Assembly (NCBI GenBank): GCA_029269725.1
Contig: JARJHS010000001.1
Coordinates: 682,001-746,000, forward strand
DNA from: Pollutibacter soli
GTDB lineage: Bacteria; Bacteroidota; Bacteroidia; Chitinophagales; Chitinophagaceae
Length of the DNA stretch: 64,000 nucleotides
Reading direction: 5' to 3'
The first letter of the stretch is position 1. Each line of letters begins with the position of its first letter. Below, piece after piece: positions 1-64,000 of this stretch. A program made the position numbers and the translations under genes. The notes under the pieces were generated by a model. It saw only the letters and a program-made list of their open reading frames with translations. It did no database searches and was not told the origin of the DNA.

Positions 1-967
1 ACAGATCCGCAAAACCAGCCATACTGCCCCCGACAAAAGAAGTATATACTACGAATGCGGTCAGATCGCCAAAACTGAGTTCTCCTTTCTGCATCAACCC
101 AACACCAAACCACACTACCAGGATGATTGCGCCAAATAAACTGAAAAGCATGAATGAAATAAAAAGACCACGGGCCCTGCCGTTTCGAATTGCCAGGTCA
201 ACGACGGATCTCAGGCTTTTGGTGTACCTGCTGGTTTCAAACCATTCATTGGAAAAGGCTTTCACATTACTTATACCGGAAAGTGTTTCCTGTACTATTA
301 TATTAGAGTCAGCCAGCTGATCCTGCGCTTTTCTTGAAATCTTCCGTATGTATTTGCCAAAAAGGACCGCTGTCACCACAAGAACCGGTACGACCGACAA
401 CATAATCAGCGTTAGTTTCGGAGAAAGGAACAAAATCAGTCCAATGCCTACAATCAGTGTAAGAATCCCTCTGAGAATTTCCGCCAGCATGAAAGTCACA
501 GCATCCTGGATCTGTGAGAGATCTGCTGTTATCCTGCTTGATAATTCACCTACTCTCCGTTGTGCGAAAAAATCCATTGGTAATTGGATAATGCGCTTAT
601 AAACATCAGAGCGAAGATCCATCAATGCATTTTCTCCGACTATTGTAAACAGGTTAACTCTCGAATAAGACAAACCCATTTGAATAAGCAGAATTCCGAA
701 CATCGCAGCTGCAATCAAACCCGGACTCGTAGCCTCTTTTCCCTGTTTTAATGCTTCTGCGCTATCGATAAGAAATTTGAAAAAATAAGGCAGCGCGAGC
801 GTTGTAAGGCTGCTAAGCAGAATGACAACCAAACCCAGTATAAATTTATTCTGGTAAGGTTTCACATATTTAAAAACCAACAATGCTTCCTTCCAGCTCT
901 CTTTGTTGAGCTTTATCTTTTTATCCGTTTCTACTTCCGGAGCATCGCTTCTTCCCCTTCGAGCCAT
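1..967 (-). CDS. ABC transporter, permease part of an MsbA-like exporter (3' end outside window)
   Basis: Reading the minus strand from the ATG at 967 gives about 322 residues with no stop before the window edge, so only the N-terminal membrane half is present. After a charged start (MARRGRSDAPE) come hydrophobic helices typical of a type-I ABC exporter fold, including a segment with YVKPYQNKFILGLVVILLSS, and the coupling-helix region DLRSDVYKRIIQLPMDFF, which matches the MsbA/multidrug exporter family. The nucleotide-binding domain should lie to the left of base 1. The family exports lipids, lipid A or drugs across the inner membrane using ATP; the substrate cannot be told. The next gene to the right diverges from it. 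Confidence 0.85.
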   Translation of the reverse strand, partial: MARRGRSDAPEVETDKKIKLNKESWKEALLVFKYVKPYQNKFILGLVVILLSSLTTLALPYFFKFLIDSAEALKQGKEATSPGLIAAAMFGILLIQMGLSYSRVNLFTIVGENALMDLRSDVYKRIIQLPMDFFAQRRVGELSSRITADLSQIQDAVTFMLAEILRGILTLIVGIGLILFLSPKLTLIMLSVVPVLVVTAVLFGKYIRKISRKAQDQLADSNIIVQETLSGISNVKAFSNEWFETSRYTKSLRSVVDLAIRNGRARGLFISFMLFSLFGAIILVVWFGVGLMQKGELSFGDLTAFVVYTSFVGGSMAGFADL

Positions 968-1114
968 ATACTATGTAAATAAGTTCGCAAATATCCGCCA
1001 AAATCGGGTTTATATAATCATGAAAATGTAATGATTCCACCCCTTCAATTAGTACATGACGTAACTTACTGTATTATTACTTTATCGATTACCTGATTTT
1101 AAACAGATTCAATA

Positions 1115-1423
1115 ATGAAGGCATACGACACTTTGAGTGAGGCAATCGCCGGTTTGAAAAATGACGGCTACAGCCTGGACTTTAATATCGCTTTCGACAA
1201 GATAGAATGCGTGCAGAACGGCATCTGTCTGAATCCTGAACAATTTGAAATAACAGATTACCATCGTTTTGAAGGCAACTCCGATCCTGCTGATGAATCA
1301 GTTGTTTATACTGTTGAGTCACACGATGGAAAAATGAAAGGATTGCTGGTCAATGGATATGGTGTAAGTGCAGCGGATATATCTGATGAGCTGTTGAGAA
1401 AATTATCCGTTCAGAAACAATAA
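1115..1423 (+). CDS. Small conserved-looking hypothetical protein (102 aa)
   Basis: A compact soluble, acidic 102-residue protein with no signal peptide, membrane segment or cysteine-rich motif; it has a single Cys pair around residues 32-37 (ECVQNGIC). It starts at ATG 1115, 147 bp from the divergent ABC exporter, and ends 85 bp before the cytochrome cluster. From memory, similar short proteins in Bacteroidota are often labelled 'phosphoribosylpyrophosphate synthetase', but at about 100 residues and without the PRPP-binding loop visible here that label would not be credible. Codon use and a clean start and stop make it a likely real gene. Function unknown. Confidence 0.65.
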   Translation: MKAYDTLSEAIAGLKNDGYSLDFNIAFDKIECVQNGICLNPEQFEITDYHRFEGNSDPADESVVYTVESHDGKMKGLLVNGYGVSAADISDELLRKLSVQKQ

Positions 1424-1508
1424 ACCTTTTTAAAACGCCAAGGTTTAACGTCTCATATTTAGAGGTTCGTTTACAATAAATTAAATTTACTGTACAGAAA
1501 AGATTGCC

Positions 1509-4262
1509 GTGCTAAAGAGAAAATACTGGTTAATTCCCCTGGTCATCGTTATTGCTATTGCAGCATTTTCCTTCCTGCTTTCAGCGCCTGCAGTAAGTTA
1601 TAATACGGATATCAAACCAATCCTGAATAAAAAATGTATTACGTGCCATGGCGGTGTGAAAAAGAAAGGCGGCTTCTCATTGCTCTTCAGAGATGAAGCA
1701 CTGGATACTACAGAGTCTGGAAAACGGGCGATTGTACCAGGCGATCCCGATGCGAGTGAAATGATACGAAGGTTGACATTAAAGGATGATGATGAAAGAA
1801 TGCCCTATCATAAGGAGCCTTTGTCTGAGCATGAGATCAATTTGCTGAGAAGGTGGATTAAAGAAGGAGCAAAATGGGGCGATCACTGGGCATACGTTCC
1901 CGTTCAGCAGCAGAAAGTGCCGGAGCAGGAATCATTTTTTGGATTGATCTCGAAAAAAGATCCATGGGTTAAAAATGATATTGATGCCTTCATTCGACAA
2001 AAGCTTGAAGAAAATAAACTGAAGCCAACCGCAGAGGCAGATAAGAGAACACTATTGCGCCGAGTTTCTTTAGATCTGACCGGATTGCCTGCACCCAAAA
2101 AAATAGCTGATCAGTTTCTTGGTGATACTTCATCAGAAGCGTATGAAAGGCTTGTTGACACTTTGCTTGCATTACCACAATATGGTGAACGATGGACGGC
2201 TATGTGGCTCGATCTTTCCCGTTATGCTGATACCAAAGGTTATGAACGTGATGATAGTCGTTCCATCTGGCGCTACCGCGACTGGCTGATTAAAGCTTTT
2301 AACGAAGACAAACCCTATAATCAATTTCTCACTGAACAATTAGCTGGCGATCTATTGCCAAACGCAACCGACGAACAAATTCTTGCTACTGCTTTTCATC
2401 GGAACAGTATGACCAATGATGAAGGTGGAACAGACAACGAAGAATTCCGTATCGCAGCTATTATTGATCGTGTGAATACCACCTGGGAAGTATTAATGGG
2501 TTCCACGTTTGCATGCGTGCAATGTCATAGTCATCCTTACGATCCATTTAAGCATGATGAGTATTACAAGTTCATGGCTTACTTTAATAATTCACGAGAT
2601 GAGGATACCTATGCTGATTATCCGTTGTTTCATGAGTACAAGAAAAAGGACAGTACCGTTTTTGAGAAACTGAAAAGTTGGTCAACCAGCAATCTTTCCA
2701 GTGAAGATGCCAATGAGATAACATGGTTTTTAAAAACATGGCAACCTGCAATTAACGGGCTTACAGCTGATCAGTTTGTCAACAGTGAGCTTTCAGATAC
2801 CAAGTGGCTCTTAATGAGGAAAACTTCATCAGCACGCTTGAATCATATTGATCTCACCAACAAAAACCAGATGTTAATCCGGTACATGGCATGGCCCAAA
2901 GATGGTGAACTTACGCTCTGCCTCGACAGTTTGAATGGTACTGAAATCGCAAAAATCAAGATCCCGAAAGCCAATAAAGGTTGGGATTTTCTAAATTCTG
3001 CAATTACTCCAACTTCGGGTATTCATGATGTTTATCTGAAATATTACAGCAAAGAACTCAAAAAAGAAATTGATAACGGTTTGCAATTCGATTGGTTTTA
3101 TTTCACGAATCCATTCCCTGGGAAGGATAAACCAGGTTTTGATTCAGCCAGTTCGTGGTATGATAGTTTGCTTCGTTCACCAAATGTTGAGATTACCCCC
3201 GTGATGCTGGATAACCCGGATTATCTCAAACGAAAGCAACATGTATTTGTACGAGGAAACTGGATGGTTTCCGGTGACGAAGTTACTCCCGGCGTACCAG
3301 GCTCACTGACACCACTGCCCGAAAATGCGCCAGCCAACAGGTTGGGGCTTGCTGCGTGGATCACCGATCCAAAAAATCCATTAACCGCACGAACGATGGT
3401 GAACAGGTTATGGGAGCAGATTTTCGGACAGGGCCTTGTAGAAACACTTGAAGACATGGGTACGCAGGGAATTCCTCCAACGCACCGCGAATTATTGGAT
3501 CATCTCTCCTGGCAATTTGTACACGAATATAACTGGAGTGTAAAAAAACTGGTGAAGGAAATGGTGATGTCTGCCACTTATCGCCAGGATTCCAGAGTGA
3601 GTAAAGAATTGCTTCAACAAGATCAGTTTAATAAATGGTATGCGCGTGGGCCGAGAGTGCGCTTGAGTGCGGAACAGATTCGCGACCAGGCGCTGGAGGT
3701 GTCAGGTCTATTGAGTAAAAAAATGTATGGGAAAAGTGTGATGCCTTATCAGCCCGGAGGTATCTGGCTATCTCCTTATAATGGTCGTTTATGGATAAAA
3801 AGTTATGGTGAAGACCAATACAGGCGCGCATTGTACACATATTGGAAAAGAACGGCTCCCTATCCTTCTATGATCAGCTTTGACGGAGCTGCACGCGAAG
3901 TTTGTACTGCAAGAAGAGTACGCACAAATACCCCGTTACAGGCGTTGACAACGTTGAATGATTCTGTTTATGTTGAAGCGTCCCGACACCTTGCGTGTGA
4001 TCTTCGAAAAGAATATAAAGATGATGTGAAGAAAATGATATCAGCCGGTTACGAAAAAATTGCAGGAAAGCCGATTCCTTCAAACCGATACCTGATACTT
4101 GAACGATTGTACAACACTTCATATATTAAATTCAAAGCAGACAGCGTCAGTACCTGTGAAATGATTGGAATTCAAAATGAGTTCAATGAACCTGTGACTG
4201 CAGCAATGGTGGTTGTCACTAATGCGATGTTGAATCTCGATGAAGTGATTACAAAAAACTGA
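1509..4262 (+). CDS. Membrane-anchored c-type cytochrome with DUF1549 and DUF1553 domains (PSCyt1-PSCyt2-PSD1)
   Basis: A 917-residue extracytoplasmic protein. Residues 5-26 form an N-terminal membrane anchor or signal. A heme-c motif CITCH lies at 43-47 within a Planctomycete-type cytochrome domain, followed by DUF1549, which carries a second CxxCH (CVQCHSHPYDP, from residue 336), and a C-terminal DUF1553 domain (around PKNPLTARTMVNRLWEQIFG). These three domains normally occur together in this order, so the gene looks complete. Proteins of this type are abundant in Planctomycetes and are usually paired with DUF1501 proteins, as here (next gene 4 bp away). Biochemical role is not established; electron transfer coupled to oxidation of an exported substrate is an inference. 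Translation appears to start at GTG 1509, the only start that keeps the anchor. Confidence 0.88.
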   Translation: MLKRKYWLIPLVIVIAIAAFSFLLSAPAVSYNTDIKPILNKKCITCHGGVKKKGGFSLLFRDEALDTTESGKRAIVPGDPDASEMIRRLTLKDDDERMPYHKEPLSEHEINLLRRWIKEGAKWGDHWAYVPVQQQKVPEQESFFGLISKKDPWVKNDIDAFIRQKLEENKLKPTAEADKRTLLRRVSLDLTGLPAPKKIADQFLGDTSSEAYERLVDTLLALPQYGERWTAMWLDLSRYADTKGYERDDSRSIWRYRDWLIKAFNEDKPYNQFLTEQLAGDLLPNATDEQILATAFHRNSMTNDEGGTDNEEFRIAAIIDRVNTTWEVLMGSTFACVQCHSHPYDPFKHDEYYKFMAYFNNSRDEDTYADYPLFHEYKKKDSTVFEKLKSWSTSNLSSEDANEITWFLKTWQPAINGLTADQFVNSELSDTKWLLMRKTSSARLNHIDLTNKNQMLIRYMAWPKDGELTLCLDSLNGTEIAKIKIPKANKGWDFLNSAITPTSGIHDVYLKYYSKELKKEIDNGLQFDWFYFTNPFPGKDKPGFDSASSWYDSLLRSPNVEITPVMLDNPDYLKRKQHVFVRGNWMVSGDEVTPGVPGSLTPLPENAPANRLGLAAWITDPKNPLTARTMVNRLWEQIFGQGLVETLEDMGTQGIPPTHRELLDHLSWQFVHEYNWSVKKLVKEMVMSATYRQDSRVSKELLQQDQFNKWYARGPRVRLSAEQIRDQALEVSGLLSKKMYGKSVMPYQPGGIWLSPYNGRLWIKSYGEDQYRRALYTYWKRTAPYPSMISFDGAAREVCTARRVRTNTPLQALTTLNDSVYVEASRHLACDLRKEYKDDVKKMISAGYEKIAGKPIPSNRYLILERLYNTSYIKFKADSVSTCEMIGIQNEFNEPVTAAMVVVTNAMLNLDEVITKN

Positions 4263-4266
4263 TCCC

Positions 4267-5787
4267 ATGGGAAGAACAGAAGATAAACAACAACGATGGT
4301 TAAAACAGGCAAGCGAGCATGCACTTCGCAATGTTACAAGGCGTCATTTTCTGAAAGAAAGTCGCACGGGCATCGGCATGATGGCACTGGGTTCATTTCT
4401 TGCAGGATGCGATTGGTTGGGTTCGAAAAAAGATGTTATATCCGCACCACCCATGTTTGACCCCGCGCATCCGATGATTCCTCGTTCGCCACATTTCACG
4501 GGAAAAGCGAAGTCAGTTATTTTCCTGCATATGGCTGGTGCGCCATCGCAACTGGAGTTGTTCGATTACAAACCTGATCTCCATAAACTCGACGGAAAAG
4601 ATTGTCCGGAATCATTTCTTGAAGGAAAAAAATTTGCATTCATCCGTGGTGTTCCCAAAATGTTAGGACCACAATCTGCATTCAAACAGTATGGTGAAAG
4701 TGGCATCTGGTTATCAGATAATCTTCCGCATTTCCGTAGTGTTGTTGACGAGGTGAGTATTTTGAAAGGCGTAACTACTGATCAATTTAATCATGCGCCC
4801 GCACAGCTTATGATGCATAGCGGAAGCCCGAGACTTGGCAGGCCAAGTATGGGGTCCTGGGTGACTTATGGTTTGGGATCTGAGAATGCAAATCTTCCGG
4901 GTTTCGTTGTACTCACGTCTGGTGGAAACAATCCGGATGCTGGCAAAAGTGTATGGGGAAGTGGATTTTTACCTTCTGTTTATCAGGGAGTTCAATGCAG
5001 GTCTGTTGGTGAACCGGTATTATTTATTAAAGATCCTGCAGGAATGGATCGTGAATTGCGTGGTGCCTCGATCGATGCAATTAATGAGGTAAACAAGCTA
5101 GCATACGAAGAATTCGGTGACCCTGAAATTCTGTCGAGGATTTCGCAGTACGAGATGGCGTATAACATGCAGATCGCCGTACCGGAAATTATGAATATCA
5201 ATGATGAGCCACAGTATATTCACGATATGTATGGTACAAAACCAGGAAAAGCTTCATTTGCGAATAATATCCTGCTTGCAAGAAAGCTCGTTGAAAAAGG
5301 AGTTCGTTTTGTTCAGCTTTTTGATTGGGGATGGGATATGCATGGTACGAGTGAAGATGGTGCTATTGATGTAGGCTTCATCAACAAGTGCAGATCTGTA
5401 GATAAGGCAATGACGGCTCTCATCCTGGATTTAAAACAACGTGGTTTGCTGGACGAAACACTTGTTGTCTGGGGTGGTGAATTCGGTCGCACACCTATGC
5501 AGGAAAACCGCGAAGGCAAACAGAATCCATTCAAAGGTCGTGATCACCATGCAGATGCTTTCTCTATGTGGATGGCAGGTGGTGGAATAAAGAAAGGCAT
5601 CAGCTTCGGCGAGACAGATCCTATCGGTTATAATGTTGTAGATGGAAAAGTTTCGGTATACGATATACAGGCGACTATTTTAAATCAATTGGGTTTTGAT
5701 CACGAAAAACTGACTTATGAATTCCAGGGCCGACCATTCCGGCTTACTGATGTTGCCGGGAACGTGATACAGGAAATAGTTGCATAG
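4267..5787 (+). CDS. DUF1501 protein, Tat-exported putative lipoprotein
   Basis: This 506-residue protein belongs to the DUF1501 family, which is related to the alkaline phosphatase/sulfatase superfamily. The N-terminus has a twin-arginine motif (TRRHFLK, residues 24-30) followed by a hydrophobic stretch ending in a lipobox-like LAGC (45-48), so it is probably folded in the cytoplasm, exported by Tat and lipid-anchored. Family-type blocks are visible: GAPSQLELFDYKP, HAPAQLMMHSGSPRLGRPSMGSW, GWDMHG, and the C-terminal VVWGGEFGRTPM and GRDHHADAFSMWMAGGGIKKG. It starts 4 bp after the cytochrome gene, so the two are almost certainly co-transcribed. DUF1501 enzymes have no settled reaction; the His/Asp-rich blocks suggest a metal-dependent hydrolase. 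Confidence 0.9.
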   Translation: MGRTEDKQQRWLKQASEHALRNVTRRHFLKESRTGIGMMALGSFLAGCDWLGSKKDVISAPPMFDPAHPMIPRSPHFTGKAKSVIFLHMAGAPSQLELFDYKPDLHKLDGKDCPESFLEGKKFAFIRGVPKMLGPQSAFKQYGESGIWLSDNLPHFRSVVDEVSILKGVTTDQFNHAPAQLMMHSGSPRLGRPSMGSWVTYGLGSENANLPGFVVLTSGGNNPDAGKSVWGSGFLPSVYQGVQCRSVGEPVLFIKDPAGMDRELRGASIDAINEVNKLAYEEFGDPEILSRISQYEMAYNMQIAVPEIMNINDEPQYIHDMYGTKPGKASFANNILLARKLVEKGVRFVQLFDWGWDMHGTSEDGAIDVGFINKCRSVDKAMTALILDLKQRGLLDETLVVWGGEFGRTPMQENREGKQNPFKGRDHHADAFSMWMAGGGIKKGISFGETDPIGYNVVDGKVSVYDIQATILNQLGFDHEKLTYEFQGRPFRLTDVAGNVIQEIVA

Positions 5788-5832
5788 ATTAATTCAATTC
5801 TTTTTCAACCCATTTTTAATTCAATTTATTGC

Positions 5833-6756
5833 ATGCCTTTTTCAAGAAGAAAATTCATCAAAGGTGCAGGTCTTGTGAGTTCATCGCTGGCCTTACATCA
5901 ACTCGAAAGTTTTTCGTCTCCAATTCGATATGAGGATCAAAGACCTGGATTTGAACTGAAAATTATGGCTACGAATTGGGGCTTTGCAGGAGATACTGAC
6001 AGCTTTTGCAAGAAAGCAAAAAAAGAAGGTTATGATGGCATTGAAGTGTGGGTACCCGGTGAAGAAAAAGTAAGAACTGAGCTCAAACAAATTGTTGAAG
6101 CCAACGGACTTTTGCTGGGACTTCTTGCCGGTGGCAGTGATTCTGCTTTTCAGAAACACGAGGAACAATTTTCTGCTGCGATAAAAGCAGCAACTGCCAT
6201 GAAACCGGTGTATATTAACTGTCATTCCGGTCGTGATTATTTTAGTTTTGATCAGAATAAACAGCTGGTTGATATCACAACAAAAGCAAATACCGAAACC
6301 GGAGTTCCGATATATCATGAAACTCATCGCAGCCGAGCCATGTTTGCTGCACACATTACACGAAATTTCGCTGAGAAGATTAAAGAACTTCGTTTAACCT
6401 TCGACGTTTCCCACTGGTGCAATGTTCATGAAAGTCTTTTGGCTGACCAGGCAGAAACTATGGATATTGTTCTGCCTCGTGTGGAACATATTCACGCCCG
6501 CATTGGTCATCCTGAAGGTCCTCAGGTAAATGATCCACGTGCACCCGAATGGCTGAATGCTGTAAATGCGCATTTCAGCTGGTGGGATAAAGTGATCGAG
6601 CGTAAAAAGAAAGAAGGCAAACTCATGACGATACTCACGGAATTTGGTCCGCCGGATTATATGCCAACGCTCCCGTATACGCGACAACCGCTTGGTGCCC
6701 AATGGGAGATCAATGCATACATGATGCACTTGCTAAGAAAAAGATATGCATCCTGA
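5833..6756 (+). CDS. Tat-exported sugar phosphate isomerase/epimerase-like TIM-barrel protein
   Basis: The 307-residue protein opens with a Tat signal (SRRKFIKGAG) followed by SSSLALHQ, then a xylose-isomerase-like TIM barrel: NWGFAGDTDSFCKKAKKEGYDGIEVWVPG, YINCHSGRDYFSF, YHETHRSRAMF, LTFDVSHWCNVHES, HIHARIGHPEGPQVNDP and LTEFGPPDYMP. The His/Asp/Glu placement agrees with a divalent-metal site of AP endonuclease 2/IolE-type isomerases. Its position 45 bp after the DUF1501 gene and before the DUF2231 cytochrome gene suggests one operon acting in the periplasm on a sugar or polyol derivative. The substrate cannot be deduced. The start is the ATG at 5833 that gives the full Tat signal. Confidence 0.85.
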   Translation: MPFSRRKFIKGAGLVSSSLALHQLESFSSPIRYEDQRPGFELKIMATNWGFAGDTDSFCKKAKKEGYDGIEVWVPGEEKVRTELKQIVEANGLLLGLLAGGSDSAFQKHEEQFSAAIKAATAMKPVYINCHSGRDYFSFDQNKQLVDITTKANTETGVPIYHETHRSRAMFAAHITRNFAEKIKELRLTFDVSHWCNVHESLLADQAETMDIVLPRVEHIHARIGHPEGPQVNDPRAPEWLNAVNAHFSWWDKVIERKKKEGKLMTILTEFGPPDYMPTLPYTRQPLGAQWEINAYMMHLLRKRYAS

Positions 6757-6777
6757 TTCCAAAGCAACCCATCAGTT

Positions 6778-8223
6778 ATGAGTGCATTCTTCGGAGGTTT
6801 TCATCCGCTTATAGTCCATCTGCCTATCGGCATTTTGCTGGTGGCAATTTTGTTTGAATTGATTTCAGGAATTAATAAGTACCGAGCCCTTCAATCAGCC
6901 ATACTTCCACTACTTTTCCTTTCAGCAATCACAGCAATCATTTCGTGTATTACCGGATTATTACTTGCATCCGGAGGTGAGTATGATATTGAAATACTGA
7001 CAAGGCATAAATGGATGGGCATCATCACAGCCTTTTTTTCAGCAAGTGCATGGGTATTAAAAAAAGATAATTTCAGATTTCGATATAGCAGTACAATCTA
7101 TAAAGGGCTTTGTATTTTTCTACTCGCAACAATTGTGGTGACCGGACACCTCGGTGGAACGCTTACTCACGGTTCCGGTTTTCTCACGAAAAATCTGCCG
7201 GAATCAGTAAAAACGGCAATAGGAATTGACGTTGCAGAAGTTTCGGAAACCCCTATCACCAATGTACAGGAAGCAAAAGTTTACGATGATCTTGTGATGC
7301 GCATCATCAATAAGAAATGCGTCAGCTGTCATGGTCCAGATAAACAGAAAGGAAAACTTCGACTGGACCGCGAAGAATTTATTTTGAAGGGAGGGAAAGA
7401 TGGTTTGGTTATCAAGGCTGGTTCACCTGAAGAAAGCGAACTGATTAAACGAATCCTGCTACCGTTGAATGATGATGATCATATGCCGCCAAAAGAAAAA
7501 AAACAATTAACTCCTGATGAACTGGAACTGCTACATTGGTGGATAAAAACCGGCGCTGATTTCAACAAAAAGGTGATGGAATATGCGCAAACTGACAGTA
7601 TCAAATCGATGCTTCTTGGCTTTCAAACCAGCGGGCAGATTTCGCCAAAAGAAGAATTGATTATCCCAAAAACACAGGTCGCTGCTGCACGGCTCACTCT
7701 ACTTGATAGCTTAAAAAAGAGCGGCGTTCTTGTTCAAAAAATCGATCCCAATAATAACTACCTGTCAGTAAGTTTTTTAAACACAAGAGGTAGTTCAGAT
7801 TCAATATTGCATTTAGTGAGTGACCTGAAAGACCAGGTACTTTTTCTTAACCTGAGTGGAAAAAAAATTTCAGACAGCTCTGTGCAAAAGATCGGAGAAC
7901 TCCAGGCTTTGCGCAAACTTTATTTACAGTATAGTGATGTCAATGACACAACAATTTCAAAATTGAATTCATTACAGAATCTGGAGTATCTGAATCTTGT
8001 CGGAACTCCGGTAACTTATAAAGGATTGGAAAGTATTAAAGATCTCAGATCATTAAAACAGCTATTTCTTTTTCAATCCGGTGTAACTCCATCAAGTTAT
8101 CAAAATGCTCAGCTACTCTTTCCAAAAGCCGGTATCGACACCGGTGGTTACCAGGTTCCTATTTTGGCGTCAGACACAACAATTTATAAATTGCCTAAGA
8201 AGGAGAACCAAAAGAAGCCATAA
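6778..8223 (+). CDS. DUF2231 membrane domain fused to c-type cytochrome and leucine-rich repeats
   Basis: A 481-residue multidomain protein. Residues 1-130 contain about four membrane helices with the DUF2231 pattern (GGFHPLIVHLPIGILLVAIL, HLGGTLTHG). A linker leads to a cytochrome c domain with heme motif CVSCH at 181-185 and KGKLRLDREEFILKGGKDG, resembling the PSCyt1 domain of the first gene of the cluster. The C-terminal third carries leucine-rich repeats such as LQALRKLYLQYSDVND and LQNLEYLNLVGTPVTYKG. It lies 21 bp after the TIM-barrel gene. The membrane domain could link heme electrons to the respiratory chain and the LRR could bind a partner; both are inferences. The 3' end overlaps the convergent kinase gene by 29 bp. 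Confidence 0.85.
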   Translation: MSAFFGGFHPLIVHLPIGILLVAILFELISGINKYRALQSAILPLLFLSAITAIISCITGLLLASGGEYDIEILTRHKWMGIITAFFSASAWVLKKDNFRFRYSSTIYKGLCIFLLATIVVTGHLGGTLTHGSGFLTKNLPESVKTAIGIDVAEVSETPITNVQEAKVYDDLVMRIINKKCVSCHGPDKQKGKLRLDREEFILKGGKDGLVIKAGSPEESELIKRILLPLNDDDHMPPKEKKQLTPDELELLHWWIKTGADFNKKVMEYAQTDSIKSMLLGFQTSGQISPKEELIIPKTQVAAARLTLLDSLKKSGVLVQKIDPNNNYLSVSFLNTRGSSDSILHLVSDLKDQVLFLNLSGKKISDSSVQKIGELQALRKLYLQYSDVNDTTISKLNSLQNLEYLNLVGTPVTYKGLESIKDLRSLKQLFLFQSGVTPSSYQNAQLLFPKAGIDTGGYQVPILASDTTIYKLPKKENQKKP

Positions 8224-9259
8224 CGCTTTGAAATTCCGGCTTTATTTTCCTGTATTGTTCCAGCAGACAGATTTGGTTCAATGCCCGAACCAGGTTATGA
8301 TTTTCATACCTGGCTCCATAGTATTGATCATTGTTCAGATGATCAGTCATGAAACGCAATGCCTGCATGTAAATCATAAACTCACCTGAATAAAAGCAAT
8401 ATCGAATCTCTTTTTCCGAAAGACAAACTGACATTTTTTCGAGATAACCCTTCAGTATCGCTTCAACATATTCCGTGCGTATGGAGATCTTGCTAAAATC
8501 TTTTTCTTCTTCATCAGCGGGCGAAAGATACGTTCTCATCATATCTCCGAGGTCGCTGATAAAATAGCCAGGCATCACTGTATCAAGGTCGATCACACAA
8601 ATTCCTTTATCCATATCATCAAAAAGAATATTGCTGATTTTGGTGTCGTGATGAATGACGTGCTGTTTAAAGTCTTTGTCGGATTTGATCAATTCGAAAG
8701 TTTCAACAATTGAATACCCTTTTGAAAACAAATCAATATCGTTCTGATTCTTTTTCAATCTTTCCTTACTTCCGTTTTTTATGGCATACTGGAACTGAGC
8801 CCATCGATGTGAAAGATCATGAAAACCAGGAATCGTCAGATTAAGTTTTTCTGCATTGAAGTGACTGAAAGCAGCGGTAAAGTTTCCGAACTGACGTGCA
8901 GCTTCATAGGCCTGTTGCGGTGTTTCACATCGTGTGAACGCGTGTGAATTCCGGACAAAATGGAACATCCTGAACGTTTCGCCTTTGAGCTGCACAAACG
9001 GCTTACCGGTCAGGGTTTTTATAGGAAGCGGTAAAAAATACGCCGGATGAAACTCGCGTAAGTGCTGTTCCAGCAGGTCCATATTTGCGGCAATATCTCC
9101 AGGTTTTTTAAAAACGGAGGTGTTGACTTCCTGCAAAACATAGGATCCAACACCACCAGCTTTCACCAGCCATGTTTGGTGAATTAAACCGCTTCCTAAA
9201 GGGCTGAGTTCAAATTGCTCCGGATCAAAACCAAAGGAATGTAATACCTCCTGCATCAT
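8195..9259 (-). CDS. Phosphotransferase of the APH family, N-acetylhexosamine 1-kinase-like
   Basis: About 354 residues with an aminoglycoside-phosphotransferase/choline-kinase fold. The catalytic loop HHDTKISNILFD and metal-binding VIDLDTVMPGYFISDLGDMMR closely resemble, from memory, the corresponding motifs of bifidobacterial N-acetylhexosamine 1-kinase (NahK), where DTVMPG is characteristic. The probable role is anomeric phosphorylation of N-acetylhexosamine or a related sugar in the cytoplasm. A longer reading frame begins at TTG 9310, overlapping the serA stop, but the ATG at 9259 (or 9256) is preceded by AAAGGA about 8 bases upstream and gives a family-like N-terminus (MMQEVLHSFGF). It follows serA on the same strand, likely co-transcribed, and overlaps the DUF2231 gene tail to tail. 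Confidence 0.8.
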   Translation of the reverse strand: MMQEVLHSFGFDPEQFELSPLGSGLIHQTWLVKAGGVGSYVLQEVNTSVFKKPGDIAANMDLLEQHLREFHPAYFLPLPIKTLTGKPFVQLKGETFRMFHFVRNSHAFTRCETPQQAYEAARQFGNFTAAFSHFNAEKLNLTIPGFHDLSHRWAQFQYAIKNGSKERLKKNQNDIDLFSKGYSIVETFELIKSDKDFKQHVIHHDTKISNILFDDMDKGICVIDLDTVMPGYFISDLGDMMRTYLSPADEEEKDFSKISIRTEYVEAILKGYLEKMSVCLSEKEIRYCFYSGEFMIYMQALRFMTDHLNNDQYYGARYENHNLVRALNQICLLEQYRKIKPEFQSVMASFGSPS

Positions 9260-9306
9260 AATTTTTTCCTTTGCTTTTATAAATCCGGATCTTTCAGAAA
9301 TAAGGG

Positions 9307-10545
9307 TCAATACAGCAACCTGGTCTTAATAGTTTCCTTAACATTTTTCAAAAGATTGAGAGCGTCCCGGGACAATTTTTTGTCAACGTCCAGCACCACA
9401 TACCCGATTTCATCGTTGGTCTTCAGGTACTGACCCAATATATTGATCTTATGTTCAGACAGTTTACTATTGATCTCGGAAAGTACGCCAGGCACATTGT
9501 TGTGAATATGCAGGATGCGATGTGTCCCTTCCTGCGGTTGCAGGCTGATGGGAGGAACAGTATGAGAGCCTATACTCATTCCCATTTCCAGGTACTGAAA
9601 CAATTTGCTGCTGACATCTTCCCCGATGTTCTTCTGTGCTTCCTCAGTGGAACCGCCGATATGTGGTGTAAGAAGCACATTAGGAAGGTCCTGCATAGGC
9701 GTCTGGAAAACATCTCCATTTTTCTCCGGTTCAACAGGGAAAACATCGATAGCAGCGCCACCCACTATTCCATCAAGAATAGCTTTGCGGAGCGCTTCCA
9801 GCTCTACTACTTCGCCACGGGCGTAGTTGAGAAGGATCGAACCTTTTTTGAAATGTTTAAGCAGATTTTTATTGATTATATTTTTAGTCTGCGCTGTTTC
9901 GGGAACATGAAGCGTGATAATATCAGCTTTGCTGACCAGGTCTTTGAGTGACTTTACTGAGGTTGCATTTCCCAGCGGAAGTTTAGTTACTGTATCGTAG
10001 AAAATCACTTTCATTCCAAAAGCTTCGGCGAGCACGCTCACCTGTGACCCGATATTTCCATAACCGATAATACCGAGTGTTTTGCCACGCAACTCGAAGC
10101 TGCCTTTTGCATCTTTCATCCATATACCTTCATGAGCTGCTTTATTCTTGGCGGGTATTTTACGGATAAGCATAATCGAAGCGCCGATTACCAGTTCGGC
10201 CACAGAACGCGTATTGCTGTATGGAGCGTTAAAAACGACCACACCCTTCTGCGTAGCCGCTTTCAGATTCACCTGGTTGACGCCAATACAAAAACATCCG
10301 ATCGCCTGCAATTTATCTGCGTGATCGAGAACTTTTTTTGTGATCTGCGTTTTCGACCGGATGCCCAGCAAATGCACATCTTTAATCTCTTCAATAAGCG
10401 CTTCTTCTGTTAAAGCACCGCCAATTTTCCTGATATCTGTGTACCCCGCTTCTCTGAAAAGATTAACAGCGGTTTCACTGATATTCTCTAAAAATAAAAT
10501 CTTGATCTTCTCCTTTGGGTAACTAGTACTTTTCTTCTCTGGCAT
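9307..10545 (-). CDS. serA: D-3-phosphoglycerate dehydrogenase-like 2-hydroxyacid dehydrogenase with ACT domain
   Basis: A 412-residue protein with the short (type 2) SerA layout: a substrate-binding half, a Rossmann domain with GYGNIG at 161-166, the arginine block LLNYARGEVVE, the catalytic His in LTPHIGGSTEEAQ, and a C-terminal ACT domain (THRILHIHNNVPGVLSEINS) that usually binds serine for feedback inhibition. The expected reaction is NAD-dependent oxidation of 3-phosphoglycerate, the first step of serine synthesis; enzymes of this layout may also use 2-oxoglutarate. The kinase-like gene follows on the same strand. The ATG at 10545 is about 72 bp from the divergent hydrolase gene. Confidence 0.9.
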   Translation of the reverse strand: MPEKKSTSYPKEKIKILFLENISETAVNLFREAGYTDIRKIGGALTEEALIEEIKDVHLLGIRSKTQITKKVLDHADKLQAIGCFCIGVNQVNLKAATQKGVVVFNAPYSNTRSVAELVIGASIMLIRKIPAKNKAAHEGIWMKDAKGSFELRGKTLGIIGYGNIGSQVSVLAEAFGMKVIFYDTVTKLPLGNATSVKSLKDLVSKADIITLHVPETAQTKNIINKNLLKHFKKGSILLNYARGEVVELEALRKAILDGIVGGAAIDVFPVEPEKNGDVFQTPMQDLPNVLLTPHIGGSTEEAQKNIGEDVSSKLFQYLEMGMSIGSHTVPPISLQPQEGTHRILHIHNNVPGVLSEINSKLSEHKINILGQYLKTNDEIGYVVLDVDKKLSRDALNLLKNVKETIKTRLLY

Positions 10546-10617
10546 AGTAGTTGTACGTATCTTTAGCGCGAAAATAATAATAATCTATATCTGTCGTTAT
10601 CCAATAACGATACCTAT

Positions 10618-11787
10618 ATGCAAAACCGCTTTCTATCCGCCCTTATTGTAGTATTACTATCTGGTTGTTATGCAACTACGGATAAGTATGAATTAAAGAG
10701 AGACCCGGCAGATACGCTGGCCATTACCCCTGCAATAATCCCCGGTAATATTGATCAGCAGGAATTCAGGAAAATTTTTAATGCTGCCGACAACTTCTAT
10801 GAATCATCGTTGAAGCCTTCCCGTTTCAATGGTGGGATCCTGGTAGCAAAGAAGGGACAGATCGTTTTTGAAAGCTATGATGGGTATCAGAATCATTGGA
10901 GCAAAGAACTGATTGATTCAGCAACTTCATTTCACCTGGCATCGGTTTCAAAAACCTTCACCGGAATGGCGGTGCTGAAACTCTGGGAAGAAGGTCGCCT
11001 TCAACTCAATGACAATGTTGCCAATTATCTTCCCGGATTTCCATTTGAAGGTGTAACTATCAAAACACTGCTGAATCATCGCAGTGGTTTACCCAACTAT
11101 GTGCACTTCATGGAAGAACTGGGATGGGATAAAAAGAGGATCGTTCAGAACCAGGATATCCTTCAGTTTATGATCGACAACAAGCAAAAACTGAATGTTG
11201 CAAAAGCTGATCGTCGTTTTTCATACAGCAATACAAACTATGCGTTGCTTGCATTGATCATTGAAAAAGTTTCAGGAAGAACTTATACAAACTATCTCCA
11301 GGAAACATTCTTCCTTCCGCTGGGTATGAATCATACTTTCGTTTTCTCTATTGAAAAGGCAAAAGATGTATTACCATCATATAACTGGAGAAACAAACAG
11401 GAGGCATTTACTTTCCTCGATGCAGTTAACGGAGATAAAAATATTTACAGCACACCACGCGACCTGCTTAAATGGGATTATGCTCTCTCCTATGGCAATC
11501 TCTTCAAGCAATCTACCTTAGATAGCGCTTATGCCGGATACAGTTTCGAAAAACCAGGTATCAAAAATTATGGACTTGGCTGGCGAATGTATCAATACCC
11601 GAATGGTAAAAAAATCATCTATCACAATGGATGGTGGCATGGCAACAATACAGTATTCAGCAGGCTCACCGGAGATTCTGCAACTGTAATTGTATTGGGC
11701 AACAAATACAATCGTCGCATTTACGATGCAAAGAAAATTTTCAGCGCATTTGATGGCTATTCCACAGAAGCTGAAGGCGATGAGTGA
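10618..11787 (+). CDS. Serine hydrolase lipoprotein of the beta-lactamase class C/PBP4* family
   Basis: 389 residues with a lipoprotein signal (LLSGC, Cys17), so it should be anchored in a membrane facing the periplasm. Active-site motifs of the class C beta-lactamase fold are present and ordered: SVSK (Ser109, Lys112), YSN (203-205) and HNG (336-338). Upstream of the Ser motif is FNGGILVAKKGQIVFE, and LNHRSGLPNY follows, both typical of this large family of esterases, D-aminopeptidases and carboxypeptidases. True beta-lactamase activity should not be assumed. It diverges from serA and is followed 47 bp later by the NAD(P)HX repair gene. Confidence 0.88.
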   Translation: MQNRFLSALIVVLLSGCYATTDKYELKRDPADTLAITPAIIPGNIDQQEFRKIFNAADNFYESSLKPSRFNGGILVAKKGQIVFESYDGYQNHWSKELIDSATSFHLASVSKTFTGMAVLKLWEEGRLQLNDNVANYLPGFPFEGVTIKTLLNHRSGLPNYVHFMEELGWDKKRIVQNQDILQFMIDNKQKLNVAKADRRFSYSNTNYALLALIIEKVSGRTYTNYLQETFFLPLGMNHTFVFSIEKAKDVLPSYNWRNKQEAFTFLDAVNGDKNIYSTPRDLLKWDYALSYGNLFKQSTLDSAYAGYSFEKPGIKNYGLGWRMYQYPNGKKIIYHNGWWHGNNTVFSRLTGDSATVIVLGNKYNRRIYDAKKIFSAFDGYSTEAEGDE

Positions 11788-11833
11788 TCTTTCATCAGGG
11801 GATTGACCTATTTTTAGGAACAGTTCCGAGTTG

Positions 11834-13339
11834 ATGAAAATTTTTTCCGCAGAACAAATCAGGGCATGGGATCGGTTTACGATCGCGAATGAACCCATCA
11901 GTTCCATTGATTTAATGGAAAGAGCGGCCATACGTTGCGTTGAGTGGCTGCTTGAACATTTTCCCAGGCAAAACGACTATTTTATTTTCTGTGGCACTGG
12001 TAACAATGGTGGCGATGGCCTGGCCATTGGAAGAATGCTGAGTGTAAAGGGGAAAAGAGTGTACTACTTCATTATCAATCCAAAAAACAGGGAACTCTCA
12101 AGTGATTGTTTAATTAATCTCAATAGAATTAAAGAAACCGCTGCTAAAGGGATTAATAGTGAACAGCTGCCTTCTATTCCAACTGAGGCAATTTTAATAG
12201 ACGCAATTTTCGGGACTGGTTTAAGCAAGTCGCCCGAAGGAAAAATCGCAGAATTGATTAATGAAATCAATGCTCTTCCCAACAAAAAAATTGCGATTGA
12301 TCTACCCAGCGGATTGCTTGCTGATCAATGGTCAGGTACAGATGCCATTATCAGGGCGGATTTTACGCTTAGTTTCCAGTCCCCAAAGCTGGCTTTCATG
12401 ATTCCTGAAAATGAAAATTATACGGGCCAGACAGTGATTCTTGATATTGGCCTGCATGCCGGATTCGAATCATCAAATGATAGTAAGTACAGTTATTCAG
12501 ATTGGAAATCAATCCAGCCGCTTTTAAAGAAAAGAAAATCATTTTCGCATAAGGGGACTTACGGACACGCTGCCCTCATGAACGGATCTTATGGAATGTT
12601 AGGTGCAGCGATCCTGAGCAGTCGCGCTTGTCTGCATTCCGGTGTGGGAAAACTCTCGGTTTTCTGTTCAGAAAACTCCTACCCTATTCTGCAAGTCGCT
12701 GTGCCGGAAGCTGTGTTTGAGATTCATAATACTGATCTATGGGCGTCCATTCTGGACGGATCTGAAAAGTTCCAGGCGATCGGAGTTGGGTCAGGCTGGG
12801 GGAAAAATGACCAGTATACATCGATACTCGGCACCCTATTCAGGCAACAATTGCCCATTGTCATCGATGCCGATGCGATTAATTGTATCGCAGATCATCC
12901 AGGTCTGATACGAGAAATTCCTTCTCATTCTGCGATAACACCACACGTCAAAGAGTTTGAGAAGCTCTTCGGCAAATCTGAAAATGGGTATGCCAGAATA
13001 CAGTTGGCAATTGAAAAGGCAAAAGAGCTTAAAATCCATATTATACTTAAAGGTTACCGGACTTTGGTTGCATTACCGGATGGAAGGGCGGTTTTTAATA
13101 GTACGGGCAATCCGGGAATGGCAACTGCGGGTACGGGGGACGTATTGACAGGCATGCTTACATCCTTTCTGGCCCAGGGTTATTCTTTTGACGATGCCTG
13201 TGTGCTGGCAGTATATGTCCATGGCATGGCCGGGGACCTGGCAGCGAAAACGTTATCTCAGGAGGCCATGACGGCCCTTGATCTTATCTCATTCATTTCC
13301 ACGGCCATATTAAAATTTGATGAGAATTGGCTTTTTTGA
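11834..13339 (+). CDS. nnr: Bifunctional NAD(P)H-hydrate epimerase / ADP-dependent NAD(P)H-hydrate dehydratase
   Basis: A fusion of about 501 residues. The N-terminal YjeF_N domain (epimerase) shows FCGTGNNGGDGLAIGRML and AIFGTGLSKSPEG; the C-terminal YjeF_C/carbohydrate-kinase-like dehydratase domain shows KGTYGHAALMNGSYGMLGAA, VIDADAINCIA, TPHVKEFEKLFG and the signature GNPGMATAGTGDVLTGML. The enzyme repairs hydrated NADH and NADPH, using ADP for the dehydration. Both domains look complete, so the fusion is the standard bacterial form. The open frame could begin at TTG 11831, but the adjacent ATG at 11834 (MKIFSAEQIRAWD) is preferred. Confidence 0.93.
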   Translation: MKIFSAEQIRAWDRFTIANEPISSIDLMERAAIRCVEWLLEHFPRQNDYFIFCGTGNNGGDGLAIGRMLSVKGKRVYYFIINPKNRELSSDCLINLNRIKETAAKGINSEQLPSIPTEAILIDAIFGTGLSKSPEGKIAELINEINALPNKKIAIDLPSGLLADQWSGTDAIIRADFTLSFQSPKLAFMIPENENYTGQTVILDIGLHAGFESSNDSKYSYSDWKSIQPLLKKRKSFSHKGTYGHAALMNGSYGMLGAAILSSRACLHSGVGKLSVFCSENSYPILQVAVPEAVFEIHNTDLWASILDGSEKFQAIGVGSGWGKNDQYTSILGTLFRQQLPIVIDADAINCIADHPGLIREIPSHSAITPHVKEFEKLFGKSENGYARIQLAIEKAKELKIHIILKGYRTLVALPDGRAVFNSTGNPGMATAGTGDVLTGMLTSFLAQGYSFDDACVLAVYVHGMAGDLAAKTLSQEAMTALDLISFISTAILKFDENWLF

Positions 13340-13358
13340 GAACAAAGTTTTGAAAACA

Positions 13359-13389
13359 TTTGCATTTCAGCCGAAAGTTTTTAGTTTTG
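13359..13389 (+). promoter_or_regulatory. Bacteroidota-type promoter for the T9SS cargo gene
   Basis: TTTG at 13359-13362 is followed after 19 bp by TAGTTTTG at 13382-13389, a full match to the Bacteroidota -33/-7 consensus (TTTG, 19-20 bp, TAnnTTTG). Transcription would start near 13395, giving an unusually long leader of about 220 nt that contains three degenerate repeats. Confidence 0.65.
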
Positions 13390-13404
13390 TAGGCCATACT
13401 AAAC

Positions 13405-13527
13405 GGTGCTACGCCTCATCCCTTTCCTATTTTAGACCTTTTCGTCTAGGGTGCTAAGTTAAAGTTCCATTCCTATTTCAGACCTTTTACAGCAGGTGCT
13501 TTCAAATCCTTCCTATTTAAGGCCTCC
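13405..13527 (+). repeat. Three degenerate repeats in the leader of the T9SS cargo gene
   Basis: Each unit has GGTGCT (13405, 13450 and 13495, exactly 45 bp apart) followed 9-14 bp later by TTCCTATTT (13424, 13470 and 13510) and then AGACCTTTT in the first two units or AGGCCTCC in the third. No open reading frame spans them. They sit downstream of the predicted promoter and so would be in the mRNA leader. They may bind a protein or form alternate RNA structures; no known riboswitch class was recognised. Confidence 0.6.
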
Positions 13528-13618
13528 AATTATCACCGAACATCCTCTGAACCATTTTCCGAAATGTTTTTGCGATTAGGCAATGATGTTTCCCTACATC
13601 TAAAAAAAAGAAATTAGT

Positions 13619-15988
13619 ATGAAAGAGTTCTACACCAGAATTTTCCGTTCCCAGGTATTCCTGTTTGCTTTTTTGTTAATCGGCTCTGCCTCTTATGCGC
13701 AGCTAACCATTACCGTTACCTCCACGGCAGACTCCGGACCTGGTACTCTACGGGAGGCCATTGAAACGATAAACGCAAACCCGGCGCCTCCGGCCGGAAA
13801 TTATATCAATTTTGATTTTTCACCTGGTACTGCTCCGTTTATTATAACGCTGGCATCTCCATTGCCGGCCATTACAAAAACTATTTTCTTTAATGGATAT
13901 TCAGAACCTTCTTCTGCGGAAGGAGCCATCGGTGCACGCACGATCTCTGTACAGATTGATGGAGGTGGTTTTCCTAACCCTATTTTCGATGTACAGTCTG
14001 ATCTATGCAATTTCGCAGGTCTTAGCCTTGTAAATTCCGGCGGTCATGGAATCAGCTTTGCTGATTATACAAATGGCCACAGGGTTTGGGGATGTTATTT
14101 TGGTGTGGCTGCTGATGGCGTTACAAGTACCGGCACTGCAATTGCAGGCTCTGGTATCTACCTTGGTTATTCACCAGGTGCGCAGGGTCAATTTGGAAGA
14201 TCCATCATAGGAACCCAGGACCTGGGTTACGACGAAGGTGCAACACGTGCGAACGAAGGAAACGTCTTTGGTAACTGCGCGACTGGTATCGAAAGTCTTG
14301 GTCAGCAAAATATTCGAATCCGCGGAAACTGGGTCGGTATTGCAGCTGATGGTACAACTGCAGTTCCCATAACCGGTGCAGGCATTCTTCTTAACTCTTA
14401 TACTATTGGCGGTGTGGTTGGAGCAAGTCCTGATGATACATTGAGCACCTTTCTAACGAATTATGTAGGTAACGCGGTTGAAGGAATCACCGTTAGAGAT
14501 ATAGCCAAATTTAATCTGGTGTCCGGTAATGTGATTGGCAATACTCCCGCCGGTGCAACAGCAGCTATCAGCGGCTCAGGGATGAGTCTCGAAAATACGC
14601 ACAATAATTCTATCGTTGGTAACACTATTGAACATGCTGTTGAAGGTATCCTTATCTGGAACAATGTCACTGCATCCATCACTGCAGGTGGTGACACTTC
14701 AGCTTCGGTAAGTAACAGCATCATTGCAAACACAATAGATTCAAACTTTGTTGGTATCAAGTTTAGTAATTTCAGTGCAACTGTGCCCGTTACTAAAAAC
14801 ATTATCGGTAATGATGGAATAGGCAACAATGCGGTTTTTGAAGGAAATACAATTACTAACAGTTCAAGCGGATCCGGGCTCATTATTGACGATGCTTCAG
14901 GTGGTCCGATCACATTGAACCGCATTTCAGCGAATTCTTTTGAAAACAACAATGGCAGTGGTGGGCCGGGCGTTAGTATTGCACTTAACTCAACTAATAC
15001 TCTTAACCCGATCAATTGCGCAAGCCCAACAACAGGTCCGAATCAAAATCTGAACAGACCAGTCATTGATTCAGTACAGGTGATCGGAACAAACCTGCAC
15101 ATCAAAGGATGGGTAAACGCAGGACTTACAATGGATTTCTATGTAACCACAGGCGCAACAACTTTTGGTTATGCAGATCGTCCTTTCGGTGAATTAACTA
15201 CATATCTTTTCAGTGCGACCGAAGGAACTCCTGGCATTGATTTCGGTGGCGGAACTTCACTTTCTGAAAGTGATGGTGTTGGTGGAACATGTACACTGAA
15301 TAATTTTGAATTTGTTGTTCCGCTGGCTTCTGTTCCTGGTTTTACAGTTGGGGCTAATGTTGCAGCGATCGCAATGGATGCTGCTGTTGGTCCTGCAAAT
15401 ACATCAGATTTCAGCGCGCTTGTATTGAGCGTTCTGCCGGTTACTTATCTGTCATTCACCGGCCAGGTTGCAAACAACGTTGTTAACCTGAAATGGCAGA
15501 CAGCAACTGAAAGCAACAGTAGTCATTTTGATGTACAGCGTAGTGCTGATGGTTCGAACTTTGTAACTATCGGAACAGTATCTGCAGCTGGTAATTCACA
15601 GATCACTCAGAACTATGGATTTACTGATGCTGCTCCATTGAAGTCTGCAGTATCGTATTACAGATTGAAACAGGTTGACCTGGATACTAAGTTTGAATAC
15701 AGTAAAACAATCCTGGTGAAATCATCTGGCAGCAACAACAGGTTCGTGATCTCTCCGAATCCGGTTGTTTCCAACCTCGTGATCAATCTGGTATCTGATG
15801 TGAAAGAAACAGTATCAATCCGTCTGATCGACCAAAGCGGACGAATAGTAAAATCAATAAATCAGAATCTGACCAATGGTGCCAACCAGGTTCGTCTCAA
15901 TGATCTCAGCACCTTGCCTTCTGGTGTGTATGTACTCCAGATTGCTGGTAAATCAACTTTGATCAACGAAAAAATCATGAAACAATAA
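13619..15988 (+). CDS. Secreted parallel beta-helix protein with T9SS type A C-terminal domain
   Basis: 789 residues. Residues 1-27 are a Sec signal peptide (FLFAFLLIGSASYAQ). Next is a region beginning ITVTSTADSGPGTLREAI, typical of adhesin-like beta-helix proteins, then many right-handed beta-helix turns with repeated N/G patterns (GNVFGNCATGIE, NNSIVGNTIEHAVEGI). About residue 600 onward has LPVTYLSFTGQVANNVVNLKW and an FnIII-like segment, ending in the T9SS sorting domain (FVISPNPVVSNLVIN ... SGVYVLQIAGKSTLINEKIMKQ). It should cross the outer membrane by type IX secretion and be released or surface attached. Function of the helix (adhesion or polysaccharide binding) is unknown. A terminator-like hairpin follows. 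Confidence 0.9.
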   Translation: MKEFYTRIFRSQVFLFAFLLIGSASYAQLTITVTSTADSGPGTLREAIETINANPAPPAGNYINFDFSPGTAPFIITLASPLPAITKTIFFNGYSEPSSAEGAIGARTISVQIDGGGFPNPIFDVQSDLCNFAGLSLVNSGGHGISFADYTNGHRVWGCYFGVAADGVTSTGTAIAGSGIYLGYSPGAQGQFGRSIIGTQDLGYDEGATRANEGNVFGNCATGIESLGQQNIRIRGNWVGIAADGTTAVPITGAGILLNSYTIGGVVGASPDDTLSTFLTNYVGNAVEGITVRDIAKFNLVSGNVIGNTPAGATAAISGSGMSLENTHNNSIVGNTIEHAVEGILIWNNVTASITAGGDTSASVSNSIIANTIDSNFVGIKFSNFSATVPVTKNIIGNDGIGNNAVFEGNTITNSSSGSGLIIDDASGGPITLNRISANSFENNNGSGGPGVSIALNSTNTLNPINCASPTTGPNQNLNRPVIDSVQVIGTNLHIKGWVNAGLTMDFYVTTGATTFGYADRPFGELTTYLFSATEGTPGIDFGGGTSLSESDGVGGTCTLNNFEFVVPLASVPGFTVGANVAAIAMDAAVGPANTSDFSALVLSVLPVTYLSFTGQVANNVVNLKWQTATESNSSHFDVQRSADGSNFVTIGTVSAAGNSQITQNYGFTDAAPLKSAVSYYRLKQVDLDTKFEYSKTILVKSSGSNNRFVISPNPVVSNLVINLVSDVKETVSIRLIDQSGRIVKSINQNLTNGANQVRLNDLSTLPSGVYVLQIAGKSTLINEKIMKQ

Positions 15989-16022
15989 TTGGGGAAATTC
16001 CCATGGTTGAATGAATAAATCT

Positions 16023-16057
16023 GTAGGGACGCAAATCAATGCGTCCCTACTTCTTTT
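16023..16057 (+). terminator. Perfect 11-bp hairpin with T tract (terminator or REP-like palindrome)
   Basis: GTAGGGACGCA (16023-16033) pairs perfectly with TGCGTCCCTAC (16040-16050) over a 6-base loop and is followed by TTCTTTTT. It can serve as a rho-independent terminator for the T9SS cargo gene. The GTAGGGACGC...GCGTCCCTAC core also resembles dispersed REP-like palindromes known to me from several bacterial genomes, so it may be a repeat recruited as a terminator. Confidence 0.7.
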
Positions 16058-16148
16058 TGTCCGGGAACAGGGATTCGGCCTGAATTTCAGGCGTTTTTCA
16101 GGTGTTAAAAAAAATAACATTTCCTTGCATATTTCATTTTGAAAGCTA

Positions 16149-16156
16149 TATTTTTG
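16149..16156 (+). promoter_or_regulatory. Candidate -7 box for hppA
   Basis: TATTTTTG fits TAnnTTTG. The only -33-like element is CTTG at 16124-16127, with a gap of 21 bp, so the match is partial. Transcription would start about 65 nt before the hppA ATG. Confidence 0.4.
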
Positions 16157-16227
16157 CCGCCCTGCCAAGGCTGAAAACCAGCTCTGGAAATTGACCCGAT
16201 AACATTAAAGTTTAAGACTCTTTGCAC

Positions 16228-18543
16228 ATGGACAAACTGCTTTATCTCGTGCCCGCAATGGGGCTCATAGGATTGTTGTACACGCTTTTGAAGTTTAACT
16301 GGGTTTCCCGCCAGGATGCCGGTAATGACAGGATGAAAGAGATCAGCAATTATATCGCTGAAGGAGCGATGGCTTTTCTCAAAGCAGAGTGGAAAATTCT
16401 CGGATATTTCGTGGTGATCGTTGGCATTTTACTCGCCGTTATGGCCAGTGCCAATCCAAACTCTCACTGGCTTATCGCGGTATCATTCGTAATAGGCGCA
16501 GTATTCAGTGCAGTTGCTGGTTATATCGGTATGCGCGTAGCAACCAGAGCCAATGTACGTACTGCAAATGCAGCCAGAACAAGCTTAAGCAAAGCATTGA
16601 ATGTATCCTTTACCGGAGGATCTGTCATGGGACTTGGCGTTGCCGGTCTCGCTGTACTCGGTCTTGGTGGTTTGTTCATAATATTTAAAATGATTTTCGC
16701 CGCTGACGCTTCTGTTGATTCTGTTGGTATGCTTCGTACTATCGAAGTTCTTACAGGGTTTTCACTTGGAGCGGAATCTATCGCGCTTTTCGCACGCGTA
16801 GGTGGCGGTATCTACACAAAAGCTGCCGACGTTGGAGCTGACCTGGTAGGTAAAGTAGAAGCTGGTATTCCTGAAGATGATCCAAGAAACCCTGCTACCA
16901 TTGCTGATAATGTTGGAGACAATGTGGGCGATGTTGCGGGTATGGGTGCTGATCTTTTTGGTTCCTATGTGGCGACTGTACTGGCCACAATGGTACTCGG
17001 GCAGGAGACCAGTGCAGCTGATAACTTTGGTGGGTTCTCCCCTATCCTGCTGCCAATGCTGATTGCAGGCGTAGGAATTCTGCTTTCCATCGTAGGTACC
17101 TTTTTTGTTCGCATCAGCGACTCCGCTGGTGTGAATACTGAAACAGTACAGAAAGCCCTTAACATGGGCAACTGGGGGTCTATCATATTGACGGCTATTG
17201 CATCTTTTGTACTTGTGTATTACATACTTCCCGAAACACTGACGCTTCGCGGACATGAGTTCACCAAATGGGGCGTTGCAGGAGCCATTGCAGTTGGCCT
17301 GCTAGTAGGTACTCTCATGAGTATTATCACTGAGTACTACACGGCAATGGGTAAACGTCCGGTGTTGTCCATTATTCGCCAGTCATCAACGGGGCATGCA
17401 ACGAACGTGATCGGTGGTCTAGCTGTCGGAATGGAATCAACCTTCCTTCCGATCCTTGTACTTGCCGGTGGTATCTGGGGTTCTTATGAATGTGCAGGTC
17501 TCTACGGTGTTGCTATCGCAGCAGCAGGTATGATGGCAACCACTGCCATGCAGCTGGCTATTGATGCATTCGGACCTATCGCTGATAACGCTGGTGGCAT
17601 CGCTGAAATGAGTGAGCTTCCGAAAGAAGTGCGTGAAAAAACAGATGTACTCGATGCCGTAGGTAACACTACAGCAGCAACGGGTAAAGGTTTTGCAATT
17701 GCTTCAGCAGCGCTGACAGCACTTGCACTTTTCGCAGCTTTCGTTGGCGTTGCAGGTATCGATGGAATCGATATTTACAAAGCCAAAACTCTCGCCTCAC
17801 TGTTTGTTGGAGCAATGATTCCTTTTATATTTTCTTCTCTTGCCATCCGCGCTGTGGGTGAAGCGGCAATGTCGATGGTAGAGGAGGTTCGTCGCCAGTT
17901 TAAGACGATTCCCGGAATTATGGAAGGTACCGGTCGCCCTGAATATGATAAATGCGTTGCTATTTCTACTGATGCATCTATCAAGAAAATGATGCTTCCG
18001 GGTGCTATTACTATCATTTCTCCATTGATTATTGGATTTTTACTCGGTCCTGAAGCGCTTGGCGGCTTTCTCGCAGGTGCAACAGTGAGTGGTGTACTGA
18101 TGGGAATGTTCCAGAACAATGCAGGAGGTGCATGGGATAACGCAAAAAAATCATTCGAAAAAGGCGTTGAAATCAACGGCCAGATGTACTACAAAAAATC
18201 CGATCCACACAAAGCATCAGTGACTGGTGATACTGTTGGTGATCCATTCAAAGACACGTCCGGACCGTCAATGAATATCCTGATCAAGTTGATGTCCATT
18301 GTTTCATTGGTAATTGCTCCTACTCTTGCACAAATGCATGGTACCAGCGGCGCTCATGGTAAGACTGAAACTAAGAAAGAGATCATGATCAAAACTCCGG
18401 TACAGGCGCAGACTGAAGAAAAATCTGAAATGATATCTTCAGAAAAGAAAACAGTTTCTGCTCGTTATGAAGAAGATAAAAATGTTGAAAAAAATCAGAC
18501 TGTTACAATAGCAAATGAAAATACTAAAGCAGCATTGAATTAA
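16228..18543 (+). CDS. hppA: Membrane-bound ion-translocating pyrophosphatase, K+-dependent type
   Basis: About 771 residues with some 16 membrane helices, pumping H+ or Na+ with energy from pyrophosphate. The substrate motif region [31 protein letters not shown] is intact (written here as the conserved acidic loop around 16860-16970). The segment [13 protein letters not shown] at 479-491 has Ala483 and Gly486, which in this family marks K+-dependent enzymes; K+-independent ones have Lys and Thr. K+-dependent bacterial members include Na+ pumps. Start ATG 16228 is preferred over TTG 16222. A charged tail of about 65 residues after the last helix ([16 protein letters not shown] onward) is longer than I expect for the family. 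Convergent with ppk2. Confidence 0.93.
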
Positions 18544-18567
18544 AATATCAATGTCTGAAAACAAAAG

Positions 18568-18598
18568 AGCCTTTCCGTCGGGAAAGGCTTTTTTATTT
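18568..18598 (+). terminator. Rho-independent terminator after hppA
   Basis: AGCCTTTCC (18568-18576), a GTCG loop and GGAAAGGCT (18581-18589) form a perfect 9-bp stem followed by TTTTTATTT. It lies 25 bp after the hppA stop and just before the convergent ppk2 stop. Confidence 0.88.
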
Positions 18599-18606
18599 AC
18601 TGATCG

Positions 18607-19509
18607 TTATTTTTTTTCCTTCATCAGCGCTTCTTTTGCGAGTTTGAGGTCTTCCATTTGTTTGGCATTTAACTGCGGATATTTCATATCAAGTTTTTCC
18701 AGGGTACGATAAATCACAGCTGCTATTGCCAGCCTGGAAAACCACTTGTCATCTGCAGGAATTACATACCACGGAGCTTTTTTCGTAGAAGTTGCCGTGA
18801 GCATTTTTTCATAAGCACCCATATATTTATCCCATAGCACTCGTTCATGCAGATCGGATGCAGAAAATTTCCAGTTTTTTGTTTTGTCGTCGATGCGTTC
18901 GATAAATCTTTTCTTCTGTTCTTTTTTTGAAAGATGAAGAAAGAATTTCATGATCACCATACCGTTTTCCTGGAGGTTTTTTTCAAAACGATTGATCTGG
19001 TTCATACGTCTTTCCCAAAACTCATCATCGATGTCCTGCACAGAATTAATTCCAGGAATATTTTCATTGAGAATGAATTCCGGATGAACCCTTGTAACGA
19101 GCACATTCTCATAATGCGATCGATTAAAAATGCCAATCTCTCCACGTGCAGGTAGCACTAACTCATGGCGCCATAAGTAGTCATGATCGAGTTCATTGGT
19201 TGACGGTGTTTTAAAACTGTGAACTTTAACTCCCTGTGGGTTCAGTCCGGACATTACGTGTTTGATTGCACCGTCTTTCCCTGCCGCATCCATTGCCTGT
19301 AACACAATCAGAACCCTGTATTTGTTCTCAGCGTAAAGAACATCCTGTAATTCTGATAGTTTTTGAATTCCCAGTTTCAGCAGAGCCTCGCCTACTGGTT
19401 TATCCAGTTGATCGTGATCGTAGTCTGTGGCAAATTTATTCAAAGACACTTTCTGACCAGGTTTTACGATCATTCTATCTATGTAATGCAGAATGCTATC
19501 GAGCGTCAT
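18607..19509 (-). CDS. ppk2: Polyphosphate kinase 2 family protein
   Basis: A 300-residue cytoplasmic PPK2. The Walker A motif is MDAAGKDG (73-80), with the lid/Walker B block FNRSHYENVLVTRVHPE from residue 128. Its length and single domain fit the short PPK2 forms that phosphorylate nucleotides (AMP, ADP or GDP) with polyphosphate. The exact class is not clear by eye. The C-terminal helix MKYPQLNAKQMEDLKLAKEAL is typical of the family. It faces hppA tail to tail across a terminator. Both genes concern phosphoanhydride energy, but nothing in the sequence shows shared regulation. Confidence 0.9.
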   Translation of the reverse strand: MTLDSILHYIDRMIVKPGQKVSLNKFATDYDHDQLDKPVGEALLKLGIQKLSELQDVLYAENKYRVLIVLQAMDAAGKDGAIKHVMSGLNPQGVKVHSFKTPSTNELDHDYLWRHELVLPARGEIGIFNRSHYENVLVTRVHPEFILNENIPGINSVQDIDDEFWERRMNQINRFEKNLQENGMVIMKFFLHLSKKEQKKRFIERIDDKTKNWKFSASDLHERVLWDKYMGAYEKMLTATSTKKAPWYVIPADDKWFSRLAIAAVIYRTLEKLDMKYPQLNAKQMEDLKLAKEALMKEKK

Positions 19510-19600
19510 TTAATCTATTTTGGTATTAATATAGATCATTTCATGTATAAGCTACAGTATACTCAGTTTACAATAAAAAATAAAAAAGTATGACTGGTAA

Positions 19601-19648
19601 ATTGTTTTTACGAACACAATCGTATATTTGATTACGATAAAAATCGTA
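19601..19648 (+). promoter_or_regulatory. Promoter overlapped by a BlaI-type operator
   Basis: ATTG (19601-19604), 18 bp, TATATTTG (19623-19630) gives a Bacteroidota promoter. ATCGTA (19619), TACGAT (19633) and ATCGTA (19643) form two interlocked inverted repeats: ATCGTA-N8-TACGAT and TACGAT-N4-ATCGTA. They cover the -7 box and predicted start site and end 4 bp before the blaI-like ATG, exactly where an autorepressor would bind. Confidence 0.65.
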
Positions 19649-19652
19649 TACT

Positions 19653-20036
19653 ATGAGCGGAAGCAAATCAATAAAGCCTACGGAAAGTGAATTGGAGATT
19701 CTCCAGGTACTCTGGGAAAAGAAATCAGCCACTGTAAGGGAGGTGCATGAAGAAATATCTAAAACAAAAGATATTGGCTACACTACTGCCCTGAAACTTT
19801 TACAGATCATGTTCGAAAAAGGGCTGGTCAGCCGGGATGATTCTTCCAAAACCCATATATACATGCCGGCGGTATCCAGGGAAAAAACACAAAAGCATCT
19901 GCTGGGTAAGATGATCGATAATGTTTTTTCCGGATCGTCTACACAACTGGTCATGCAGGCCCTCGGTAACCACAAAACCAGTCGTGAAGAACTGGATGAA
20001 ATTCAAAAACTGCTGGACAATCTCAGAAAGGACTAA
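19653..20036 (+). CDS. BlaI/MecI/CopY family transcriptional repressor
   Basis: A 127-residue winged-helix protein: PTESELEILQVLWEKKSATVREVHEEIS starts the DNA-binding domain and YTTALKLLQIMFEKGLVSRDDS is the recognition helix and wing. The C-terminal half is the dimerisation region. In this family the repressor is inactivated by cleavage triggered by a partner membrane metallopeptidase; that partner is encoded 9 bp downstream. The inverted repeats at 19619-19648 are the likely operator, so the pair should be autoregulated. Nothing here identifies a beta-lactamase or copper target. Confidence 0.92.
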   Translation: MSGSKSIKPTESELEILQVLWEKKSATVREVHEEISKTKDIGYTTALKLLQIMFEKGLVSRDDSSKTHIYMPAVSREKTQKHLLGKMIDNVFSGSSTQLVMQALGNHKTSREELDEIQKLLDNLRKD

Positions 20037-20045
20037 CGTTTTTCT

Positions 20046-22262
20046 ATGGAATCGAATCTGTTCAATTCAACAGCTGTATTGTATGCTTTGGGATGGGCAA
20101 TTGCTCATTCCCTCTGGCAAATGGGCGCGTTGTGGCTGGTGTTTCAATTGTTTTTCGGACTCCACAAAAATCAAAAGCCGGCCATTCGTTACAGTGGCGC
20201 ACTGGTGTTGTTTACTGGCGGGTTTATCTGGTTTGTAGTTACATTTTTACAACAGTTCAATCACTACCAGCTTTTTACAAAATACATTGAACAACTGCCA
20301 TTGACCGGTGCAGATCCCGCAGTTATCGATCTTCTTAACACGGATACTACCAGGTGGACTGACCTTTCAGCCTTGTACAGCCTTTTTGACAAATTTGTTC
20401 CTTTTCTTTCCGCAGGATATATCATTGTTCTTTTCTTTCTCGCCATCAGATTTATTAACGCTTATGCCTACACGCAAAGTCTGAGATCGACAGGTATTGT
20501 TGGTGCAGGAGAATATTTCAATAAAAAGCTGGATTCTTTTTTGGACTCAATGCAATTACCTTCTGATATCCAGCTTTTCTTCAGCGAGGTAATTGATGTG
20601 CCGGCAACCATCGGCTTTATAAAACCGGTAATCTTACTTCCTGTTGCTACAATCACAAATCTTTCTGCAGAGCAGGTTGAAGCTATTATCCTCCATGAAC
20701 TGGCTCACATACGCAGACAGGATTATTTACTTAACATGATTGTCGCAATCATGGAAACAATTTTGTTTTTCAATCCTTTTGCCCACCTCTTGACTGTAAG
20801 CCTTAAGAAGGAAAGAGAATTGTTCTGTGATGATTTTGTTGTGTCGTATAATAAAAATCCTCAGAATTACGCCTCTGCCCTGCTTAGTCTTGAGAAAATG
20901 AGAAAGGAACAGAAACTGGTGTTAGCGGTCGCAGCGACAGGGCATGATGGAGTTCTTCTGAACAGGGTGAAAAGAATTTTGAATATTAAGACGAATACTT
21001 TTCAGTATAAAGAGAAAATTGTTGCCCTGTTTTTTATTTCGCTTTTGCTCAGCACCCTGGCATGGTTGGATCCGATGCCTGAAAATCAAAAAATGTATGC
21101 GAGATCAATAAACAATGCTGATCCCGTAGCTGTCTCTGACGCTGCGCCTGAACCAACTGTGGTTGATCTTATAAGGAAAGATTTTGCGTCGACTGATTCT
21201 TCAAAAATGGTTGCTGTGAAAAAGAACATAAAACCAGTACTTCGTGAAGGCAGTCTGGTACCTTCTTCTGAAAGAAGAGCGACCGTTCAAAACCCGCTAC
21301 CTTCGATTTTTGTGCACTCACCTGCAGCACCAGCCGAACCACCGGCATCGACGAATTTGCGTTTTTATTCTCCGGATGCAAGGATCGCATCGACCGAAGC
21401 AGAATTAGAAAACAATATTAACTATACTTACAGTTTCGATTTTAAACAGCAGAAATATGCTGATTCTGTTTTAGGATCAGTTTATCAGTCTCAAAAAGGT
21501 AAAATCGGAAGTAAAGAGTATAACGCGTATCTCGATAAGATAAAGGAATTAAAAGATGCAGGTTATGCGTTTTCTCCCTGGTTCCTTCAGAAAATGACTG
21601 CCCTTTACCGAAACGAATTAAACAATACAAGAAACCTGCAGAGAACAAGAGGCGTTGCGATAAGGAGAATCCCTGAAAGGACAGCGGCTTCACTTCATTC
21701 ATTCTTTATGCCCGAAACAGGTCTGGCAATTGCGGAAGCCCCTGCCGCTGCATTTGGTGGAAGTACAGAAGCCTTGCAAAATGTTGAAGCACCCCCCGCT
21801 GATCCAAAAGTTGCCGAAAAATTTGAGGCGATGGGTAATTTGAGGACTACTGTTAACGGACAAGCATTTGTACAACTGGCAACACCGGGCGATGTCATGG
21901 TTTGGGGAACGAAAAAGGCTCGCGCAAAAAAAACGGAGGGATCAAAATCAAAGAGTGATCAATACAATCAGGATGCTGATACCTATGTGAGTGGTTATAC
22001 TTATACCCCGGCTTATCCAAAATGGAATGATGAACATGGGGGTGCAACTTTTGACACGTCCTATTCCCATAAAAAAGTCTCAACCACACCATCATCAAAT
22101 TCGACTGTAGTTGTACAGGGTTATCCCAGGAAAGTAACAACGGTCAGAAAGTCCAAACCCGCAGTTGTAATTCATCCGAAAGAGCAAAAAGAGACAATCG
22201 TTATTTTGATCGAAACAGAAACACGGTCAATCAATATTGAAGTAGAGCCGGAATCCAATTGA
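20046..22262 (+). CDS. M56 family (BlaR1-like) membrane metallopeptidase with long periplasmic tail
   Basis: 738 residues. Several N-terminal membrane helices surround a cytoplasmic zinc protease domain with HELAH at 217-221 and the downstream RELFCDDFVVSYN block expected of M56. The last helix (around FFISLLLSTLAWLDP) is followed by about 390 residues that should face the periplasm. That tail is rich in Ala, Pro, Ser and Thr and shows no penicillin-binding SxxK/SxN/KTG set, so the protein is not a standard BlaR1 beta-lactam sensor. It is expected to sense an unknown envelope signal and cleave or inactivate the repressor encoded just upstream. A Tyr/Thr/Lys-rich C-terminus (KVSTTPSSNSTVVV) ends the protein. 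Confidence 0.88.
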   Translation: MESNLFNSTAVLYALGWAIAHSLWQMGALWLVFQLFFGLHKNQKPAIRYSGALVLFTGGFIWFVVTFLQQFNHYQLFTKYIEQLPLTGADPAVIDLLNTDTTRWTDLSALYSLFDKFVPFLSAGYIIVLFFLAIRFINAYAYTQSLRSTGIVGAGEYFNKKLDSFLDSMQLPSDIQLFFSEVIDVPATIGFIKPVILLPVATITNLSAEQVEAIILHELAHIRRQDYLLNMIVAIMETILFFNPFAHLLTVSLKKERELFCDDFVVSYNKNPQNYASALLSLEKMRKEQKLVLAVAATGHDGVLLNRVKRILNIKTNTFQYKEKIVALFFISLLLSTLAWLDPMPENQKMYARSINNADPVAVSDAAPEPTVVDLIRKDFASTDSSKMVAVKKNIKPVLREGSLVPSSERRATVQNPLPSIFVHSPAAPAEPPASTNLRFYSPDARIASTEAELENNINYTYSFDFKQQKYADSVLGSVYQSQKGKIGSKEYNAYLDKIKELKDAGYAFSPWFLQKMTALYRNELNNTRNLQRTRGVAIRRIPERTAASLHSFFMPETGLAIAEAPAAAFGGSTEALQNVEAPPADPKVAEKFEAMGNLRTTVNGQAFVQLATPGDVMVWGTKKARAKKTEGSKSKSDQYNQDADTYVSGYTYTPAYPKWNDEHGGATFDTSYSHKKVSTTPSSNSTVVVQGYPRKVTTVRKSKPAVVIHPKEQKETIVILIETETRSINIEVEPESN

Positions 22263-22366
22263 CTACCGGAAATAACCGCGATTTTTGATAAAAATACTTA
22301 GTTGATGTGATTAATTTTTTTGATCCTATTTATTATTCGTGCAGCCTTTCCAATATTTTCAAATAA

Positions 22367-24823
22367 TCATTTTATTATTCTCTCCTGTTCCGCAGCAGAA
22401 AAGTTTTTCTCTTTTCTTTGGGCATTATTGTTTCCGAATGGAATACTATAGTTGATTCTGAAAATCGGAAATCTTGCGGACTCTGTTCTGAAGGTTACGT
22501 TGCTTTTTATATTGAACACTTCTTCCGTCAGTGTTCCATATTTTACATGGTATTGCTGTTTAGTAAAAATATCCTCAACCGTTAGTTGCAGTATTCCCTT
22601 CTGCTTGTTGAATTCTTTTTTAATTCCTGCATTCAAAACAGCAAACCCACGCTGCCTCACTGTTCCATTGAAAGAATTGCTGTTGGCAAATCCTGATAAC
22701 TCAAAGGAATATCTTTTATTGAATTTAAAGGTCCAGTTGGCATTGGCTGAATATCCAAAATAACTGTTATGGAGTGGTTGCCTCGTATAACCGGCACGGT
22801 ACGCTCTGTAGCCGCCGGTAAATCCGTAATTCATCAACCACCATTTTCCGATGTTTACCGGAACAGTTATTTGTAAATTCAAAAACTCCTGCCTTGATAG
22901 ATTCTGTGGAGAAATAAATAAAATCTTTCCGTCCACGCTTTCGGTCAGCTGATACCGGGAAATCGCATTGCTTTCGCGACTGTAAATCAATGCCGCGGAG
23001 AATGTCCTGTGGCTATATCCGAATTTCAGATTGTGAATAATCGCCGGTTGCAAAAAAGGATTGCCAGTATAGGCTGCGGTAGGATCACTGTAACTTACAT
23101 AAGAGGCTAAATCATTATAAGCAGGCCGACTGATCCGTTTCGTATATGAAATCTGTAACTCACTGTTTTCATTGAGCCTTCGGGTTAAAAAAATATCGGG
23201 AAAAAAAACTCCAAGCTTTCGTACTGAAAGAAGAGTATCATAAAATTTGTTTCGCATTTCAGTAATAGAATATTCATACCTCAAACCAGCTGCAACGTTG
23301 GTGTTTTCATCTAATTTCATTGTAACTATTGCATACCCCGCGGATATGTTTTCATTCATTCCGATATTGTTATTCATCAGGGGATTTGAAGTCCAGTTGC
23401 TGTCCACAAAGCTCTGCATGCCTGATATACTGCAACTGGTAGTCCATGTGCCTTTGAAACCAGTTTCCAGCCGCAGCTTATCGGAAATTTTTTTTGAATA
23501 ATCAACTTTACCTACGAGTACCTGTATTCTGCTGTCTGCATATCCTTGTTGTGCAGGGGCAAACAGGTCATTCTCATTTTCCACCTGAACGCTGTTTTCA
23601 TTTTTAAAAAAACTCTCCACCTGGTAGGGACTTTCGTTATGATAAAACAAAAAATCAGCATTTAGCGATAGCTTACTTCCTGTGCTGATCTGGTGTTCTG
23701 CATACAATGAACTGATCAGGTTTTTCCATTGAATATTACCTTTATTCAATCCTCTGAAATGAAGCATTGAATCCGGAAGAATATTATAGTAGGCATCGTT
23801 CAGGTTATTCCTGTGATTGCTTCGGGAACTGAAATTTAAGTTGATTCCAAGTGTCGTCTTTTTTGTGAATTTATATTCTGCTCCAGTGACAATATTATGG
23901 GTATTTGTTTTCGTATTGGTTGTGTCATGAAATACAGTAGAAGCGTCACCCCCGAATACCGGCATTGACTGGGTTCCTGTTATGTACATATCACTATAGG
24001 AGCTGTTAAATGCATAATTGTAAGAAATCCATAAATGTGTCTTGTTGCTCACATGAGACAGGCTGGATCCGGAAGCGAGTTTTCCGCGATATCCATACCC
24101 CGCCGTGAACGAAATATTACCGTATGTCCCCACACGCGAATATTTTTTTGTAGTGATGTTTATGATGCCTGCGCTTCCATCGGCATCATATTTTGCACCG
24201 GGACTATCCAGTAGTTCTATTGAGGCAATATCATCAGCATTCATCCCGGAAAGCAGGCCGATAATATCGTTTTCGGATAACCGAAGCTGCCGGCCGTTAA
24301 GCATCACCTGTACACCGGTTTTTCCATTTAAAGTGATCGCATTATCCCGCGGATTGATTACAACACCTGGTGATCGTTCCAATACCCGTAAAACGGTGCT
24401 TCCACGTGTCATCACACTATTGCCTGCCTGAACTACTAAGCCTTCGGGTTTTTGCAATATCTGTGGTATGTTCCTGTGGATTACAATTTCCCGCAACGAT
24501 TGGCTGGCTCTTTTCAGCGGAATGTCCCCAAGGGTTACCGCTGCATCAAGGGTAGATATGCTTATTGCAGCAAGTTGCTGAGGTTGAAATCCTGCGAAGG
24601 AAATCCGGATAACATAATTCCCCGGATGTAATCGCGGGGTTGTAAACTTTCCTGTTGAATCTGTATCTAACGAACTGAGCAGCGTGCTGTCCGGCAAACT
24701 TAAAATGGAAACCGTTGCGAATGAAAGAGCAGACCCTGATGAATCTACTACCCTTCCAGATACCTGCGCAAAGCTTTTCAGAATGCAAAATGTACAGAAT
24801 GCCAGTATTGCCAGGTATCGCAT
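22367..24823 (-). CDS. TonB-dependent-receptor-like outer membrane beta-barrel protein
   Basis: 818 residues. A signal peptide (residues 1-19, ending KSFAQ) is followed by a carboxypeptidase-regulatory-like beta-sandwich (VSGRVVDSSGSALSFATVSI, 20-105), a plug-like domain with GVVINPRDNAITLNGKTGVQ and DDIASIELLDSPGAKYDADG, and a long beta-barrel with alternating aromatic strands ending in FRINYSIPFG. This is the architecture of Bacteroidota 'outer membrane beta-barrel family' receptors. No SusD partner is adjacent, so it is not a classic Sus pair. The ligand is unknown. It diverges from the LytS/LytTR pair and may be its target. Confidence 0.88.
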   Translation of the reverse strand: MRYLAILAFCTFCILKSFAQVSGRVVDSSGSALSFATVSILSLPDSTLLSSLDTDSTGKFTTPRLHPGNYVIRISFAGFQPQQLAAISISTLDAAVTLGDIPLKRASQSLREIVIHRNIPQILQKPEGLVVQAGNSVMTRGSTVLRVLERSPGVVINPRDNAITLNGKTGVQVMLNGRQLRLSENDIIGLLSGMNADDIASIELLDSPGAKYDADGSAGIINITTKKYSRVGTYGNISFTAGYGYRGKLASGSSLSHVSNKTHLWISYNYAFNSSYSDMYITGTQSMPVFGGDASTVFHDTTNTKTNTHNIVTGAEYKFTKKTTLGINLNFSSRSNHRNNLNDAYYNILPDSMLHFRGLNKGNIQWKNLISSLYAEHQISTGSKLSLNADFLFYHNESPYQVESFFKNENSVQVENENDLFAPAQQGYADSRIQVLVGKVDYSKKISDKLRLETGFKGTWTTSCSISGMQSFVDSNWTSNPLMNNNIGMNENISAGYAIVTMKLDENTNVAAGLRYEYSITEMRNKFYDTLLSVRKLGVFFPDIFLTRRLNENSELQISYTKRISRPAYNDLASYVSYSDPTAAYTGNPFLQPAIIHNLKFGYSHRTFSAALIYSRESNAISRYQLTESVDGKILFISPQNLSRQEFLNLQITVPVNIGKWWLMNYGFTGGYRAYRAGYTRQPLHNSYFGYSANANWTFKFNKRYSFELSGFANSNSFNGTVRQRGFAVLNAGIKKEFNKQKGILQLTVEDIFTKQQYHVKYGTLTEEVFNIKSNVTFRTESARFPIFRINYSIPFGNNNAQRKEKNFSAAEQERIIK

Positions 24824-24956
24824 AAGTCGGTTTTCGTTAAAGAAAAGCCGGATTTATGCTGTAAGAAAGTCTATATGCTCAACGGCATGCATCTTTTTAC
24901 CAAATGCAGATTTGCTTACTTTTTTTGTGCAAGTACCTGCGAATACCCGGAAAATT

Positions 24957-25009
24957 CCTTTTGTCAACTCCAAACACCCTTTTGTCAATATTCTCATACC
25001 GTTTGTGAT
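24957..25009. promoter_or_regulatory. Three 21-bp-phased direct repeats in the receptor/histidine-kinase divergent region
   Basis: CCTTTTGTCAA occurs at 24957 and 24978, and CCGTTTGTGAT (8 of 11 matching) at 24999, so the copies start exactly 21 bp apart. A LytTR response regulator is encoded nearby, and LytTR proteins (for example AgrA) bind short direct repeats on about two helical turns. This is a candidate operator for that regulator. Confidence 0.55.
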
Positions 25010-25068
25010 TGAAAACAAATGGTCCACAGGAATTTTAATATTTTTAATCGTTTTGAAAAACGAAATGG

Positions 25069-26220
25069 ATGAAAAAAAACCGATCAGCGATTGAATGGGT
25101 GATAAAATACAAAATCTATCACCTGCCATTCTGGTTTATCTATCATGTTCTTTGGTGGACCATTACCATTGGAAGCCTGACCATGGTATTCAATAATATT
25201 TTTCATTCAGCATATGTATACAAATTCCTCTTCTATGTTATTTTTGAAGCCCTTGGCGCATACTTCGTTTTATACTATTTGTTGCCGCACTTTCTGGAAA
25301 AAGGGAAGATTAAATCCTTTATAATTTTATTTGCAGTCACAGCCTTACTCACGGGTTCGCTGATCGTATTGGGCTATCCATTCAGTTCATGGGTTTCCGG
25401 AACTTCCATGTTTGAGCTTTATGGAAAACAACCGCACGAATACATGTATTTTTTCAAGACCAATACGATGGCGTCAGCAACTGCAGCGCTTACTTTGGCA
25501 CTTAGTGTTAAACTCACAAAAAACTGGATTCAATCTAAAAATAGACAACAGATCCTCGAAAAAGAAAAGCTGGAATCTGAACTCAGGTTTTTAAAAACAC
25601 AGTTCAATCCGCATTTCCTTTTCAATAGTATCAATTCGATTTTCGTTCTAATCCATAAGAACCCCGATATGGCATCGGAGTCGCTGGCGAAATTTTCAGA
25701 TTTACTTCGTTATCAGCTGTATGATTGCAATGAGTCATGGATATCACTAAAACAGGAAATGAATTATATCGAAAATTTTATCGGGCTCGAAAAACTCCGG
25801 CAGGAAAAGAATGTGGAATTGAATATCAATGTAAATTTTTCCTGCGGTGATGATGTAAGGATTGCTCCTTTTATTCTTATGCCTTTTATTGAAAACGCAT
25901 TTAAGCATGTTTCAAAGTTCAATGACCGGAAGAATGAAATAAATATTCAGATAGGGATAAGTGAAAGTTGCCTGTTTTTGGAAACTTCAAATTCTGTTTC
26001 GGAACATCACCGTTTACCTGGAGAGTCATCAAAGTATAAGGGTCTTGGTTTAAAGAATATTCGCAGAAGGCTCGAGCTCCTGTATGACAAAAAACATCAG
26101 CTTGATATTTTTGAAACCAATGAAAAATACAGTGTGAAACTGATGATTGTTTTGGAAAGAGAAGCGCAACAGATCAACCGGATTATAGAAACTACACCAT
26201 CATATTCTTACTCGCTGTGA
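25069..26220 (+). CDS. Sensor histidine kinase of the LytS/YehU type
   Basis: 383 residues. Four membrane helices occupy about residues 15-150 (FWFIYHVLWWTITIGSLTM; FLFYVIFEALGAYFVLYYLL and others) without a recognisable periplasmic sensor domain. A short coiled linker leads to the His_kinase domain: FLKTQFNPHFLFNSINSI with phospho-acceptor His182, and IAPFILMPFIENAFKHVSKF as the N box of the ATPase domain, with GLGLKNIRRRLELLY as the G box. The response regulator gene follows after 10 bp. The chosen ATG is 25069; the ATG at 25065 is in another frame. Confidence 0.92.
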   Translation: MKKNRSAIEWVIKYKIYHLPFWFIYHVLWWTITIGSLTMVFNNIFHSAYVYKFLFYVIFEALGAYFVLYYLLPHFLEKGKIKSFIILFAVTALLTGSLIVLGYPFSSWVSGTSMFELYGKQPHEYMYFFKTNTMASATAALTLALSVKLTKNWIQSKNRQQILEKEKLESELRFLKTQFNPHFLFNSINSIFVLIHKNPDMASESLAKFSDLLRYQLYDCNESWISLKQEMNYIENFIGLEKLRQEKNVELNINVNFSCGDDVRIAPFILMPFIENAFKHVSKFNDRKNEINIQIGISESCLFLETSNSVSEHHRLPGESSKYKGLGLKNIRRRLELLYDKKHQLDIFETNEKYSVKLMIVLEREAQQINRIIETTPSYSYSL

Positions 26221-26230
26221 AAAATTTAGT

Positions 26231-26962
26231 ATGAATTTAGCCTGTGCTGTTATTGATGATGAGCCTTTGGCCAGGGAATGTATGGTCAACTATCTTAGGG
26301 AAATCGATTTCCTGGAGCTTGCTGCGACGGGTAATAATCCTGTTGAGTTAAGCAGAATTCTTTCCGAAGAAAAGATCGATCTCATTTTCCTGGATATCCA
26401 GATGCCTGTAATGAATGGCATTGAGTTTTTGAAATTGACCAGGGATTTGCCGATGGTGATAATTACAACGGCATACCCTAATTATGCATTGGAAGGATTT
26501 CAGTTTGATGTAATAGATTACCTGGTAAAGCCCATCACGTTTAACCGATTTTTCAAAGCAGTTTCAAAAGCAAAGGATTTTTATCTTCTAAAAAATAGAA
26601 ACTCAGATAAAGTGTCCCCGCAGGATAATTTCGACAGGCATTATTTTTTTATACGCTGTGAGTCCAGGTACGAAAGAATTTTTCTCGATGAAATTTTATA
26701 TATCGAAGCGATGCAAAATTATATCAGCATAGTGACGGTCAAAGGAAAATTCATCACGCTTTTGTCCATGAAGAATGTGGAACAGAATCTTGCAGGTCAC
26801 TCTTTCATCCGTGTACACAAATCATATATCGTTTCGATTCCTAAAATCCAAACGATAGAAAATAATGAGGTCGTTCTTCCAAACCACCGAATTCCTGTCA
26901 GCCGTAATTATAAGGAAGAAGTTTTGGGGAAAGTACTTTCGAATAAATTATGGACACGATAA
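26231..26962 (+). CDS. LytTR-family response regulator
   Basis: 243 residues. The receiver domain has acidic IDDEPLA near the N-terminus, phospho-acceptor Asp55 in FLDIQMPVMNG, and Lys in YLVKPITFNRF. The C-terminal LytTR DNA-binding domain includes FIRCESRYERIFLDEILYIEAMQNYI and SFIRVHKSYIVSIPKI. It pairs with the histidine kinase immediately upstream. The phased direct repeats at 24957-25009 are a plausible binding site controlling the kinase operon, the divergent receptor gene, or both. The stop codon abuts an ACGTT-type repeat. Confidence 0.93.
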   Translation: MNLACAVIDDEPLARECMVNYLREIDFLELAATGNNPVELSRILSEEKIDLIFLDIQMPVMNGIEFLKLTRDLPMVIITTAYPNYALEGFQFDVIDYLVKPITFNRFFKAVSKAKDFYLLKNRNSDKVSPQDNFDRHYFFIRCESRYERIFLDEILYIEAMQNYISIVTVKGKFITLLSMKNVEQNLAGHSFIRVHKSYIVSIPKIQTIENNEVVLPNHRIPVSRNYKEEVLGKVLSNKLWTR

Positions 26963-27084
26963 CGTTAAACGTAGAACGTAAAACGTAAAACGTTAGCTCT
27001 TGTGGATGGAATCTGGTTGCTAATACCTTTCTTCTCTAAAATATCAGGTTTCTACGTTCAACGTTCAACGTTGTACGTTCTACA
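26961..27084. repeat. ACGTT-type inverted repeat between convergent genes
   Basis: The left arm (26961-26995) contains AACGTTAAACGTAGAACGT and the right arm (27050-27084) contains ACGTTGTACGTTCTAC, roughly the reverse complement, with about 55 bp between. The arms touch the stop codons of the LytTR regulator and the convergent molybdoenzyme. It could act as a bidirectional terminator. Related motifs occur at 31537, 47279 and 56099-56282. Confidence 0.6.
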
Positions 27085-27838
27085 TCCCTACGTACCAGGC
27101 CCAGCCGCTGTCGCCGGTATCTACAAATTCATCCGTGATAATTATCTTTTCTATGTACTTAAAACTTTTGTACCCGATTTGTTTTTCTACCCGAAGACGT
27201 ACAGGTGCACCATGAGGAATCGGGAGGTTCTTTCCATTCATTCCATATGCAAGAATTGTCTGCGGATGAAAAGCATCGATCATATCAATACTGTCCGTCC
27301 AGCCATCATAAGTCTGAAAGTTTACAAATCTTGCAGAGGGTTTTATTCCGACAGCCTGCAAAATGCGACTGAGTTGCACCCCGTGCCACTGCGCAATTGC
27401 GGTCCACCCTTCTTCACAGGTATGTTTCGTAATCTGGTTTCTTACGGGGAATGACTGCAGTTCATGAAGAGAGAAACTTCGTGGCTTGGCGACACTTCCT
27501 TCCACTGGCATCCGCCATTGATCAAAATTTGTATCCAGAGCTTTGCTGTAATTTTCGTTAAAACCGGGCTTTGAAGAATCACCGGGATTGATTGTCCCGG
27601 TCGCAGGGAAAGAGGAAATATCACCCAGGTTATATTCTTTCGCAAGCGATAATTCCGGCAATAATGAACGTTGAGCTGAATAGGTAAAATCATCCCCCAT
27701 GCGGAGAATATTGCCGTAAGTGGGTGGTGCAGGTCGTTTACATCCGGGCAGCGATAGTATTCCACCAATCACTCCCAGGCTGGTGATTAATGCTTCTCTT
27801 CTTGTGAGAATACGACTCGCTTTGTTATTATGATCCAA
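27080..27838 (-). CDS. Molybdopterin-dependent oxidoreductase of the sulfite oxidase/MsrP fold
   Basis: 252 residues. The N-terminus has a twin-Arg segment (TRREALITS) and a hydrophobic stretch ending LPGC at 30-33, indicating export and probable lipidation. The core has the sulfite-oxidase-fold pattern with Cys141 in KHTCEEGW as the likely molybdenum ligand, VPVRNQIT-like and FVNFQTYDGWTDSIDM segments, and LAYGMNGKNLPIPHGAPVRL, a family hallmark. It probably receives or donates electrons through the cytochrome b encoded just upstream, with which it overlaps by 11 bp. No in-frame ATG precedes the core, so TTG 27838 is taken as start. Substrate unknown; methionine sulfoxide or a sulfur/nitrogen oxide are possibilities. 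Confidence 0.85.
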   Translation of the reverse strand: MDHNNKASRILTRREALITSLGVIGGILSLPGCKRPAPPTYGNILRMGDDFTYSAQRSLLPELSLAKEYNLGDISSFPATGTINPGDSSKPGFNENYSKALDTNFDQWRMPVEGSVAKPRSFSLHELQSFPVRNQITKHTCEEGWTAIAQWHGVQLSRILQAVGIKPSARFVNFQTYDGWTDSIDMIDAFHPQTILAYGMNGKNLPIPHGAPVRLRVEKQIGYKSFKYIEKIIITDEFVDTGDSGWAWYVGM

Positions 27839-28580
27839 TGGTCATTGCTTTTATATGTTTTTTGAATCCGGTCATACCCACCATGGTCAGATGGAGTAGC
27901 ACAAAAAGCACAAGGCTTACAGAGGAGAAAAAATGGATGGTACGTGCCGACTGCGCACCAAAAAAGATTTTCAAAAGAAAAGGAAATGCCGCAGTTATTG
28001 CCGGCGACATCGTGAATCCCGTCATGATCGTCAGTGGAAGCAAAAAGAAGACAACGAGATTATAAGTCAGCTTCTGTAAACTTCCATAGGTTGGTCCGCC
28101 GCTGGGTTTTGGAAATTGTAAACTGATATGCGATTTCACATCCGTTTTGATACTGGACACTGAAAATGAATCTTTACCCGGAAATAAATTTTTGCGAAAA
28201 TGCCCTGAAGTAAATCCGAAAATAAAATAAACGAGTCCTGTCAATACAAGAAACCATGCTGATAAAAAATGAAGACTGCGGGCCCAACCATTCTGGTTAA
28301 AGATATCATAGGTACGCCCCGCAGTCACCGGTGAGTTTTCGTTATTGAAGAATGCTGTAGATGATGTCCAGCCTCCGTGTTTATAATTTCTGCTGATGGG
28401 CAATTCAAAAATAGCAGGTGTAAGATCATTACCTACTTCACCCCAGTACAGTCTTGGATGAACCATGAGGATCATAAATCCGGTAAAGGTCAGTAGAAAA
28501 AAACTGATCGTGATAATCCAGTGCGTTACACGTACCCAGCGGCTGTGTCGTTTTGGTAGTTGAGGTTGAACCGCTTCCAT
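27828..28580 (-). CDS. Cytochrome b561/b6-type membrane subunit
   Basis: About 250 residues with four or five membrane helices and heme-ligand-type histidines: RWVRVTHWIITISFFLLTFTG (helix 1 His), GWARSLHFLSAWFLVLTGLVYF, TYNLVVFFLLPLTIMTGFTM and ARTIHFFSSVSLVLFVLLHLTMVG. This matches the di-heme cytochrome b family that anchors periplasmic oxidoreductases and exchanges electrons with quinones. It is translationally overlapped with the molybdoenzyme gene. An upstream TTG at 28610 is open, but ATG 28580 (MEAVQPQLPKRHSRW) is the better start. Confidence 0.87.
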   Translation of the reverse strand: MEAVQPQLPKRHSRWVRVTHWIITISFFLLTFTGFMILMVHPRLYWGEVGNDLTPAIFELPISRNYKHGGWTSSTAFFNNENSPVTAGRTYDIFNQNGWARSLHFLSAWFLVLTGLVYFIFGFTSGHFRKNLFPGKDSFSVSSIKTDVKSHISLQFPKPSGGPTYGSLQKLTYNLVVFFLLPLTIMTGFTMSPAITAAFPFLLKIFFGAQSARTIHFFSSVSLVLFVLLHLTMVGMTGFKKHIKAMTIGS

Positions 28581-28689
28581 CTGTCCGCTTAATTTGTATT
28601 GAATATACAAAATCCTTACGGGATGCGGGTTTCAACAGAATTATATTGAATCTATTATAGCTGATCTCCCTCGTCGTGACAAATTTGCG

Positions 28690-29709
28690 TTATTGCCTGT
28701 AAGATGACTGCTGTTTTACCATCCATGCAGGGTATAATTTAGGCAACGGACTCACCTGATCTATTTTTTGAAGATCATCTGCTGACAGATCAAATTTTAC
28801 AGAAGAGATATTATCGTTTAACTGACCGATTGTTTTTGCACCGATGATGGTACTCGTGATGCCCGGTTGCTGTCGGACCCATGCCAATGCGACCTGTGCT
28901 ACTGAGGCATTGTATTGGTCACCGATTGTTTTGAAAAGATCAACAAGATCGTAAGCTTTTTCTTTGTCAATGGGTGGGAAATCAAAAACATCTCTTCTTG
29001 AACCAGCGCTGGATTGCTCGCGGGTGAATTTCCCACTGAGAAATCCTCCTGCCAAAGGGCTCCATGGAAATATGGAAAGGTTTTGCTTTTGGGCCATCGG
29101 CACCAATTCCTGTTCGATATCCCTGGTTACCGCCGAATAGAAATATTGCAAGCCGATAAATTTTTGCCAGCCGCGATAATGCGCGATCGTTTGTGCCTCA
29201 GCAACCATCCAGGCGGGCCAGTTACAAATGGCGATATACCTGACCTTTCCTGTATTCACGATATCATTAAGTGTATGTACATTCTGCTCAACAGAAGTCT
29301 TTGGATCAACACCATGTACATAAAGAATATCCAGATGATCCAGCTGTAATCGTTTCAGACTCGCATCAACGGAATTAAATATATGGTAACGTGAAAGTCC
29401 AAGACTGTTTGGATGATCATCCATGCGGCCAAGCACTTTTGTAGCAACGATAATCTGATCCCTGGGGACAGATAGATCTTTCAATGACTGCCCTAGTAAT
29501 TGCTCAGATTGACCGTAGGAATAGATATTGGCAGTATCAAAGAAATTGATACCGGCATCAAATGCGCTTTTTATTAATGAGTTTACTTCCTGTTGCTGAA
29601 GTTTCCCGATATTATCCCAAACTCCTGCATTTTGTCCGCCAAAAGTCATTGTACCAAAACAAAGCTCGGATACCATCAAGCCTGTCTCTCCTACATAATT
29701 GTATTTCAT
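28690..29709 (-). CDS. Aldo/keto reductase
   Basis: About 339 residues of the AKR (beta/alpha)8 fold. Visible motifs are FFDTANIYSYGQSEQLLG (catalytic Asp and Tyr region), IIVATKVLG (Lys), LDILYVHGVDP (His), and the NADPH-binding C-terminal part TIIGAKTIGQLNDNI. It reduces aldehydes or ketones with NADPH; the substrate is not predictable. ATG 29709 (MKYNYVGETGLMVSELCFG) matches the usual family start better than the upstream ATG at 29736. It lies 84 bp after, and on the same strand as, the AraC regulator gene, which may control it. Confidence 0.92.
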   Translation of the reverse strand: MKYNYVGETGLMVSELCFGTMTFGGQNAGVWDNIGKLQQQEVNSLIKSAFDAGINFFDTANIYSYGQSEQLLGQSLKDLSVPRDQIIVATKVLGRMDDHPNSLGLSRYHIFNSVDASLKRLQLDHLDILYVHGVDPKTSVEQNVHTLNDIVNTGKVRYIAICNWPAWMVAEAQTIAHYRGWQKFIGLQYFYSAVTRDIEQELVPMAQKQNLSIFPWSPLAGGFLSGKFTREQSSAGSRRDVFDFPPIDKEKAYDLVDLFKTIGDQYNASVAQVALAWVRQQPGITSTIIGAKTIGQLNDNISSVKFDLSADDLQKIDQVSPLPKLYPAWMVKQQSSYRQ

Positions 29710-29793
29710 TGTTCTTCTGATTAATTTGAAGAACAAAGTTCAGAAGGAGTTTGGGTTGGCTGGTAGCCGTCTTCAAACGAATAATATAAAAAT

Positions 29794-30702
29794 TCAAACA
29801 ATCGGTTCCGACCTGAAAAGTCGGGGCGTCTGCTGCATATTTTTTTTAAAGAAAGAAATGAAATGTGACGGTTCATCGAAGCCGAGACTGTACCCCACTT
29901 CAGAAACATTCCAGTTGGTATGTTTCAGCAATGTCCTTGCTTCCTGTAAAACACGCTCTGAAATATTTTGGGAAGTTGTTTTCCCGGTGACTGTTTTTAG
30001 TGCCCTGTTGAGATGATTAATATGTACCGAAAGATGGGAAGCATAATCGACAGGCATTCGAAGCTTCATTCGTTGTACTGGAGATTCGATTGGAAACTGT
30101 CGCTCGAGCAATTCTGTAAATAAAGAAGTAATCCGATCATTGGCAGAATGATTTTGCTGCTGAATCACTTCCTGCGGTTTCAACTTCATTGCCTTATGTA
30201 TGAGCTGAAGTACAAGCGCGCGCAGTAGATCGTATTTAAATGCATAATCAGCATTGATCTCCGTAAACATTTGTTCAAAAATTGAACGTATTGCCGGAAT
30301 ATCTTCTTCATTCAATTCAAATAACGGAACCTGTCCGGGTTTGAAAATCGGGTATTCCTTGATGTTAGGTATCTGGTCAAGAAATTCATCTGTGAATACA
30401 CAGAAATACCCTCGTTGCGTATCCTCGAGTCGTTCCCATGCATAAGGTATCATCGGATTGGAAAACAGCATTGCGGCTTTTTTTACTTCAACTGATTTAT
30501 CCGCATAGTGGTACCGCATCCGGTTTTGCACGAGAGAGATTTTATAATAATCCTTCCGACTGTATGGAACCGGACCGGCATTTTTTCCTGAAAAATCTTC
30601 AGAACGAAAAACATTGAAGTGGCCGATATCTTTCCTGATATTGTCCGGCACGCAATCCATCTTTTGCTTATAAAAATCCTGGATGGTCTGAACTGATGAC
30701 AT
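29794..30702 (-). CDS. AraC-family transcriptional regulator
   Basis: 302 residues: an N-terminal cupin-like sensing region (KISLVQNRMRYHYADKSVEVKKAAMLFSNPMIPYAWE) and a C-terminal AraC domain with two helix-turn-helix units, including HLSVHINHLNRALKTVTGKT and NWNVSEVGYSLGFDEPSHFISFFKKNMQQTPRLFR. The latter is the classical AraC signature. The inducer is unknown. The aldo/keto reductase gene follows on the same strand and is the obvious candidate target. Confidence 0.92.
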   Translation of the reverse strand: MSSVQTIQDFYKQKMDCVPDNIRKDIGHFNVFRSEDFSGKNAGPVPYSRKDYYKISLVQNRMRYHYADKSVEVKKAAMLFSNPMIPYAWERLEDTQRGYFCVFTDEFLDQIPNIKEYPIFKPGQVPLFELNEEDIPAIRSIFEQMFTEINADYAFKYDLLRALVLQLIHKAMKLKPQEVIQQQNHSANDRITSLFTELLERQFPIESPVQRMKLRMPVDYASHLSVHINHLNRALKTVTGKTTSQNISERVLQEARTLLKHTNWNVSEVGYSLGFDEPSHFISFFKKNMQQTPRLFRSEPIV

Positions 30703-30806
30703 AGGTTAAAGTTACAAAAAACAAACAGGACAGAGTGGAAGGTTTTTAGTTGAAGGTGATAGGTTAGATTCAAATTTGGCGATTTGTCTGCCGGAGAGAA
30801 AAAACA

Positions 30807-30843
30807 GGAAAATAAAAAAGGGTTTCAATTTCTTGAAACCCTT
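30807..30843 (-). terminator. Rho-independent terminator downstream of the GIY-YIG/tRNA fragment
   Basis: AAGGGTTTCAA (30818-30828) and TTGAAACCCTT (30833-30843) form a perfect 11-bp stem with a 4-base loop. On the minus strand the tail reads TTTTTTATTTT, so it terminates leftward transcription, and it lies 12 bp after the truncated tRNA. Confidence 0.85.
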
Positions 30844-30854
30844 AACGACTTTTG

Positions 30855-30916
30855 TGATCCGGATTGGATTCGAACCAATGACCCTCCCGATTAGAAATCG
30901 GGATGCTCTATCCAAC
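30855..30916 (-). pseudogene. 5'-truncated tRNA-Arg(TCT) copy
   Basis: On the minus strand this covers GTTGGATAGAGCATC, an anticodon arm with loop TTTCTAA (anticodon TCT), the variable loop, T arm (GGTTCGAATCC) and the 3' acceptor strand CCGGATC plus A. The 5' acceptor strand and the start of the D arm are missing; the bases there instead encode the last residues of the GIY-YIG protein. The anticodon stem (CCCGA/TCGGG) differs from the intact copy at 31370 (TCAGC/GCTGA) but still pairs, so it is not a simple copy of its neighbour. It cannot form an acceptor stem and should be non-functional. Confidence 0.8.
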
Positions 30917-31159
30917 ACCGCTAATAAGTTTCTGAATGCTTGTTCTGCTTTTCATTTTTTTTATAGCTAGTTCCCGACGTCTTGCAAGTATCAACTCATC
31001 AAATTTTTCCTGGTAAACCAGTTTCCAAGGAGATCCCGTCTTAGTAAATCTTTCTTTACCACGGTTATGCTCTGTCATTCTTCTTTCGAGGTCATTAGTC
31101 GACCCAACATAATACTTGTCTAATTTTACGCTGTATAGTATGTAGCAATATGATGACAT
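30908..31159 (-). CDS. GIY-YIG nuclease family protein whose 3' end lies inside a tRNA fragment
   Basis: 83 residues of a minimal GIY-YIG domain: CYILYSVKLDKYYVGSTNDLERRMTEHN carries the paired tyrosines, Arg and His of the active site, and FTKTGSPWKLVYQEKF and ARRRELAIKKMKSR complete it. The usual metal-binding Glu is probably in RRRELAIK. Stand-alone proteins of this type (UPF0213/YhbQ-like) are common in Bacteroidota; their role is unclear and mobility has been suspected. The final residues (LISGVG) and stop codon are read from the truncated tRNA-Arg sequence. An intact tRNA-Arg with the same anticodon lies 210 bp upstream on the same strand. Confidence 0.88.
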   Translation of the reverse strand: MSSYCYILYSVKLDKYYVGSTNDLERRMTEHNRGKERFTKTGSPWKLVYQEKFDELILARRRELAIKKMKSRTSIQKLISGVG

Positions 31160-31333
31160 CTCTCAAATTGGCGATGGAATTACCATTCCTCCAAAGCGCA
31201 TGTGGATTTTTCTCAAGATTCAAACTACAACACGCAAATTATTTTGTCAGTTAATGACAATCAAGAGAAAATCGACTGCCAGGAAATGTATTATTACATG
31301 TTCATCAGCGCATTTTTCTCTGGTTTTGGGGAT

Positions 31334-31360
31334 GAAAAAAGCCCCAAAATACCTGGAGCT
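31334..31360 (-). terminator. Terminator of tRNA-Arg(TCT)
   Basis: On the minus strand AGCTCCA pairs with TGGGGCT (one G-U pair) around a 7-base loop and is followed by TTTTTTC. It lies about 10 bp after the 3' end of the intact tRNA. Confidence 0.7.
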
Positions 31361-31369
31361 TTTTTCCCG

Positions 31370-31443
<74 letters not shown>

Positions 31444-31536
31444 AATTCAAGTAAGAAGTGAGAGGTATGAAGTACGAAGTTCTGCTAAGCAGTGTGGCTG
31501 AAATAATCAACTTCTATTCGGAATTCATGCTCTCGC

Positions 31537-31568
31537 GTTCAACGTTGAACGTGAATCGTTTTACGTTG
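31537..31568. repeat. ACGTT-type palindrome between tRNA-Arg and ung
   Basis: GTTCAACGTTGAAC (31537-31550) is a perfect 14-base palindrome, followed by CGTTTTACGTT. It belongs to the ACGTT-rich family also found at 26961, 47279 and 56099. The AAGTAAGAAGTGAGAG stretch at 31448 in the same gap is a second low-complexity motif, similar to one at 48093. Confidence 0.5.
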
Positions 31569-31618
31569 GGCGCAAAGATAATTTTTTTTAGCTTGCGGGC
31601 AAACCTTTAGTCGACTTC

Positions 31619-32296
31619 ATGAATGTACAGATTGAACCCAGCTGGAAAGAAGTTTTGAAAGATGAATTCGATGCCCCCTATTTTACTGAACTGGTTAGAT
31701 TATTAAAGGCCGAAAAGCAGGCCGGACGAACCATTTACCCTTCGGGTACGAATATTTTTAATGCATTTAACCATACTCCTTTCGATAAAGTCAAAGTGGT
31801 AATTATCGGTCAGGACCCGTATCATGGACCAGGCCAGGCGCATGGACTCAGTTTTTCAGTGCCCAAAGGAATCAAGCCGCCACCTTCCCTGGTCAATATA
31901 TTTAAAGAATTACAATCTGATCTCGGCCTGCAGGTGAACATGAGCAATGGTGACCTGACGCCATGGGCCGACCAGGGTGTCCTGCTGCTCAATGCAGCTC
32001 TTACAGTACGTGCGGGCGAACCGATGAGTCATGCCAATGCCGGTTGGTCGGAGTTCACTAACGCGGTCATCAGGAAGATTTCGACACTTAAATCACATGT
32101 GGTTTTTGTTTTATGGGGCAAATTTGCCCAGGAGAAAGTGAACCTGATTGACACTTCAAAGCATTTTATTTTGAAATCGACCCATCCCTCACCTCTCTCC
32201 GCGAATTATGGATTTTTAGGAAGCAGACCATTTTCAAAAACCAACGAGCAATTGGTAAAAGCCGGAGTTCAACCTATTGACTGGTCGTTGGCATAG
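31619..32296 (+). CDS. ung: Uracil-DNA glycosylase, family 1
   Basis: 225 residues. The water-activating motif GQDPYHGPGQAHGLSFSV is at 64-81 with catalytic Asp66, and the DNA-intercalation motif HPSPLS begins at His189. FVLWGKFAQEK is also conserved. The enzyme removes uracil from DNA, starting base-excision repair. Length is normal for UNG, and both ends look intact. The ATG at 31619 is the evident start. Confidence 0.96.
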   Translation: MNVQIEPSWKEVLKDEFDAPYFTELVRLLKAEKQAGRTIYPSGTNIFNAFNHTPFDKVKVVIIGQDPYHGPGQAHGLSFSVPKGIKPPPSLVNIFKELQSDLGLQVNMSNGDLTPWADQGVLLLNAALTVRAGEPMSHANAGWSEFTNAVIRKISTLKSHVVFVLWGKFAQEKVNLIDTSKHFILKSTHPSPLSANYGFLGSRPFSKTNEQLVKAGVQPIDWSLA

Positions 32297-32452
32297 GCAT
32301 GTAGGTTTCCGATTTAAATCCGGACATCCTCGATCAAAGTGGAATCATGGCTTGATAGCTAAATTTTCGATTGTAATTTACAGGTGCTCTTTTTTTGATT
32401 GTCCGGGATGTTTTGTCTACCAGAATTTTACTTTTTAACGCATCCTGCGATA

Positions 32453-32460
32453 TACATTTG
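32453..32460 (+). promoter_or_regulatory. -7 box close to the plsC start codon
   Basis: TACATTTG fits TAnnTTTG and ends 8 bp before ATG 32469. No good -33 element is visible at 19-20 bp. If used, the transcript would have almost no leader. Confidence 0.45.
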
Positions 32461-32468
32461 CACAGCTT

Positions 32469-33239
32469 ATGATCAAAGATATCCTGGGTAGAATTTATGC
32501 GCTTTGGGTGGCAATCATTTTTATTACAACAATGTTGCTGGTGTTGATTCCACTCTGGCTTACCAACGGACAGCCAGAACCGAAGCGCACGGCTTCTATG
32601 GCTACTATATACAGACATTGGATGTCCGTCTTCTTTTTTCTCGTAGGTGTGAGACTCAAAATTTATGGCAGAAAAAATTTTGCTCCTGGGGAGAATTATA
32701 TCGTGGTTTCAAACCACAATTCTCTGATGGATGTACCGCTGACGACTGCAAGAATTCCGGGACCCAATATGACGATCGCAAAAAGTGAAATGGGAAAGAT
32801 TCCCATTTTTGGAATCATCTATCGTCGGGGTTCGATATTAGTTGACCGTAAAGATCCGAATAGCCGTCGCGACAGTTTTCTAAAAATGCGCCAGGTGCTC
32901 GAATTGGGAATGCATATGGTGATCTATCCGGAAGGCACGCGAAATAAAACGAATAAGCCTTTAAAAGAGTTTCACGATGGTGCTTTTCGGTTGGCGACTG
33001 ATTCGCGCAAACCAATATTGCCTGTCATCATTTACGGCACAACCAAAATGCTGCCCTCGGATAAATCATTTTATTTCTGGCCGGGAAAGCTGGAAATGCA
33101 TTTTCTCCCTCCATTGCGTGTAACCGATACCGATACGTCCGACGATTTGAAGAAGAAAGTTTTTGAAACGATGTGGCAATATTATGAGGAGCACGATCCT
33201 GAGGCAGCAGGCAGCAGATCGAAGCAACCAGGTTTATAA
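32469..33239 (+). CDS. plsC: 1-acyl-sn-glycerol-3-phosphate acyltransferase
   Basis: 256 residues with an N-terminal membrane helix (WVAIIFITTMLLVLIPLWL) and the acyltransferase motifs HNSLMD (HX4D, His83/Asp88), the substrate-binding block RRGSILVDRKDPNSRRDS, and YPEGTRN (EGTR at 155-158), followed by PVIIYGTTKMLP. The enzyme acylates lysophosphatidic acid to phosphatidic acid at the inner membrane. The last 10 residues (AAGSRSKQPG) are encoded by a GGCAGCAGGCAGCAG-type sequence that also appears in the non-coding gap near 48151, suggesting repeat-derived extension of the C-terminus. Confidence 0.93.
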   Translation: MIKDILGRIYALWVAIIFITTMLLVLIPLWLTNGQPEPKRTASMATIYRHWMSVFFFLVGVRLKIYGRKNFAPGENYIVVSNHNSLMDVPLTTARIPGPNMTIAKSEMGKIPIFGIIYRRGSILVDRKDPNSRRDSFLKMRQVLELGMHMVIYPEGTRNKTNKPLKEFHDGAFRLATDSRKPILPVIIYGTTKMLPSDKSFYFWPGKLEMHFLPPLRVTDTDTSDDLKKKVFETMWQYYEEHDPEAAGSRSKQPGL

Positions 33240-33283
33240 AATGTAAACTGTACACTAAATATTATACAAAGTTTTTTTCGCTT

Positions 33284-33325
33284 AACGCAGCGGTTCATCG
33301 AACAAAGAAGAACGCCGCCAGTTCT
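33284..33325. repeat. GAACGAAC-type intergenic element, short copy
   Basis: Shares AACGCAGC, a GAACAAAGAAGAACG core and CCGCCAGTTCT in the same order with the longer copy at 40443-40512. It lies in the 234-bp gap between convergent plsC and lptD. No gene is visible in the gap. Confidence 0.5.
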
Positions 33326-33473
33326 ACCTCTCGCCTGCTTAATTTTTAAAGTTCAACCGGTTGACGGATAAAAAATGCTCACTGCAATTTTCTGTTGCCT
33401 GCTTGCTGTGCCTGAAACAGGATCACCACTATCTCGAAGAAAATTATCTCACTGACCACCGGCTGTTCCCTAC

Positions 33474-36278
33474 TTACTCAGTATAGAAATACCTCGTTCT
33501 GTTCACCTTTAAATCCCTCAACAGCCCCGACTTTGGACTGATAGAAATATTAAAAGAACGATACAGACCAATCGGTGTTACATTGATCGACATTTGCCAG
33601 CAATGCAGATCGCGGGAGATGAACATAGTGAAAGATTGCATCTGCAGTGCTCTGAGATCATAATATCCATTGGCACCTACTTTCCATTTCGGTGTCAGGT
33701 TGAAGTCGCCATTGAAATTTAAACTGGATGAAAATTCTGTATTAAAAGTATAATCCGGTTGAAGTACCCTCGCAAAGCTGACGTTCAAACCGATATTTAC
33801 CGACCAGGGAATATTGAAATCTGTAAACTCCGCCGGGTTTCGCCTTACATACTCCATTTGTTGCATCATCTGATCCTGGGTCAGCTGATCTTCACCACTT
33901 TCCTTGATTTGTTCGTCGATTGATTTCTTATTCTCATCTTTCTTTTTACTCTGCCATGTGGTAGATATGTTCAGACTTCCGTTTACGATTGACCCCAATG
34001 AAAAACCATCTCCGCCCTGCCAGGCATAAATATCCCGTCTCTGACCGGTAAACGGATCTGTTTTATAGGGGTCCAATGTTGCATTTGCTGTAATGTTGAT
34101 CTTATCAAATAAATAACTGCGTGCGTAAATATTAAAAGTGGAAAGTTTAAAACTATCAGCAAGGAAATTGTAACCGCCGGAAATTCCAAATCCATCCAGG
34201 ATCTTTACTTTTTTTGACTCCGCTTCTCCTGTGTCCGATTTCGATCTCACTTTCGCTTCAATATTATTATCTATTCCAAAACTGATACCACCACTTCGTC
34301 CTGGCGAAAATGGCCCGTATATACTTCCATCAAAATAGGAAAATAACATTTGTCTACCCAGGGTGTCAACCTGGGTGCGGTAGTAATATTGGGAAACCAG
34401 ATCTGGTTTGTAATTGATACCAATTTGTGGCCGCATGGTATGCCGTATTGCCTCTACTTTCCCATCCTTCTTTTTTGACTGGAAGGTGGAGAACACGGCA
34501 GTACTAAGGGATATGCCCATCGATATTTCGCGGGCTGCATAAAATCCCTTCTGAATTATTGTGTCGAGTTTTTCAGTGGTATTATTCCAGTTCCGGATAA
34601 ACTTTTGCGCGTACCATCTTTCACGATAAGAAAAGTTTGGTCCGATCTGGAGAGGACCTAATGCAGGTAAGCTCAGCTGAATGGGAATATCATGCGAAGC
34701 TCCCCACTGTAATGTGTCAATGAGTTGCTTCCACTGAAAGGCGGTATCATAAAAAGAGATCAGACTTTTATAGCTTCCGTTATAACCCACACCGAGTTTC
34801 TCATACCATTTTCCGGCACCCACCATTTCTTTTGGTTGAAATGGGTAAACAGTATTTACAACAAATCCGATATCAGGCAGGTTCAGATTTACTAATCGTT
34901 TCTGTGTATTCTGCTGATGGTTGAGGTTAACTGTAAGGTTGTATGGTTTTCCGATCCAGGATTTCTGATAGCTTATCGAAGACTGCAATTGGTTGGTAAA
35001 ATTGATTGGCTGCAGATATCCGCCGCTGGCTCCAACCGTACCACCAGTGGATCCACCAGCACTTACCAAAGCACTGTTTGGAATCAAGGACAGATATTTA
35101 CTGCTTCCTGCATTTACACTCGCACTGAAACTTGTTCCGGGCCGGGCCTTGCTATCGCGGGTATGGTTCCAGGTTACAAAAAAGCTTTTTGTCTGGGAGT
35201 AGTCAGGATCACCTTTGAATGCAAATTTTGTATTCTGATAACTGAGCGTAAACGCTCCGCTGTAACGGTAACGCATACGGTAACTCGGGGACAGGTTTAA
35301 TCTCCAGCTTCCATACGAATACAGATCGGCCCAGGCTTTTGCGTCAAGATATTCGTTGAACACTTTATAGTATCCAAACCCTTCGAGACCTATACCAAAA
35401 TCTTCGGTTACGGTAAACTGTGGGGGTATAATTCCTGAACGTCGCCCCGTCGCTAACGGAAAAATTCCAAACGGCAGATAAAGCGGAACCGGTACCTGTT
35501 CAAATTCAGGATGCACCGGACCAGTTACTGCTACTTTCTTATTTACAAATTTTGCCTTCTTAAACCGGAATGCGAAATGGGGTGTATCCAGGTTACAGGT
35601 CGTAAACCTTCCTTTTGCTGCAAAAAAAGTTTGTGCATCCACCTTCTTAACCTTTTCGGCAAAATTGTATATCTCATCCTGTTGAAAAAATGAGTTATAG
35701 GTAATACCCTTTTGCTTTTCAAAATTGAAACGGATACTGTCACTCACCGTTGTAGTACCACCCTGCGTTAGTTTCGCCATTCCGGCAATCTTACCAATGG
35801 AATCTTTATCCATTCTTGCAGTTACCATTTGTGTTGTCTGGTCAAGCGCGATATAAGGTGCTGACAGCGTTACATCGGTATACTTCACTTCAGATCTTCC
35901 ATATAATAAAATTTGTTTGGTATCAACCATCAGCACCATCGAGTCCGTGGCTTTATATTCGATCGGTGCATCGATGGAATCCCTGGAAGCTTTAAAATTG
36001 AACGTATCAACTTTTTGTTTAATCGTTGTATCAATAAGACCTGCCCTGATGGAGTCATTTCTGTTGCGGAGACTATCGGAAATCACAGGTTTCACTGGTA
36101 TCGTATCAGCCTTCACCGGAGGAGGAATCGTGTCCTTCTCCCCTGTTAAATTATTCCCAATTGTAGTGTGTGGATGTGTAAAACCTTTAACCTGTAACGT
36201 TATTGCAGTCAAAGCAATGAGCGGCAAAATCAGGAGGTAATATAAATTTCGTCTAACTTTGCTTCTCTTGTTCGTCAT
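33474..36278 (-). CDS. lptD: Bacteroidota-type LptD, LPS assembly outer membrane protein
   Basis: 934 residues. An N-terminal signal or anchor (LYYLLILPLIALTAITL) is followed by a Ser/Thr/Asp-rich segment, then an OstA-like beta-taco region (AKDSIDAPIEYKATDSMVLMVDTKQILLYGRSEVKYTD; VTARMDKDSIGKIAGMAKL) and a long beta-barrel with the LptD-family stretch FGIFPLATGRRSGIIPPQ. It should transport LPS from the periplasm to the outer leaflet with LptE. A second OstA-like gene lies in the divergent block at 38494. Divergent from the amidase gene by 85 bp. Confidence 0.9.
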   Translation of the reverse strand: MTNKRSKVRRNLYYLLILPLIALTAITLQVKGFTHPHTTIGNNLTGEKDTIPPPVKADTIPVKPVISDSLRNRNDSIRAGLIDTTIKQKVDTFNFKASRDSIDAPIEYKATDSMVLMVDTKQILLYGRSEVKYTDVTLSAPYIALDQTTQMVTARMDKDSIGKIAGMAKLTQGGTTTVSDSIRFNFEKQKGITYNSFFQQDEIYNFAEKVKKVDAQTFFAAKGRFTTCNLDTPHFAFRFKKAKFVNKKVAVTGPVHPEFEQVPVPLYLPFGIFPLATGRRSGIIPPQFTVTEDFGIGLEGFGYYKVFNEYLDAKAWADLYSYGSWRLNLSPSYRMRYRYSGAFTLSYQNTKFAFKGDPDYSQTKSFFVTWNHTRDSKARPGTSFSASVNAGSSKYLSLIPNSALVSAGGSTGGTVGASGGYLQPINFTNQLQSSISYQKSWIGKPYNLTVNLNHQQNTQKRLVNLNLPDIGFVVNTVYPFQPKEMVGAGKWYEKLGVGYNGSYKSLISFYDTAFQWKQLIDTLQWGASHDIPIQLSLPALGPLQIGPNFSYRERWYAQKFIRNWNNTTEKLDTIIQKGFYAAREISMGISLSTAVFSTFQSKKKDGKVEAIRHTMRPQIGINYKPDLVSQYYYRTQVDTLGRQMLFSYFDGSIYGPFSPGRSGGISFGIDNNIEAKVRSKSDTGEAESKKVKILDGFGISGGYNFLADSFKLSTFNIYARSYLFDKINITANATLDPYKTDPFTGQRRDIYAWQGGDGFSLGSIVNGSLNISTTWQSKKKDENKKSIDEQIKESGEDQLTQDQMMQQMEYVRRNPAEFTDFNIPWSVNIGLNVSFARVLQPDYTFNTEFSSSLNFNGDFNLTPKWKVGANGYYDLRALQMQSFTMFISRDLHCWQMSINVTPIGLYRSFNISISPKSGLLRDLKVNRTRYFYTE

Positions 36279-36363
36279 AGCAGGCGGACAAAAATAAATA
36301 TAAAACTGGTAAGTAATTGTGAAGATTAATCTTTAACCAACCCATTATTAGTCGACGTTCAGC

Positions 36364-37395
36364 ATGCAAAAAAAAGTTTTAAGCCTTGCCCTCACGCTGC
36401 TATTTTCTGCGCTGTTTGTGCATATATCATACACGCAAACAGGCAAATCAACATCAAGGATCAAGACTATTATTATTGATGCAGGCCATGGCGGCTCTGA
36501 TGCAGGGGCGCGTGGCAAGTTCAGCACAGAAGCTCAGATTACTCTCGAACTTGCATTGAAACTTGAAGAGATACTTAAATCAGAAATGTCTGATACACGG
36601 ATCGTGATGACGAGACGTACGGACATATTCCACAATGTTCGTGAGAAGGCCAAGATTGCAAATTCAGAAAACGGAGATCTATTTATCTGTATCCACGTGA
36701 ATGCAGCACCGCCGAGGCAACACAAAGAACTCGTTCGTTACAAAACGGTAACTTATTATACCGGCAAAGGTAAAAACAGAAAGAAGAGAACCCGCAAAGA
36801 ACCGGTGTACAGGTATTGGTCAACTCCAAATCCAGCTCATGGGACATCTACTTATGTTTTCGCGGCTGACAGAGGTGATGAAAAAGCCAGCGGAATTCAG
36901 AATGATGTTCGTTTCGAATCTGAGGCAGAGGTTGAAGATGTTCCGGATCCTGAAAGCCCTGAGGCCATCATCAAAGCAAGGTTGTGGACGCAGAAATTTT
37001 TCAGAAACAGTATAAGGCTGGGTTCGATGATTGAAACAGAATTTGATAAGATCGGACGCAAAAGTCTTGGTGTGTTGCAGCGTAATCATAAAGGTATCTG
37101 GGTGCTTCAGGCAACAAATATGCCTGCTGTGTTAATTGAAACAGGTTTCATTACCGATGCTGAAGAAGAAGAATACCTGAACAGTGAGAGCGGCCAGAAA
37201 GAAATGGTAAGGGCAATGGCAGATGCAATAAAGAATTACAAGACGGTAATGGATAGCCCACGGCCGAGCGCAACCGATAGTGCTGTGGAAACCAGTCCCG
37301 CTACGTCTCTCAATAAAACCGTGCCACCACAAAAAAACAACTCGCAACAAAAACAAGTTGCTGCACTTACAAGTTCGTCATCAAAAAAGCGCTGA
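36364..37395 (+). CDS. N-acetylmuramoyl-L-alanine amidase (Amidase_3, AmiC-like)
   Basis: 343 residues with a signal peptide (SLALTLLFSALFVHISYTQ). The Amidase_3 zinc site is seen as IIIDAGHGGSDAGARG (His), the Glu in STEAQITLELALKLE, LFICIHVNAAPP (His) and the catalytic Glu in AVLIETGFIT. A Lys/Arg-rich insertion (GKGKNRKKRTRKEPVYRYW) lies in the middle and a Pro/Thr/Ser-rich tail of about 50 residues follows the domain. The enzyme cleaves the amide between MurNAc and the stem peptide during cell separation. It heads an envelope gene series with the MCE protein and OstA. Confidence 0.93.
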   Translation: MQKKVLSLALTLLFSALFVHISYTQTGKSTSRIKTIIIDAGHGGSDAGARGKFSTEAQITLELALKLEEILKSEMSDTRIVMTRRTDIFHNVREKAKIANSENGDLFICIHVNAAPPRQHKELVRYKTVTYYTGKGKNRKKRTRKEPVYRYWSTPNPAHGTSTYVFAADRGDEKASGIQNDVRFESEAEVEDVPDPESPEAIIKARLWTQKFFRNSIRLGSMIETEFDKIGRKSLGVLQRNHKGIWVLQATNMPAVLIETGFITDAEEEEYLNSESGQKEMVRAMADAIKNYKTVMDSPRPSATDSAVETSPATSLNKTVPPQKNNSQQKQVAALTSSSSKKR

Positions 37396-37504
37396 TAAGG
37401 CTGAATAGATGCGGCAGCCTTAAGAAGTTTTTCTATTTTTGTCAGGTTGCAGGACCAGCTCCTTTTTAACCCCATGCTGATGAAGTCCTGCGATATTTTT
37501 TTTT

Positions 37505-38494
37505 ATGAAGATATCTAACGAAACTAAAGTCGGTGTCCTGGCGGCAATTGCTATTACCCTGCTGATTCTCGGTTTTAACTTCCTTAAAGGCAAGAAACTT
37601 TTTGAAAGGAAAGATATCCTCTATGCTGTATTTGATAAGGTCGATGCATTAAATTCTTCTGACGCTGTAAAAATCAATGGACTCCCGGTAGGCAATGTTG
37701 CTGAGATGGAAGAGAGAGATCCAAACATCAGCGCGATAGTCGTTGGATTGCACATTACAAAAAAAATCAACATTCCTAAAAACTCCATTGCCGTAATCGA
37801 AGGAAATCCGCTGGGTTCATCATCAATTAATATTATCCTGGGTACATCTACAGAATACGCCCGGGATGGAGATACCATTCAGACCAATCCCTCTTCCGGA
37901 ATATTGTCAGAATTAAAAGGTGCACTTGGTCCGACAGTGACGCAGGTAAACGGCACATTGAAATCGCTCGATTCTTTGCTTGAGCAGGTAAGTGCCATTT
38001 TCGATCCGAAAACAAAAAATAATATCCAGGGAATCGTTGCTAATCTCGCCGTGTCAACTGCATCATTAAATGCACTGCTGAATGCACAGACGGGTGCTCT
38101 TGCGAAGTCGTTAAACAATCTGAATTCGTTTACCGGAAATCTGAAAAATAACAACGACACCATCACGAGGATTATCGGCAACGTCGATAAGTTGACTGGT
38201 AATCTTGCGCATCTTGAACTTGAGAAAACATTAACAAGTTTGCAGGCAGCAATAGGTAATCTGAATAGCACCTTAGCGAAAGTAAATAACAGCGATGGTA
38301 CACTGGGATTACTTATGAATGACAAAAAGCTTTATCAGAACTTAACTTCAACTTCAAACAGCCTGAATATTTTATTGCAGGATATCCGGCTTCATCCAAA
38401 ACGCTATATAAACGTTTCTGTATTTGGTAAAAAAGACAAGTCTGAGCCACTGATGACTCCATTGAGTGACTCTGCCACAAAAGTACCGAAGTGA
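37505..38494 (+). CDS. MCE/MlaD family lipid transport protein
   Basis: 329 residues: one N-terminal membrane helix (VGVLAAIAITLLILGFNFL), an MCE domain (GKKLFERKDILYAVFDKVDALNSSDAVKINGLPVGNVAEM and IEGNPLGSSSINIILG), then a helical region of about 180 residues with repeated SLNNLNS/NLNSTL units that likely forms a coiled coil. MCE proteins hold hydrophobic channels that move phospholipids between membranes, driven by MlaFE-type ABC transporters. Those partner genes are not in the window. It overlaps the OstA gene by one base (TGATG). Confidence 0.9.
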   Translation: MKISNETKVGVLAAIAITLLILGFNFLKGKKLFERKDILYAVFDKVDALNSSDAVKINGLPVGNVAEMEERDPNISAIVVGLHITKKINIPKNSIAVIEGNPLGSSSINIILGTSTEYARDGDTIQTNPSSGILSELKGALGPTVTQVNGTLKSLDSLLEQVSAIFDPKTKNNIQGIVANLAVSTASLNALLNAQTGALAKSLNNLNSFTGNLKNNNDTITRIIGNVDKLTGNLAHLELEKTLTSLQAAIGNLNSTLAKVNNSDGTLGLLMNDKKLYQNLTSTSNSLNILLQDIRLHPKRYINVSVFGKKDKSEPLMTPLSDSATKVPK

Positions 38495-40236
38495 TGAAGT
38501 CTGTTTTCCAATCAATGATTTTTCTTTTCCTATTCATTTTCTGCAGCAATGAAAACCTGAGTGCTCAACAGCCTCCGATTGTGCCTGCGGCAGCAGATAC
38601 ATTAAAACCTGGTACTGATACAGGTAAAATCGTAAGGTTACTCCGTGCCGATAAATATCGCCTTGTCAAAACCAACGACACAACAGAGCTGCATATCCTT
38701 ACCGGGAATGTACTCATGCAACAGGGCAAAACCATTTTTTCCTGTGACAGCGCTATCCAGGACAAGATTCTTAACCAGGTAGAGGCATTCGGAAATATTC
38801 ATATCAATGATGCTGATAGTATCCATACTTATTCTCAATACCTGAAATACCTTGGAAATACGCGGGTGGCTTATCTGAAAAAGAATGTAAAACTTACCGA
38901 TGGTAAAGGAGTACTTACGACGAATGAACTGGAGTATGATCTTAATTCTAAAACAGGAACATATTTCAATGGTGGTAAAGTAGTCAATGGTAAATCTGTA
39001 CTCACCAGCCGGGAAGGATTTTATTATGCAGATACAAGAGAGGTATATTTTAAAAAGAATGTAAGGCTTGTTGATCCTGAGTATACGATGGCTACTGATA
39101 CTTTGTTGTACAGTATCGAGAATGAAATGGCGACATTTGTCGCGCCGACTACCATACGCGATGGTCAGTCTGTTATTAAAACCTCAAGTGGATTTTATGA
39201 TCTGAGAAACGGCAATGCCAGTTTTGGTGAGCGGCCGATAATTGAAGACAGCACACAGCAAATCATTGCAGATAATATCAATTACGATAAGAAAACGGGA
39301 GAAGGTATCGCCGCCGGGAATGTTCTGTATCGTGATACCGCACAAGGTGCAACTATTCTTGCAGGAGCTACCCGTTTCAACAGCAATACAAAGGATGTTG
39401 TTGCGACAGAAAAGCCGGTGATGATACTGGAACAAAACGGCGATTCTCTATATATCGCTGCTGATACTCTGTATTCAGCCATGATGGCGGATTCCATTTC
39501 AGTTTATACTGATAGCGCGGTAAAAACAGATAGCCTGGTTGCAAAAAAAGATTCGTTACCGACAATTGTTTCTGACACTTCTCTAAAGATGGTATCAGCC
39601 GATTCTACATCTCCCATCCGTAGAGATACGATTGCTGGTCCTCGCCTCATTCGTAAAGAGGCGACTGATAGCATCCGTTTTTTCCAGGCATTTCATCATG
39701 TAAGAATATTTTCAGATTCGCTGCAGGGTGTTTGTGATTCCTTGTATTATTCAGCCAAAGACTCTGTATTCAGATTATACCGCGATCCATTGCTTTGGTC
39801 GATAGACAATCAGATTTCCGGAGACACAATCTATCTTTTTACAAAAAATAAAAAACCGGATTTGCTGATGGTTTTTGAAAATGGGTTTTCAATAAATAAG
39901 ACCAGGCAATCATTTTATAACCAGATCCGTGGAAACAGGTTAAATGGTTTTTTTAAAGATGGTAACATTGATTACATGCGTGCAAAAGGAAATGCAGAAA
40001 GCGTGTATTATATGCAGGACGCTGACAGTGCTTATGTTGGGATGAATTATGCAAAAGCTGATGCCATCAGTATGTACTTTGCAGAGAAAGAATTAAAGAA
40101 AGTAGCCTGGGTAAATTCGGTTGAAGGAACGACCTATCCTATGGGTCAGATCCCTGAAGACAAAAAGAAACTTCGCAATTTTAACTGGCAGGAATCCAGG
40201 AGGCCAAAGACAAAGACTGAACTTTTCGGATATTAG
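38494..40236 (+). CDS. OstA-like (LptA/LptC-fold) periplasmic protein
   Basis: About 580 residues with a signal peptide (SMIFLFLFIFCSNENLSAQ). Repeated short beta-strand units of the OstA fold occur through the first half: LHILTGNVLMQQGKTIFSCDSAI, AFGNIHINDADSIHTYSQYLKYLGNTRVAYLKKNVKL and GTYFNGGKVVNGKSVLTSREG. The protein is larger than E. coli LptA (about 185 aa), as usual for Bacteroidota. It is expected to bridge LPS across the periplasm toward LptD, whose gene is about 2 kb away and divergent. Start ATG 38494 overlaps the MCE stop codon; GTG 38491 is an alternative. Confidence 0.87.
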   Translation: MKSVFQSMIFLFLFIFCSNENLSAQQPPIVPAAADTLKPGTDTGKIVRLLRADKYRLVKTNDTTELHILTGNVLMQQGKTIFSCDSAIQDKILNQVEAFGNIHINDADSIHTYSQYLKYLGNTRVAYLKKNVKLTDGKGVLTTNELEYDLNSKTGTYFNGGKVVNGKSVLTSREGFYYADTREVYFKKNVRLVDPEYTMATDTLLYSIENEMATFVAPTTIRDGQSVIKTSSGFYDLRNGNASFGERPIIEDSTQQIIADNINYDKKTGEGIAAGNVLYRDTAQGATILAGATRFNSNTKDVVATEKPVMILEQNGDSLYIAADTLYSAMMADSISVYTDSAVKTDSLVAKKDSLPTIVSDTSLKMVSADSTSPIRRDTIAGPRLIRKEATDSIRFFQAFHHVRIFSDSLQGVCDSLYYSAKDSVFRLYRDPLLWSIDNQISGDTIYLFTKNKKPDLLMVFENGFSINKTRQSFYNQIRGNRLNGFFKDGNIDYMRAKGNAESVYYMQDADSAYVGMNYAKADAISMYFAEKELKKVAWVNSVEGTTYPMGQIPEDKKKLRNFNWQESRRPKTKTELFGY

Positions 40237-40533
40237 AAATTTGTGGATTGATAATCCTGTTCCCTGATCTTAAAACGGGCCACGGTCTGCTGTAATTTGC
40301 AAACACGAACCGATATTGAATTGCCAAGGAATTCTGGTGTCAGCACCTGGGTGGATTAAAGAGTCAAAACGTGAAATGTCCTGTACCTGGTTGACTTCGG
40401 CTTTGGTTTAAACCTCGCATCATTCTATTCTGCATTTCTTTAAACGCAGCTTTTCAACGAACAACGAACAATGAAGAACGAAGAACGAACAACGAACAAA
40501 ACCGCCAGTTCTCACTTAATCAGCAATCCTCAG
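40237..40533. other. Convergent intergenic gap with a GAACGAAC-type repeat
   Basis: The 297-bp gap between convergent OstA and nhaD genes has no credible reading frame. Its right part (40443-40512) is a repeat of AACGAACAAC, GAAGAACG and CCGCCAGTTCT motifs, the longer relative of 33284-33325. The left part (40237-40440) shows nothing recognised. Confidence 0.55.
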
Positions 40534-41814
40534 CTAATTTAAAATCATCTTCTGCAAAATAAAAAAACCTGCACCCGCTAAATATCCGCACAGTGCAAGA
40601 ATTGAAATTTTCTTAAGATACCAGAAAAATTCAATCTTTTCAATACCCATAGCAGCAACACCTGCCGCTGATCCGATGATCAGAACACTTCCGCCAGTAC
40701 CGGTGCAGTATGCCATAAAATGCCAGAAGGAATCATCCGTCGGATATTGTGCAAGTGAATACATTCCCTGAGATGCAGCAACCAATGGCACATTATCAAC
40801 AATAGATGATAACAAGCCTATGGATACTACTATCAGATTTTCATTACCGATAGCATCCGAAAGAAAGCCAGCTGCCCTGGTAAGCAAACCAATGCTTTGC
40901 AACGCGCCTACGCTTAACAAAATGCCCAGGAAAAACAGGATGCTTGGTGTATCAATTTTTTTCAGCGCAAAATTTACCGACAGTTTGTGTTTGTCCGCTT
41001 CGTCACGACCATGATGAATCATTTCAGTAACTATCCACATCACCCCCAGTGAAATTAACATGCCCATGAAAGGAGGCAAGTGAGTAAATGTTTTGAAAGC
41101 CGGTACAAAAAGCAGTGCCGCAACGCCTGATATCATAACCAGGTTCCGGTGTGACGAAGGAGCCATTGCAGCGATCTCATCGGGATCAGTTGCCGTTGGG
41201 GTCACATGTCCTTTTACTTTTCGGGAAGTCATAATCAGCGGCACAAGCAGACAGACCAGCGATGGTAACAGCACACTAAAAACGACTTTCACGGACGTGA
41301 TCTGGCCTCCGATCCATAGCATTGTAGTAGTAACATCACCAATAGGCGACCATGCGCCACCCGCGTTAGCAGCGATCACGATCATCCCTGCAAAAAACAG
41401 CCGGTTCTCTCTGCTGTCAATTAATTTTCCCGATAAGGTAATCATTACAATGGTGGTGGTGAGATTGTCCAGTATAGCAGACAGAAAGAACGCAAGAAAG
41501 CCGACAATCCAAAGAAGCGTCCTTTTGTTGGTCGTCTTTATTTTTTCCGATATCACCTGAAATCCATCATGCGCGTCAATCAACTCAACAATCGTCATAG
41601 CGCCAAGGAGAAAGAACAGAATTCCTGCCACATCACCCAGGTGTTCAAGCAATTGTTCATTGACCAGGTGAACATCGTTTGCTGAAAGTATATAAATCGT
41701 CCAGCACAAAACACCCGTAATTAATGCGGAAGCTGCCTTGTTGATTTTTATGAAATGTTCCCCGGCGATAGCAAGGTACCCGAGTATAAAAACAATAGTA
41801 ATCAGTTGTTCCAT
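40534..41814 (-). CDS. nhaD: Na+/H+ antiporter, NhaD type
   Basis: 426 residues with about 12 membrane helices of the arsenite/ion transporter superfamily. Blocks resembling NhaD are FFLLGAMTIVELIDAHDGFQVI, FLSAILDNLTTTIVMITL, ANAGGAWSPIGDVTTTMLWIGG and SSIVDNVPLVAASQGMY; the conserved Asp/Asn/Thr residues in DNLTT and DNVPL are those expected for ion binding. It exchanges Na+ (or Li+) for H+ and aids salt or pH tolerance. The next gene on the same strand, 57 bp upstream of it, is trxB; co-transcription is possible but a functional link is not obvious. Confidence 0.93.
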   Translation of the reverse strand: MEQLITIVFILGYLAIAGEHFIKINKAASALITGVLCWTIYILSANDVHLVNEQLLEHLGDVAGILFFLLGAMTIVELIDAHDGFQVISEKIKTTNKRTLLWIVGFLAFFLSAILDNLTTTIVMITLSGKLIDSRENRLFFAGMIVIAANAGGAWSPIGDVTTTMLWIGGQITSVKVVFSVLLPSLVCLLVPLIMTSRKVKGHVTPTATDPDEIAAMAPSSHRNLVMISGVAALLFVPAFKTFTHLPPFMGMLISLGVMWIVTEMIHHGRDEADKHKLSVNFALKKIDTPSILFFLGILLSVGALQSIGLLTRAAGFLSDAIGNENLIVVSIGLLSSIVDNVPLVAASQGMYSLAQYPTDDSFWHFMAYCTGTGGSVLIIGSAAGVAAMGIEKIEFFWYLKKISILALCGYLAGAGFFILQKMILN

Positions 41815-41870
41815 CAGTTTGCTTTGAAATCATGCGCGGATTTCAATCCTGGCCGTTACTGGTGCGATCT

Positions 41871-42818
41871 TCAGTGAATTCCCTTTTCGCCCAGGTATCT
41901 TTCCGCATCGAGGGCAGCCATACATCCACTACCCGCGGCCGTTACTGCCTGGCGGTAAATTTTATCCTGCACATCGCCGCAGGCAAATACGCCTTCTATA
42001 TTGGTTTTGCTGGTGCCGGGAACTGTTTTGATATATCCCGTTTCATCCATATCGATCCAGTCTTTGAAGATGTCTGAATTGGGCTGGTGACCGATGGCAA
42101 CAAAAAATCCCTGTACAGGAATCGTCTGCGACTCTCCTGTTTCGTTGTTTTTTATTTTGACACCTTCTACACGAAGATTACCTAATACTTCTTCAGTTTC
42201 TGAATGCCAGTAGATTTTTATGTTGGCTGTTTTAAAAACACGTTCCTGCATTACTTTACTGGCGCGCATTTCACCTTTACGCACGATCATGTGTACTGTA
42301 CTGCAAAGTTTGCTCAGGTACAACGCTTCTTCTGCAGCAGTATCTCCTGCACCAACTATTGCAACTTCTTTATTGCGGAAGAAAAATCCATCACACACAG
42401 CGCAGGCACTGACACCATTACCATTCAGTCGCTGCTCACTCTCCAGATTCAACCATTTCGCTGAGGCGCCTGTGGCAATAATCAATGCATATGATTCAAT
42501 GATCTTTTCATCATCGATCCAGACTTTATATGGCTGTGTGGTCAGATCCACTTTTGTTGCAAGCCCGAAGCGAATATCAGCGCCCATTCTCACTGCCTGT
42601 TTTTCAAAATCGACCATCATCTCCGGCCCTTGTATCCCATCAGGATAACCCGGATAGTTTTCAACTTCGGTTGTAATAGTCAGCTGACCGCCAGGTTGAA
42701 TTCCCTGGTAGAGCACGGGTTTTAGATTTGCCCTTGAAGCATAAATCGCCGCAGTGTATCCTGCAGGCCCCGAACCAATGATCAGACAATTTACTCTTTC
42801 GGTTTCCTTTTGATCCAT
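41871..42818 (-). CDS. trxB: Thioredoxin-disulfide reductase
   Basis: 315 residues. FAD-binding GSGPAG at 15-20, the redox-active CAVC at 139-142 followed by DGFFFRNKEVAIVGAGDTAAEEALYL (NADPH site), and the C-terminal GVFACGDVQDKIYRQAVTAAGSGCMAALDAE make the assignment secure. It transfers electrons from NADPH through FAD to thioredoxin in the cytoplasm. The frame is open from TTG 42824, but ATG 42818 (MDQKETERVN) is preferred. Confidence 0.96.
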   Translation of the reverse strand: MDQKETERVNCLIIGSGPAGYTAAIYASRANLKPVLYQGIQPGGQLTITTEVENYPGYPDGIQGPEMMVDFEKQAVRMGADIRFGLATKVDLTTQPYKVWIDDEKIIESYALIIATGASAKWLNLESEQRLNGNGVSACAVCDGFFFRNKEVAIVGAGDTAAEEALYLSKLCSTVHMIVRKGEMRASKVMQERVFKTANIKIYWHSETEEVLGNLRVEGVKIKNNETGESQTIPVQGFFVAIGHQPNSDIFKDWIDMDETGYIKTVPGTSKTNIEGVFACGDVQDKIYRQAVTAAGSGCMAALDAERYLGEKGIH

Positions 42819-42835
42819 ATTCAACGATAAGTCGG

Positions 42836-42843
42836 CAAAAATA
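42836..42843 (-). promoter_or_regulatory. Candidate -7 box for trxB
   Basis: On the minus strand TATTTTTG fits TAnnTTTG, 17 bp before the trxB ATG. No clear TTTG lies at the right distance upstream, so the match is partial. Confidence 0.4.
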
Positions 42844-42989
42844 CGGTCATTTCAGCGGATTGACGCTTGCCCCGGGGAAAGCGTGAATAACATGTGAAGT
42901 ACATAAATGCTCCCCGGGAGAAAAATAAATTACCCGCCTGCCAGGACTGAGAAATCCTGCTTTTCGTGTTGGGGTGAACGTTACTCTTT

Positions 42990-43418
42990 CTACGCCTTTT
43001 CTTCCTTTACCACGATGGCATTCTGATCTTCCGGATTGATCTTCCCGGCAGGAAATAAGCAAGCAGTCAGGATCAATACTACACTTACCATCATAAGCAA
43101 AAGACCTGCTTTTATTTCCGGGCAGTAACCCTGGTAACAAGCACTGAAACGGAGATAGACGACTATCGCGTAAGCAACATTTACTGCGCTTGTGAAAATG
43201 GCAACCCTTTTCATCCATACTGCGGGAAGCATAGTAAACAGAACGCTGATGCCGGCAGTGATGAGAAGGAATTTGCCAGGGGCTCCATAGATGTTTTTTT
43301 CTGAATAAAAGCCCGTGAAGTTCTTATCCAGATCGGCATAGTACGCCCAGGGCATAAAACAAGCAGCTACCAACAAAAGGAATGAAATGATGCCGATCCA
43401 TCGGGAATATTTTGCCAT
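42990..43418 (-). CDS. Small membrane protein of unknown function (142 aa)
   Basis: Four predicted membrane helices: IGIISFLLLVAACFMPWAYY, GKFLLITAGISVLFTMLPAVW, VAIFTSAVNVAYAIVVYLRF and AGLLLMMVSVVLILTACLFP, with a short acidic tail. Between helices 3 and 4 is SACYQGYCPEIKA, with two cysteines four residues apart that may form an extracytoplasmic disulfide. I do not recognise the family. It lies downstream of tRNA-Cys on the same strand, separated by a terminator, and 170 bp upstream of trxB; a link to thiol redox is only a guess from position. Confidence 0.7.
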   Translation of the reverse strand: MAKYSRWIGIISFLLLVAACFMPWAYYADLDKNFTGFYSEKNIYGAPGKFLLITAGISVLFTMLPAVWMKRVAIFTSAVNVAYAIVVYLRFSACYQGYCPEIKAGLLLMMVSVVLILTACLFPAGKINPEDQNAIVVKEEKA

Positions 43419-43430
43419 GGGATTATTTCA

Positions 43431-43460
43431 TTAAAAAAGCGAAGGTAAGATCCTTCGCTT
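43431..43460 (-). terminator. Terminator of tRNA-Cys
   Basis: AAGCGAAGG and CCTTCGCTT form a perfect 9-bp stem with a 6-base loop; on the minus strand a TTTTTTAA tail follows. It starts 2 bp after the tRNA. Confidence 0.88.
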
Positions 43461-43462
43461 TG

Positions 43463-43533
43463 AGGTGCTGAGCAGATTCGAACTGCTGTACAAGGTTTTG
43501 CAGACCTCTGCCTGACCACTCGGCCACAGCACC
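43463..43533 (-). tRNA. tRNA-Cys (anticodon GCA)
   Basis: A 71-nt cloverleaf: acceptor GGTGCTG/CAGCACC, D arm GGCCGAGTGGTCAGGC, anticodon stem GAGGT/ACCTT with loop CTGCAAA (anticodon GCA), T arm CAGCAGTTCGAATCTGCTC with TTCGAAT loop, and discriminator T, the base expected for tRNA-Cys. CCA is not encoded. Confidence 0.95.
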
Positions 43534-43629
43534 TGGTTGTTTTCGCCGGTTCCTTAAGGAAAAAGCTGCGCAAAAATAGTACTTTTAGCCATTACTCAGC
43601 AAATCGAATTCACTATATCCGGATTGAAT

Positions 43630-44511
43630 ATGAACAGGATCGGCGAATCAGAACTGATACTCAATGAACGGGGAGCAATGTATCACCTGGATGCACGCCC
43701 CGAAGAAATGGCAGATACAATTATAACGGTTGGTGATCCCGGTCGCGTCAATAATGTGAGTAAACATTTTGATTCCATTGAATATAAATGTCAGCACCGG
43801 GAGTTTATCACGCATACCGGATACATCGGTAAAAAAAGACTGTCAGTAGTATCGACCGGTATCGGCCCCGATAATATTGATATCGTAATCAATGAGCTCG
43901 ATGCTCTGCATAATATGGATCTCGACAACAGGGTTCCAAAAACGCAACTCAAATCTTTAAATATAATCAGGGTCGGAACGTCCGGTGCATTGCAGGAAGA
44001 TATTCCGCCAGACAGTTTTGTGGTAAGTACTCATGGCATAGGTCTCGATAACCTAATGCATTTTTACAGCGTTGAAACTTCTGTGGCAGAAAATGATATT
44101 CTCCAGGCTTTTGTGACACAGACTCAACTCGATAATCATCTCTCTTATCCCTACCTGACGCCCGCAAATACCCGGTTGATGAATTTGTTTTTCGGAGGGT
44201 TTCATCATGGAATGACAGTTACCTGTCCTGGTTTTTATGGTCCCCAGGGGCGCGTTCTTCGATTGGGCCTGGCTCAGCCCTATCTTGTTGATCACCTCAC
44301 TTCCTTCCGGTATGGAAATTTCAGGGTGACCAATTTTGAGATGGAGACTGCGGCGATTTATGGACTGGGGAAAGCGCTGGGTCACCGCTGTCTGTCCATC
44401 AGTTCAATTGTTGCTAACAGGATCACAAAGAAGTTTTCTGACAATCCGTCGAAAAGTATCGAGAATCTGATCGTTAAAACTTTAACAATTCTTGCGGGAG
44501 AAAATTATTGA
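43630..44511 (+). CDS. Nucleoside phosphorylase (uridine phosphorylase-like)
   Basis: 293 residues of the PNP/UDP phosphorylase family. GDPGRVNNVSKHFD is the phosphate-binding start of the domain, VVSTGIGPDNIDIVINEL and NIIRVGTSGALQEDIPPDSFVVSTHGIGLDN form the active-site core, and RVTNFEMETAAIYGLGKALGHR is the nucleoside-binding Glu-Met-Glu block. It cleaves a nucleoside with phosphate to base and ribose-1-phosphate; uridine is the likeliest substrate by resemblance. The ATG at 43630 is preferred to TTG 43624. It reads away from the tRNA-Cys gene. Confidence 0.9.
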   Translation: MNRIGESELILNERGAMYHLDARPEEMADTIITVGDPGRVNNVSKHFDSIEYKCQHREFITHTGYIGKKRLSVVSTGIGPDNIDIVINELDALHNMDLDNRVPKTQLKSLNIIRVGTSGALQEDIPPDSFVVSTHGIGLDNLMHFYSVETSVAENDILQAFVTQTQLDNHLSYPYLTPANTRLMNLFFGGFHHGMTVTCPGFYGPQGRVLRLGLAQPYLVDHLTSFRYGNFRVTNFEMETAAIYGLGKALGHRCLSISSIVANRITKKFSDNPSKSIENLIVKTLTILAGENY

Positions 44512-44672
44512 ATACCTTTGCCGGCAGCTTGCTGTTTTTCAACGAAATATTAAGATAGCCTGTGCAACCGGGCTATTACCTGCCTTGTCATATTGAATTC
44601 CGCTTAAACTCCATTTGCGTCTGGATAATGCATTTGTTATCCTTACGTTTTAATGAATGACAATTGTTGAAT

Positions 44673-45461
44673 ATGACCATTTCGTTTTATAAGTACCAGG
44701 GAACCGGCAACGACTTTATCATCATTGATAACCGGGAAACAATGAACGGACATTTCAGTTCTAAAGAAATCAAACATCTCTGTGAACGAAGATTCGGCAT
44801 TGGCGCTGATGGATTGATGTTGCTGGGTAATGCAAAGGGCTATGATTTTTCAATGAAATATTATAATGCTGATGGCCGTGAAGGAAGCATGTGTGGAAAC
44901 GGTGGCCGGTGCATGGTAAAATTTGCATACGATCTGGGTATACACAGACCAACCTATAAGTTTCTCGCAGTAGATGGTGTACATCAGGCAGAGATTGACT
45001 TAAATGGCATAGTGAGACTGAAAATGAAGGATGTAGAACAAGTGAACTACATCGGCGATCATTTTGTTCTGGATACAGGATCACCTCATTATGTAAAGTT
45101 TATCTCCGACGTAAATCGTTACGATGTTGTCAAGGAAGGTCAGTCTATCCGCAACAGCAAGAAATATTTTGCTGAAGGCATCAATGTCAATTTTGTTGAA
45201 AATATTGATGAACACACCATTTTTGTCCGCACGTATGAGCGTGGTGTTGAAGATGAAACATACAGTTGCGGAACCGGTGTTACCGCCAGTGCATTGATGG
45301 CTGCGCATAATGATACAGGTTTTAACCAGGTCGATGTTTCGACCCTTGGAGGAAAACTGAGCGTTGAATTCGACAGAATCGATGATAATAAATTCACGAA
45401 TATCTGGCTGAGTGGTCCGGCTGAATTCGTTTACAAGGGTGAAGTCGGGTTGAAAGATTAA
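44673..45461 (+). CDS. dapF: Diaminopimelate epimerase
   Basis: 262 residues. The two catalytic cysteines are in MCGNGGRC (Cys74) and SCGTGVTASA (Cys199); the N-terminal FYKYQGTGNDFIIIDNR is also diagnostic. The enzyme converts LL- to meso-diaminopimelate for lysine and peptidoglycan. The frame is open from TTG 44664, but ATG 44673 gives the standard start (MTISFYKYQGTG). A 161-bp gap separates it from the phosphorylase gene. Confidence 0.96.
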   Translation: MTISFYKYQGTGNDFIIIDNRETMNGHFSSKEIKHLCERRFGIGADGLMLLGNAKGYDFSMKYYNADGREGSMCGNGGRCMVKFAYDLGIHRPTYKFLAVDGVHQAEIDLNGIVRLKMKDVEQVNYIGDHFVLDTGSPHYVKFISDVNRYDVVKEGQSIRNSKKYFAEGINVNFVENIDEHTIFVRTYERGVEDETYSCGTGVTASALMAAHNDTGFNQVDVSTLGGKLSVEFDRIDDNKFTNIWLSGPAEFVYKGEVGLKD

Positions 45462-45594
45462 TACTTTAACATCGGGATTTCACGGGAATCATACCTTAGC
45501 GCGCAATTTCAAAAGCATCGTTCTTTTCATTTAAATCGTAATTGATTCAGAAGCCTTTGGCTGCTGGCGAGATTCTTATTTAATCAACTCACCC

Positions 45595-46533
45595 ATGATC
45601 CAGCTTTTCCATAATATCAATGGGGTTACCACAGCGGTCGATAAACCGGAAAATGGTACCTGGGTCAATATACTTCCACCTTTCAAACAGGAAGAGTTTA
45701 CTGACGTTTCTGAAACGCTGGATGTTCCCATCGAATTTCTGCAGGACTCACTGGATATCGATGAAAGGCCACGAATGGAACTTGCGGATAATGTAAAGCT
45801 GGTGGTAATTAAGACCCCTACAGAAAATAATTCATTTAACGACAGTGATGCATTCTATATCACGATCCCGATCTGTATTATTCTTACACATAACCAGATC
45901 ATAACGGTGAATTCCTTCGAGAATGGTGCGATTAAAAAATTCCTGTATTCTTTTCAGAAAAGAAATCCCGATAAAAGAAACATGATGGTGTTGAAGATCT
46001 TTGAAAAGATCACACAAACCTTTATGGAATACCTGAAGGAAATTAACCATCGCAGGAATTTGCTTGAGCAAAAATTGTATGAAGCAAGCAGAAATGAAGA
46101 ATTATTTGAGCTGATGCGTATTCAGAAAAGCCTTGTTTATTTCGTAACTGCTTTGCGGAGCAATGAGCTTGTGCTGATTAAGATGGAACGTACCAATTTC
46201 CTTGGGCTTAATGATGAGGAAAGAGAATTCCTGAACGACCAGATTATCGACATGAGCCAGGCACTTGAAATGGCAAATGTTTATACAAATATCCTGAGCA
46301 GTACCATGGATGCGTTTGCCAGCATCATCGCAAATAACCAGAATTTTGTTTTGAAACGACTGGCGGGTATAACGATCATTCTTCAATTTCCGGTGCTTGT
46401 TGCAAGCATATATGGAATGAATGTTCCAATTCCATTCCAGGACAAACCGCATGCGTTTTATATTCCGATTGTTCTTGCATTGACCATCTCGGTAGTGATG
46501 GCATTTTTCTTTGTCAGGAAAAAATGGTTCTAA
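45595..46533 (+). CDS. corA: CorA family magnesium/divalent metal transporter
   Basis: 312 residues. A cytoplasmic N-terminal domain with long helices (residues 1-250, including LKEINHRRNLLEQKLYEASRNEEL) leads to two C-terminal membrane helices, the first ending in the signature YGMNVP and the second VVMAFFFVRKKWF. CorA proteins form pentamers that admit Mg2+, Co2+ or Ni2+. The loop after GMN is IPFQDKPHAF, less acidic than in E. coli CorA, so ion preference is uncertain. The Nudix gene follows after 21 bp. Confidence 0.93.
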   Translation: MIQLFHNINGVTTAVDKPENGTWVNILPPFKQEEFTDVSETLDVPIEFLQDSLDIDERPRMELADNVKLVVIKTPTENNSFNDSDAFYITIPICIILTHNQIITVNSFENGAIKKFLYSFQKRNPDKRNMMVLKIFEKITQTFMEYLKEINHRRNLLEQKLYEASRNEELFELMRIQKSLVYFVTALRSNELVLIKMERTNFLGLNDEEREFLNDQIIDMSQALEMANVYTNILSSTMDAFASIIANNQNFVLKRLAGITIILQFPVLVASIYGMNVPIPFQDKPHAFYIPIVLALTISVVMAFFFVRKKWF

Positions 46534-46554
46534 CTATTTCAATCTTCAGAAGAT

Positions 46555-47013
46555 ATGTTCAATCTCAGGGTATATGGTTTGCTCATCAACGAAAAGAAGC
46601 AGGTATTGGTGAGTGATGAGTTTATCCGTGGTGGCTATTATACTAAGTTTCCCGGTGGGGGGCTTGAATTCGGCGAGGGTACACGTGAGTGTCTGAAAAG
46701 AGAATTTAAGGAAGAGCTGGATATAGAAGTTGAAGTATTGGAACATTTGTATACAACAGATTTTTTCCAGATGTCGGCTTTTAACCCCGAGCACCAGATC
46801 ATTTCTATTTATTACCTCGTGAAGGCGCTGGAACCTATACCCAAACCGATGCGTTCAGGAGCTTTTCAGTTTGATGAGGAGCAGTTGCTTATCTATGAGG
46901 AAACCGGAGAAACAGAAACATTCCGGTTGATCGAATGGGATGATTTTTCCGATGCGGCTGTTACGTTGCCGATTGATAAAGTTGTTGCACGAATGATTAA
47001 GGAGAAGTATTGA
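46555..47013 (+). CDS. Nudix hydrolase with a variant Nudix box
   Basis: 152 residues. The Nudix box runs from Gly35 to Ile57: GGLEFGE, then REFKEELDI with the metal ligands Glu50, Glu53 and Glu54 all present, but Asp56 replaces the usual last glycine. It is likely to hydrolyse a nucleoside diphosphate linked to another moiety; the substrate cannot be predicted. It follows corA by 21 bp and may share its transcript. Confidence 0.88.
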   Translation: MFNLRVYGLLINEKKQVLVSDEFIRGGYYTKFPGGGLEFGEGTRECLKREFKEELDIEVEVLEHLYTTDFFQMSAFNPEHQIISIYYLVKALEPIPKPMRSGAFQFDEEQLLIYEETGETETFRLIEWDDFSDAAVTLPIDKVVARMIKEKY

Positions 47014-47300
47014 TTTAATTTTATTTTATCATTTTTCTTCCGCACTGTCCTAACTCTCTCTCTATTATCGTTCGGTAATTAAGGCAGGCCGCTCCTATCG
47101 GAACGAAAAAACAGTTTTTATTAATTTTTATTTTTCTACAAACCGCGCGTTTCTTTTTGGGCGAAGGAAAGTTCAAGACAACACTGATTTTCTGGATAAG
47201 GAACTTAAACCCGGCAGGATTTTTTCGATGCTGAACCTTTTGCCAATAATAAAACCATCTGCATCCGTTTAGGTCTGCGTTTAACGTTAAACCTTATACA
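47014..47300. other. Convergent intergenic gap ending in an ACGTT palindrome
   Basis: A 287-bp AT-rich gap between the Nudix gene and convergent yhhQ, without a credible reading frame. GTTTAACGTTAAAC (47279-47292) is a perfect 14-base palindrome just beyond the yhhQ stop, and belongs to the ACGTT family. A weaker inverted pair, TCGTTCGG and CGGAACGA, lies near 47077-47104. Confidence 0.5.
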
Positions 47301-48080
47301 TTAAACTCCTGTAAGTGCCTGCTTTTTCATCTCCATCGCAGTAGACTTACCAAGATATTTTTCTGCTCCCCAGTGAATAATATAAACCAGTGGAGTAAAA
47401 GCAATAGCAATTATAAATTTATATGCATATGCTGTGAAAGCCCATGCCATTGTTCTGCCCACCGGAACACCTCGGAACAAATGAAATGCTACGTAAGTAA
47501 CAACAATGCTGTCGATAAATTGAGAAACCACTGTGCTCAGGGTTGCTCTGGCCCAGATGGCTTTTTCTCCCGTCAGTTTTTTAATTCCGCGAAATACGAA
47601 TGCATCGATCAGCTGGCCAATGATGAATGCTGTTAATGATCCGATGATAATATTCATTCCTTGCCCGAATATTGCGCGGTAGGCCGCCTGCATATCCGGT
47701 ACTCCATCATTGGTGTAGGATCCCAGCCAGAAACTGGTGTCGGGCGCAGCTTTGATCGCAAAATAAAAAACGATAAATGCAAATGAAATCAATGCCGTTG
47801 TAAGTAAAGTAAGGAAACGCACGCCCTTTACACCATAATACTCGTTTACAATATCTGTCATTACAAAGATTACCGGCCATGGCAATACCCCTACCGAAAG
47901 ATTAAAGGACAAATGGTCAGTTCCCAGCAACTTGAAATCTGCTTTAGGAAAACCCAGGGTTTCTTCAAGTGAAAATATCTTAACCCCGATGATTTCGGCG
48001 ATAATTGCATTGGCCACAAAAAAACCGGCCAGGATAATGAATAGTCTTGTTGGTCGGTCCTTGATAATTGCGTGTATCAT
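47301..48080 (-). CDS. yhhQ: Queuosine precursor transporter (YhhQ/QueT-like)
   Basis: 259 residues with about six membrane helices. VANAIIAEIIGVKIFSL is the typical first helix; LPWPVIFVMTDIVNEYYGVKGVRFL and RATLSTVVSQFIDSIVVTYVAF are conserved family blocks. E. coli YhhQ imports the queuosine precursors preQ0 and preQ1. No preQ1 riboswitch is visible upstream, and no queuosine synthesis genes are in the window, so substrate assignment rests on the family alone. Confidence 0.9.
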   Translation of the reverse strand: MIHAIIKDRPTRLFIILAGFFVANAIIAEIIGVKIFSLEETLGFPKADFKLLGTDHLSFNLSVGVLPWPVIFVMTDIVNEYYGVKGVRFLTLLTTALISFAFIVFYFAIKAAPDTSFWLGSYTNDGVPDMQAAYRAIFGQGMNIIIGSLTAFIIGQLIDAFVFRGIKKLTGEKAIWARATLSTVVSQFIDSIVVTYVAFHLFRGVPVGRTMAWAFTAYAYKFIIAIAFTPLVYIIHWGAEKYLGKSTAMEMKKQALTGV

Positions 48081-48377
48081 TAAAATAAATATAGTAAGAA
48101 GTAAGGAGTAAGTAATAAGAAGGAGTTGATAGAATGTAGTTATGATTCAGGCAGCGGGCAGCAGATCGCAGCGATCAGCGCTCCCGAACATTATCCTGGA
48201 TTTCATTGAGAAAATTATCTGCATCCCGGCTCAACTATCCAGATAAAAAAGGTCAACCTTTCAACGAGTTAACAAGTTCTGTGTTTTGGCCCGGGGCCTT
48301 CGACCCCTGACTTCCCACTATTTTGGCTGTTGACGCTTCGTCAGCTCCCGACTACAGACTATATTTGCCGCACTAAA
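48081..48377. other. Divergent intergenic gap with low-complexity motifs
   Basis: The 297-bp gap between yhhQ and the YfhO gene contains AGTAAGAAGTAAGGAGTAAG near 48093, similar to 31448, and GGCAGCGGGCAGCAGATCG near 48151, similar to the 3' end of plsC (33207). An inverted GGCCC/GGGCC pair near 48290 is weak. No gene is apparent. Confidence 0.45.
48360..48367 (+). promoter_or_regulatory. -7 box close to the YfhO start codon
   Basis: TATATTTG matches TAnnTTTG and ends 10 bp before ATG 48378. TTCG at 48337-48340 lies 19 bp upstream as a weak -33 element. Use of this promoter rules out the upstream TTG (48330) as a start codon. Confidence 0.5.
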
Positions 48378-50888
48378 ATGCCTGTCCGCATGAAAAATGT
48401 GCGCTTCAAAAATGTTCTCCCCCACCTGGTAGCAGTTTTATCATTTGTAATTATTGCTGTGATTTTTTGCCGCCCTGCGCTCGACGGTAAAGTGCTTCAG
48501 CAAAGCGACGTCATGCACTGGAAGGGCATGAGCAAGGATATACAGGATTACCGTGATACGCATAATGGTGTTGCACCACTCTGGACAAAAAGCATGTTTA
48601 GTGGTATGCCCGGATTTCAGATCGCAACAAATAATAATAACTATATCTCCTATTGGGCGAACGAAGCATTTTCCTTATTTATACCTAAGCCATATCGTTT
48701 TTTTATACTCGCCTGTCTCGGATTTTATTTCCTTGGAATTGTGCTGAGAGTGAATCCTTGGATTGCCGCACTCGGTGCTATTGGATATGCTTATGCCAGT
48801 TATAGTCCTATACTTGTAGTTACCGGCCATGATACAAAAATGCTGTCCATGGCCTATCTGCCGGCATTGCTGGGTGGCCTATTTATGGTTTATGATCGAA
48901 AGTACTGGCTGGGATCGGCGTTCACTGCGTTATTCAGTTCCATCCTCATTTATCATAATCACTACCAGATCGTTTATTACTTCCTGTTGCTTGCCGCTTT
49001 CATGGTCGTTGGAAATTTTATTTATTATTTAAAAAGAAAAGAACTCTCTCATTTTTTTATCGCATCAGCATTTGCAATAACCGCGGGAGTCGTGGGGATT
49101 CTGACCAATGCTGTAATGCTCTTTACCACCTATGATTATTCAAAAGCTACCATACGCGGAGGTCAGGCATCGATAAATACTATTGATTCCGTTCAGACTT
49201 CAGTAAAAAAAGGCGGCCTCGACACCGGTTATGCTTTCCTGTACGGCAGTATGGGAAAAGCCGAGAGCTTTACCTTGCTGGTACCGCGTGCCTATGGCGG
49301 TAGTCCACAGCCTCTGGGAGAAGAATCAAAGCTGGTTGAAAAAATGCAGGAGAAAGGATTGCCTGGTCAATTGATGAATCAATTGTACTCAACATTCAGA
49401 TCCTATTGGGGGGATCAGCCTGGTCATTCAGGATCGGTATATCTCGGCGCGATATTCTGTTTCTTATTTGTGTTTGGAATGATCTTTCTGAAAACGCACC
49501 ACAAATGGTGGATCCTGGGCATTACCATACTCGCATTGTTTATGTCATGGGGTAAAAATCTTGCGGGCTTTAACACATTTTTGTTTGAGCACCTGCCGAT
49601 GAATAATAAATTCCGGGCACCGTCAATTATTCTTGTTATTCCGCAGCTTACGTTCCCATTGATAGGAGTGATGGTTCTGCAGCGTTTTATTTTTGGCACA
49701 TATGATAAAGCCGAAGCTTGGAAGCAATTGCGTTTAGCCGGCATCGTGATGGCAGGAATATTTTTGCTTGCCGGTTTTCTTTACATCTCAGCCGACTATA
49801 AATCCAGCTTTGAAAGAGGGATTCAACAGCAATTATCCCAGATTTCACCTAATGATCCAGGCTTGGGTAAGGACATCATGGAGGCAGTTGTTTCCGATAG
49901 AAAAAGCCTTTTCGGAAAAGATCTGTTCAGGTCGTTGTTTTTTGTCGGAGCCGCGTTTGCATTATTGTTCTTCTATCTCCGCGGAAAACTAAAAGCATTG
50001 CCTGTAATGGTAGTGATGGCTTTGCTGGTTTGTATTGACACGATTGGCGTCGCATCCCGGTTTTTAAACAGCGACATTTTTATAGAACCCGAAGATTATG
50101 ACGGCATGTTTCAGCCGACAGCAGCCGATTTACAGATCAAAAAAGATCCGGATCCTTATTATCGGGTGTTGAATCTGAGTAATGGTGGAGACTTTGCCAA
50201 TGATGCCATAACTTCTTACCATCACAATTCAATCGGTGGATACCATGCTGCAAAGCTGAGCATTTACCAGGATCTGTTGGAGAATCAACTTTCCAGGCAG
50301 CCTCTGAATGTGAATGTGCTGAATATGCTGAATACAAAATATGTAATCAGTCCGGATGAGAAAGGGCAACCGGTTGCGCAGCAAAACCCTGGAGCACTGG
50401 GTAATGCGTGGGTTGTAAAGGATATCCGGTATGTTCCTTCACCGCGGGAGGAAATGCTCGCGCTGAATGATTTCAGACCTGATTCTACAGCTATTGTACA
50501 GGAGATGTATAAGAAAGATATTCCATTCCAGCCTCAGTCCGATTCTACCGCGACGGTCAAACTGGAAAAAAATGAAAATGATGTCATCTCTTATAATTTC
50601 CAGTCTGCCGCAAATCAGTTTGTCGTTTTCAGTGAAGTATTTTATGACCGCGGATGGAAAGCATTTATTGATGGGAAGGAAACACCTATTGTAAAAACTG
50701 ATTATGTACTTCGCGGATTGGCAGTACCTGCAGGTAAACATCATATTGTTTTCAGGTTTGAACCATCATCATATACACTTGGAAGCAGGGTTACTACCAT
50801 TACTCAGTTTATCCTGCTCATACTTTTCGCAGCAGGTATTTTCCTGGAGTATCGGAAAAACAAGCCGGAATATTCCGCAAAAGCCTGA
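48378..50888 (+). CDS. YfhO family integral membrane protein (putative glycosyltransferase/lipid modification)
   Basis: About 836 residues: a dozen or more membrane helices through residue 560, with conserved VIFCRPALDGKVLQQSDVMHWKGMSKDI, WTKSMFSGMPGFQIATNN and NKFRAPSIILVIPQL blocks, then a periplasmic domain (VVFSEVFYDRGWKAFIDGKETP) and a final helix. In Firmicutes YfhO relatives act in glycosylation of lipids or teichoic acids. The Bacteroidota role is not known, but three glycosyltransferase genes follow, suggesting polysaccharide or lipid glycosylation. Start ATG 48378 fits the promoter; ATG 48390 is also possible. Confidence 0.87.
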   Translation: MPVRMKNVRFKNVLPHLVAVLSFVIIAVIFCRPALDGKVLQQSDVMHWKGMSKDIQDYRDTHNGVAPLWTKSMFSGMPGFQIATNNNNYISYWANEAFSLFIPKPYRFFILACLGFYFLGIVLRVNPWIAALGAIGYAYASYSPILVVTGHDTKMLSMAYLPALLGGLFMVYDRKYWLGSAFTALFSSILIYHNHYQIVYYFLLLAAFMVVGNFIYYLKRKELSHFFIASAFAITAGVVGILTNAVMLFTTYDYSKATIRGGQASINTIDSVQTSVKKGGLDTGYAFLYGSMGKAESFTLLVPRAYGGSPQPLGEESKLVEKMQEKGLPGQLMNQLYSTFRSYWGDQPGHSGSVYLGAIFCFLFVFGMIFLKTHHKWWILGITILALFMSWGKNLAGFNTFLFEHLPMNNKFRAPSIILVIPQLTFPLIGVMVLQRFIFGTYDKAEAWKQLRLAGIVMAGIFLLAGFLYISADYKSSFERGIQQQLSQISPNDPGLGKDIMEAVVSDRKSLFGKDLFRSLFFVGAAFALLFFYLRGKLKALPVMVVMALLVCIDTIGVASRFLNSDIFIEPEDYDGMFQPTAADLQIKKDPDPYYRVLNLSNGGDFANDAITSYHHNSIGGYHAAKLSIYQDLLENQLSRQPLNVNVLNMLNTKYVISPDEKGQPVAQQNPGALGNAWVVKDIRYVPSPREEMLALNDFRPDSTAIVQEMYKKDIPFQPQSDSTATVKLEKNENDVISYNFQSAANQFVVFSEVFYDRGWKAFIDGKETPIVKTDYVLRGLAVPAGKHHIVFRFEPSSYTLGSRVTTITQFILLILFAAGIFLEYRKNKPEYSAKA

Positions 50889-50960
50889 TAGGAAGACTGG
50901 AAGTTCCGTTATGATCAAACGAACGGGACAATGTTTTTCGAATATGGTTAATTTTCATCC

Positions 50961-51773
50961 ATGCAGGAACCAGTAGTTAGTGTGGTCATGCCTGTTTATA
51001 ATAGTGCTGCCTGGTTACGGGAAGCAATGGATAGTATACTGCAACAGACTTTTTCTGATTTTGAACTGATCCTGATCGACGATGGTTCAACAGACGAGTC
51101 AGCGTCAATTATAAAATCGTTTTCCGATTCGCGTATCCGCCATCTCGTTAATGAGAAAAACCGGGGTCTTGTTTTTACTTTGAACCGCGGTATTGATGAA
51201 GCGAAAGGCAAGTATATCGCAAGGATGGACGGTGATGATATTGCTGTTGATCGCCGGTTTGAAAGACAGGTCTCCTACCTCGACTCGCATCCTGAAGTCG
51301 ACCTTATTGCATCAGTTGTTCTGCTTATTGATGATAAAGGAAACAAGACTGGTTTCTGGAAAGAAGATAAGGAAATGCTCAGCTATGAACAGCTCAGGGA
51401 ATTTATGCCTTTTAACAACTGTATCGCACATCCGAGCATAATGGCCAGGGCCGGCGTGCTGCGAGATTTTAAATACCGGCAGGACCAGGACCAGGCAGAG
51501 GATTATGATCTTTGGTTAAGATTATTTGCCGCAGGCAAAATAATCCATAAAATAGAAGAACCTCTTTTGCTGCACAGGATACTTGCAGGGTCATATACAC
51601 GGAAAAGGCAGCGGAACATTTTTTTCAAACTTGCCGATACCAAATGGAGATTTTTCAAAAATGAAGTCCGGCATAAACATGTAAACGAATTTATCGTTCG
51701 AACTATGTTGTTTTCATTTTATGATGTGATTCGCGGAGCAGGAAAGCAAATTAAAAATTTAATAAAGTCATGA
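50961..51773 (+). CDS. Glycosyltransferase family 2
   Basis: 270 residues of a GT-A fold. PVVSVVMPVYNSAAWLREAMDSIL starts the nucleotide-sugar domain, LILIDDGSTDESASII and YIARMDGDDIAVDRRF (DxD-type metal ligands) follow, and AEDYDLWLRLFAAGK is the usual acceptor-side block. The product sugar is unknown. It overlaps the next gene by 4 bp (ATGA). The trio of transferases with YfhO suggests a short glycan synthesis set in the cytoplasm. Confidence 0.92.
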   Translation: MQEPVVSVVMPVYNSAAWLREAMDSILQQTFSDFELILIDDGSTDESASIIKSFSDSRIRHLVNEKNRGLVFTLNRGIDEAKGKYIARMDGDDIAVDRRFERQVSYLDSHPEVDLIASVVLLIDDKGNKTGFWKEDKEMLSYEQLREFMPFNNCIAHPSIMARAGVLRDFKYRQDQDQAEDYDLWLRLFAAGKIIHKIEEPLLLHRILAGSYTRKRQRNIFFKLADTKWRFFKNEVRHKHVNEFIVRTMLFSFYDVIRGAGKQIKNLIKS

Positions 51774-52981
51774 TGAGCTTCAGGATATTTCTTATAAAAA
51801 GAAAGCTTGAGGACATCCTGATCAGGATTTTCGTTGGTATTGGACGCGATATTGCGCTAAAGAATCCACTTCAGGAGGAATTTGATATTTATTTCTTTTT
51901 TCCGTTTTATCATACCGGCGGAGCAGAAAAAGTGCATGCAGCCCTGGTCAATAGTTTCAGGGACAGGAAATGTGTTGTGTTGTTCACCAGGAAATCAAAT
52001 GATGAAGGTTTCAAATCAGAGTTTCAAAAATCCGGTCACAAAATCCTTGACATATCTCCCTACACTGACAACAAAAAAAAGTACTGGAAAAACCTGGTCT
52101 GGCGTGGCTTGATCAGTGCGCATATCAACAGGCAAAAGAAAAAACCGCTGGTGATCAATGGTCAATGCAATTTTGCGTATAAGATTTCGCCCTGGATAAA
52201 AAAGGAAATTCCCCAGATAGAACTTATCCATTCATTTAATTCTTTTGCTGCGATCAGAATACCCTTTCTACCTTTTTACAGGCAAACCGTGATGATCAGT
52301 ACGAAGGCAATAGAGCAGTATAAAGATCAATACCTTCGACTGAATGTGCCACAGGAATATGTAAATAAAATAAAGTTTATTTCGAATGGAATTGTTGTGC
52401 CGGCTGAAACTAATTATAAAACCCGTTCCTTCGAAGTAGTAAAAGTGTTGTATTCCGGAAGATCTACTCCGGAGAAACGTGTTCAACTCGCTGCGAAAAT
52501 CGCAGCGGCTGCAAAAGAAGAAAAACTTTCCGCTCAGTTTACTTTTGTCGGCGAAATAAAAGATGCAGTTCCGTCGGAGTTTAAAGATGCAATCCGATTG
52601 GTTGGTAGGGTAATATCGGTCGACGAAATGAATAGATTTTATGGAGAAAGCGATGTTATATTGATCACTTCTTCTGAAGAAGGTTTCCCAATGGCAATCA
52701 TGGAAGGTATGGCTTATGGTTGTATAGTAATGGCGACTCCGGTGGGTGATATTCCCAACAGAATTAAACAACCGGAAAATGGTATAATATTTACTTCTGT
52801 CACCAACGAGGCCGAAATAGTCAGACAGTCATTGGATTTTCTGAAGTTGTTATTGAAAGATGAAGTGTACCGGAAGAAAATTGCCGAATCGAATCACAGA
52901 TTAGCCCAGGAAAATTTCAGCATTGAAAAATTTCAAGCTGAGTGGCGCAGCCTGGTTAACGCTCAAAACAATGTTGCTTGA
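51770..52981 (+). CDS. Glycosyltransferase family 4/group 1
   Basis: 403 residues of a GT-B fold. The C-terminal nucleotide-sugar domain shows VKVLYSGRSTPEKRVQLAAKI, the phosphate-contact region FVGEIKDAVPSEF, and ILITSSEEGFPMAIMEGMAYGCIVMATPVGDIPN, the EX7E signature area. The N-terminal part contains FYHTGGAEKVHAAL, typical of GT4. Probable mannosyl-, glucosyl- or GalNAc-type transfer; the sugar is not predictable. Both ends overlap neighbouring glycosyltransferase genes. Confidence 0.92.
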   Translation: MMSFRIFLIKRKLEDILIRIFVGIGRDIALKNPLQEEFDIYFFFPFYHTGGAEKVHAALVNSFRDRKCVVLFTRKSNDEGFKSEFQKSGHKILDISPYTDNKKKYWKNLVWRGLISAHINRQKKKPLVINGQCNFAYKISPWIKKEIPQIELIHSFNSFAAIRIPFLPFYRQTVMISTKAIEQYKDQYLRLNVPQEYVNKIKFISNGIVVPAETNYKTRSFEVVKVLYSGRSTPEKRVQLAAKIAAAAKEEKLSAQFTFVGEIKDAVPSEFKDAIRLVGRVISVDEMNRFYGESDVILITSSEEGFPMAIMEGMAYGCIVMATPVGDIPNRIKQPENGIIFTSVTNEAEIVRQSLDFLKLLLKDEVYRKKIAESNHRLAQENFSIEKFQAEWRSLVNAQNNVA

Positions 52982-53892
52982 AACCATTGGCGTTTATTAT
53001 CATCACTTATAACAGGCCGGAAGATCTCCTGGCGCTGGTAAAAAATATCTGTCAGCTTAACGAAGCAGCATCATTATTGGAGGAAATAATCATCATTAAC
53101 AACTCTTCCCAGGTTAGTTACTCGGAAGCTGAGTCCTTCATCAAACAGAACACGACATTCCCCTTCAAATACATCTACTCAGAAGAAAATCTGGGTGTTG
53201 CCCGCGGGCGCAATTTTGCCATTACCCAGAGTACAGCGCCAATATTGATTATGCTTGATGACGACGCAGAAATGGGAAACAAGGATTGTCTTATAAACCT
53301 GCTTGAGGAAATTGAAAAACCAACACTTGGCAGGTCTTCGGCAATCATCTCGTTCAAAGTACTATACTACTCAACACACGAAATGCAGGTGAATGCACTT
53401 CCCCACAAGAATTTTAGTAAGTACAACAATTTGCATTCCTTCCCTACTTACTATTATGCCGGCGGTGCTCACGCAATAAAAAGAGAAGCCCTCAATAACA
53501 TTGGGATGTATCCTGAAGATTTCTTCTACGGGATGGAAGAATATGACCTGAGCTATCGACTTCTTGATGCAGGTTATGGTATCCGTTATTCTGACAGGAT
53601 AATTATGTTACATAAAGAATCTCCATTAGGTCGTCAACCTAAAAAAGAAAAACTGGCGATGATGTGGGTTAATAAATCAAAAGTGGCCTGGCGACATCTG
53701 CCATTGATTTATTTCTACTCAACAGCATTCATGTGGTCGCTTGAATACCTCCGCAAATCCGGATGGGACTTCAGCGGATTTATCGGTACCTGGAATAAAA
53801 TCTTTCGTATACCCGCAACCGAAAAAAGAAATCCGGTATGTGCTTCAACAAGGAAATACTTACGTGCAGTGGAAGCCAGGTTATGGTACTAA
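52978..53892 (+). CDS. Glycosyltransferase family 2 (rhamnosyltransferase-like), TTG start
   Basis: 304 residues of a GT-A fold: LAFIIITYNRPEDLLALVKNI, EIIIINNSSQ, NLGVARGRNFAI and LIMLDDDAEMGN (metal-binding Asp cluster), followed by YYAGGAHAIKREALNNIGMYPEDFFYGMEEYDLSYRL. This pattern resembles WbbL-type rhamnosyltransferases. The only start that leaves the first beta-strand intact is TTG 52978, which overlaps the previous gene's stop (TTGA). The last 12 bp overlap the convergent mqnA gene. Confidence 0.9.
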   Translation: MKPLAFIIITYNRPEDLLALVKNICQLNEAASLLEEIIIINNSSQVSYSEAESFIKQNTTFPFKYIYSEENLGVARGRNFAITQSTAPILIMLDDDAEMGNKDCLINLLEEIEKPTLGRSSAIISFKVLYYSTHEMQVNALPHKNFSKYNNLHSFPTYYYAGGAHAIKREALNNIGMYPEDFFYGMEEYDLSYRLLDAGYGIRYSDRIIMLHKESPLGRQPKKEKLAMMWVNKSKVAWRHLPLIYFYSTAFMWSLEYLRKSGWDFSGFIGTWNKIFRIPATEKRNPVCASTRKYLRAVEARLWY

Positions 53893-54657
53893 TCCGGAAA
53901 CTGAACTTGTTGTTGAGGTCTTTAACATTTCAAGGAAAAGATTCAATCCTTTTCGTTTTTCTTCATTCAGATCGTAACTGATGTACTTCGAGTAATATTC
54001 GTTAAGATCGAAATACGGAAAAGGATTTTTGTCAATAATGTCTTTGAAATGTTCTATGCCAGCTTTGTTTGCGGCATTAAACTCCCTTACAAATTCCGGG
54101 TCCAGCGGTTTGTTGCTAACCCATGCCGCAAAAACAAATGGTAATCCGGTAAATGTTTTCCAGGCTTGTCCAAGATCATAATGATATGCGGAAATATGTC
54201 GTTGCTCCAATGCCCGGTCTCCTATAATCAGGCCGCCTGTTGTGCCCTTGATCTCATGGCGAAATTCTTCGCCCCTGGTATCTACAAGAACAGGTTCCAG
54301 TTTCCAGTATTGCTTTATCAGGATCTTCGCAAGTGCAACAGATGTACGTGACTGGTAATCCAGCAAAACGGTTTTTAATTCTTCAATCGGCTTTTCGCTG
54401 AAAATGGCCACTGAAGAAACCTCGCCATCACAGCCAATACAATAGTCTGAGTCGATATGGGGATTTTTCAGTTTGGGTAATATGGCGACGGGCACGAGAC
54501 CAAGATCGATCTCATCATTTAAAAGCATTGTTGCGATGTGAGCCGGGTAGTCGAGCGTAAGCGAAATGGCATGGTGTACGGGCGCAATCTTCAACCCATG
54601 TAGTAAGGGCTTGGTATTCAGATAGTTTACAGCGCCGATCCTTATTTTCCTGTCCAA
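53881..54657 (-). CDS. mqnA: Chorismate dehydratase of the futalosine pathway (MqnA/MqnD family)
   Basis: About 258 residues of a periplasmic-binding-protein-like fold. IRIGAVNYLNTKPLLHGL is the family start; DEIDLGLVPVAILPKL, SVAIFSEKPIEELKTVLLDYQSRTSVALAKIL and GLIIGDRALEQ are conserved. MqnA removes water from chorismate to begin menaquinone synthesis. MqnD has a related fold, so the exact step needs a family test. An upstream ATG (54720) is in frame, but a TAAATTTG -7 box lies between it and TTG 54657, so TTG is preferred; it gives MDRKIRIGAVNYL. Confidence 0.85.
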   Translation of the reverse strand: MDRKIRIGAVNYLNTKPLLHGLKIAPVHHAISLTLDYPAHIATMLLNDEIDLGLVPVAILPKLKNPHIDSDYCIGCDGEVSSVAIFSEKPIEELKTVLLDYQSRTSVALAKILIKQYWKLEPVLVDTRGEEFRHEIKGTTGGLIIGDRALEQRHISAYHYDLGQAWKTFTGLPFVFAAWVSNKPLDPEFVREFNAANKAGIEHFKDIIDKNPFPYFDLNEYYSKYISYDLNEEKRKGLNLFLEMLKTSTTSSVSGLVP

Positions 54658-54680
54658 TGTGTTTGCTGTATTTTTGGGCG

Positions 54681-54688
54681 CAAATTTA
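54681..54688 (-). promoter_or_regulatory. -7 box for mqnA
   Basis: On the minus strand TAAATTTG fits TAnnTTTG and ends 23 bp before TTG 54657, inside the upstream extension of the mqnA frame. No strong -33 motif is present. It argues that the ATG at 54720 is not used. Confidence 0.45.
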
Positions 54689-54745
54689 CGATAAAAACTG
54701 CAGGAAGACTCACCCAGCATCCTGCATTCAATACTTTCGACATAT

Positions 54746-56092
54746 ATGGATTTATCGGCATTGACAGCTATTTCACCGGCAGATGGCAGGTACAGGAACC
54801 AATTACAGCAACTCGCAGAATATTTTTCAGAATTTGCCCTGATCCGTTACAGGGTTAGAATAGAAATTGAGTATTTCATTGCTTTGTCGTCGAAAAAGTT
54901 TTTTTCTCTGAAGCCCGCACAGGTTAAATCTTTAAGAGATCTGTACCTGAGCTTTACTCCGGAACGCGCGCAGGAAATCAAGAATGTTGAACGAATTACC
55001 AATCATGATGTAAAGGCGGTGGAATATTTTATCAAGAAAGAACTCGACGCGCTGAAATTGTCTGCCTTGAAAGAATGGGTTCATTTCGGTCTCACTTCCC
55101 AGGATATCAATAACACAGCTATTCCCTTACTTTGGAAGGAGTCGCTGGAAAATGAATACTTCCCTGGCATAAGTAACCTGGCGATGGAAATCAGGAAGCT
55201 TGCAACGCAATGGTTGAACATACCGATGCTGGCCCGTACACATGGCCAGCCCGCTTCGCCTACGCGATTAGGTAAGGAAATGATGGTATTTGCTGAAAGG
55301 CTGGATCAGCAGCTGCGCCTGATGCATGAAATTCCCTACTCCTGCAAATTTGGTGGCGCCACCGGAAATTTTAATGCACATGTCGTTGCGTTTCCGAATA
55401 TCAACTGGATAAATTTTGCAAATACATTTTGCGAAGATTCACTCGGGCTCCAACGCCAGCAGTTCACAACTCAGATAGAACATTACGATTACCTGGCCGC
55501 GCATTTCGATGCGATGAAAAGAATCAATACAATTCTGATCGACTATTGCCGTGATATCTGGACCTATATCTCCATGGATTATTTCAAACAGAAAATTAAA
55601 AAAGGAGAAGTCGGATCATCTGCCATGCCCCATAAAGTAAACCCGATTGACTTTGAAAATGCAGAGGGAAACCTTGGTTTCGCGAATGCGATATTCTCAC
55701 ATCTCTCTGAAAAACTTCCTGTTTCAAGATTACAAAGAGATCTTACCGATTCAACCGTTCTACGCAATCTAGGTGTTCCTTTTGCGCATACCATACTTTC
55801 CTTCAAATCGATTGAGAAAGGTCAGACCAAACTAGTACTTAATGAATCCGCGATTCATGAAGATCTGGATAATAACTGGGCCGTAGTTGCTGAAGCGATA
55901 CAGACTATTCTTCGCCGGGAAAATTATCCGCAACCTTACGAGGCATTAAAAGACCTCACCCGCGGTAATGCTCAGATCACGAAAGAAAACATTCACGAAT
56001 TTATCGGTTCACTGAAAATTTCCTCTAAGGTGAAAAAGGAACTGAAAGCAATTACGCCATTCAACTACACTGGCGTGGTTCAGAAGTTCTGA
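54746..56092 (+). CDS. purB: Adenylosuccinate lyase
   Basis: 448 residues with an N-terminal SPADGRYRNQLQQLAEYFSEFALIRYRV typical of the long PurB form. The fumarase/aspartase superfamily signature GSSAMPHKVNPIDFENAEGN contains the catalytic serine; LARTHGQPASPTRLGKEM (His) and HFGLTSQDINNTA are also present. It catalyses two purine-synthesis steps, forming AICAR and AMP. It diverges from mqnA. A convergent ACGTT repeat region separates it from prfC. Confidence 0.95.
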   Translation: MDLSALTAISPADGRYRNQLQQLAEYFSEFALIRYRVRIEIEYFIALSSKKFFSLKPAQVKSLRDLYLSFTPERAQEIKNVERITNHDVKAVEYFIKKELDALKLSALKEWVHFGLTSQDINNTAIPLLWKESLENEYFPGISNLAMEIRKLATQWLNIPMLARTHGQPASPTRLGKEMMVFAERLDQQLRLMHEIPYSCKFGGATGNFNAHVVAFPNINWINFANTFCEDSLGLQRQQFTTQIEHYDYLAAHFDAMKRINTILIDYCRDIWTYISMDYFKQKIKKGEVGSSAMPHKVNPIDFENAEGNLGFANAIFSHLSEKLPVSRLQRDLTDSTVLRNLGVPFAHTILSFKSIEKGQTKLVLNESAIHEDLDNNWAVVAEAIQTILRRENYPQPYEALKDLTRGNAQITKENIHEFIGSLKISSKVKKELKAITPFNYTGVVQKF

Positions 56093-56098
56093 GTGGTT

Positions 56099-56282
56099 GA
56101 ACGTTTAATGTAGAACGTTAGCGCATTCATTTGCAAGTATTCTACTGAACAGGGAAAGTAATCGCGGAGCATACGCTCACGTTAAACATTTCGCTTTAAA
56201 TTTTCTGCTTTTAGTTTTTGCGATTAATAGAACTAACTGCAGCGCTTGGGCCGCGTTAAACGTTATACGTTTTTCGTTCAAC
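56099..56282. repeat. ACGTT-type repeats between convergent purB and prfC
   Basis: AACGTTTAATGTAGAACGTT lies just after purB, CACGTTAAACATTTCGC in the middle (near 56178), and GTTAAACGTTATACG with CGTTCAAC next to the prfC stop. The outer copies are in roughly opposite orientation, as at 26961-27084. No gene is visible. Confidence 0.55.
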
Positions 56283-57869
56283 TCATTTATGTATCTCCGA
56301 TGAGAAGTGAAATGTAATTTCCGGATTATTTGAAATCTCCGTATTCAGGAACCACTCACTCTGTGCGAGATAAACCAGGTGACCATCTTTATCCATTACC
56401 ACATTCGCAGTTTTGAACCTCGTGAATTCATCCATTTTTGCCTTATTATCAGAAGTGATCCAGCAGGCTTTATAAAATGGAAGTGAGTTAAACTGAACAG
56501 AAGCTCCATATTCCTGCAATAAACGATATTGAATTACTTCAAATTGAAGATCACCTACACAGCCAATGATTTTTCTGTTGCCAAAATGCTGAGTAAATAA
56601 TTGCGCAACTCCTTCATCCGTCAATTGCAACAGCCCTTTTTCCAGTTGCTTTGTCTTCATCGGGTCTTTGTTGATTACTTCACGGAAGATCTCCGGAGAA
56701 AAGGTTGGGATGCCGGTGAAATAAAATTTTTCTCCTTCTGTAAGCGTGTCCCCGATTTTAAAATTTCCCGTGTCAAACAAACCCACCACATCACCGGGAA
56801 ATGCTTCCTGTATTACATCCTTTTCCCGCGCAAGAAAACTATATGGATTGCTGAACCTGACATCTTTTTCGAGGCGCACATGCGTGTAAAATTTGTTCCT
56901 TTCAAACCTACCTGAACAGACACGCAGAAATGCAATCCTGTCGCGATGACGAGGGTCAAGATTGGCATGTATTTTAAAGACAAAGCCGCTGAATTTATCT
57001 TCATGGACATCAACTACTCTTGCGCTCGTTTCGCGGCTTCTGGGAACGGGTGCGATCTGAATGAATGTGTCAAGCAATTCCTTTACTCCGAAGTTGTTAA
57101 TGGCGCTGCCGAAAAATACCGGAGCCGTTTTCCCGGCAAGGTAAGGTTCAGAGTGAAACTCTCCGTATACACCTTCGATCAGTTCTACATCCTCTTTCAG
57201 CTGATTTGCATTTTTTTCCTCGACCAGCTTCGGAAGAATCGGATCGTTGAGATCCTTTATAGGAACAATATCATCTTCCGTTGCTTTCTGGTTTGGATTA
57301 AAAAGGAGAAGACTTTTTTCGTAGAGGTTATATACTCCTTTAAAATCTTTTCCCATATTGATCGGCCACGAAAGCGGATGCAGATGAATTTTTAATTCTT
57401 TTTCAATTTCATCTAGCAGATCGAAGGGTTGTTTTCCATCGCGATCGAGTTTATTGATGAACACGATTACAGGAGTATCCCGCATACGACATACTTCCAT
57501 GAGTTTCCGGGTTTGTTCCTCAACTCCTTTTACAGAGTCTACAACGAGCACAACGCTGTCAACAGCTGTAAGGGTCCGATAGGTGTCTTCCGCAAAATCC
57601 TTGTGACCAGGCGTATCCAGAAGATTGATTAATACACCCCGGTACTCAAAGCTCATTACGCTCGTCGCGACACTGATACCACGCTGACGTTCAATCTCCA
57701 TAAAGTCGCTGGTAGCATGCTTGCGGATCTTATTACTCTTAACGGCACCTGCAGTCTGAATCGCGCCACCGAAAAGCAGGAATTTTTCTGTAAGCGTAGT
57801 CTTTCCTGCATCAGGGTGAGAAATGATCGCAAATGTTCGCCTTTTATTGATTTCCCCGTCAAACTTCAT
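56283..57869 (-). CDS. prfC: Peptide chain release factor 3
   Basis: 528 residues, the standard RF3 length. GTPase motifs are SHPDAGKT (17-24), the switch region [30 protein letters not shown] and [12 protein letters not shown]; domains 2 and 3 follow with [23 protein letters not shown] and [17 protein letters not shown]3 is a GTPase that recycles RF1 and RF2 after peptide release. The TAnnTTTG box TACCTTTG lies 27 bp upstream of the start. Confidence 0.96.
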
Positions 57870-57895
57870 AATATAACCAGCTTTCTTTTGGGCGG

Positions 57896-57903
57896 CAAAG
57901 GTA
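57896..57903 (-). promoter_or_regulatory. -7 box for prfC
   Basis: On the minus strand TACCTTTG fits TAnnTTTG, 26 bp before the prfC ATG. The base set 19 bp upstream (TATG) is a weak -33 element. Confidence 0.45.
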
Positions 57904-57986
57904 GCCTATATCGGCCAATGCACATAATAACAAAGACTTAAAACAAGGTAGATGCAGTATTTAATGAATTCATTATTTTACGTGTC

Positions 57987-58955
57987 ATGGACGGCGAAAA
58001 AAATCTATATAGAAGGCTTTTCCGAAATAAATATCCTATTGGCCCGGAGGGAGACAGTAAGTATCTGGCGGCAAAAAATGCGTTTCAATTACGGGTGTTT
58101 TTGCAGGCTTCAATAAAAGACATTTTTTTTCTCACCTGTGGTTTCCTGGCTGCGGGATTTGGATTGAAAGGTTTTCTGTTGCCTGCAAAATTTATTGATG
58201 GTGGCGCAACGGGCATTTCGCTGATACTGGATAATGTTACCGGAATTCCGGTTTCAATTTTTTTGATTGTAATCAACCTCCCTTTTTTGTATATGGGCTT
58301 CCGGTCCCTCGGATGGTCTTTTTTCATAAAGGCAGCCTTCGCCATTGCAGGCCTCGCCGCAGCCGTAGCATTTATTCCCTATCCGGAAATCACTAAGGAT
58401 AAACTACTCGTAGCGGTATTTGGTGGCTTTTTCCTTGGCGCAGGAATCGGTCTGGCTGTAAGAGGTGGAGGAGTGCTGGATGGAACCGAAATCCTGGCCA
58501 TATTCGTGAGCCGGCGGACTACCATGACTATTGGTGATATTATCATGATCATCAACTTCTTTATTTTTCTCAGCGCAGCTTACATATTAGGCGTCGAAAA
58601 CGCATTGTATTCTATGTTAACGTACCTGGCTGCTTCGAAAACAGTCGATTTTATTATTGAGGGTATCGAAGAATATACGGGCGTTACGATCATCTCACCC
58701 AAAAGTCATGAGATAGCTGAGATGATTACGAAAAAAATGGGACGCGGTATAACTGTATACAAGGGTACCAGTGGTTTTGGAAAAAGAGGCTATGTGACAG
58801 AGGATATAGAGATCATTTTCACTGTAATAACCAGGTTGGAAATATCAAGGTTGCAAACAGAAATCATGGTGATTGATCCGAATGCTTTCGTGGTAAGGCA
58901 GAGCATCAAGGATACCAAGGGAGGAATGATCAAAAAAAGACCACTTCACGACTGA
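57987..58955 (+). CDS. YitT family membrane protein (DUF161 plus DUF2179)
   Basis: 322 residues with six membrane helices and the family pattern GFGLKGFLLPAKFIDGGATGISLILDN, LPFLYMGFRSLGWSFF and GIGLAVRGGGVLDGTEILAIF. The C-terminal cytoplasmic DUF2179 domain has GRGITVYKGTSGFGKRGYVTEDIEIIFTVITRLEI. YitT proteins are widespread; their transported molecule, if any, is unknown. Length is near 290-320 residues, as usual. Confidence 0.92.
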   Translation: MDGEKNLYRRLFRNKYPIGPEGDSKYLAAKNAFQLRVFLQASIKDIFFLTCGFLAAGFGLKGFLLPAKFIDGGATGISLILDNVTGIPVSIFLIVINLPFLYMGFRSLGWSFFIKAAFAIAGLAAAVAFIPYPEITKDKLLVAVFGGFFLGAGIGLAVRGGGVLDGTEILAIFVSRRTTMTIGDIIMIINFFIFLSAAYILGVENALYSMLTYLAASKTVDFIIEGIEEYTGVTIISPKSHEIAEMITKKMGRGITVYKGTSGFGKRGYVTEDIEIIFTVITRLEISRLQTEIMVIDPNAFVVRQSIKDTKGGMIKKRPLHD

Positions 58956-59019
58956 TTACCCATTGATCCATTGCTGATTCCATTTACCTAAAAAATTTCC
59001 GGTTGATTTAAAGACCGGC

Positions 59020-59027
59020 TACATTTG
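59020..59027 (+). promoter_or_regulatory. -7 box immediately before the ABC permease start
   Basis: TACATTTG fits TAnnTTTG; TTTC at 58996-58999 lies 20 bp upstream. The box ends only 4 bp before ATG 59032, so the transcript would be leaderless or nearly so. Confidence 0.5.
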
Positions 59028-59031
59028 CAGG

Positions 59032-60279
59032 ATGCGGAAAACCTTCAAGATTATTTACAACAGCTTCAGGCTTGCGTTGCTTGAACTTAAAAATAATAAG
59101 CTTCGCACTTTTCTTTCACTCCTCGGAGTGACCTTTGGGATTTTCTGCATTATTGGTGTTCTTTCTATTGTGACGAGCCTGGAAAGAAACGTACAGAACG
59201 ACATCAAATCGCTTGGTTCAAATACCATTTACATCGATAAATGGGATTACTCCGGTGGTCCCGATTATCCCTGGTGGAAATATGTAAAACGTCCTGAACC
59301 GAAATTTTCTGAGATGCGTTTCATCAAGGAAAAATCATCAGCGATAAAAAACATATGCTTTAACCTCAGTACCACATTCAATGTTGAATACAAAAACGAT
59401 ATGTTGAGTGATGTCCAGTACTACGGGGTATCAGAAGAGTTCAATGCTGTTCAGCCAGTTGATATTGCTTACGGCAGGTATTTAAACGTATATGATTTCA
59501 ATTACGGCTCTCCGAACATTATCATTGGTTATGAAAATGCAGAGAAGCTTTTCGGTAAAGCAGAGAATGCGCTGGGCAAAGAGGTTAAATTAAAGAGCAA
59601 AAATGCAAGAATAGTTGGTGTAATAAAAAAGCAAGGTAAAAGTATAATTGGTGGTTGGGAATATGATCGCTGTATCCTTGTTCCTTATCGTTTCTTTTTA
59701 CAGATGTTCGAAGAGAAATATTCCAATCCCGTTATCATGGTATTAGGAAAGGATAATATCAGCGTCGATGCGTTACGTGATGAACTTAAAGGTGTAATGA
59801 GAGGATTAAGAAAACTCGGACCACTTGATGAAGACAATTTCACTTTAAATGCGGTTAGTGATTTCAGCAAGGCTGTAAGTGGATTTTTTGGTTCGGTTAA
59901 CCTTGGGGGTTGGTTTATAGGTTTACTGAGTCTGATCGTCGGAACTTTTAGTATTGCCAACATTATGTTTGTCACTGTAAGAGAAAGAACGCCATTTATA
60001 GGGTTAAAAAAAGCAATAGGTGCAAACAAGGGAACTATACTTACAGAATTCTTGCTTGAATCTGCGTTCATCTGTATTCTTGGAGGACTTATCGGGCTTA
60101 TGCTGGTGTTCGGAATAACCAAACTGGCCACTTCAATATTTAATTTTCCTGTGGCCATTTCAACGGGCCTGTTGGGAATGGCCATTTTCCTATGTGTACT
60201 GATCGGAGTATTGGCCGGGATCATACCAGCGTCGATCGCAGCCCGCATGGATCCGGTGGTGGCCATCCGATCAAAATAA
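59032..60279 (+). CDS. ABC transporter permease of the MacB/FtsX type
   Basis: 415 residues: a first helix at about 21-45 (LRTFLSLLGVTFGIFCIIGVLSIV), a large periplasmic MacB core domain (residues 50-290), and three C-terminal helices of the FtsX domain (FIGLLSLIVGTFSIANIMFVTVRERTPFIGLKKAIGANKG...). Such permeases drive mechanotransmission to export proteins or lipids, working with an ATPase and often a membrane-fusion protein. No ATPase gene is adjacent in the window, so its partner must be encoded elsewhere. Confidence 0.9.
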   Translation: MRKTFKIIYNSFRLALLELKNNKLRTFLSLLGVTFGIFCIIGVLSIVTSLERNVQNDIKSLGSNTIYIDKWDYSGGPDYPWWKYVKRPEPKFSEMRFIKEKSSAIKNICFNLSTTFNVEYKNDMLSDVQYYGVSEEFNAVQPVDIAYGRYLNVYDFNYGSPNIIIGYENAEKLFGKAENALGKEVKLKSKNARIVGVIKKQGKSIIGGWEYDRCILVPYRFFLQMFEEKYSNPVIMVLGKDNISVDALRDELKGVMRGLRKLGPLDEDNFTLNAVSDFSKAVSGFFGSVNLGGWFIGLLSLIVGTFSIANIMFVTVRERTPFIGLKKAIGANKGTILTEFLLESAFICILGGLIGLMLVFGITKLATSIFNFPVAISTGLLGMAIFLCVLIGVLAGIIPASIAARMDPVVAIRSK

Positions 60280-60692
60280 ATTGAAATTATATTTTCGCAT
60301 TTTTTGAAAAAAAATCACTAATCTTACAGAAATCTTCAAGCGGAGTTGAAGGCCTGATTAAACTACTGACTATTAAGTTTTAAGAAAGTAGCATTTTTCA
60401 TAAGGTCAAACTCCTCCCCTCCATCTTCCTTATGAAGTACTGATTAAAACAGTATTAGAATCCAATGACCGGTCCAGTTATCTGATTGATTAACAATAGA
60501 ATTTTAATGTTTGTCAGTTAACCTACTCAGGCAGTCGGTCAAAGGGTCTTGCATTCGCAGATTTTTTGTATTTATTTTATGGCTTCCTGTGACGAAAAAT
60601 TAACTGGCTATTACACCGTTAATTAAATCATAGAGAAATGCGTCTTATCAGATCCGTTAAGAAAAGACTTTTAATCCATTAACCCATTACCT
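60280..60692. other. 413-bp gap without a recognised gene
   Basis: No open frame with a credible start was found in any frame. The gap is AT-rich, with several short near-palindromes and TAAC/GTTA motifs. It could hold the promoter of the 60693 gene and possibly a small RNA, but no TAnnTTTG box, stable terminator or riboswitch pattern was recognised. Confidence 0.4.
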
Positions 60693-60998
60693 ATGATCAA
60701 GCTGATTTACTCCTTACTGGCATTGCTCGTTTCTTCGGCGATGTACCTCTTCTCCAATAGCGAAGTTGTGAAGGTCTGCAATAACGAACTTTCAGGTATA
60801 GTAAAGGATACCACCATTGAAAAAGGTCGTATTCTCGTTATCGAAAGCGCAGATCACAGGATTTACTATCCCAAAATTGACGACAGCAATGTAATTCTTA
60901 TTGCAGGAGCCAAAGTGAAGATCTGTTATGAACCTGCAAAGAAAATTTCCGGCACAGAATCCTTAATCCATGTTATTAGTGTGACCAATGTACCTTAG
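60693..60998 (+). CDS. Small exported hypothetical protein (101 aa)
   Basis: An N-terminal hydrophobic signal (LIYSLLALLVSSAMYLFSNS, residues 4-23) precedes a compact beta-rich domain of about 75 residues: GIVKDTTIEKGRILVIESADHRIYYPKIDD and NVILIAGAKVKICYEP. Two cysteines (29 and 81 approximately) could form a disulfide. The family is not recognised. It ends 5 bp before tsaD, so the two are probably co-transcribed, but a functional link is not implied. Confidence 0.65.
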   Translation: MIKLIYSLLALLVSSAMYLFSNSEVVKVCNNELSGIVKDTTIEKGRILVIESADHRIYYPKIDDSNVILIAGAKVKICYEPAKKISGTESLIHVISVTNVP

Positions 60999-61003
60999 CA
61001 GGT

Positions 61004-62014
61004 ATGTCTGATAAACCCATCACTGTACTAGGGATTGAATCAAGCTGCGATGAAACCGGAGCTTCTGTTTGTCAGGACGGAACGATACTTTCAAATGTCA
61101 TTGCAACCCAGGAAGTTCATCGACAGTACGGAGGTGTTGTGCCTGAACTTGCCTCACGTGCACACATGCAGCATATCGTTCCCGTTGTACAGAAAGCATT
61201 AGAAAAAGCCGGAATAAATGCCCGGCAGCTGAACGCAGTCGCATTTACCTCTGCCCCAGGCCTTATAGGAGCTTTGCTGGTCGGCTCCGGATTTGCTAAA
61301 TCGTTTGCGCTCTCTTTGAATATTCCAATTATTTCTGTTCATCATATGAAGGCGCATGTTCTTGCCAACATGATTCCTGAACAGAAGCCGGATTTTCCGT
61401 TTTTATGTCTCACGGTGAGTGGCGGACATACTCAAATCGTTATGTGCTCAGCGCCAAACCAGATGGAGGTGATCGGTGAAACCATCGATGATGCAGCGGG
61501 AGAAGCTTTCGATAAATCAGCAAAGTTATTAGGTCTTCCCTACCCCGGAGGGCCGCTTATTGACAAGCTTGCAAAAACCGGCAAACCTGAGTTCATTTTT
61601 GCAGAACCGCAAATCCCCAACCTGGATTTTAGTTTCAGCGGCGTAAAAACTTCCATCCTGTATTTTTTACAGGCCCAGGAGAAAAAGGATGCAGATTTTA
61701 TTAAAAAAAATCTCCCGGATCTTGCTGCTTCAATACAGGAAAGAATTATCACAATACTTCTTAAAAAAGTAAAAAAAGCAGTCGCACAAACTGGCGTCAA
61801 ACAGGTTTGTCTTGCGGGCGGAGTAGCTGCAAACTCAGGTCTGAGAAATGCTTTTAAATCGTTAGGTGAAGAATCTGGTTGGAAAACTTTTATTCCCCCA
61901 TTGGAATATTGCACCGACAATGCGGCTATGATCGCAATGACAGGGTACTATCAATACCTTGATGAGCAATTCAGCGATCTTTCGGTATCGCCATCAGCAA
62001 AAGCCTCCTGGTAA
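61004..62014 (+). CDS. tsaD: tRNA threonylcarbamoyladenosine synthase subunit TsaD
   Basis: 336 residues. The N-terminal GIESSCDETGASV, the metal-binding HHMKAHV (His114 and His118), CLTVSGGHTQIV and LAGGVAANSGLRNAF match the Kae1/TsaD family, with the third metal ligand in DNAAMIAMTGYYQYL. With TsaB and TsaE it transfers the threonylcarbamoyl group to A37 of tRNAs that read ANN codons. The gene for trmN6 follows 22 bp later, giving two tRNA-A37-type modifying enzymes in a row. Confidence 0.96.
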   Translation: MSDKPITVLGIESSCDETGASVCQDGTILSNVIATQEVHRQYGGVVPELASRAHMQHIVPVVQKALEKAGINARQLNAVAFTSAPGLIGALLVGSGFAKSFALSLNIPIISVHHMKAHVLANMIPEQKPDFPFLCLTVSGGHTQIVMCSAPNQMEVIGETIDDAAGEAFDKSAKLLGLPYPGGPLIDKLAKTGKPEFIFAEPQIPNLDFSFSGVKTSILYFLQAQEKKDADFIKKNLPDLAASIQERIITILLKKVKKAVAQTGVKQVCLAGGVAANSGLRNAFKSLGEESGWKTFIPPLEYCTDNAAMIAMTGYYQYLDEQFSDLSVSPSAKASW

Positions 62015-62036
62015 TTCTGAAAGGTTATCTTAGTCT

Positions 62037-62753
62037 ATGCCTAACAGTTATTTTCAATTTAAACAATTTACAGTCAATCAGGACAGATCCGCGATGAAGG
62101 TTACGACTGATGCCTGTTTATTTGGAGGTTGGATAGCTGCTCAGGAATTTTCACAGACTAAAAACATCCTTGATATCGGAGCTGGTACAGGATTGCTGAT
62201 GCTGATGATTGCACAGAAATCCTGTGCTGAAATTACAGGGATTGAGATTGAAGAAAATGCATGTAATCAGTGCATCGGAAATATCAAAAGTTCTCCGTGG
62301 TCTGAAAGACTGCACGTAATTCATCTTGACATAAAAAATTATACTACAGAAAAAAAGTTTGGACTAATCATTTCCAATCCTCCTTTTTACGATAACCAGT
62401 TGAAAAGTCCTGATGCAAAAAGAAATATTGCTCATCATCAGTCTTCACTGAATTTTGAGAATCTATTCTGGAAAGTAATTTCTCTGCTGGAGCCAGATGG
62501 ATTTTTCGCAGTGCTGGTTCCTGCGTCAGAAACAGGCTCCATAAAAAATATCGGTTTTCGGTTTTCCCTATCTGTGTTTGAAGAAGTGAAATTAAAACAA
62601 ACGCCAGCCCATAATTACTTTCGTTCGATACTCGTATTTCAGAATAAAAAAGGTGATAAGACTATCGAAAGTGAAATCACTATAAAAGATGCAGAGCGGA
62701 ATTATACTTCAGAATTCTCAATTTTGTTGAAAGATTATTACCTCCATCTGTAA
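62037..62753 (+). CDS. trmN: tRNA1(Val) (adenine(37)-N6)-methyltransferase-like
   Basis: 238 residues. FQFKQFTVNQDRSAMKVTTDACLFGGW is the characteristic start of TrmN6/YfiC, followed by SAM-binding LDIGAGTGLLMLMIAQ and the N6-adenine methyltransferase motif NPPFY (114-118). It should methylate A37 of tRNA-Val in E. coli terms. It follows tsaD by 22 bp. It ends 3 bp before the convergent dehydrogenase gene. Confidence 0.93.
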   Translation: MPNSYFQFKQFTVNQDRSAMKVTTDACLFGGWIAAQEFSQTKNILDIGAGTGLLMLMIAQKSCAEITGIEIEENACNQCIGNIKSSPWSERLHVIHLDIKNYTTEKKFGLIISNPPFYDNQLKSPDAKRNIAHHQSSLNFENLFWKVISLLEPDGFFAVLVPASETGSIKNIGFRFSLSVFEEVKLKQTPAHNYFRSILVFQNKKGDKTIESEITIKDAERNYTSEFSILLKDYYLHL

Positions 62754-62756
62754 TCA

Positions 62757-63962
62757 TCATTCCTTAGAACTTCCATATTCGGTTAAATATTCAAAAGGTT
62801 CCGTGATTTTACCGGCTTTAACCATCGTTGCTTTTTCAATGACTGAGTTACCTCCGCTAACCAGATCCTGAAGAATATATTTTATCAGCTGTTCACCGAA
62901 ATACCTTGAAGCATCTCTGGGCAATTCGTTCGGTAGATTCCCTACAGCAACAATATCAATCGATCCATCGATATAGGGTTTTGTTTTTGAAAAATCTGTT
63001 TTACTCACTCCGTAAACAGGATCTTCAATAGTTTGATCACCGAGGTTGATGGGCACGGAACCATCAGCGTCATCAGTGATATCAGCGATCGTTGTTATTT
63101 TAAACTTTGCGTCGCGGATCAGTTCTTTTTCAAAAAGCCTCGGAATCGTTTTGTCCCAGTACACTCCGTTCATTAGGATATCAGTGCAGAATGCATATTT
63201 TTTAAAGATGCATTCATACTCTTCCGGGTGCTCATGAAAATGATTTCGGTTATAAGTTCCTGACAGTTTCTGACGATAAAGATCAGCGCCTTTTAATTGC
63301 ACGTATACGGGGTAGTTAAAATCTCTTTCCAGATATTCATCCGGTTCAACCTCGTGTATGCCGACAAGATTCATGATTTCCAGAACACCATGTGCCACCC
63401 TGCCCGATCCGGTTACGGCAATCCTGATATTTGGCACTTTCAGGCCGAAATAAGTGTGTATCAGTTCACGGAAATCGCGTTGTTTGAATACGCGGTTGAG
63501 CGTGAATGATCCGGTTCTGTTTCCGTAGGCCATTAATCCGTTATGCGCTCCTACGATGCCTGCAAAAAAGCCAAATCCGATAATTCGCGTTCCATCGTCG
63601 TGTTCGAGGCATTCATAATCGATCAGGGTAATTTTCTTATCGATGATGGTTTGAAAAAGTTTGCGGTTATAGGGTTGCTGTTTTCGTGTATGTGAAAAAA
63701 ACAGGTAGGTTTTGCCAGGGATCAGTTTTTCTTTGAGCACTTCTTTAATCCCAAGAAGGATATCACAGTGATCGAGGTTGGTAACTATTTCAACACCTGC
63801 CGACCGATATTCCTTATCAGAAAAACACCGAGTTTCAGAACTTTCAACTACTACTTTTACCTCATTTGAGTTTTTATGAATCCACTTACATTGCGCGGGA
63901 GTAAGAGCCACTCTGTTATCTGCCGGAATTTTTTCTTCACGGATAAGTCCTATGATAGTCAT
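62757..63962 (-). CDS. Saccharopine dehydrogenase/alanine dehydrogenase-like NAD(P)-dependent oxidoreductase
   Basis: About 401 residues. The N-terminal half matches the AlaDh_PNT domain (IIGLIREEKIPADNRVALTPAQ; FFSHTRKQQPYNRKLFQ; YECLEHDDGTRIIGFGFFAG), and the C-terminal half has a Rossmann segment IRIAVTGSGRVAHGVLEIMN. This layout resembles lysine-forming saccharopine dehydrogenase (LYS1), which interconverts saccharopine with lysine and 2-oxoglutarate. Lysine degradation is the likelier direction in bacteria. The frame is open upstream to 63998, but ATG 63962 (MTIIGLIREEKIP) is the family start. No partner saccharopine gene is in view. Confidence 0.85.
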   Translation of the reverse strand: MTIIGLIREEKIPADNRVALTPAQCKWIHKNSNEVKVVVESSETRCFSDKEYRSAGVEIVTNLDHCDILLGIKEVLKEKLIPGKTYLFFSHTRKQQPYNRKLFQTIIDKKITLIDYECLEHDDGTRIIGFGFFAGIVGAHNGLMAYGNRTGSFTLNRVFKQRDFRELIHTYFGLKVPNIRIAVTGSGRVAHGVLEIMNLVGIHEVEPDEYLERDFNYPVYVQLKGADLYRQKLSGTYNRNHFHEHPEEYECIFKKYAFCTDILMNGVYWDKTIPRLFEKELIRDAKFKITTIADITDDADGSVPINLGDQTIEDPVYGVSKTDFSKTKPYIDGSIDIVAVGNLPNELPRDASRYFGEQLIKYILQDLVSGGNSVIEKATMVKAGKITEPFEYLTEYGSSKE

Positions 63963-64000
63963 AAGGGATAAAAATAGCGCTTGCAGCCGTAACCTCAAAC

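Follow-up and report, generated by a model that had tools for sequence, protein, structure and literature searches.

A Bacteroidota gene cluster combining a PSCyt-DUF1501 core with an exported TIM barrel and a DUF2231 cytochrome: a candidate module for extracytoplasmic carbohydrate oxidation or elimination

In this study, a cluster of four co-oriented genes (g1 to g4, positions 1509 to 8223) was analysed within a window of 64,000 nucleotides from Pollutibacter soli. We propose that the cluster encodes an extracytoplasmic, membrane- and cytochrome-linked module for carbohydrate oxidation or elimination, a reading that we regard as about evenly balanced between right and wrong, and that draws on gene order, export signals, heme motifs, predicted and profile-based folds, conserved residues, partner swapping and gene neighbours. 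The original prediction had called the cluster the strongest candidate for an undescribed system. This applies to the version with the TIM barrel and DUF2231, which is new; the DUF1501-PSCyt core (the g1-g2 pair) is already in the literature.

Gene layout, domains and export signals

Open reading frame coordinates and Pfam assignments agreed with the gene families and spacing first described for the locus, all four genes lying on the plus strand with intergenic gaps of 4, 45 and 21 bp. The first gene, g1 (1509..4262; 917 aa, GTG start), encodes a diheme cytochrome with an N-terminal hydrophobic segment and the order PSCyt1-DUF1549(PSCyt2)-CBM6-DUF1553(PSD1); g2 (4267..5787; 506 aa) encodes a DUF1501 Tat lipoprotein; g3 (5833..6756; 307 aa) a Tat-exported, xylose-isomerase-like TIM barrel; and g4 (6778..8223; 481 aa) a four-helix DUF2231 membrane domain followed by a PSCyt1 c-heme domain and an LRR-like tail. 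Pfam assigned PSCyt1, PSCyt2/DUF1549 and PSD1/DUF1553 to g1, DUF1501 to g2, AP_endonuc_2 to g3, and DUF2231 plus PSCyt1 to g4; none of its matches in g1 to g4 at E <= 0.001 was to a domain for flavin, PQQ, NAD or molybdopterin. An NCBIfam search of the cluster gave no match above cut-off, and the counts from a promoter/terminator scan matched those of shuffled sequences (18 versus 17.6; 6 versus 7.2).

The heme motifs predicted for two of the genes were present, two in g1 and one in g4. In g1, CITCH (residues 43-47) belongs to the PSCyt1 domain (1635..1805, plus strand), in which M98-P99 was invariant in the alignment, and CVQCH (residues 336-340) to the DUF1549/PSCyt2 domain (1980..2597, plus strand). 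Exactly two CxxCH motifs were found in all 65 g1 homologues longer than 850 aa, which supports the redox character proposed for the system. The DUF1553/PSD1 domain was located by Pfam at 3336..4082 (plus strand). Because PSCyt1, DUF1549 and DUF1553 all scored above the Pfam cut-offs with heme motifs in place, and because g2 adjoins g1 in the same orientation and has a Tat-type start, both genes were assigned to the PSCyt/DUF1553-DUF1501 module. Between DUF1549 and DUF1553 lies a CBM6 beta-sandwich (2766..3113, plus strand; about residues 420-535, with edges taken from strands of the predicted model), which was matched by Pfam at E 9.6e-5, below the Pfam cut-off, and also in structure (Foldseek) and PDB searches. 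PDB sequence searches with g1 matched the FoxE heme stretch and CBM6. When the whole g1 model was submitted to Foldseek, all 26 matches at E <= 0.001 were CBMs or sugar enzymes, the latter presumably matched through their CBM, and nothing prominent was returned for the helical DUF1549/DUF1553 core.

In g4, the DUF2231 domain (6799..7176, plus strand) contains H9, H14, H77, H124 and H131, all five predicted from hydropathy and charge to lie on the periplasmic side, and the PSCyt1 c-heme domain (7318..7497, plus strand) contains a single CxxCH (CVSCH) together with M236; the five histidines, the CxxCH and the methionine were invariant in 112 of 112 sequences. The Tat motifs predicted for the other two genes were likewise found: g2 starts with a Tat-like RRHFLK followed by LAGC, and g3 with a Tat-like SRRKFIK. 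The two DUF1501 Tat arginines were kept in 163 and 161 of 163 sequences, and the RR motif in 74 of 87 g3 homologues, most of the remaining 13 having KR/RK or a Sec-like start. These data support the extracytoplasmic location originally suggested. Six distant g3 homologues outside clusters (L049, L050, L052-L055) had no export signal.

Conservation and partner exchange

Among the 80 g3 loci that ranked closest in a genome scan, 61 kept the order g1-g2-g3-g4, in line with a conserved four-gene unit, and the median gaps in conserved clusters were 9, 24 and 6 bp. A sample of 247 Bacteroidota genomes contained at least eight with the same order (18 had a g3 homologue, and gene surroundings were examined in 15 of these); the arrangement is thus not a chance one. 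When the neighbourhood was checked for families that co-occur here only, this was found not to be so, as the order recurs in other genomes.

What stays constant in the cluster is the g1-g2 pair, and DUF1501 adjoined 83 of 87 further DUF1553-type gene calls. The third slot is variable, being occupied by the TIM barrel in one DUF1501 lineage and by an NHL propeller or nothing in others; on the DUF1501 tree, two changes sufficed to account for the TIM label, and none of 500 shuffles needed so few. Within that lineage, g3 was missing from four members (L265, L267, L269, L270). In seven loci of the scan g3 had neither g1 nor g2 adjoining it, and in five of these seven it stood quite alone (L073, L079, L087, L099, L123, of which L079, L087 and L099 are near-identical places); L126 and L131 pair it with g4 but not with g1-g2. 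Each of the lone copies kept a Tat-type start; thus, export is not strictly tied to the cluster. Moreover, the same genome contains a single-ORF fusion, DUF2231-PSCyt1-DUF1549-DUF1553 by Pfam, that joins the front of g4 to g1. DUF1501 adjoined all nine other gene calls matching this fusion, eight of which matched via the DUF2231 front, the ninth being interrupted by a contig end.

DUF1549 and DUF1553 are very abundant in some environmental bacteria, and 41 copies of each are reported for Rhodopirellula baltica (PMC2754498). In the available text of four papers, the function of PSCyt/DUF1501 domains is described as unknown or at most suggested (PMC5615132, PMC2754498, PMC4452313, PMC5122149); one states that PSCyt2 genes usually adjoin an uncharacterised gene family and that some carry CBMs, and suggests a carbohydrate role (PMC5615132). 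The planctomycete-specific PSCyt1/PSCyt2-PSD1 genes of Rhodopirellula and freshwater Verrucomicrobia, as far as those texts describe them, share their domain families with g1 (PMC2754498, PMC5615132), whereas in the Bacteroidota cluster a fixed four-gene order is completed by the TIM barrel and the DUF2231-PSCyt1 cytochrome. The label "Planctomycete-style" holds for the g1-g2 pair only: the one planctomycete stretch examined contained two such pairs, and neither a TIM-barrel nor a DUF2231 gene is annotated in it. DUF1800-DUF1501 pairs, in the text available, likewise combine a Tat-exported DUF1501 with a partner gene, but that partner is DUF1800 and not a PSCyt protein as for g2 (PMC5122149). 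Within the literature searched, which excluded most subscription papers, neither biochemistry for DUF1549, DUF1553 or DUF1501 nor the four-gene TIM/DUF2231 arrangement was found.

Predicted folds and active sites of g2 and g3

Judged by profile and model comparisons, DUF1501 is an alkaline-phosphatase superfamily fold. It aligned with sulfatases over about residues 354-494 (hhalign E 5.5e-8, probability 94.8); the g2 model, of low confidence (pLDDT 63.5), was matched by Foldseek to LtaS and sulfatases (E from 4e-7, TM about 0.3), and PDB sequence searches returned weak matches to the same proteins. Metal-type residues D357, H359, E405 and H427 are conserved. The fold and C-terminal region are common to DUF1501, LtaS and S1 sulfatases, but the nucleophile position in DUF1501 is apparently taken by His176, invariant in 163 of 163 sequences (register set by motif, hhalign of this part not significant at E 0.22), and the sulfatase D-N aligns with E-F. 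If His does replace Cys, Ser or Thr at this position, DUF1501 would lack the customary covalent mechanism.

The CGE/OGE 3-keto-glycoside beta-eliminases are, in the text available, TIM barrels with Glu or His, Asp, His and Glu as metal ligands and a catalytic His two residues past the first ligand (132/134 in OGE) (PMC10628242). In g3, E163-x-H165, D191, H219/H221 and E270, assigned from sequence, fit these metal and catalytic positions, and a HE[TS]HRxR motif was present in 79 of 80 homologues. On this basis g3, with its putative beta-eliminase-type site, may possibly work like a 3-keto-glycoside beta-eliminase, although in contrast to CGE/OGE it is exported and cytochrome-linked. A PDB search with the g3 sequence gave no match at E <= 0.01. 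The g3 profile gave six matches up to E 10, including Art22 (8z1i, E 0.0034) and 4kw2 (E 0.0057), with the 3-keto-D-glucoside 4-epimerase 6wn6 only at E 1.6; none of the six was named CGE or OGE, and g3 was therefore not classified as a member of the beta-eliminases.

Substrate, proposed pathway and competing readings

A homologue of the N-acetylhexosamine 1-kinase NahK (8195..9310, minus strand; E 3.1e-49 over residues 25-366) is convergent with the cluster, and NahK adjoined 14 of 97 TIM clusters (12 of 92 without repeats). Among 108 operon neighbours of TIM clusters, the alpha-fucosidase families GH95 and GH29 appeared in 7 and 4, respectively; they occurred in about 9 of 87 loci, with none at the window's own locus, and both were absent from the 25 commonest families among 102 neighbours of non-TIM clusters. 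Asparaginase_2 and CutC lay immediately upstream in five congeneric loci. These neighbours, each from a minority of loci, point to glycan-derived sugars and, with the CBM6 of g1, support the sugar-like substrate originally suggested. Fucose as the sole substrate was set aside, its support being limited to a subset of loci.

From these data we infer an electron direction, a dehydrogenase, a g3 reaction and a substrate as follows. The CBM6 of g1 would hold a glycan-derived sugar or glycoside, most likely one containing N-acetylhexosamine or fucose, and within the g1-g2 pair DUF1549/DUF1553, together with the metal site of DUF1501, would oxidise it to a keto-sugar. Electrons would leave through the two c-hemes of g1, reach the c-heme of g4 and enter the DUF2231 membrane domain, where the histidines on the periplasmic side may bind heme b or contact quinone. 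The keto-sugar would then be the substrate of g3, the exported and metal-dependent TIM barrel, for beta-elimination or a lyase/epimerase step of a similar kind, and the sugar released would be phosphorylated and used in the cytoplasm. A bolder version, which we consider quite unlikely, assigns the dehydrogenase role to DUF1501. Its alkaline-phosphatase fold, made into a redox metalloenzyme by the His at the nucleophile site, would oxidise sugars with no need of flavin, PQQ or NAD and deliver electrons to the diheme cytochrome that bears CBM6 and to a heme-b/quinone gate formed by DUF2231; which substrates are used would depend on exported plug-in partners (TIM barrel, NHL propeller). If true, Bacteroidota and, for the core pair, Planctomycetota would share a periplasmic sugar dehydrogenase system of a new kind. 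With only four genes, an enzyme fold that can be assigned, a CBM, a clear membrane end and sugar enzymes as neighbours, the TIM/DUF2231 cluster is tractable, and heme reduction by sugar could be assayed directly.

The fold matches of DUF1501 to LtaS, sulfatases and phosphonate monoester hydrolase, together with its conserved metal-type residues, would also suit a hydrolase or transferase acting on sulfated or phosphorylated glycans, the cytochromes serving a separate redox step (desulfation or dephosphorylation plus respiration). In the operons of non-TIM clusters, sulfatases were indeed the most frequent neighbours (8 of 102), but there they are separate genes, the 25 most frequent of the 102 families around TIM clusters include none, and the apparent replacement of the nucleophile by His speaks against such chemistry; we judge this account rather unlikely. 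That DUF1501 adjoined DUF1800 in 21 of 22 loci means that its role need not be redox. It is unlikely, too, that only g1, g2 and g4 form a functional unit and that g3 is a passenger in the operon, working as a plain sugar isomerase or epimerase. Its lone copies, its loss from four lineage members and its sole Pfam assignment would fit this, but the retained gene order, the g3-g4 pairs without g1-g2 and the two-change distribution on the DUF1501 tree speak against it.

Very improbable, in our view, is a structural or envelope-organising role for DUF1501 and DUF1553, with hemes for stability or sensing. It would accord with a study (Kamneva 2012, as cited by PMC4452313) linking clusters with DUF1501 to those PVC bacteria that have intracellular membranes, and with DUF1501-DUF1800 found alongside bacterial chitin synthase genes (PMC5122149), as far as the available text of both papers goes. 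Catalysis is nevertheless preferred, because the enzyme-like invariant metal-type residues and the swappable third partner suit it better. Moreover, DUF1553 was present in 28 of 244 sampled genomes of Bacteroidota, a phylum that is not known to have intracellular-membrane compartments.

A kinship of DUF1553 with DUF1800, both of which adjoin DUF1501, was dropped for now (hhalign E 0.17; a short helix motif is similar). In Catenovulum, an L-fucose permease adjoins a cluster of the propeller type, a different subtype. One DUF1800-DUF1501 pair (L041) was also found in the genome that holds the window.

Composition and conservation of the gene unit

Re-reading of the sequence at 1509-8223 bore out the strands and gaps given for the four ORFs in the original prediction, and a Pfam scan agreed with its domain names. 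The diheme cytochrome g1 carries PSCyt1 (residues 43-99), DUF1549 (158-363) and DUF1553 (610-858), with a weak Pfam match to CBM6 at 445-533; the lipoprotein g2 is a DUF1501 protein; g3 is an AP_endonuc_2 TIM barrel; and the membrane cytochrome g4 combines DUF2231 (8-133) and PSCyt1 (181-240) with a tail that looks LRR-like by eye. An NCBIfam scan of the four proteins returned no name above cut-off. As had been described, Tat-type motifs are readable in g2 and g3 and heme motifs in g1 and g4; g1 has two of the latter and g4 one. Directly 5' of g1 lies a 102-aa ORF (1115-1423) with no Pfam match and, by BLAST at E 1e-8, no match in the 80 scan loci described below. The 3' end of g4 shares 29 bases (8195-8223) with the 3' end of a convergent NahK-like gene.

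A g3 homologue (E <= 1e-20) was found in 18 of 247 Bacteroidota genomes searched. Surroundings were inspected in 15 of these (G030, G164 and G208 were left out), and the order g1-g2-g3-g4 was present around g3 in eight, the window's own genome among them. Eight other, more distant matches (36-45% identity) lay outside such clusters; two clustered matches were also low, at 41-45%. Genome contigs were also scanned with a g3 alignment. Because the best 80 of at least 573 relatives were kept, the resulting figures concern close relatives of g3. The full order was found in 61 of these 80 loci (L numbers denote loci), so that the four families occur together beyond this genome, the check that the original prediction had called for. 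Adding seven loci, six from the 247-genome search and the window's own, gives 68 of 87, but these were picked because they carry the cluster, and 61/80 is the unbiased figure; G091, the same contig as L122, was left out. An extra ORF lies inside five of the 61 ordered clusters (L074, L103, L110, L120 and L135). Among the 19 loci without the full order, a contig end interrupts L066, L086, L101, L107, L108, L112 and L129; g4 is truncated in L076 and L092 and missing from L136; and g1 is more distant upstream, with other ORFs intervening, in L088 and L094. Despite upstream sequence, g1/g2 do not adjoin g3 in L073, L079, L087, L099, L123, L126 and L131, the last two of which retain g3-g4. The 80 loci are not independent, as L079, L087 and L099 are near-identical places and L086 and L092 come from one assembly. 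The records of L086 and L092 are titled Beijerinckiaceae yet hold a Bacteroidota-type cluster, and the assembly is probably mislabelled or mixed.

Median gaps between successive members were 9 bp (69 pairs), 24 bp (75 pairs) and 6 bp (79 pairs). Within the window's genus, 23 of 41 genomes had a g3 match. When 19 stretches from the genus were inspected (L322-L324 and L328 duplicate L059, L058, L060 and L133), 13 were judged to hold the exported type, with the cluster or its remnant at a contig end, and six the distant type, with no cluster. The order g1-g2-g3-g4 is a real, conserved gene unit.

Conserved features of the four proteins

Nine residues of g3 (E163, H165, R166, D191, S193, H194, H219, H221 and E270) were invariant in an alignment of 50 sequences that takes in five distant, non-exported homologues, and HE[TS]HRxR occurred in 79 of 80 g3 proteins. 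In 3-keto-glycoside beta-eliminases, the metal ligands are Glu (CGE) or His (OGE) on strand 5, Asp on 6, His on 7 and Glu on 8, and the catalytic His follows the first of these at a distance of two residues (132/134 in OGE; PMC10628242). The g3 pattern fits this metal and catalytic layout. A search of the PDB with the g3 profile gave no sequence relation to these enzymes. Part of the pattern is common to other TIM barrels of the superfamily. An RR motif stands at the start of 74 of 87 g3 proteins and a KR/RK variant in L063, L082, L086, L092, L093, L096, L105, L115 and L118; of the remainder, L067 has RR further on, L108 lacks its start, and L045 and L048 appear Sec-like. The close stand-alone copies L073, L079, L087, L099 and L123 retain an export signal; six distant homologues (L049, L050, L052-L055) have none, and L051 is ambiguous. 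Further signal-less homologues (L335, L336, L337 and L340) sit after a GH2-type gene (by Pfam in L337, by eye in the others), with GH20 nearby in L335 and L337 and PhyH in L336, which hints at a related sugar pathway that runs inside the cell.

A g1 structure was predicted from 47 sequences (pLDDT 82.6, pTM 0.84). Its 26 Foldseek matches in the PDB at E <= 0.001 were CBM6 or other CBM structures and sugar enzymes, the latter taken to match through their CBM; a profile search concurred on CBM6 (1w9s, 2v4v). The helical DUF1549/DUF1553 part of the model had no convincing Foldseek match in the PDB. The two CxxCH motifs do not vary across the g1 alignment, and all 65 g1 proteins longer than 850 aa contain exactly two.

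The g2 prediction was weaker than that of g1 (pLDDT 63.5, pTM 0.69), but LtaS, sulfatases and phosphonate monoester hydrolase were among its 84 Foldseek matches at E <= 0.001, with a best E of 4.2e-7 and a TM of ~0.3. Profile comparisons with sulfatases of the own genome, which need no structure model and whose alignments span the C-terminal residues ~354-497, gave E 2.8e-4 (probability 40.9) for a small DUF1501 alignment, E 5.5e-8 (94.8) for 163 DUF1501 sequences against five sulfatases, and E 1.7e-7 (93.8) against 12. Seven residues (H176, D357, H359, E405, F406, R408 and H427) were invariant in 163/163 DUF1501 proteins; we take them to belong to metal sites of the alkaline-phosphatase superfamily. 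Judged by motif (H-x-P...T/S-G vs C-x-P-x-R...T-G), H176 would occupy the position of the sulfatase catalytic Cys, and a separate profile comparison of this region agreed in register, at a non-significant E of 0.22. A first alignment did not reveal a conserved His at this column in DUF1800-type DUF1501 proteins, but a more careful joint alignment placed their RSHF/KSHF His there (nine rows listed).

In 112 g4-type proteins, H9, H14, H77, H124, H131, the CxxCH residues and M236 were invariant. Family-averaged hydropathy has four maxima (~21, 51, 87 and 117); loops 1-2 and 3-4 carry 2.7 and 2.5 K/R vs 0.7 and 0.5 D/E, and acidic residues prevail in loop 2-3 and the tail. Hydropathy and loop charge would thus place both ends outside and all five histidines on the periplasmic side, where we infer that they bind heme b or quinone. 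Two genomes from a different family have a co-oriented Na_sulph_symp (DASS-type) transporter gene after g4 (L045 11079-12509; L048 6191-7621), whose protein may carry the product.

Modularity of the DUF1553-DUF1501 core

DUF1553 was present in 28 of 244 genomes. We surveyed 79 further stretches (L227 and L228 overlap, and L263 extends into a TIM-containing cluster counted before), with 87 gene calls of 600 aa or more that BLAST labelled as DUF1553-type. A same-strand DUF1501 gene adjoins 83 of the 87, a g4-type gene is nearby for 36 and an NHL propeller for 11; the count of zero TIM barrels follows from the design, because clusters with a TIM barrel had already been collected separately. The window's own genome (6.1 Mb) has three more DUF1553 genes. 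Two lie in g1-g2-g4 clusters without a TIM barrel (L038 and L039, the latter adjoining GH42 and GH92 genes). At L040 (G000:C3:70000-89900), a single 805-aa ORF (3890-6307) joins DUF2231, PSCyt1, DUF1549 and DUF1553, forming a natural bridge from g4 to g1; a DUF1501 gene ~7.5 kb away (13820-15294) is broken into two ORFs and has possibly decayed. This fusion was the best match of nine of the 87 gene calls, all adjoined by DUF1501; eight align through the DUF2231 front, and the ninth (L280) runs into the end of its contig. DUF1501 also adjoins DUF1800 in 21 of 22 DUF1800 loci inspected, and the own genome holds such a pair at L041 (G000:C32:220000-236000, 5736-8415).

L113 and L130 each hold two clusters in tandem, one with the TIM barrel and a second (L113 12465-19866; L130 9375-17216) with a Tat-type NHL protein in its slot. 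On a quick DUF1501 tree (108 proteins, LG+G4, SH-aLRT only, with a flag on two long branches from planctomycetes), the TIM label needed 2 changes vs a shuffled mean of 17.8, with 0/500 shuffles as low; the TIM version therefore forms one lineage, within which L265, L267, L269 and L270 are without g3. The NHL label needed 13 changes vs 16.1 (5/500 as low), and on this tree the propeller appears to have been gained or lost repeatedly, 16 of 17 cases lying in the lineage sister to the TIM lineage.

A tblastn search of plasmids with g1 gave seven records, two of them, from Novosphingobium, matching in the heme part only. A Singulisphaera (Planctomycetota) stretch has two tandem g1-g2 pairs and no DUF2231 or TIM gene among its annotations. 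In Haliscomenobacter, also a member of Bacteroidota, a c-type cytochrome gene is accompanied by DUF1501 and DUF1553. The gene order in Catenovulum (Gammaproteobacteria) is AraC, a g4-like cytochrome (by BLAST), a 6-bladed propeller, DUF1553, DUF1501 and then fucP.

Functional reading and substrate clues

The four-gene cluster is a novel form of a known yet unexplained kind of gene unit. Its anatomy gives good support to an extracytoplasmic carbohydrate module tied to membrane electron transfer, in partial support of the original prediction of an extracytoplasmic redox system acting on a sugar-like substrate; the specific chemistry stays a proposal. Neighbouring genes, taken together, suggest glycoprotein- or mucin-type glycans as the substrate in a subset of loci. 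The 108 operon neighbours of TIM clusters included seven GH95 and four GH29 matches (25 of 102 families listed). Sulfatases matched eight of the 102 neighbours of non-TIM clusters, among whose 25 commonest of 151 families neither GH95 nor GH29 appeared; the two lists followed slightly different collection rules, and their loci are not independent. With contigs matched by coordinates, the sole GH95 and 2/4 GH29 matches of the L065 genome, and 3/3 GH29 and 1/3 GH95 of the L098 genome, lay within ~15 kb of the cluster on its contig, which is an illustration and not a test, because 8 of the 12 loci examined had been picked for such neighbours. The own genome has two GH29 genes, none at the window cluster.

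Asparaginase_2, presumably glycosylasparaginase-like, and CutC lie directly 5' of the cluster in five congeneric loci (by BLAST; Pfam for L334), and also near the non-cluster g3 homologue L049, together with KDPG aldolase and DgoK. GH20 genes adjoin other non-cluster homologues (L335, L337). The window's convergent NahK homologue was cluster-adjacent in 14 of 97 rows (12/92 without repeats), and co-oriented with the cluster in one of the 14, L102 (Fulvivirgaceae). AraC-type regulators occupied position -1 in 21 loci, the single one scanned having AraC and cupin domains. SDR and Amidohydro_2 genes lie two and three positions 5' of g1 in L107. Judged by look and BLAST, the L122 cluster (12525-19393) precedes Gfo/Idh and aldolase-like genes, a second Gfo/Idh-like gene, and SDR, ROK and SIS genes; relatives of SDR-ROK-SIS are also present upstream of L065, and of SDR-ROK in the vicinity of L050, a g3 homologue outside clusters.
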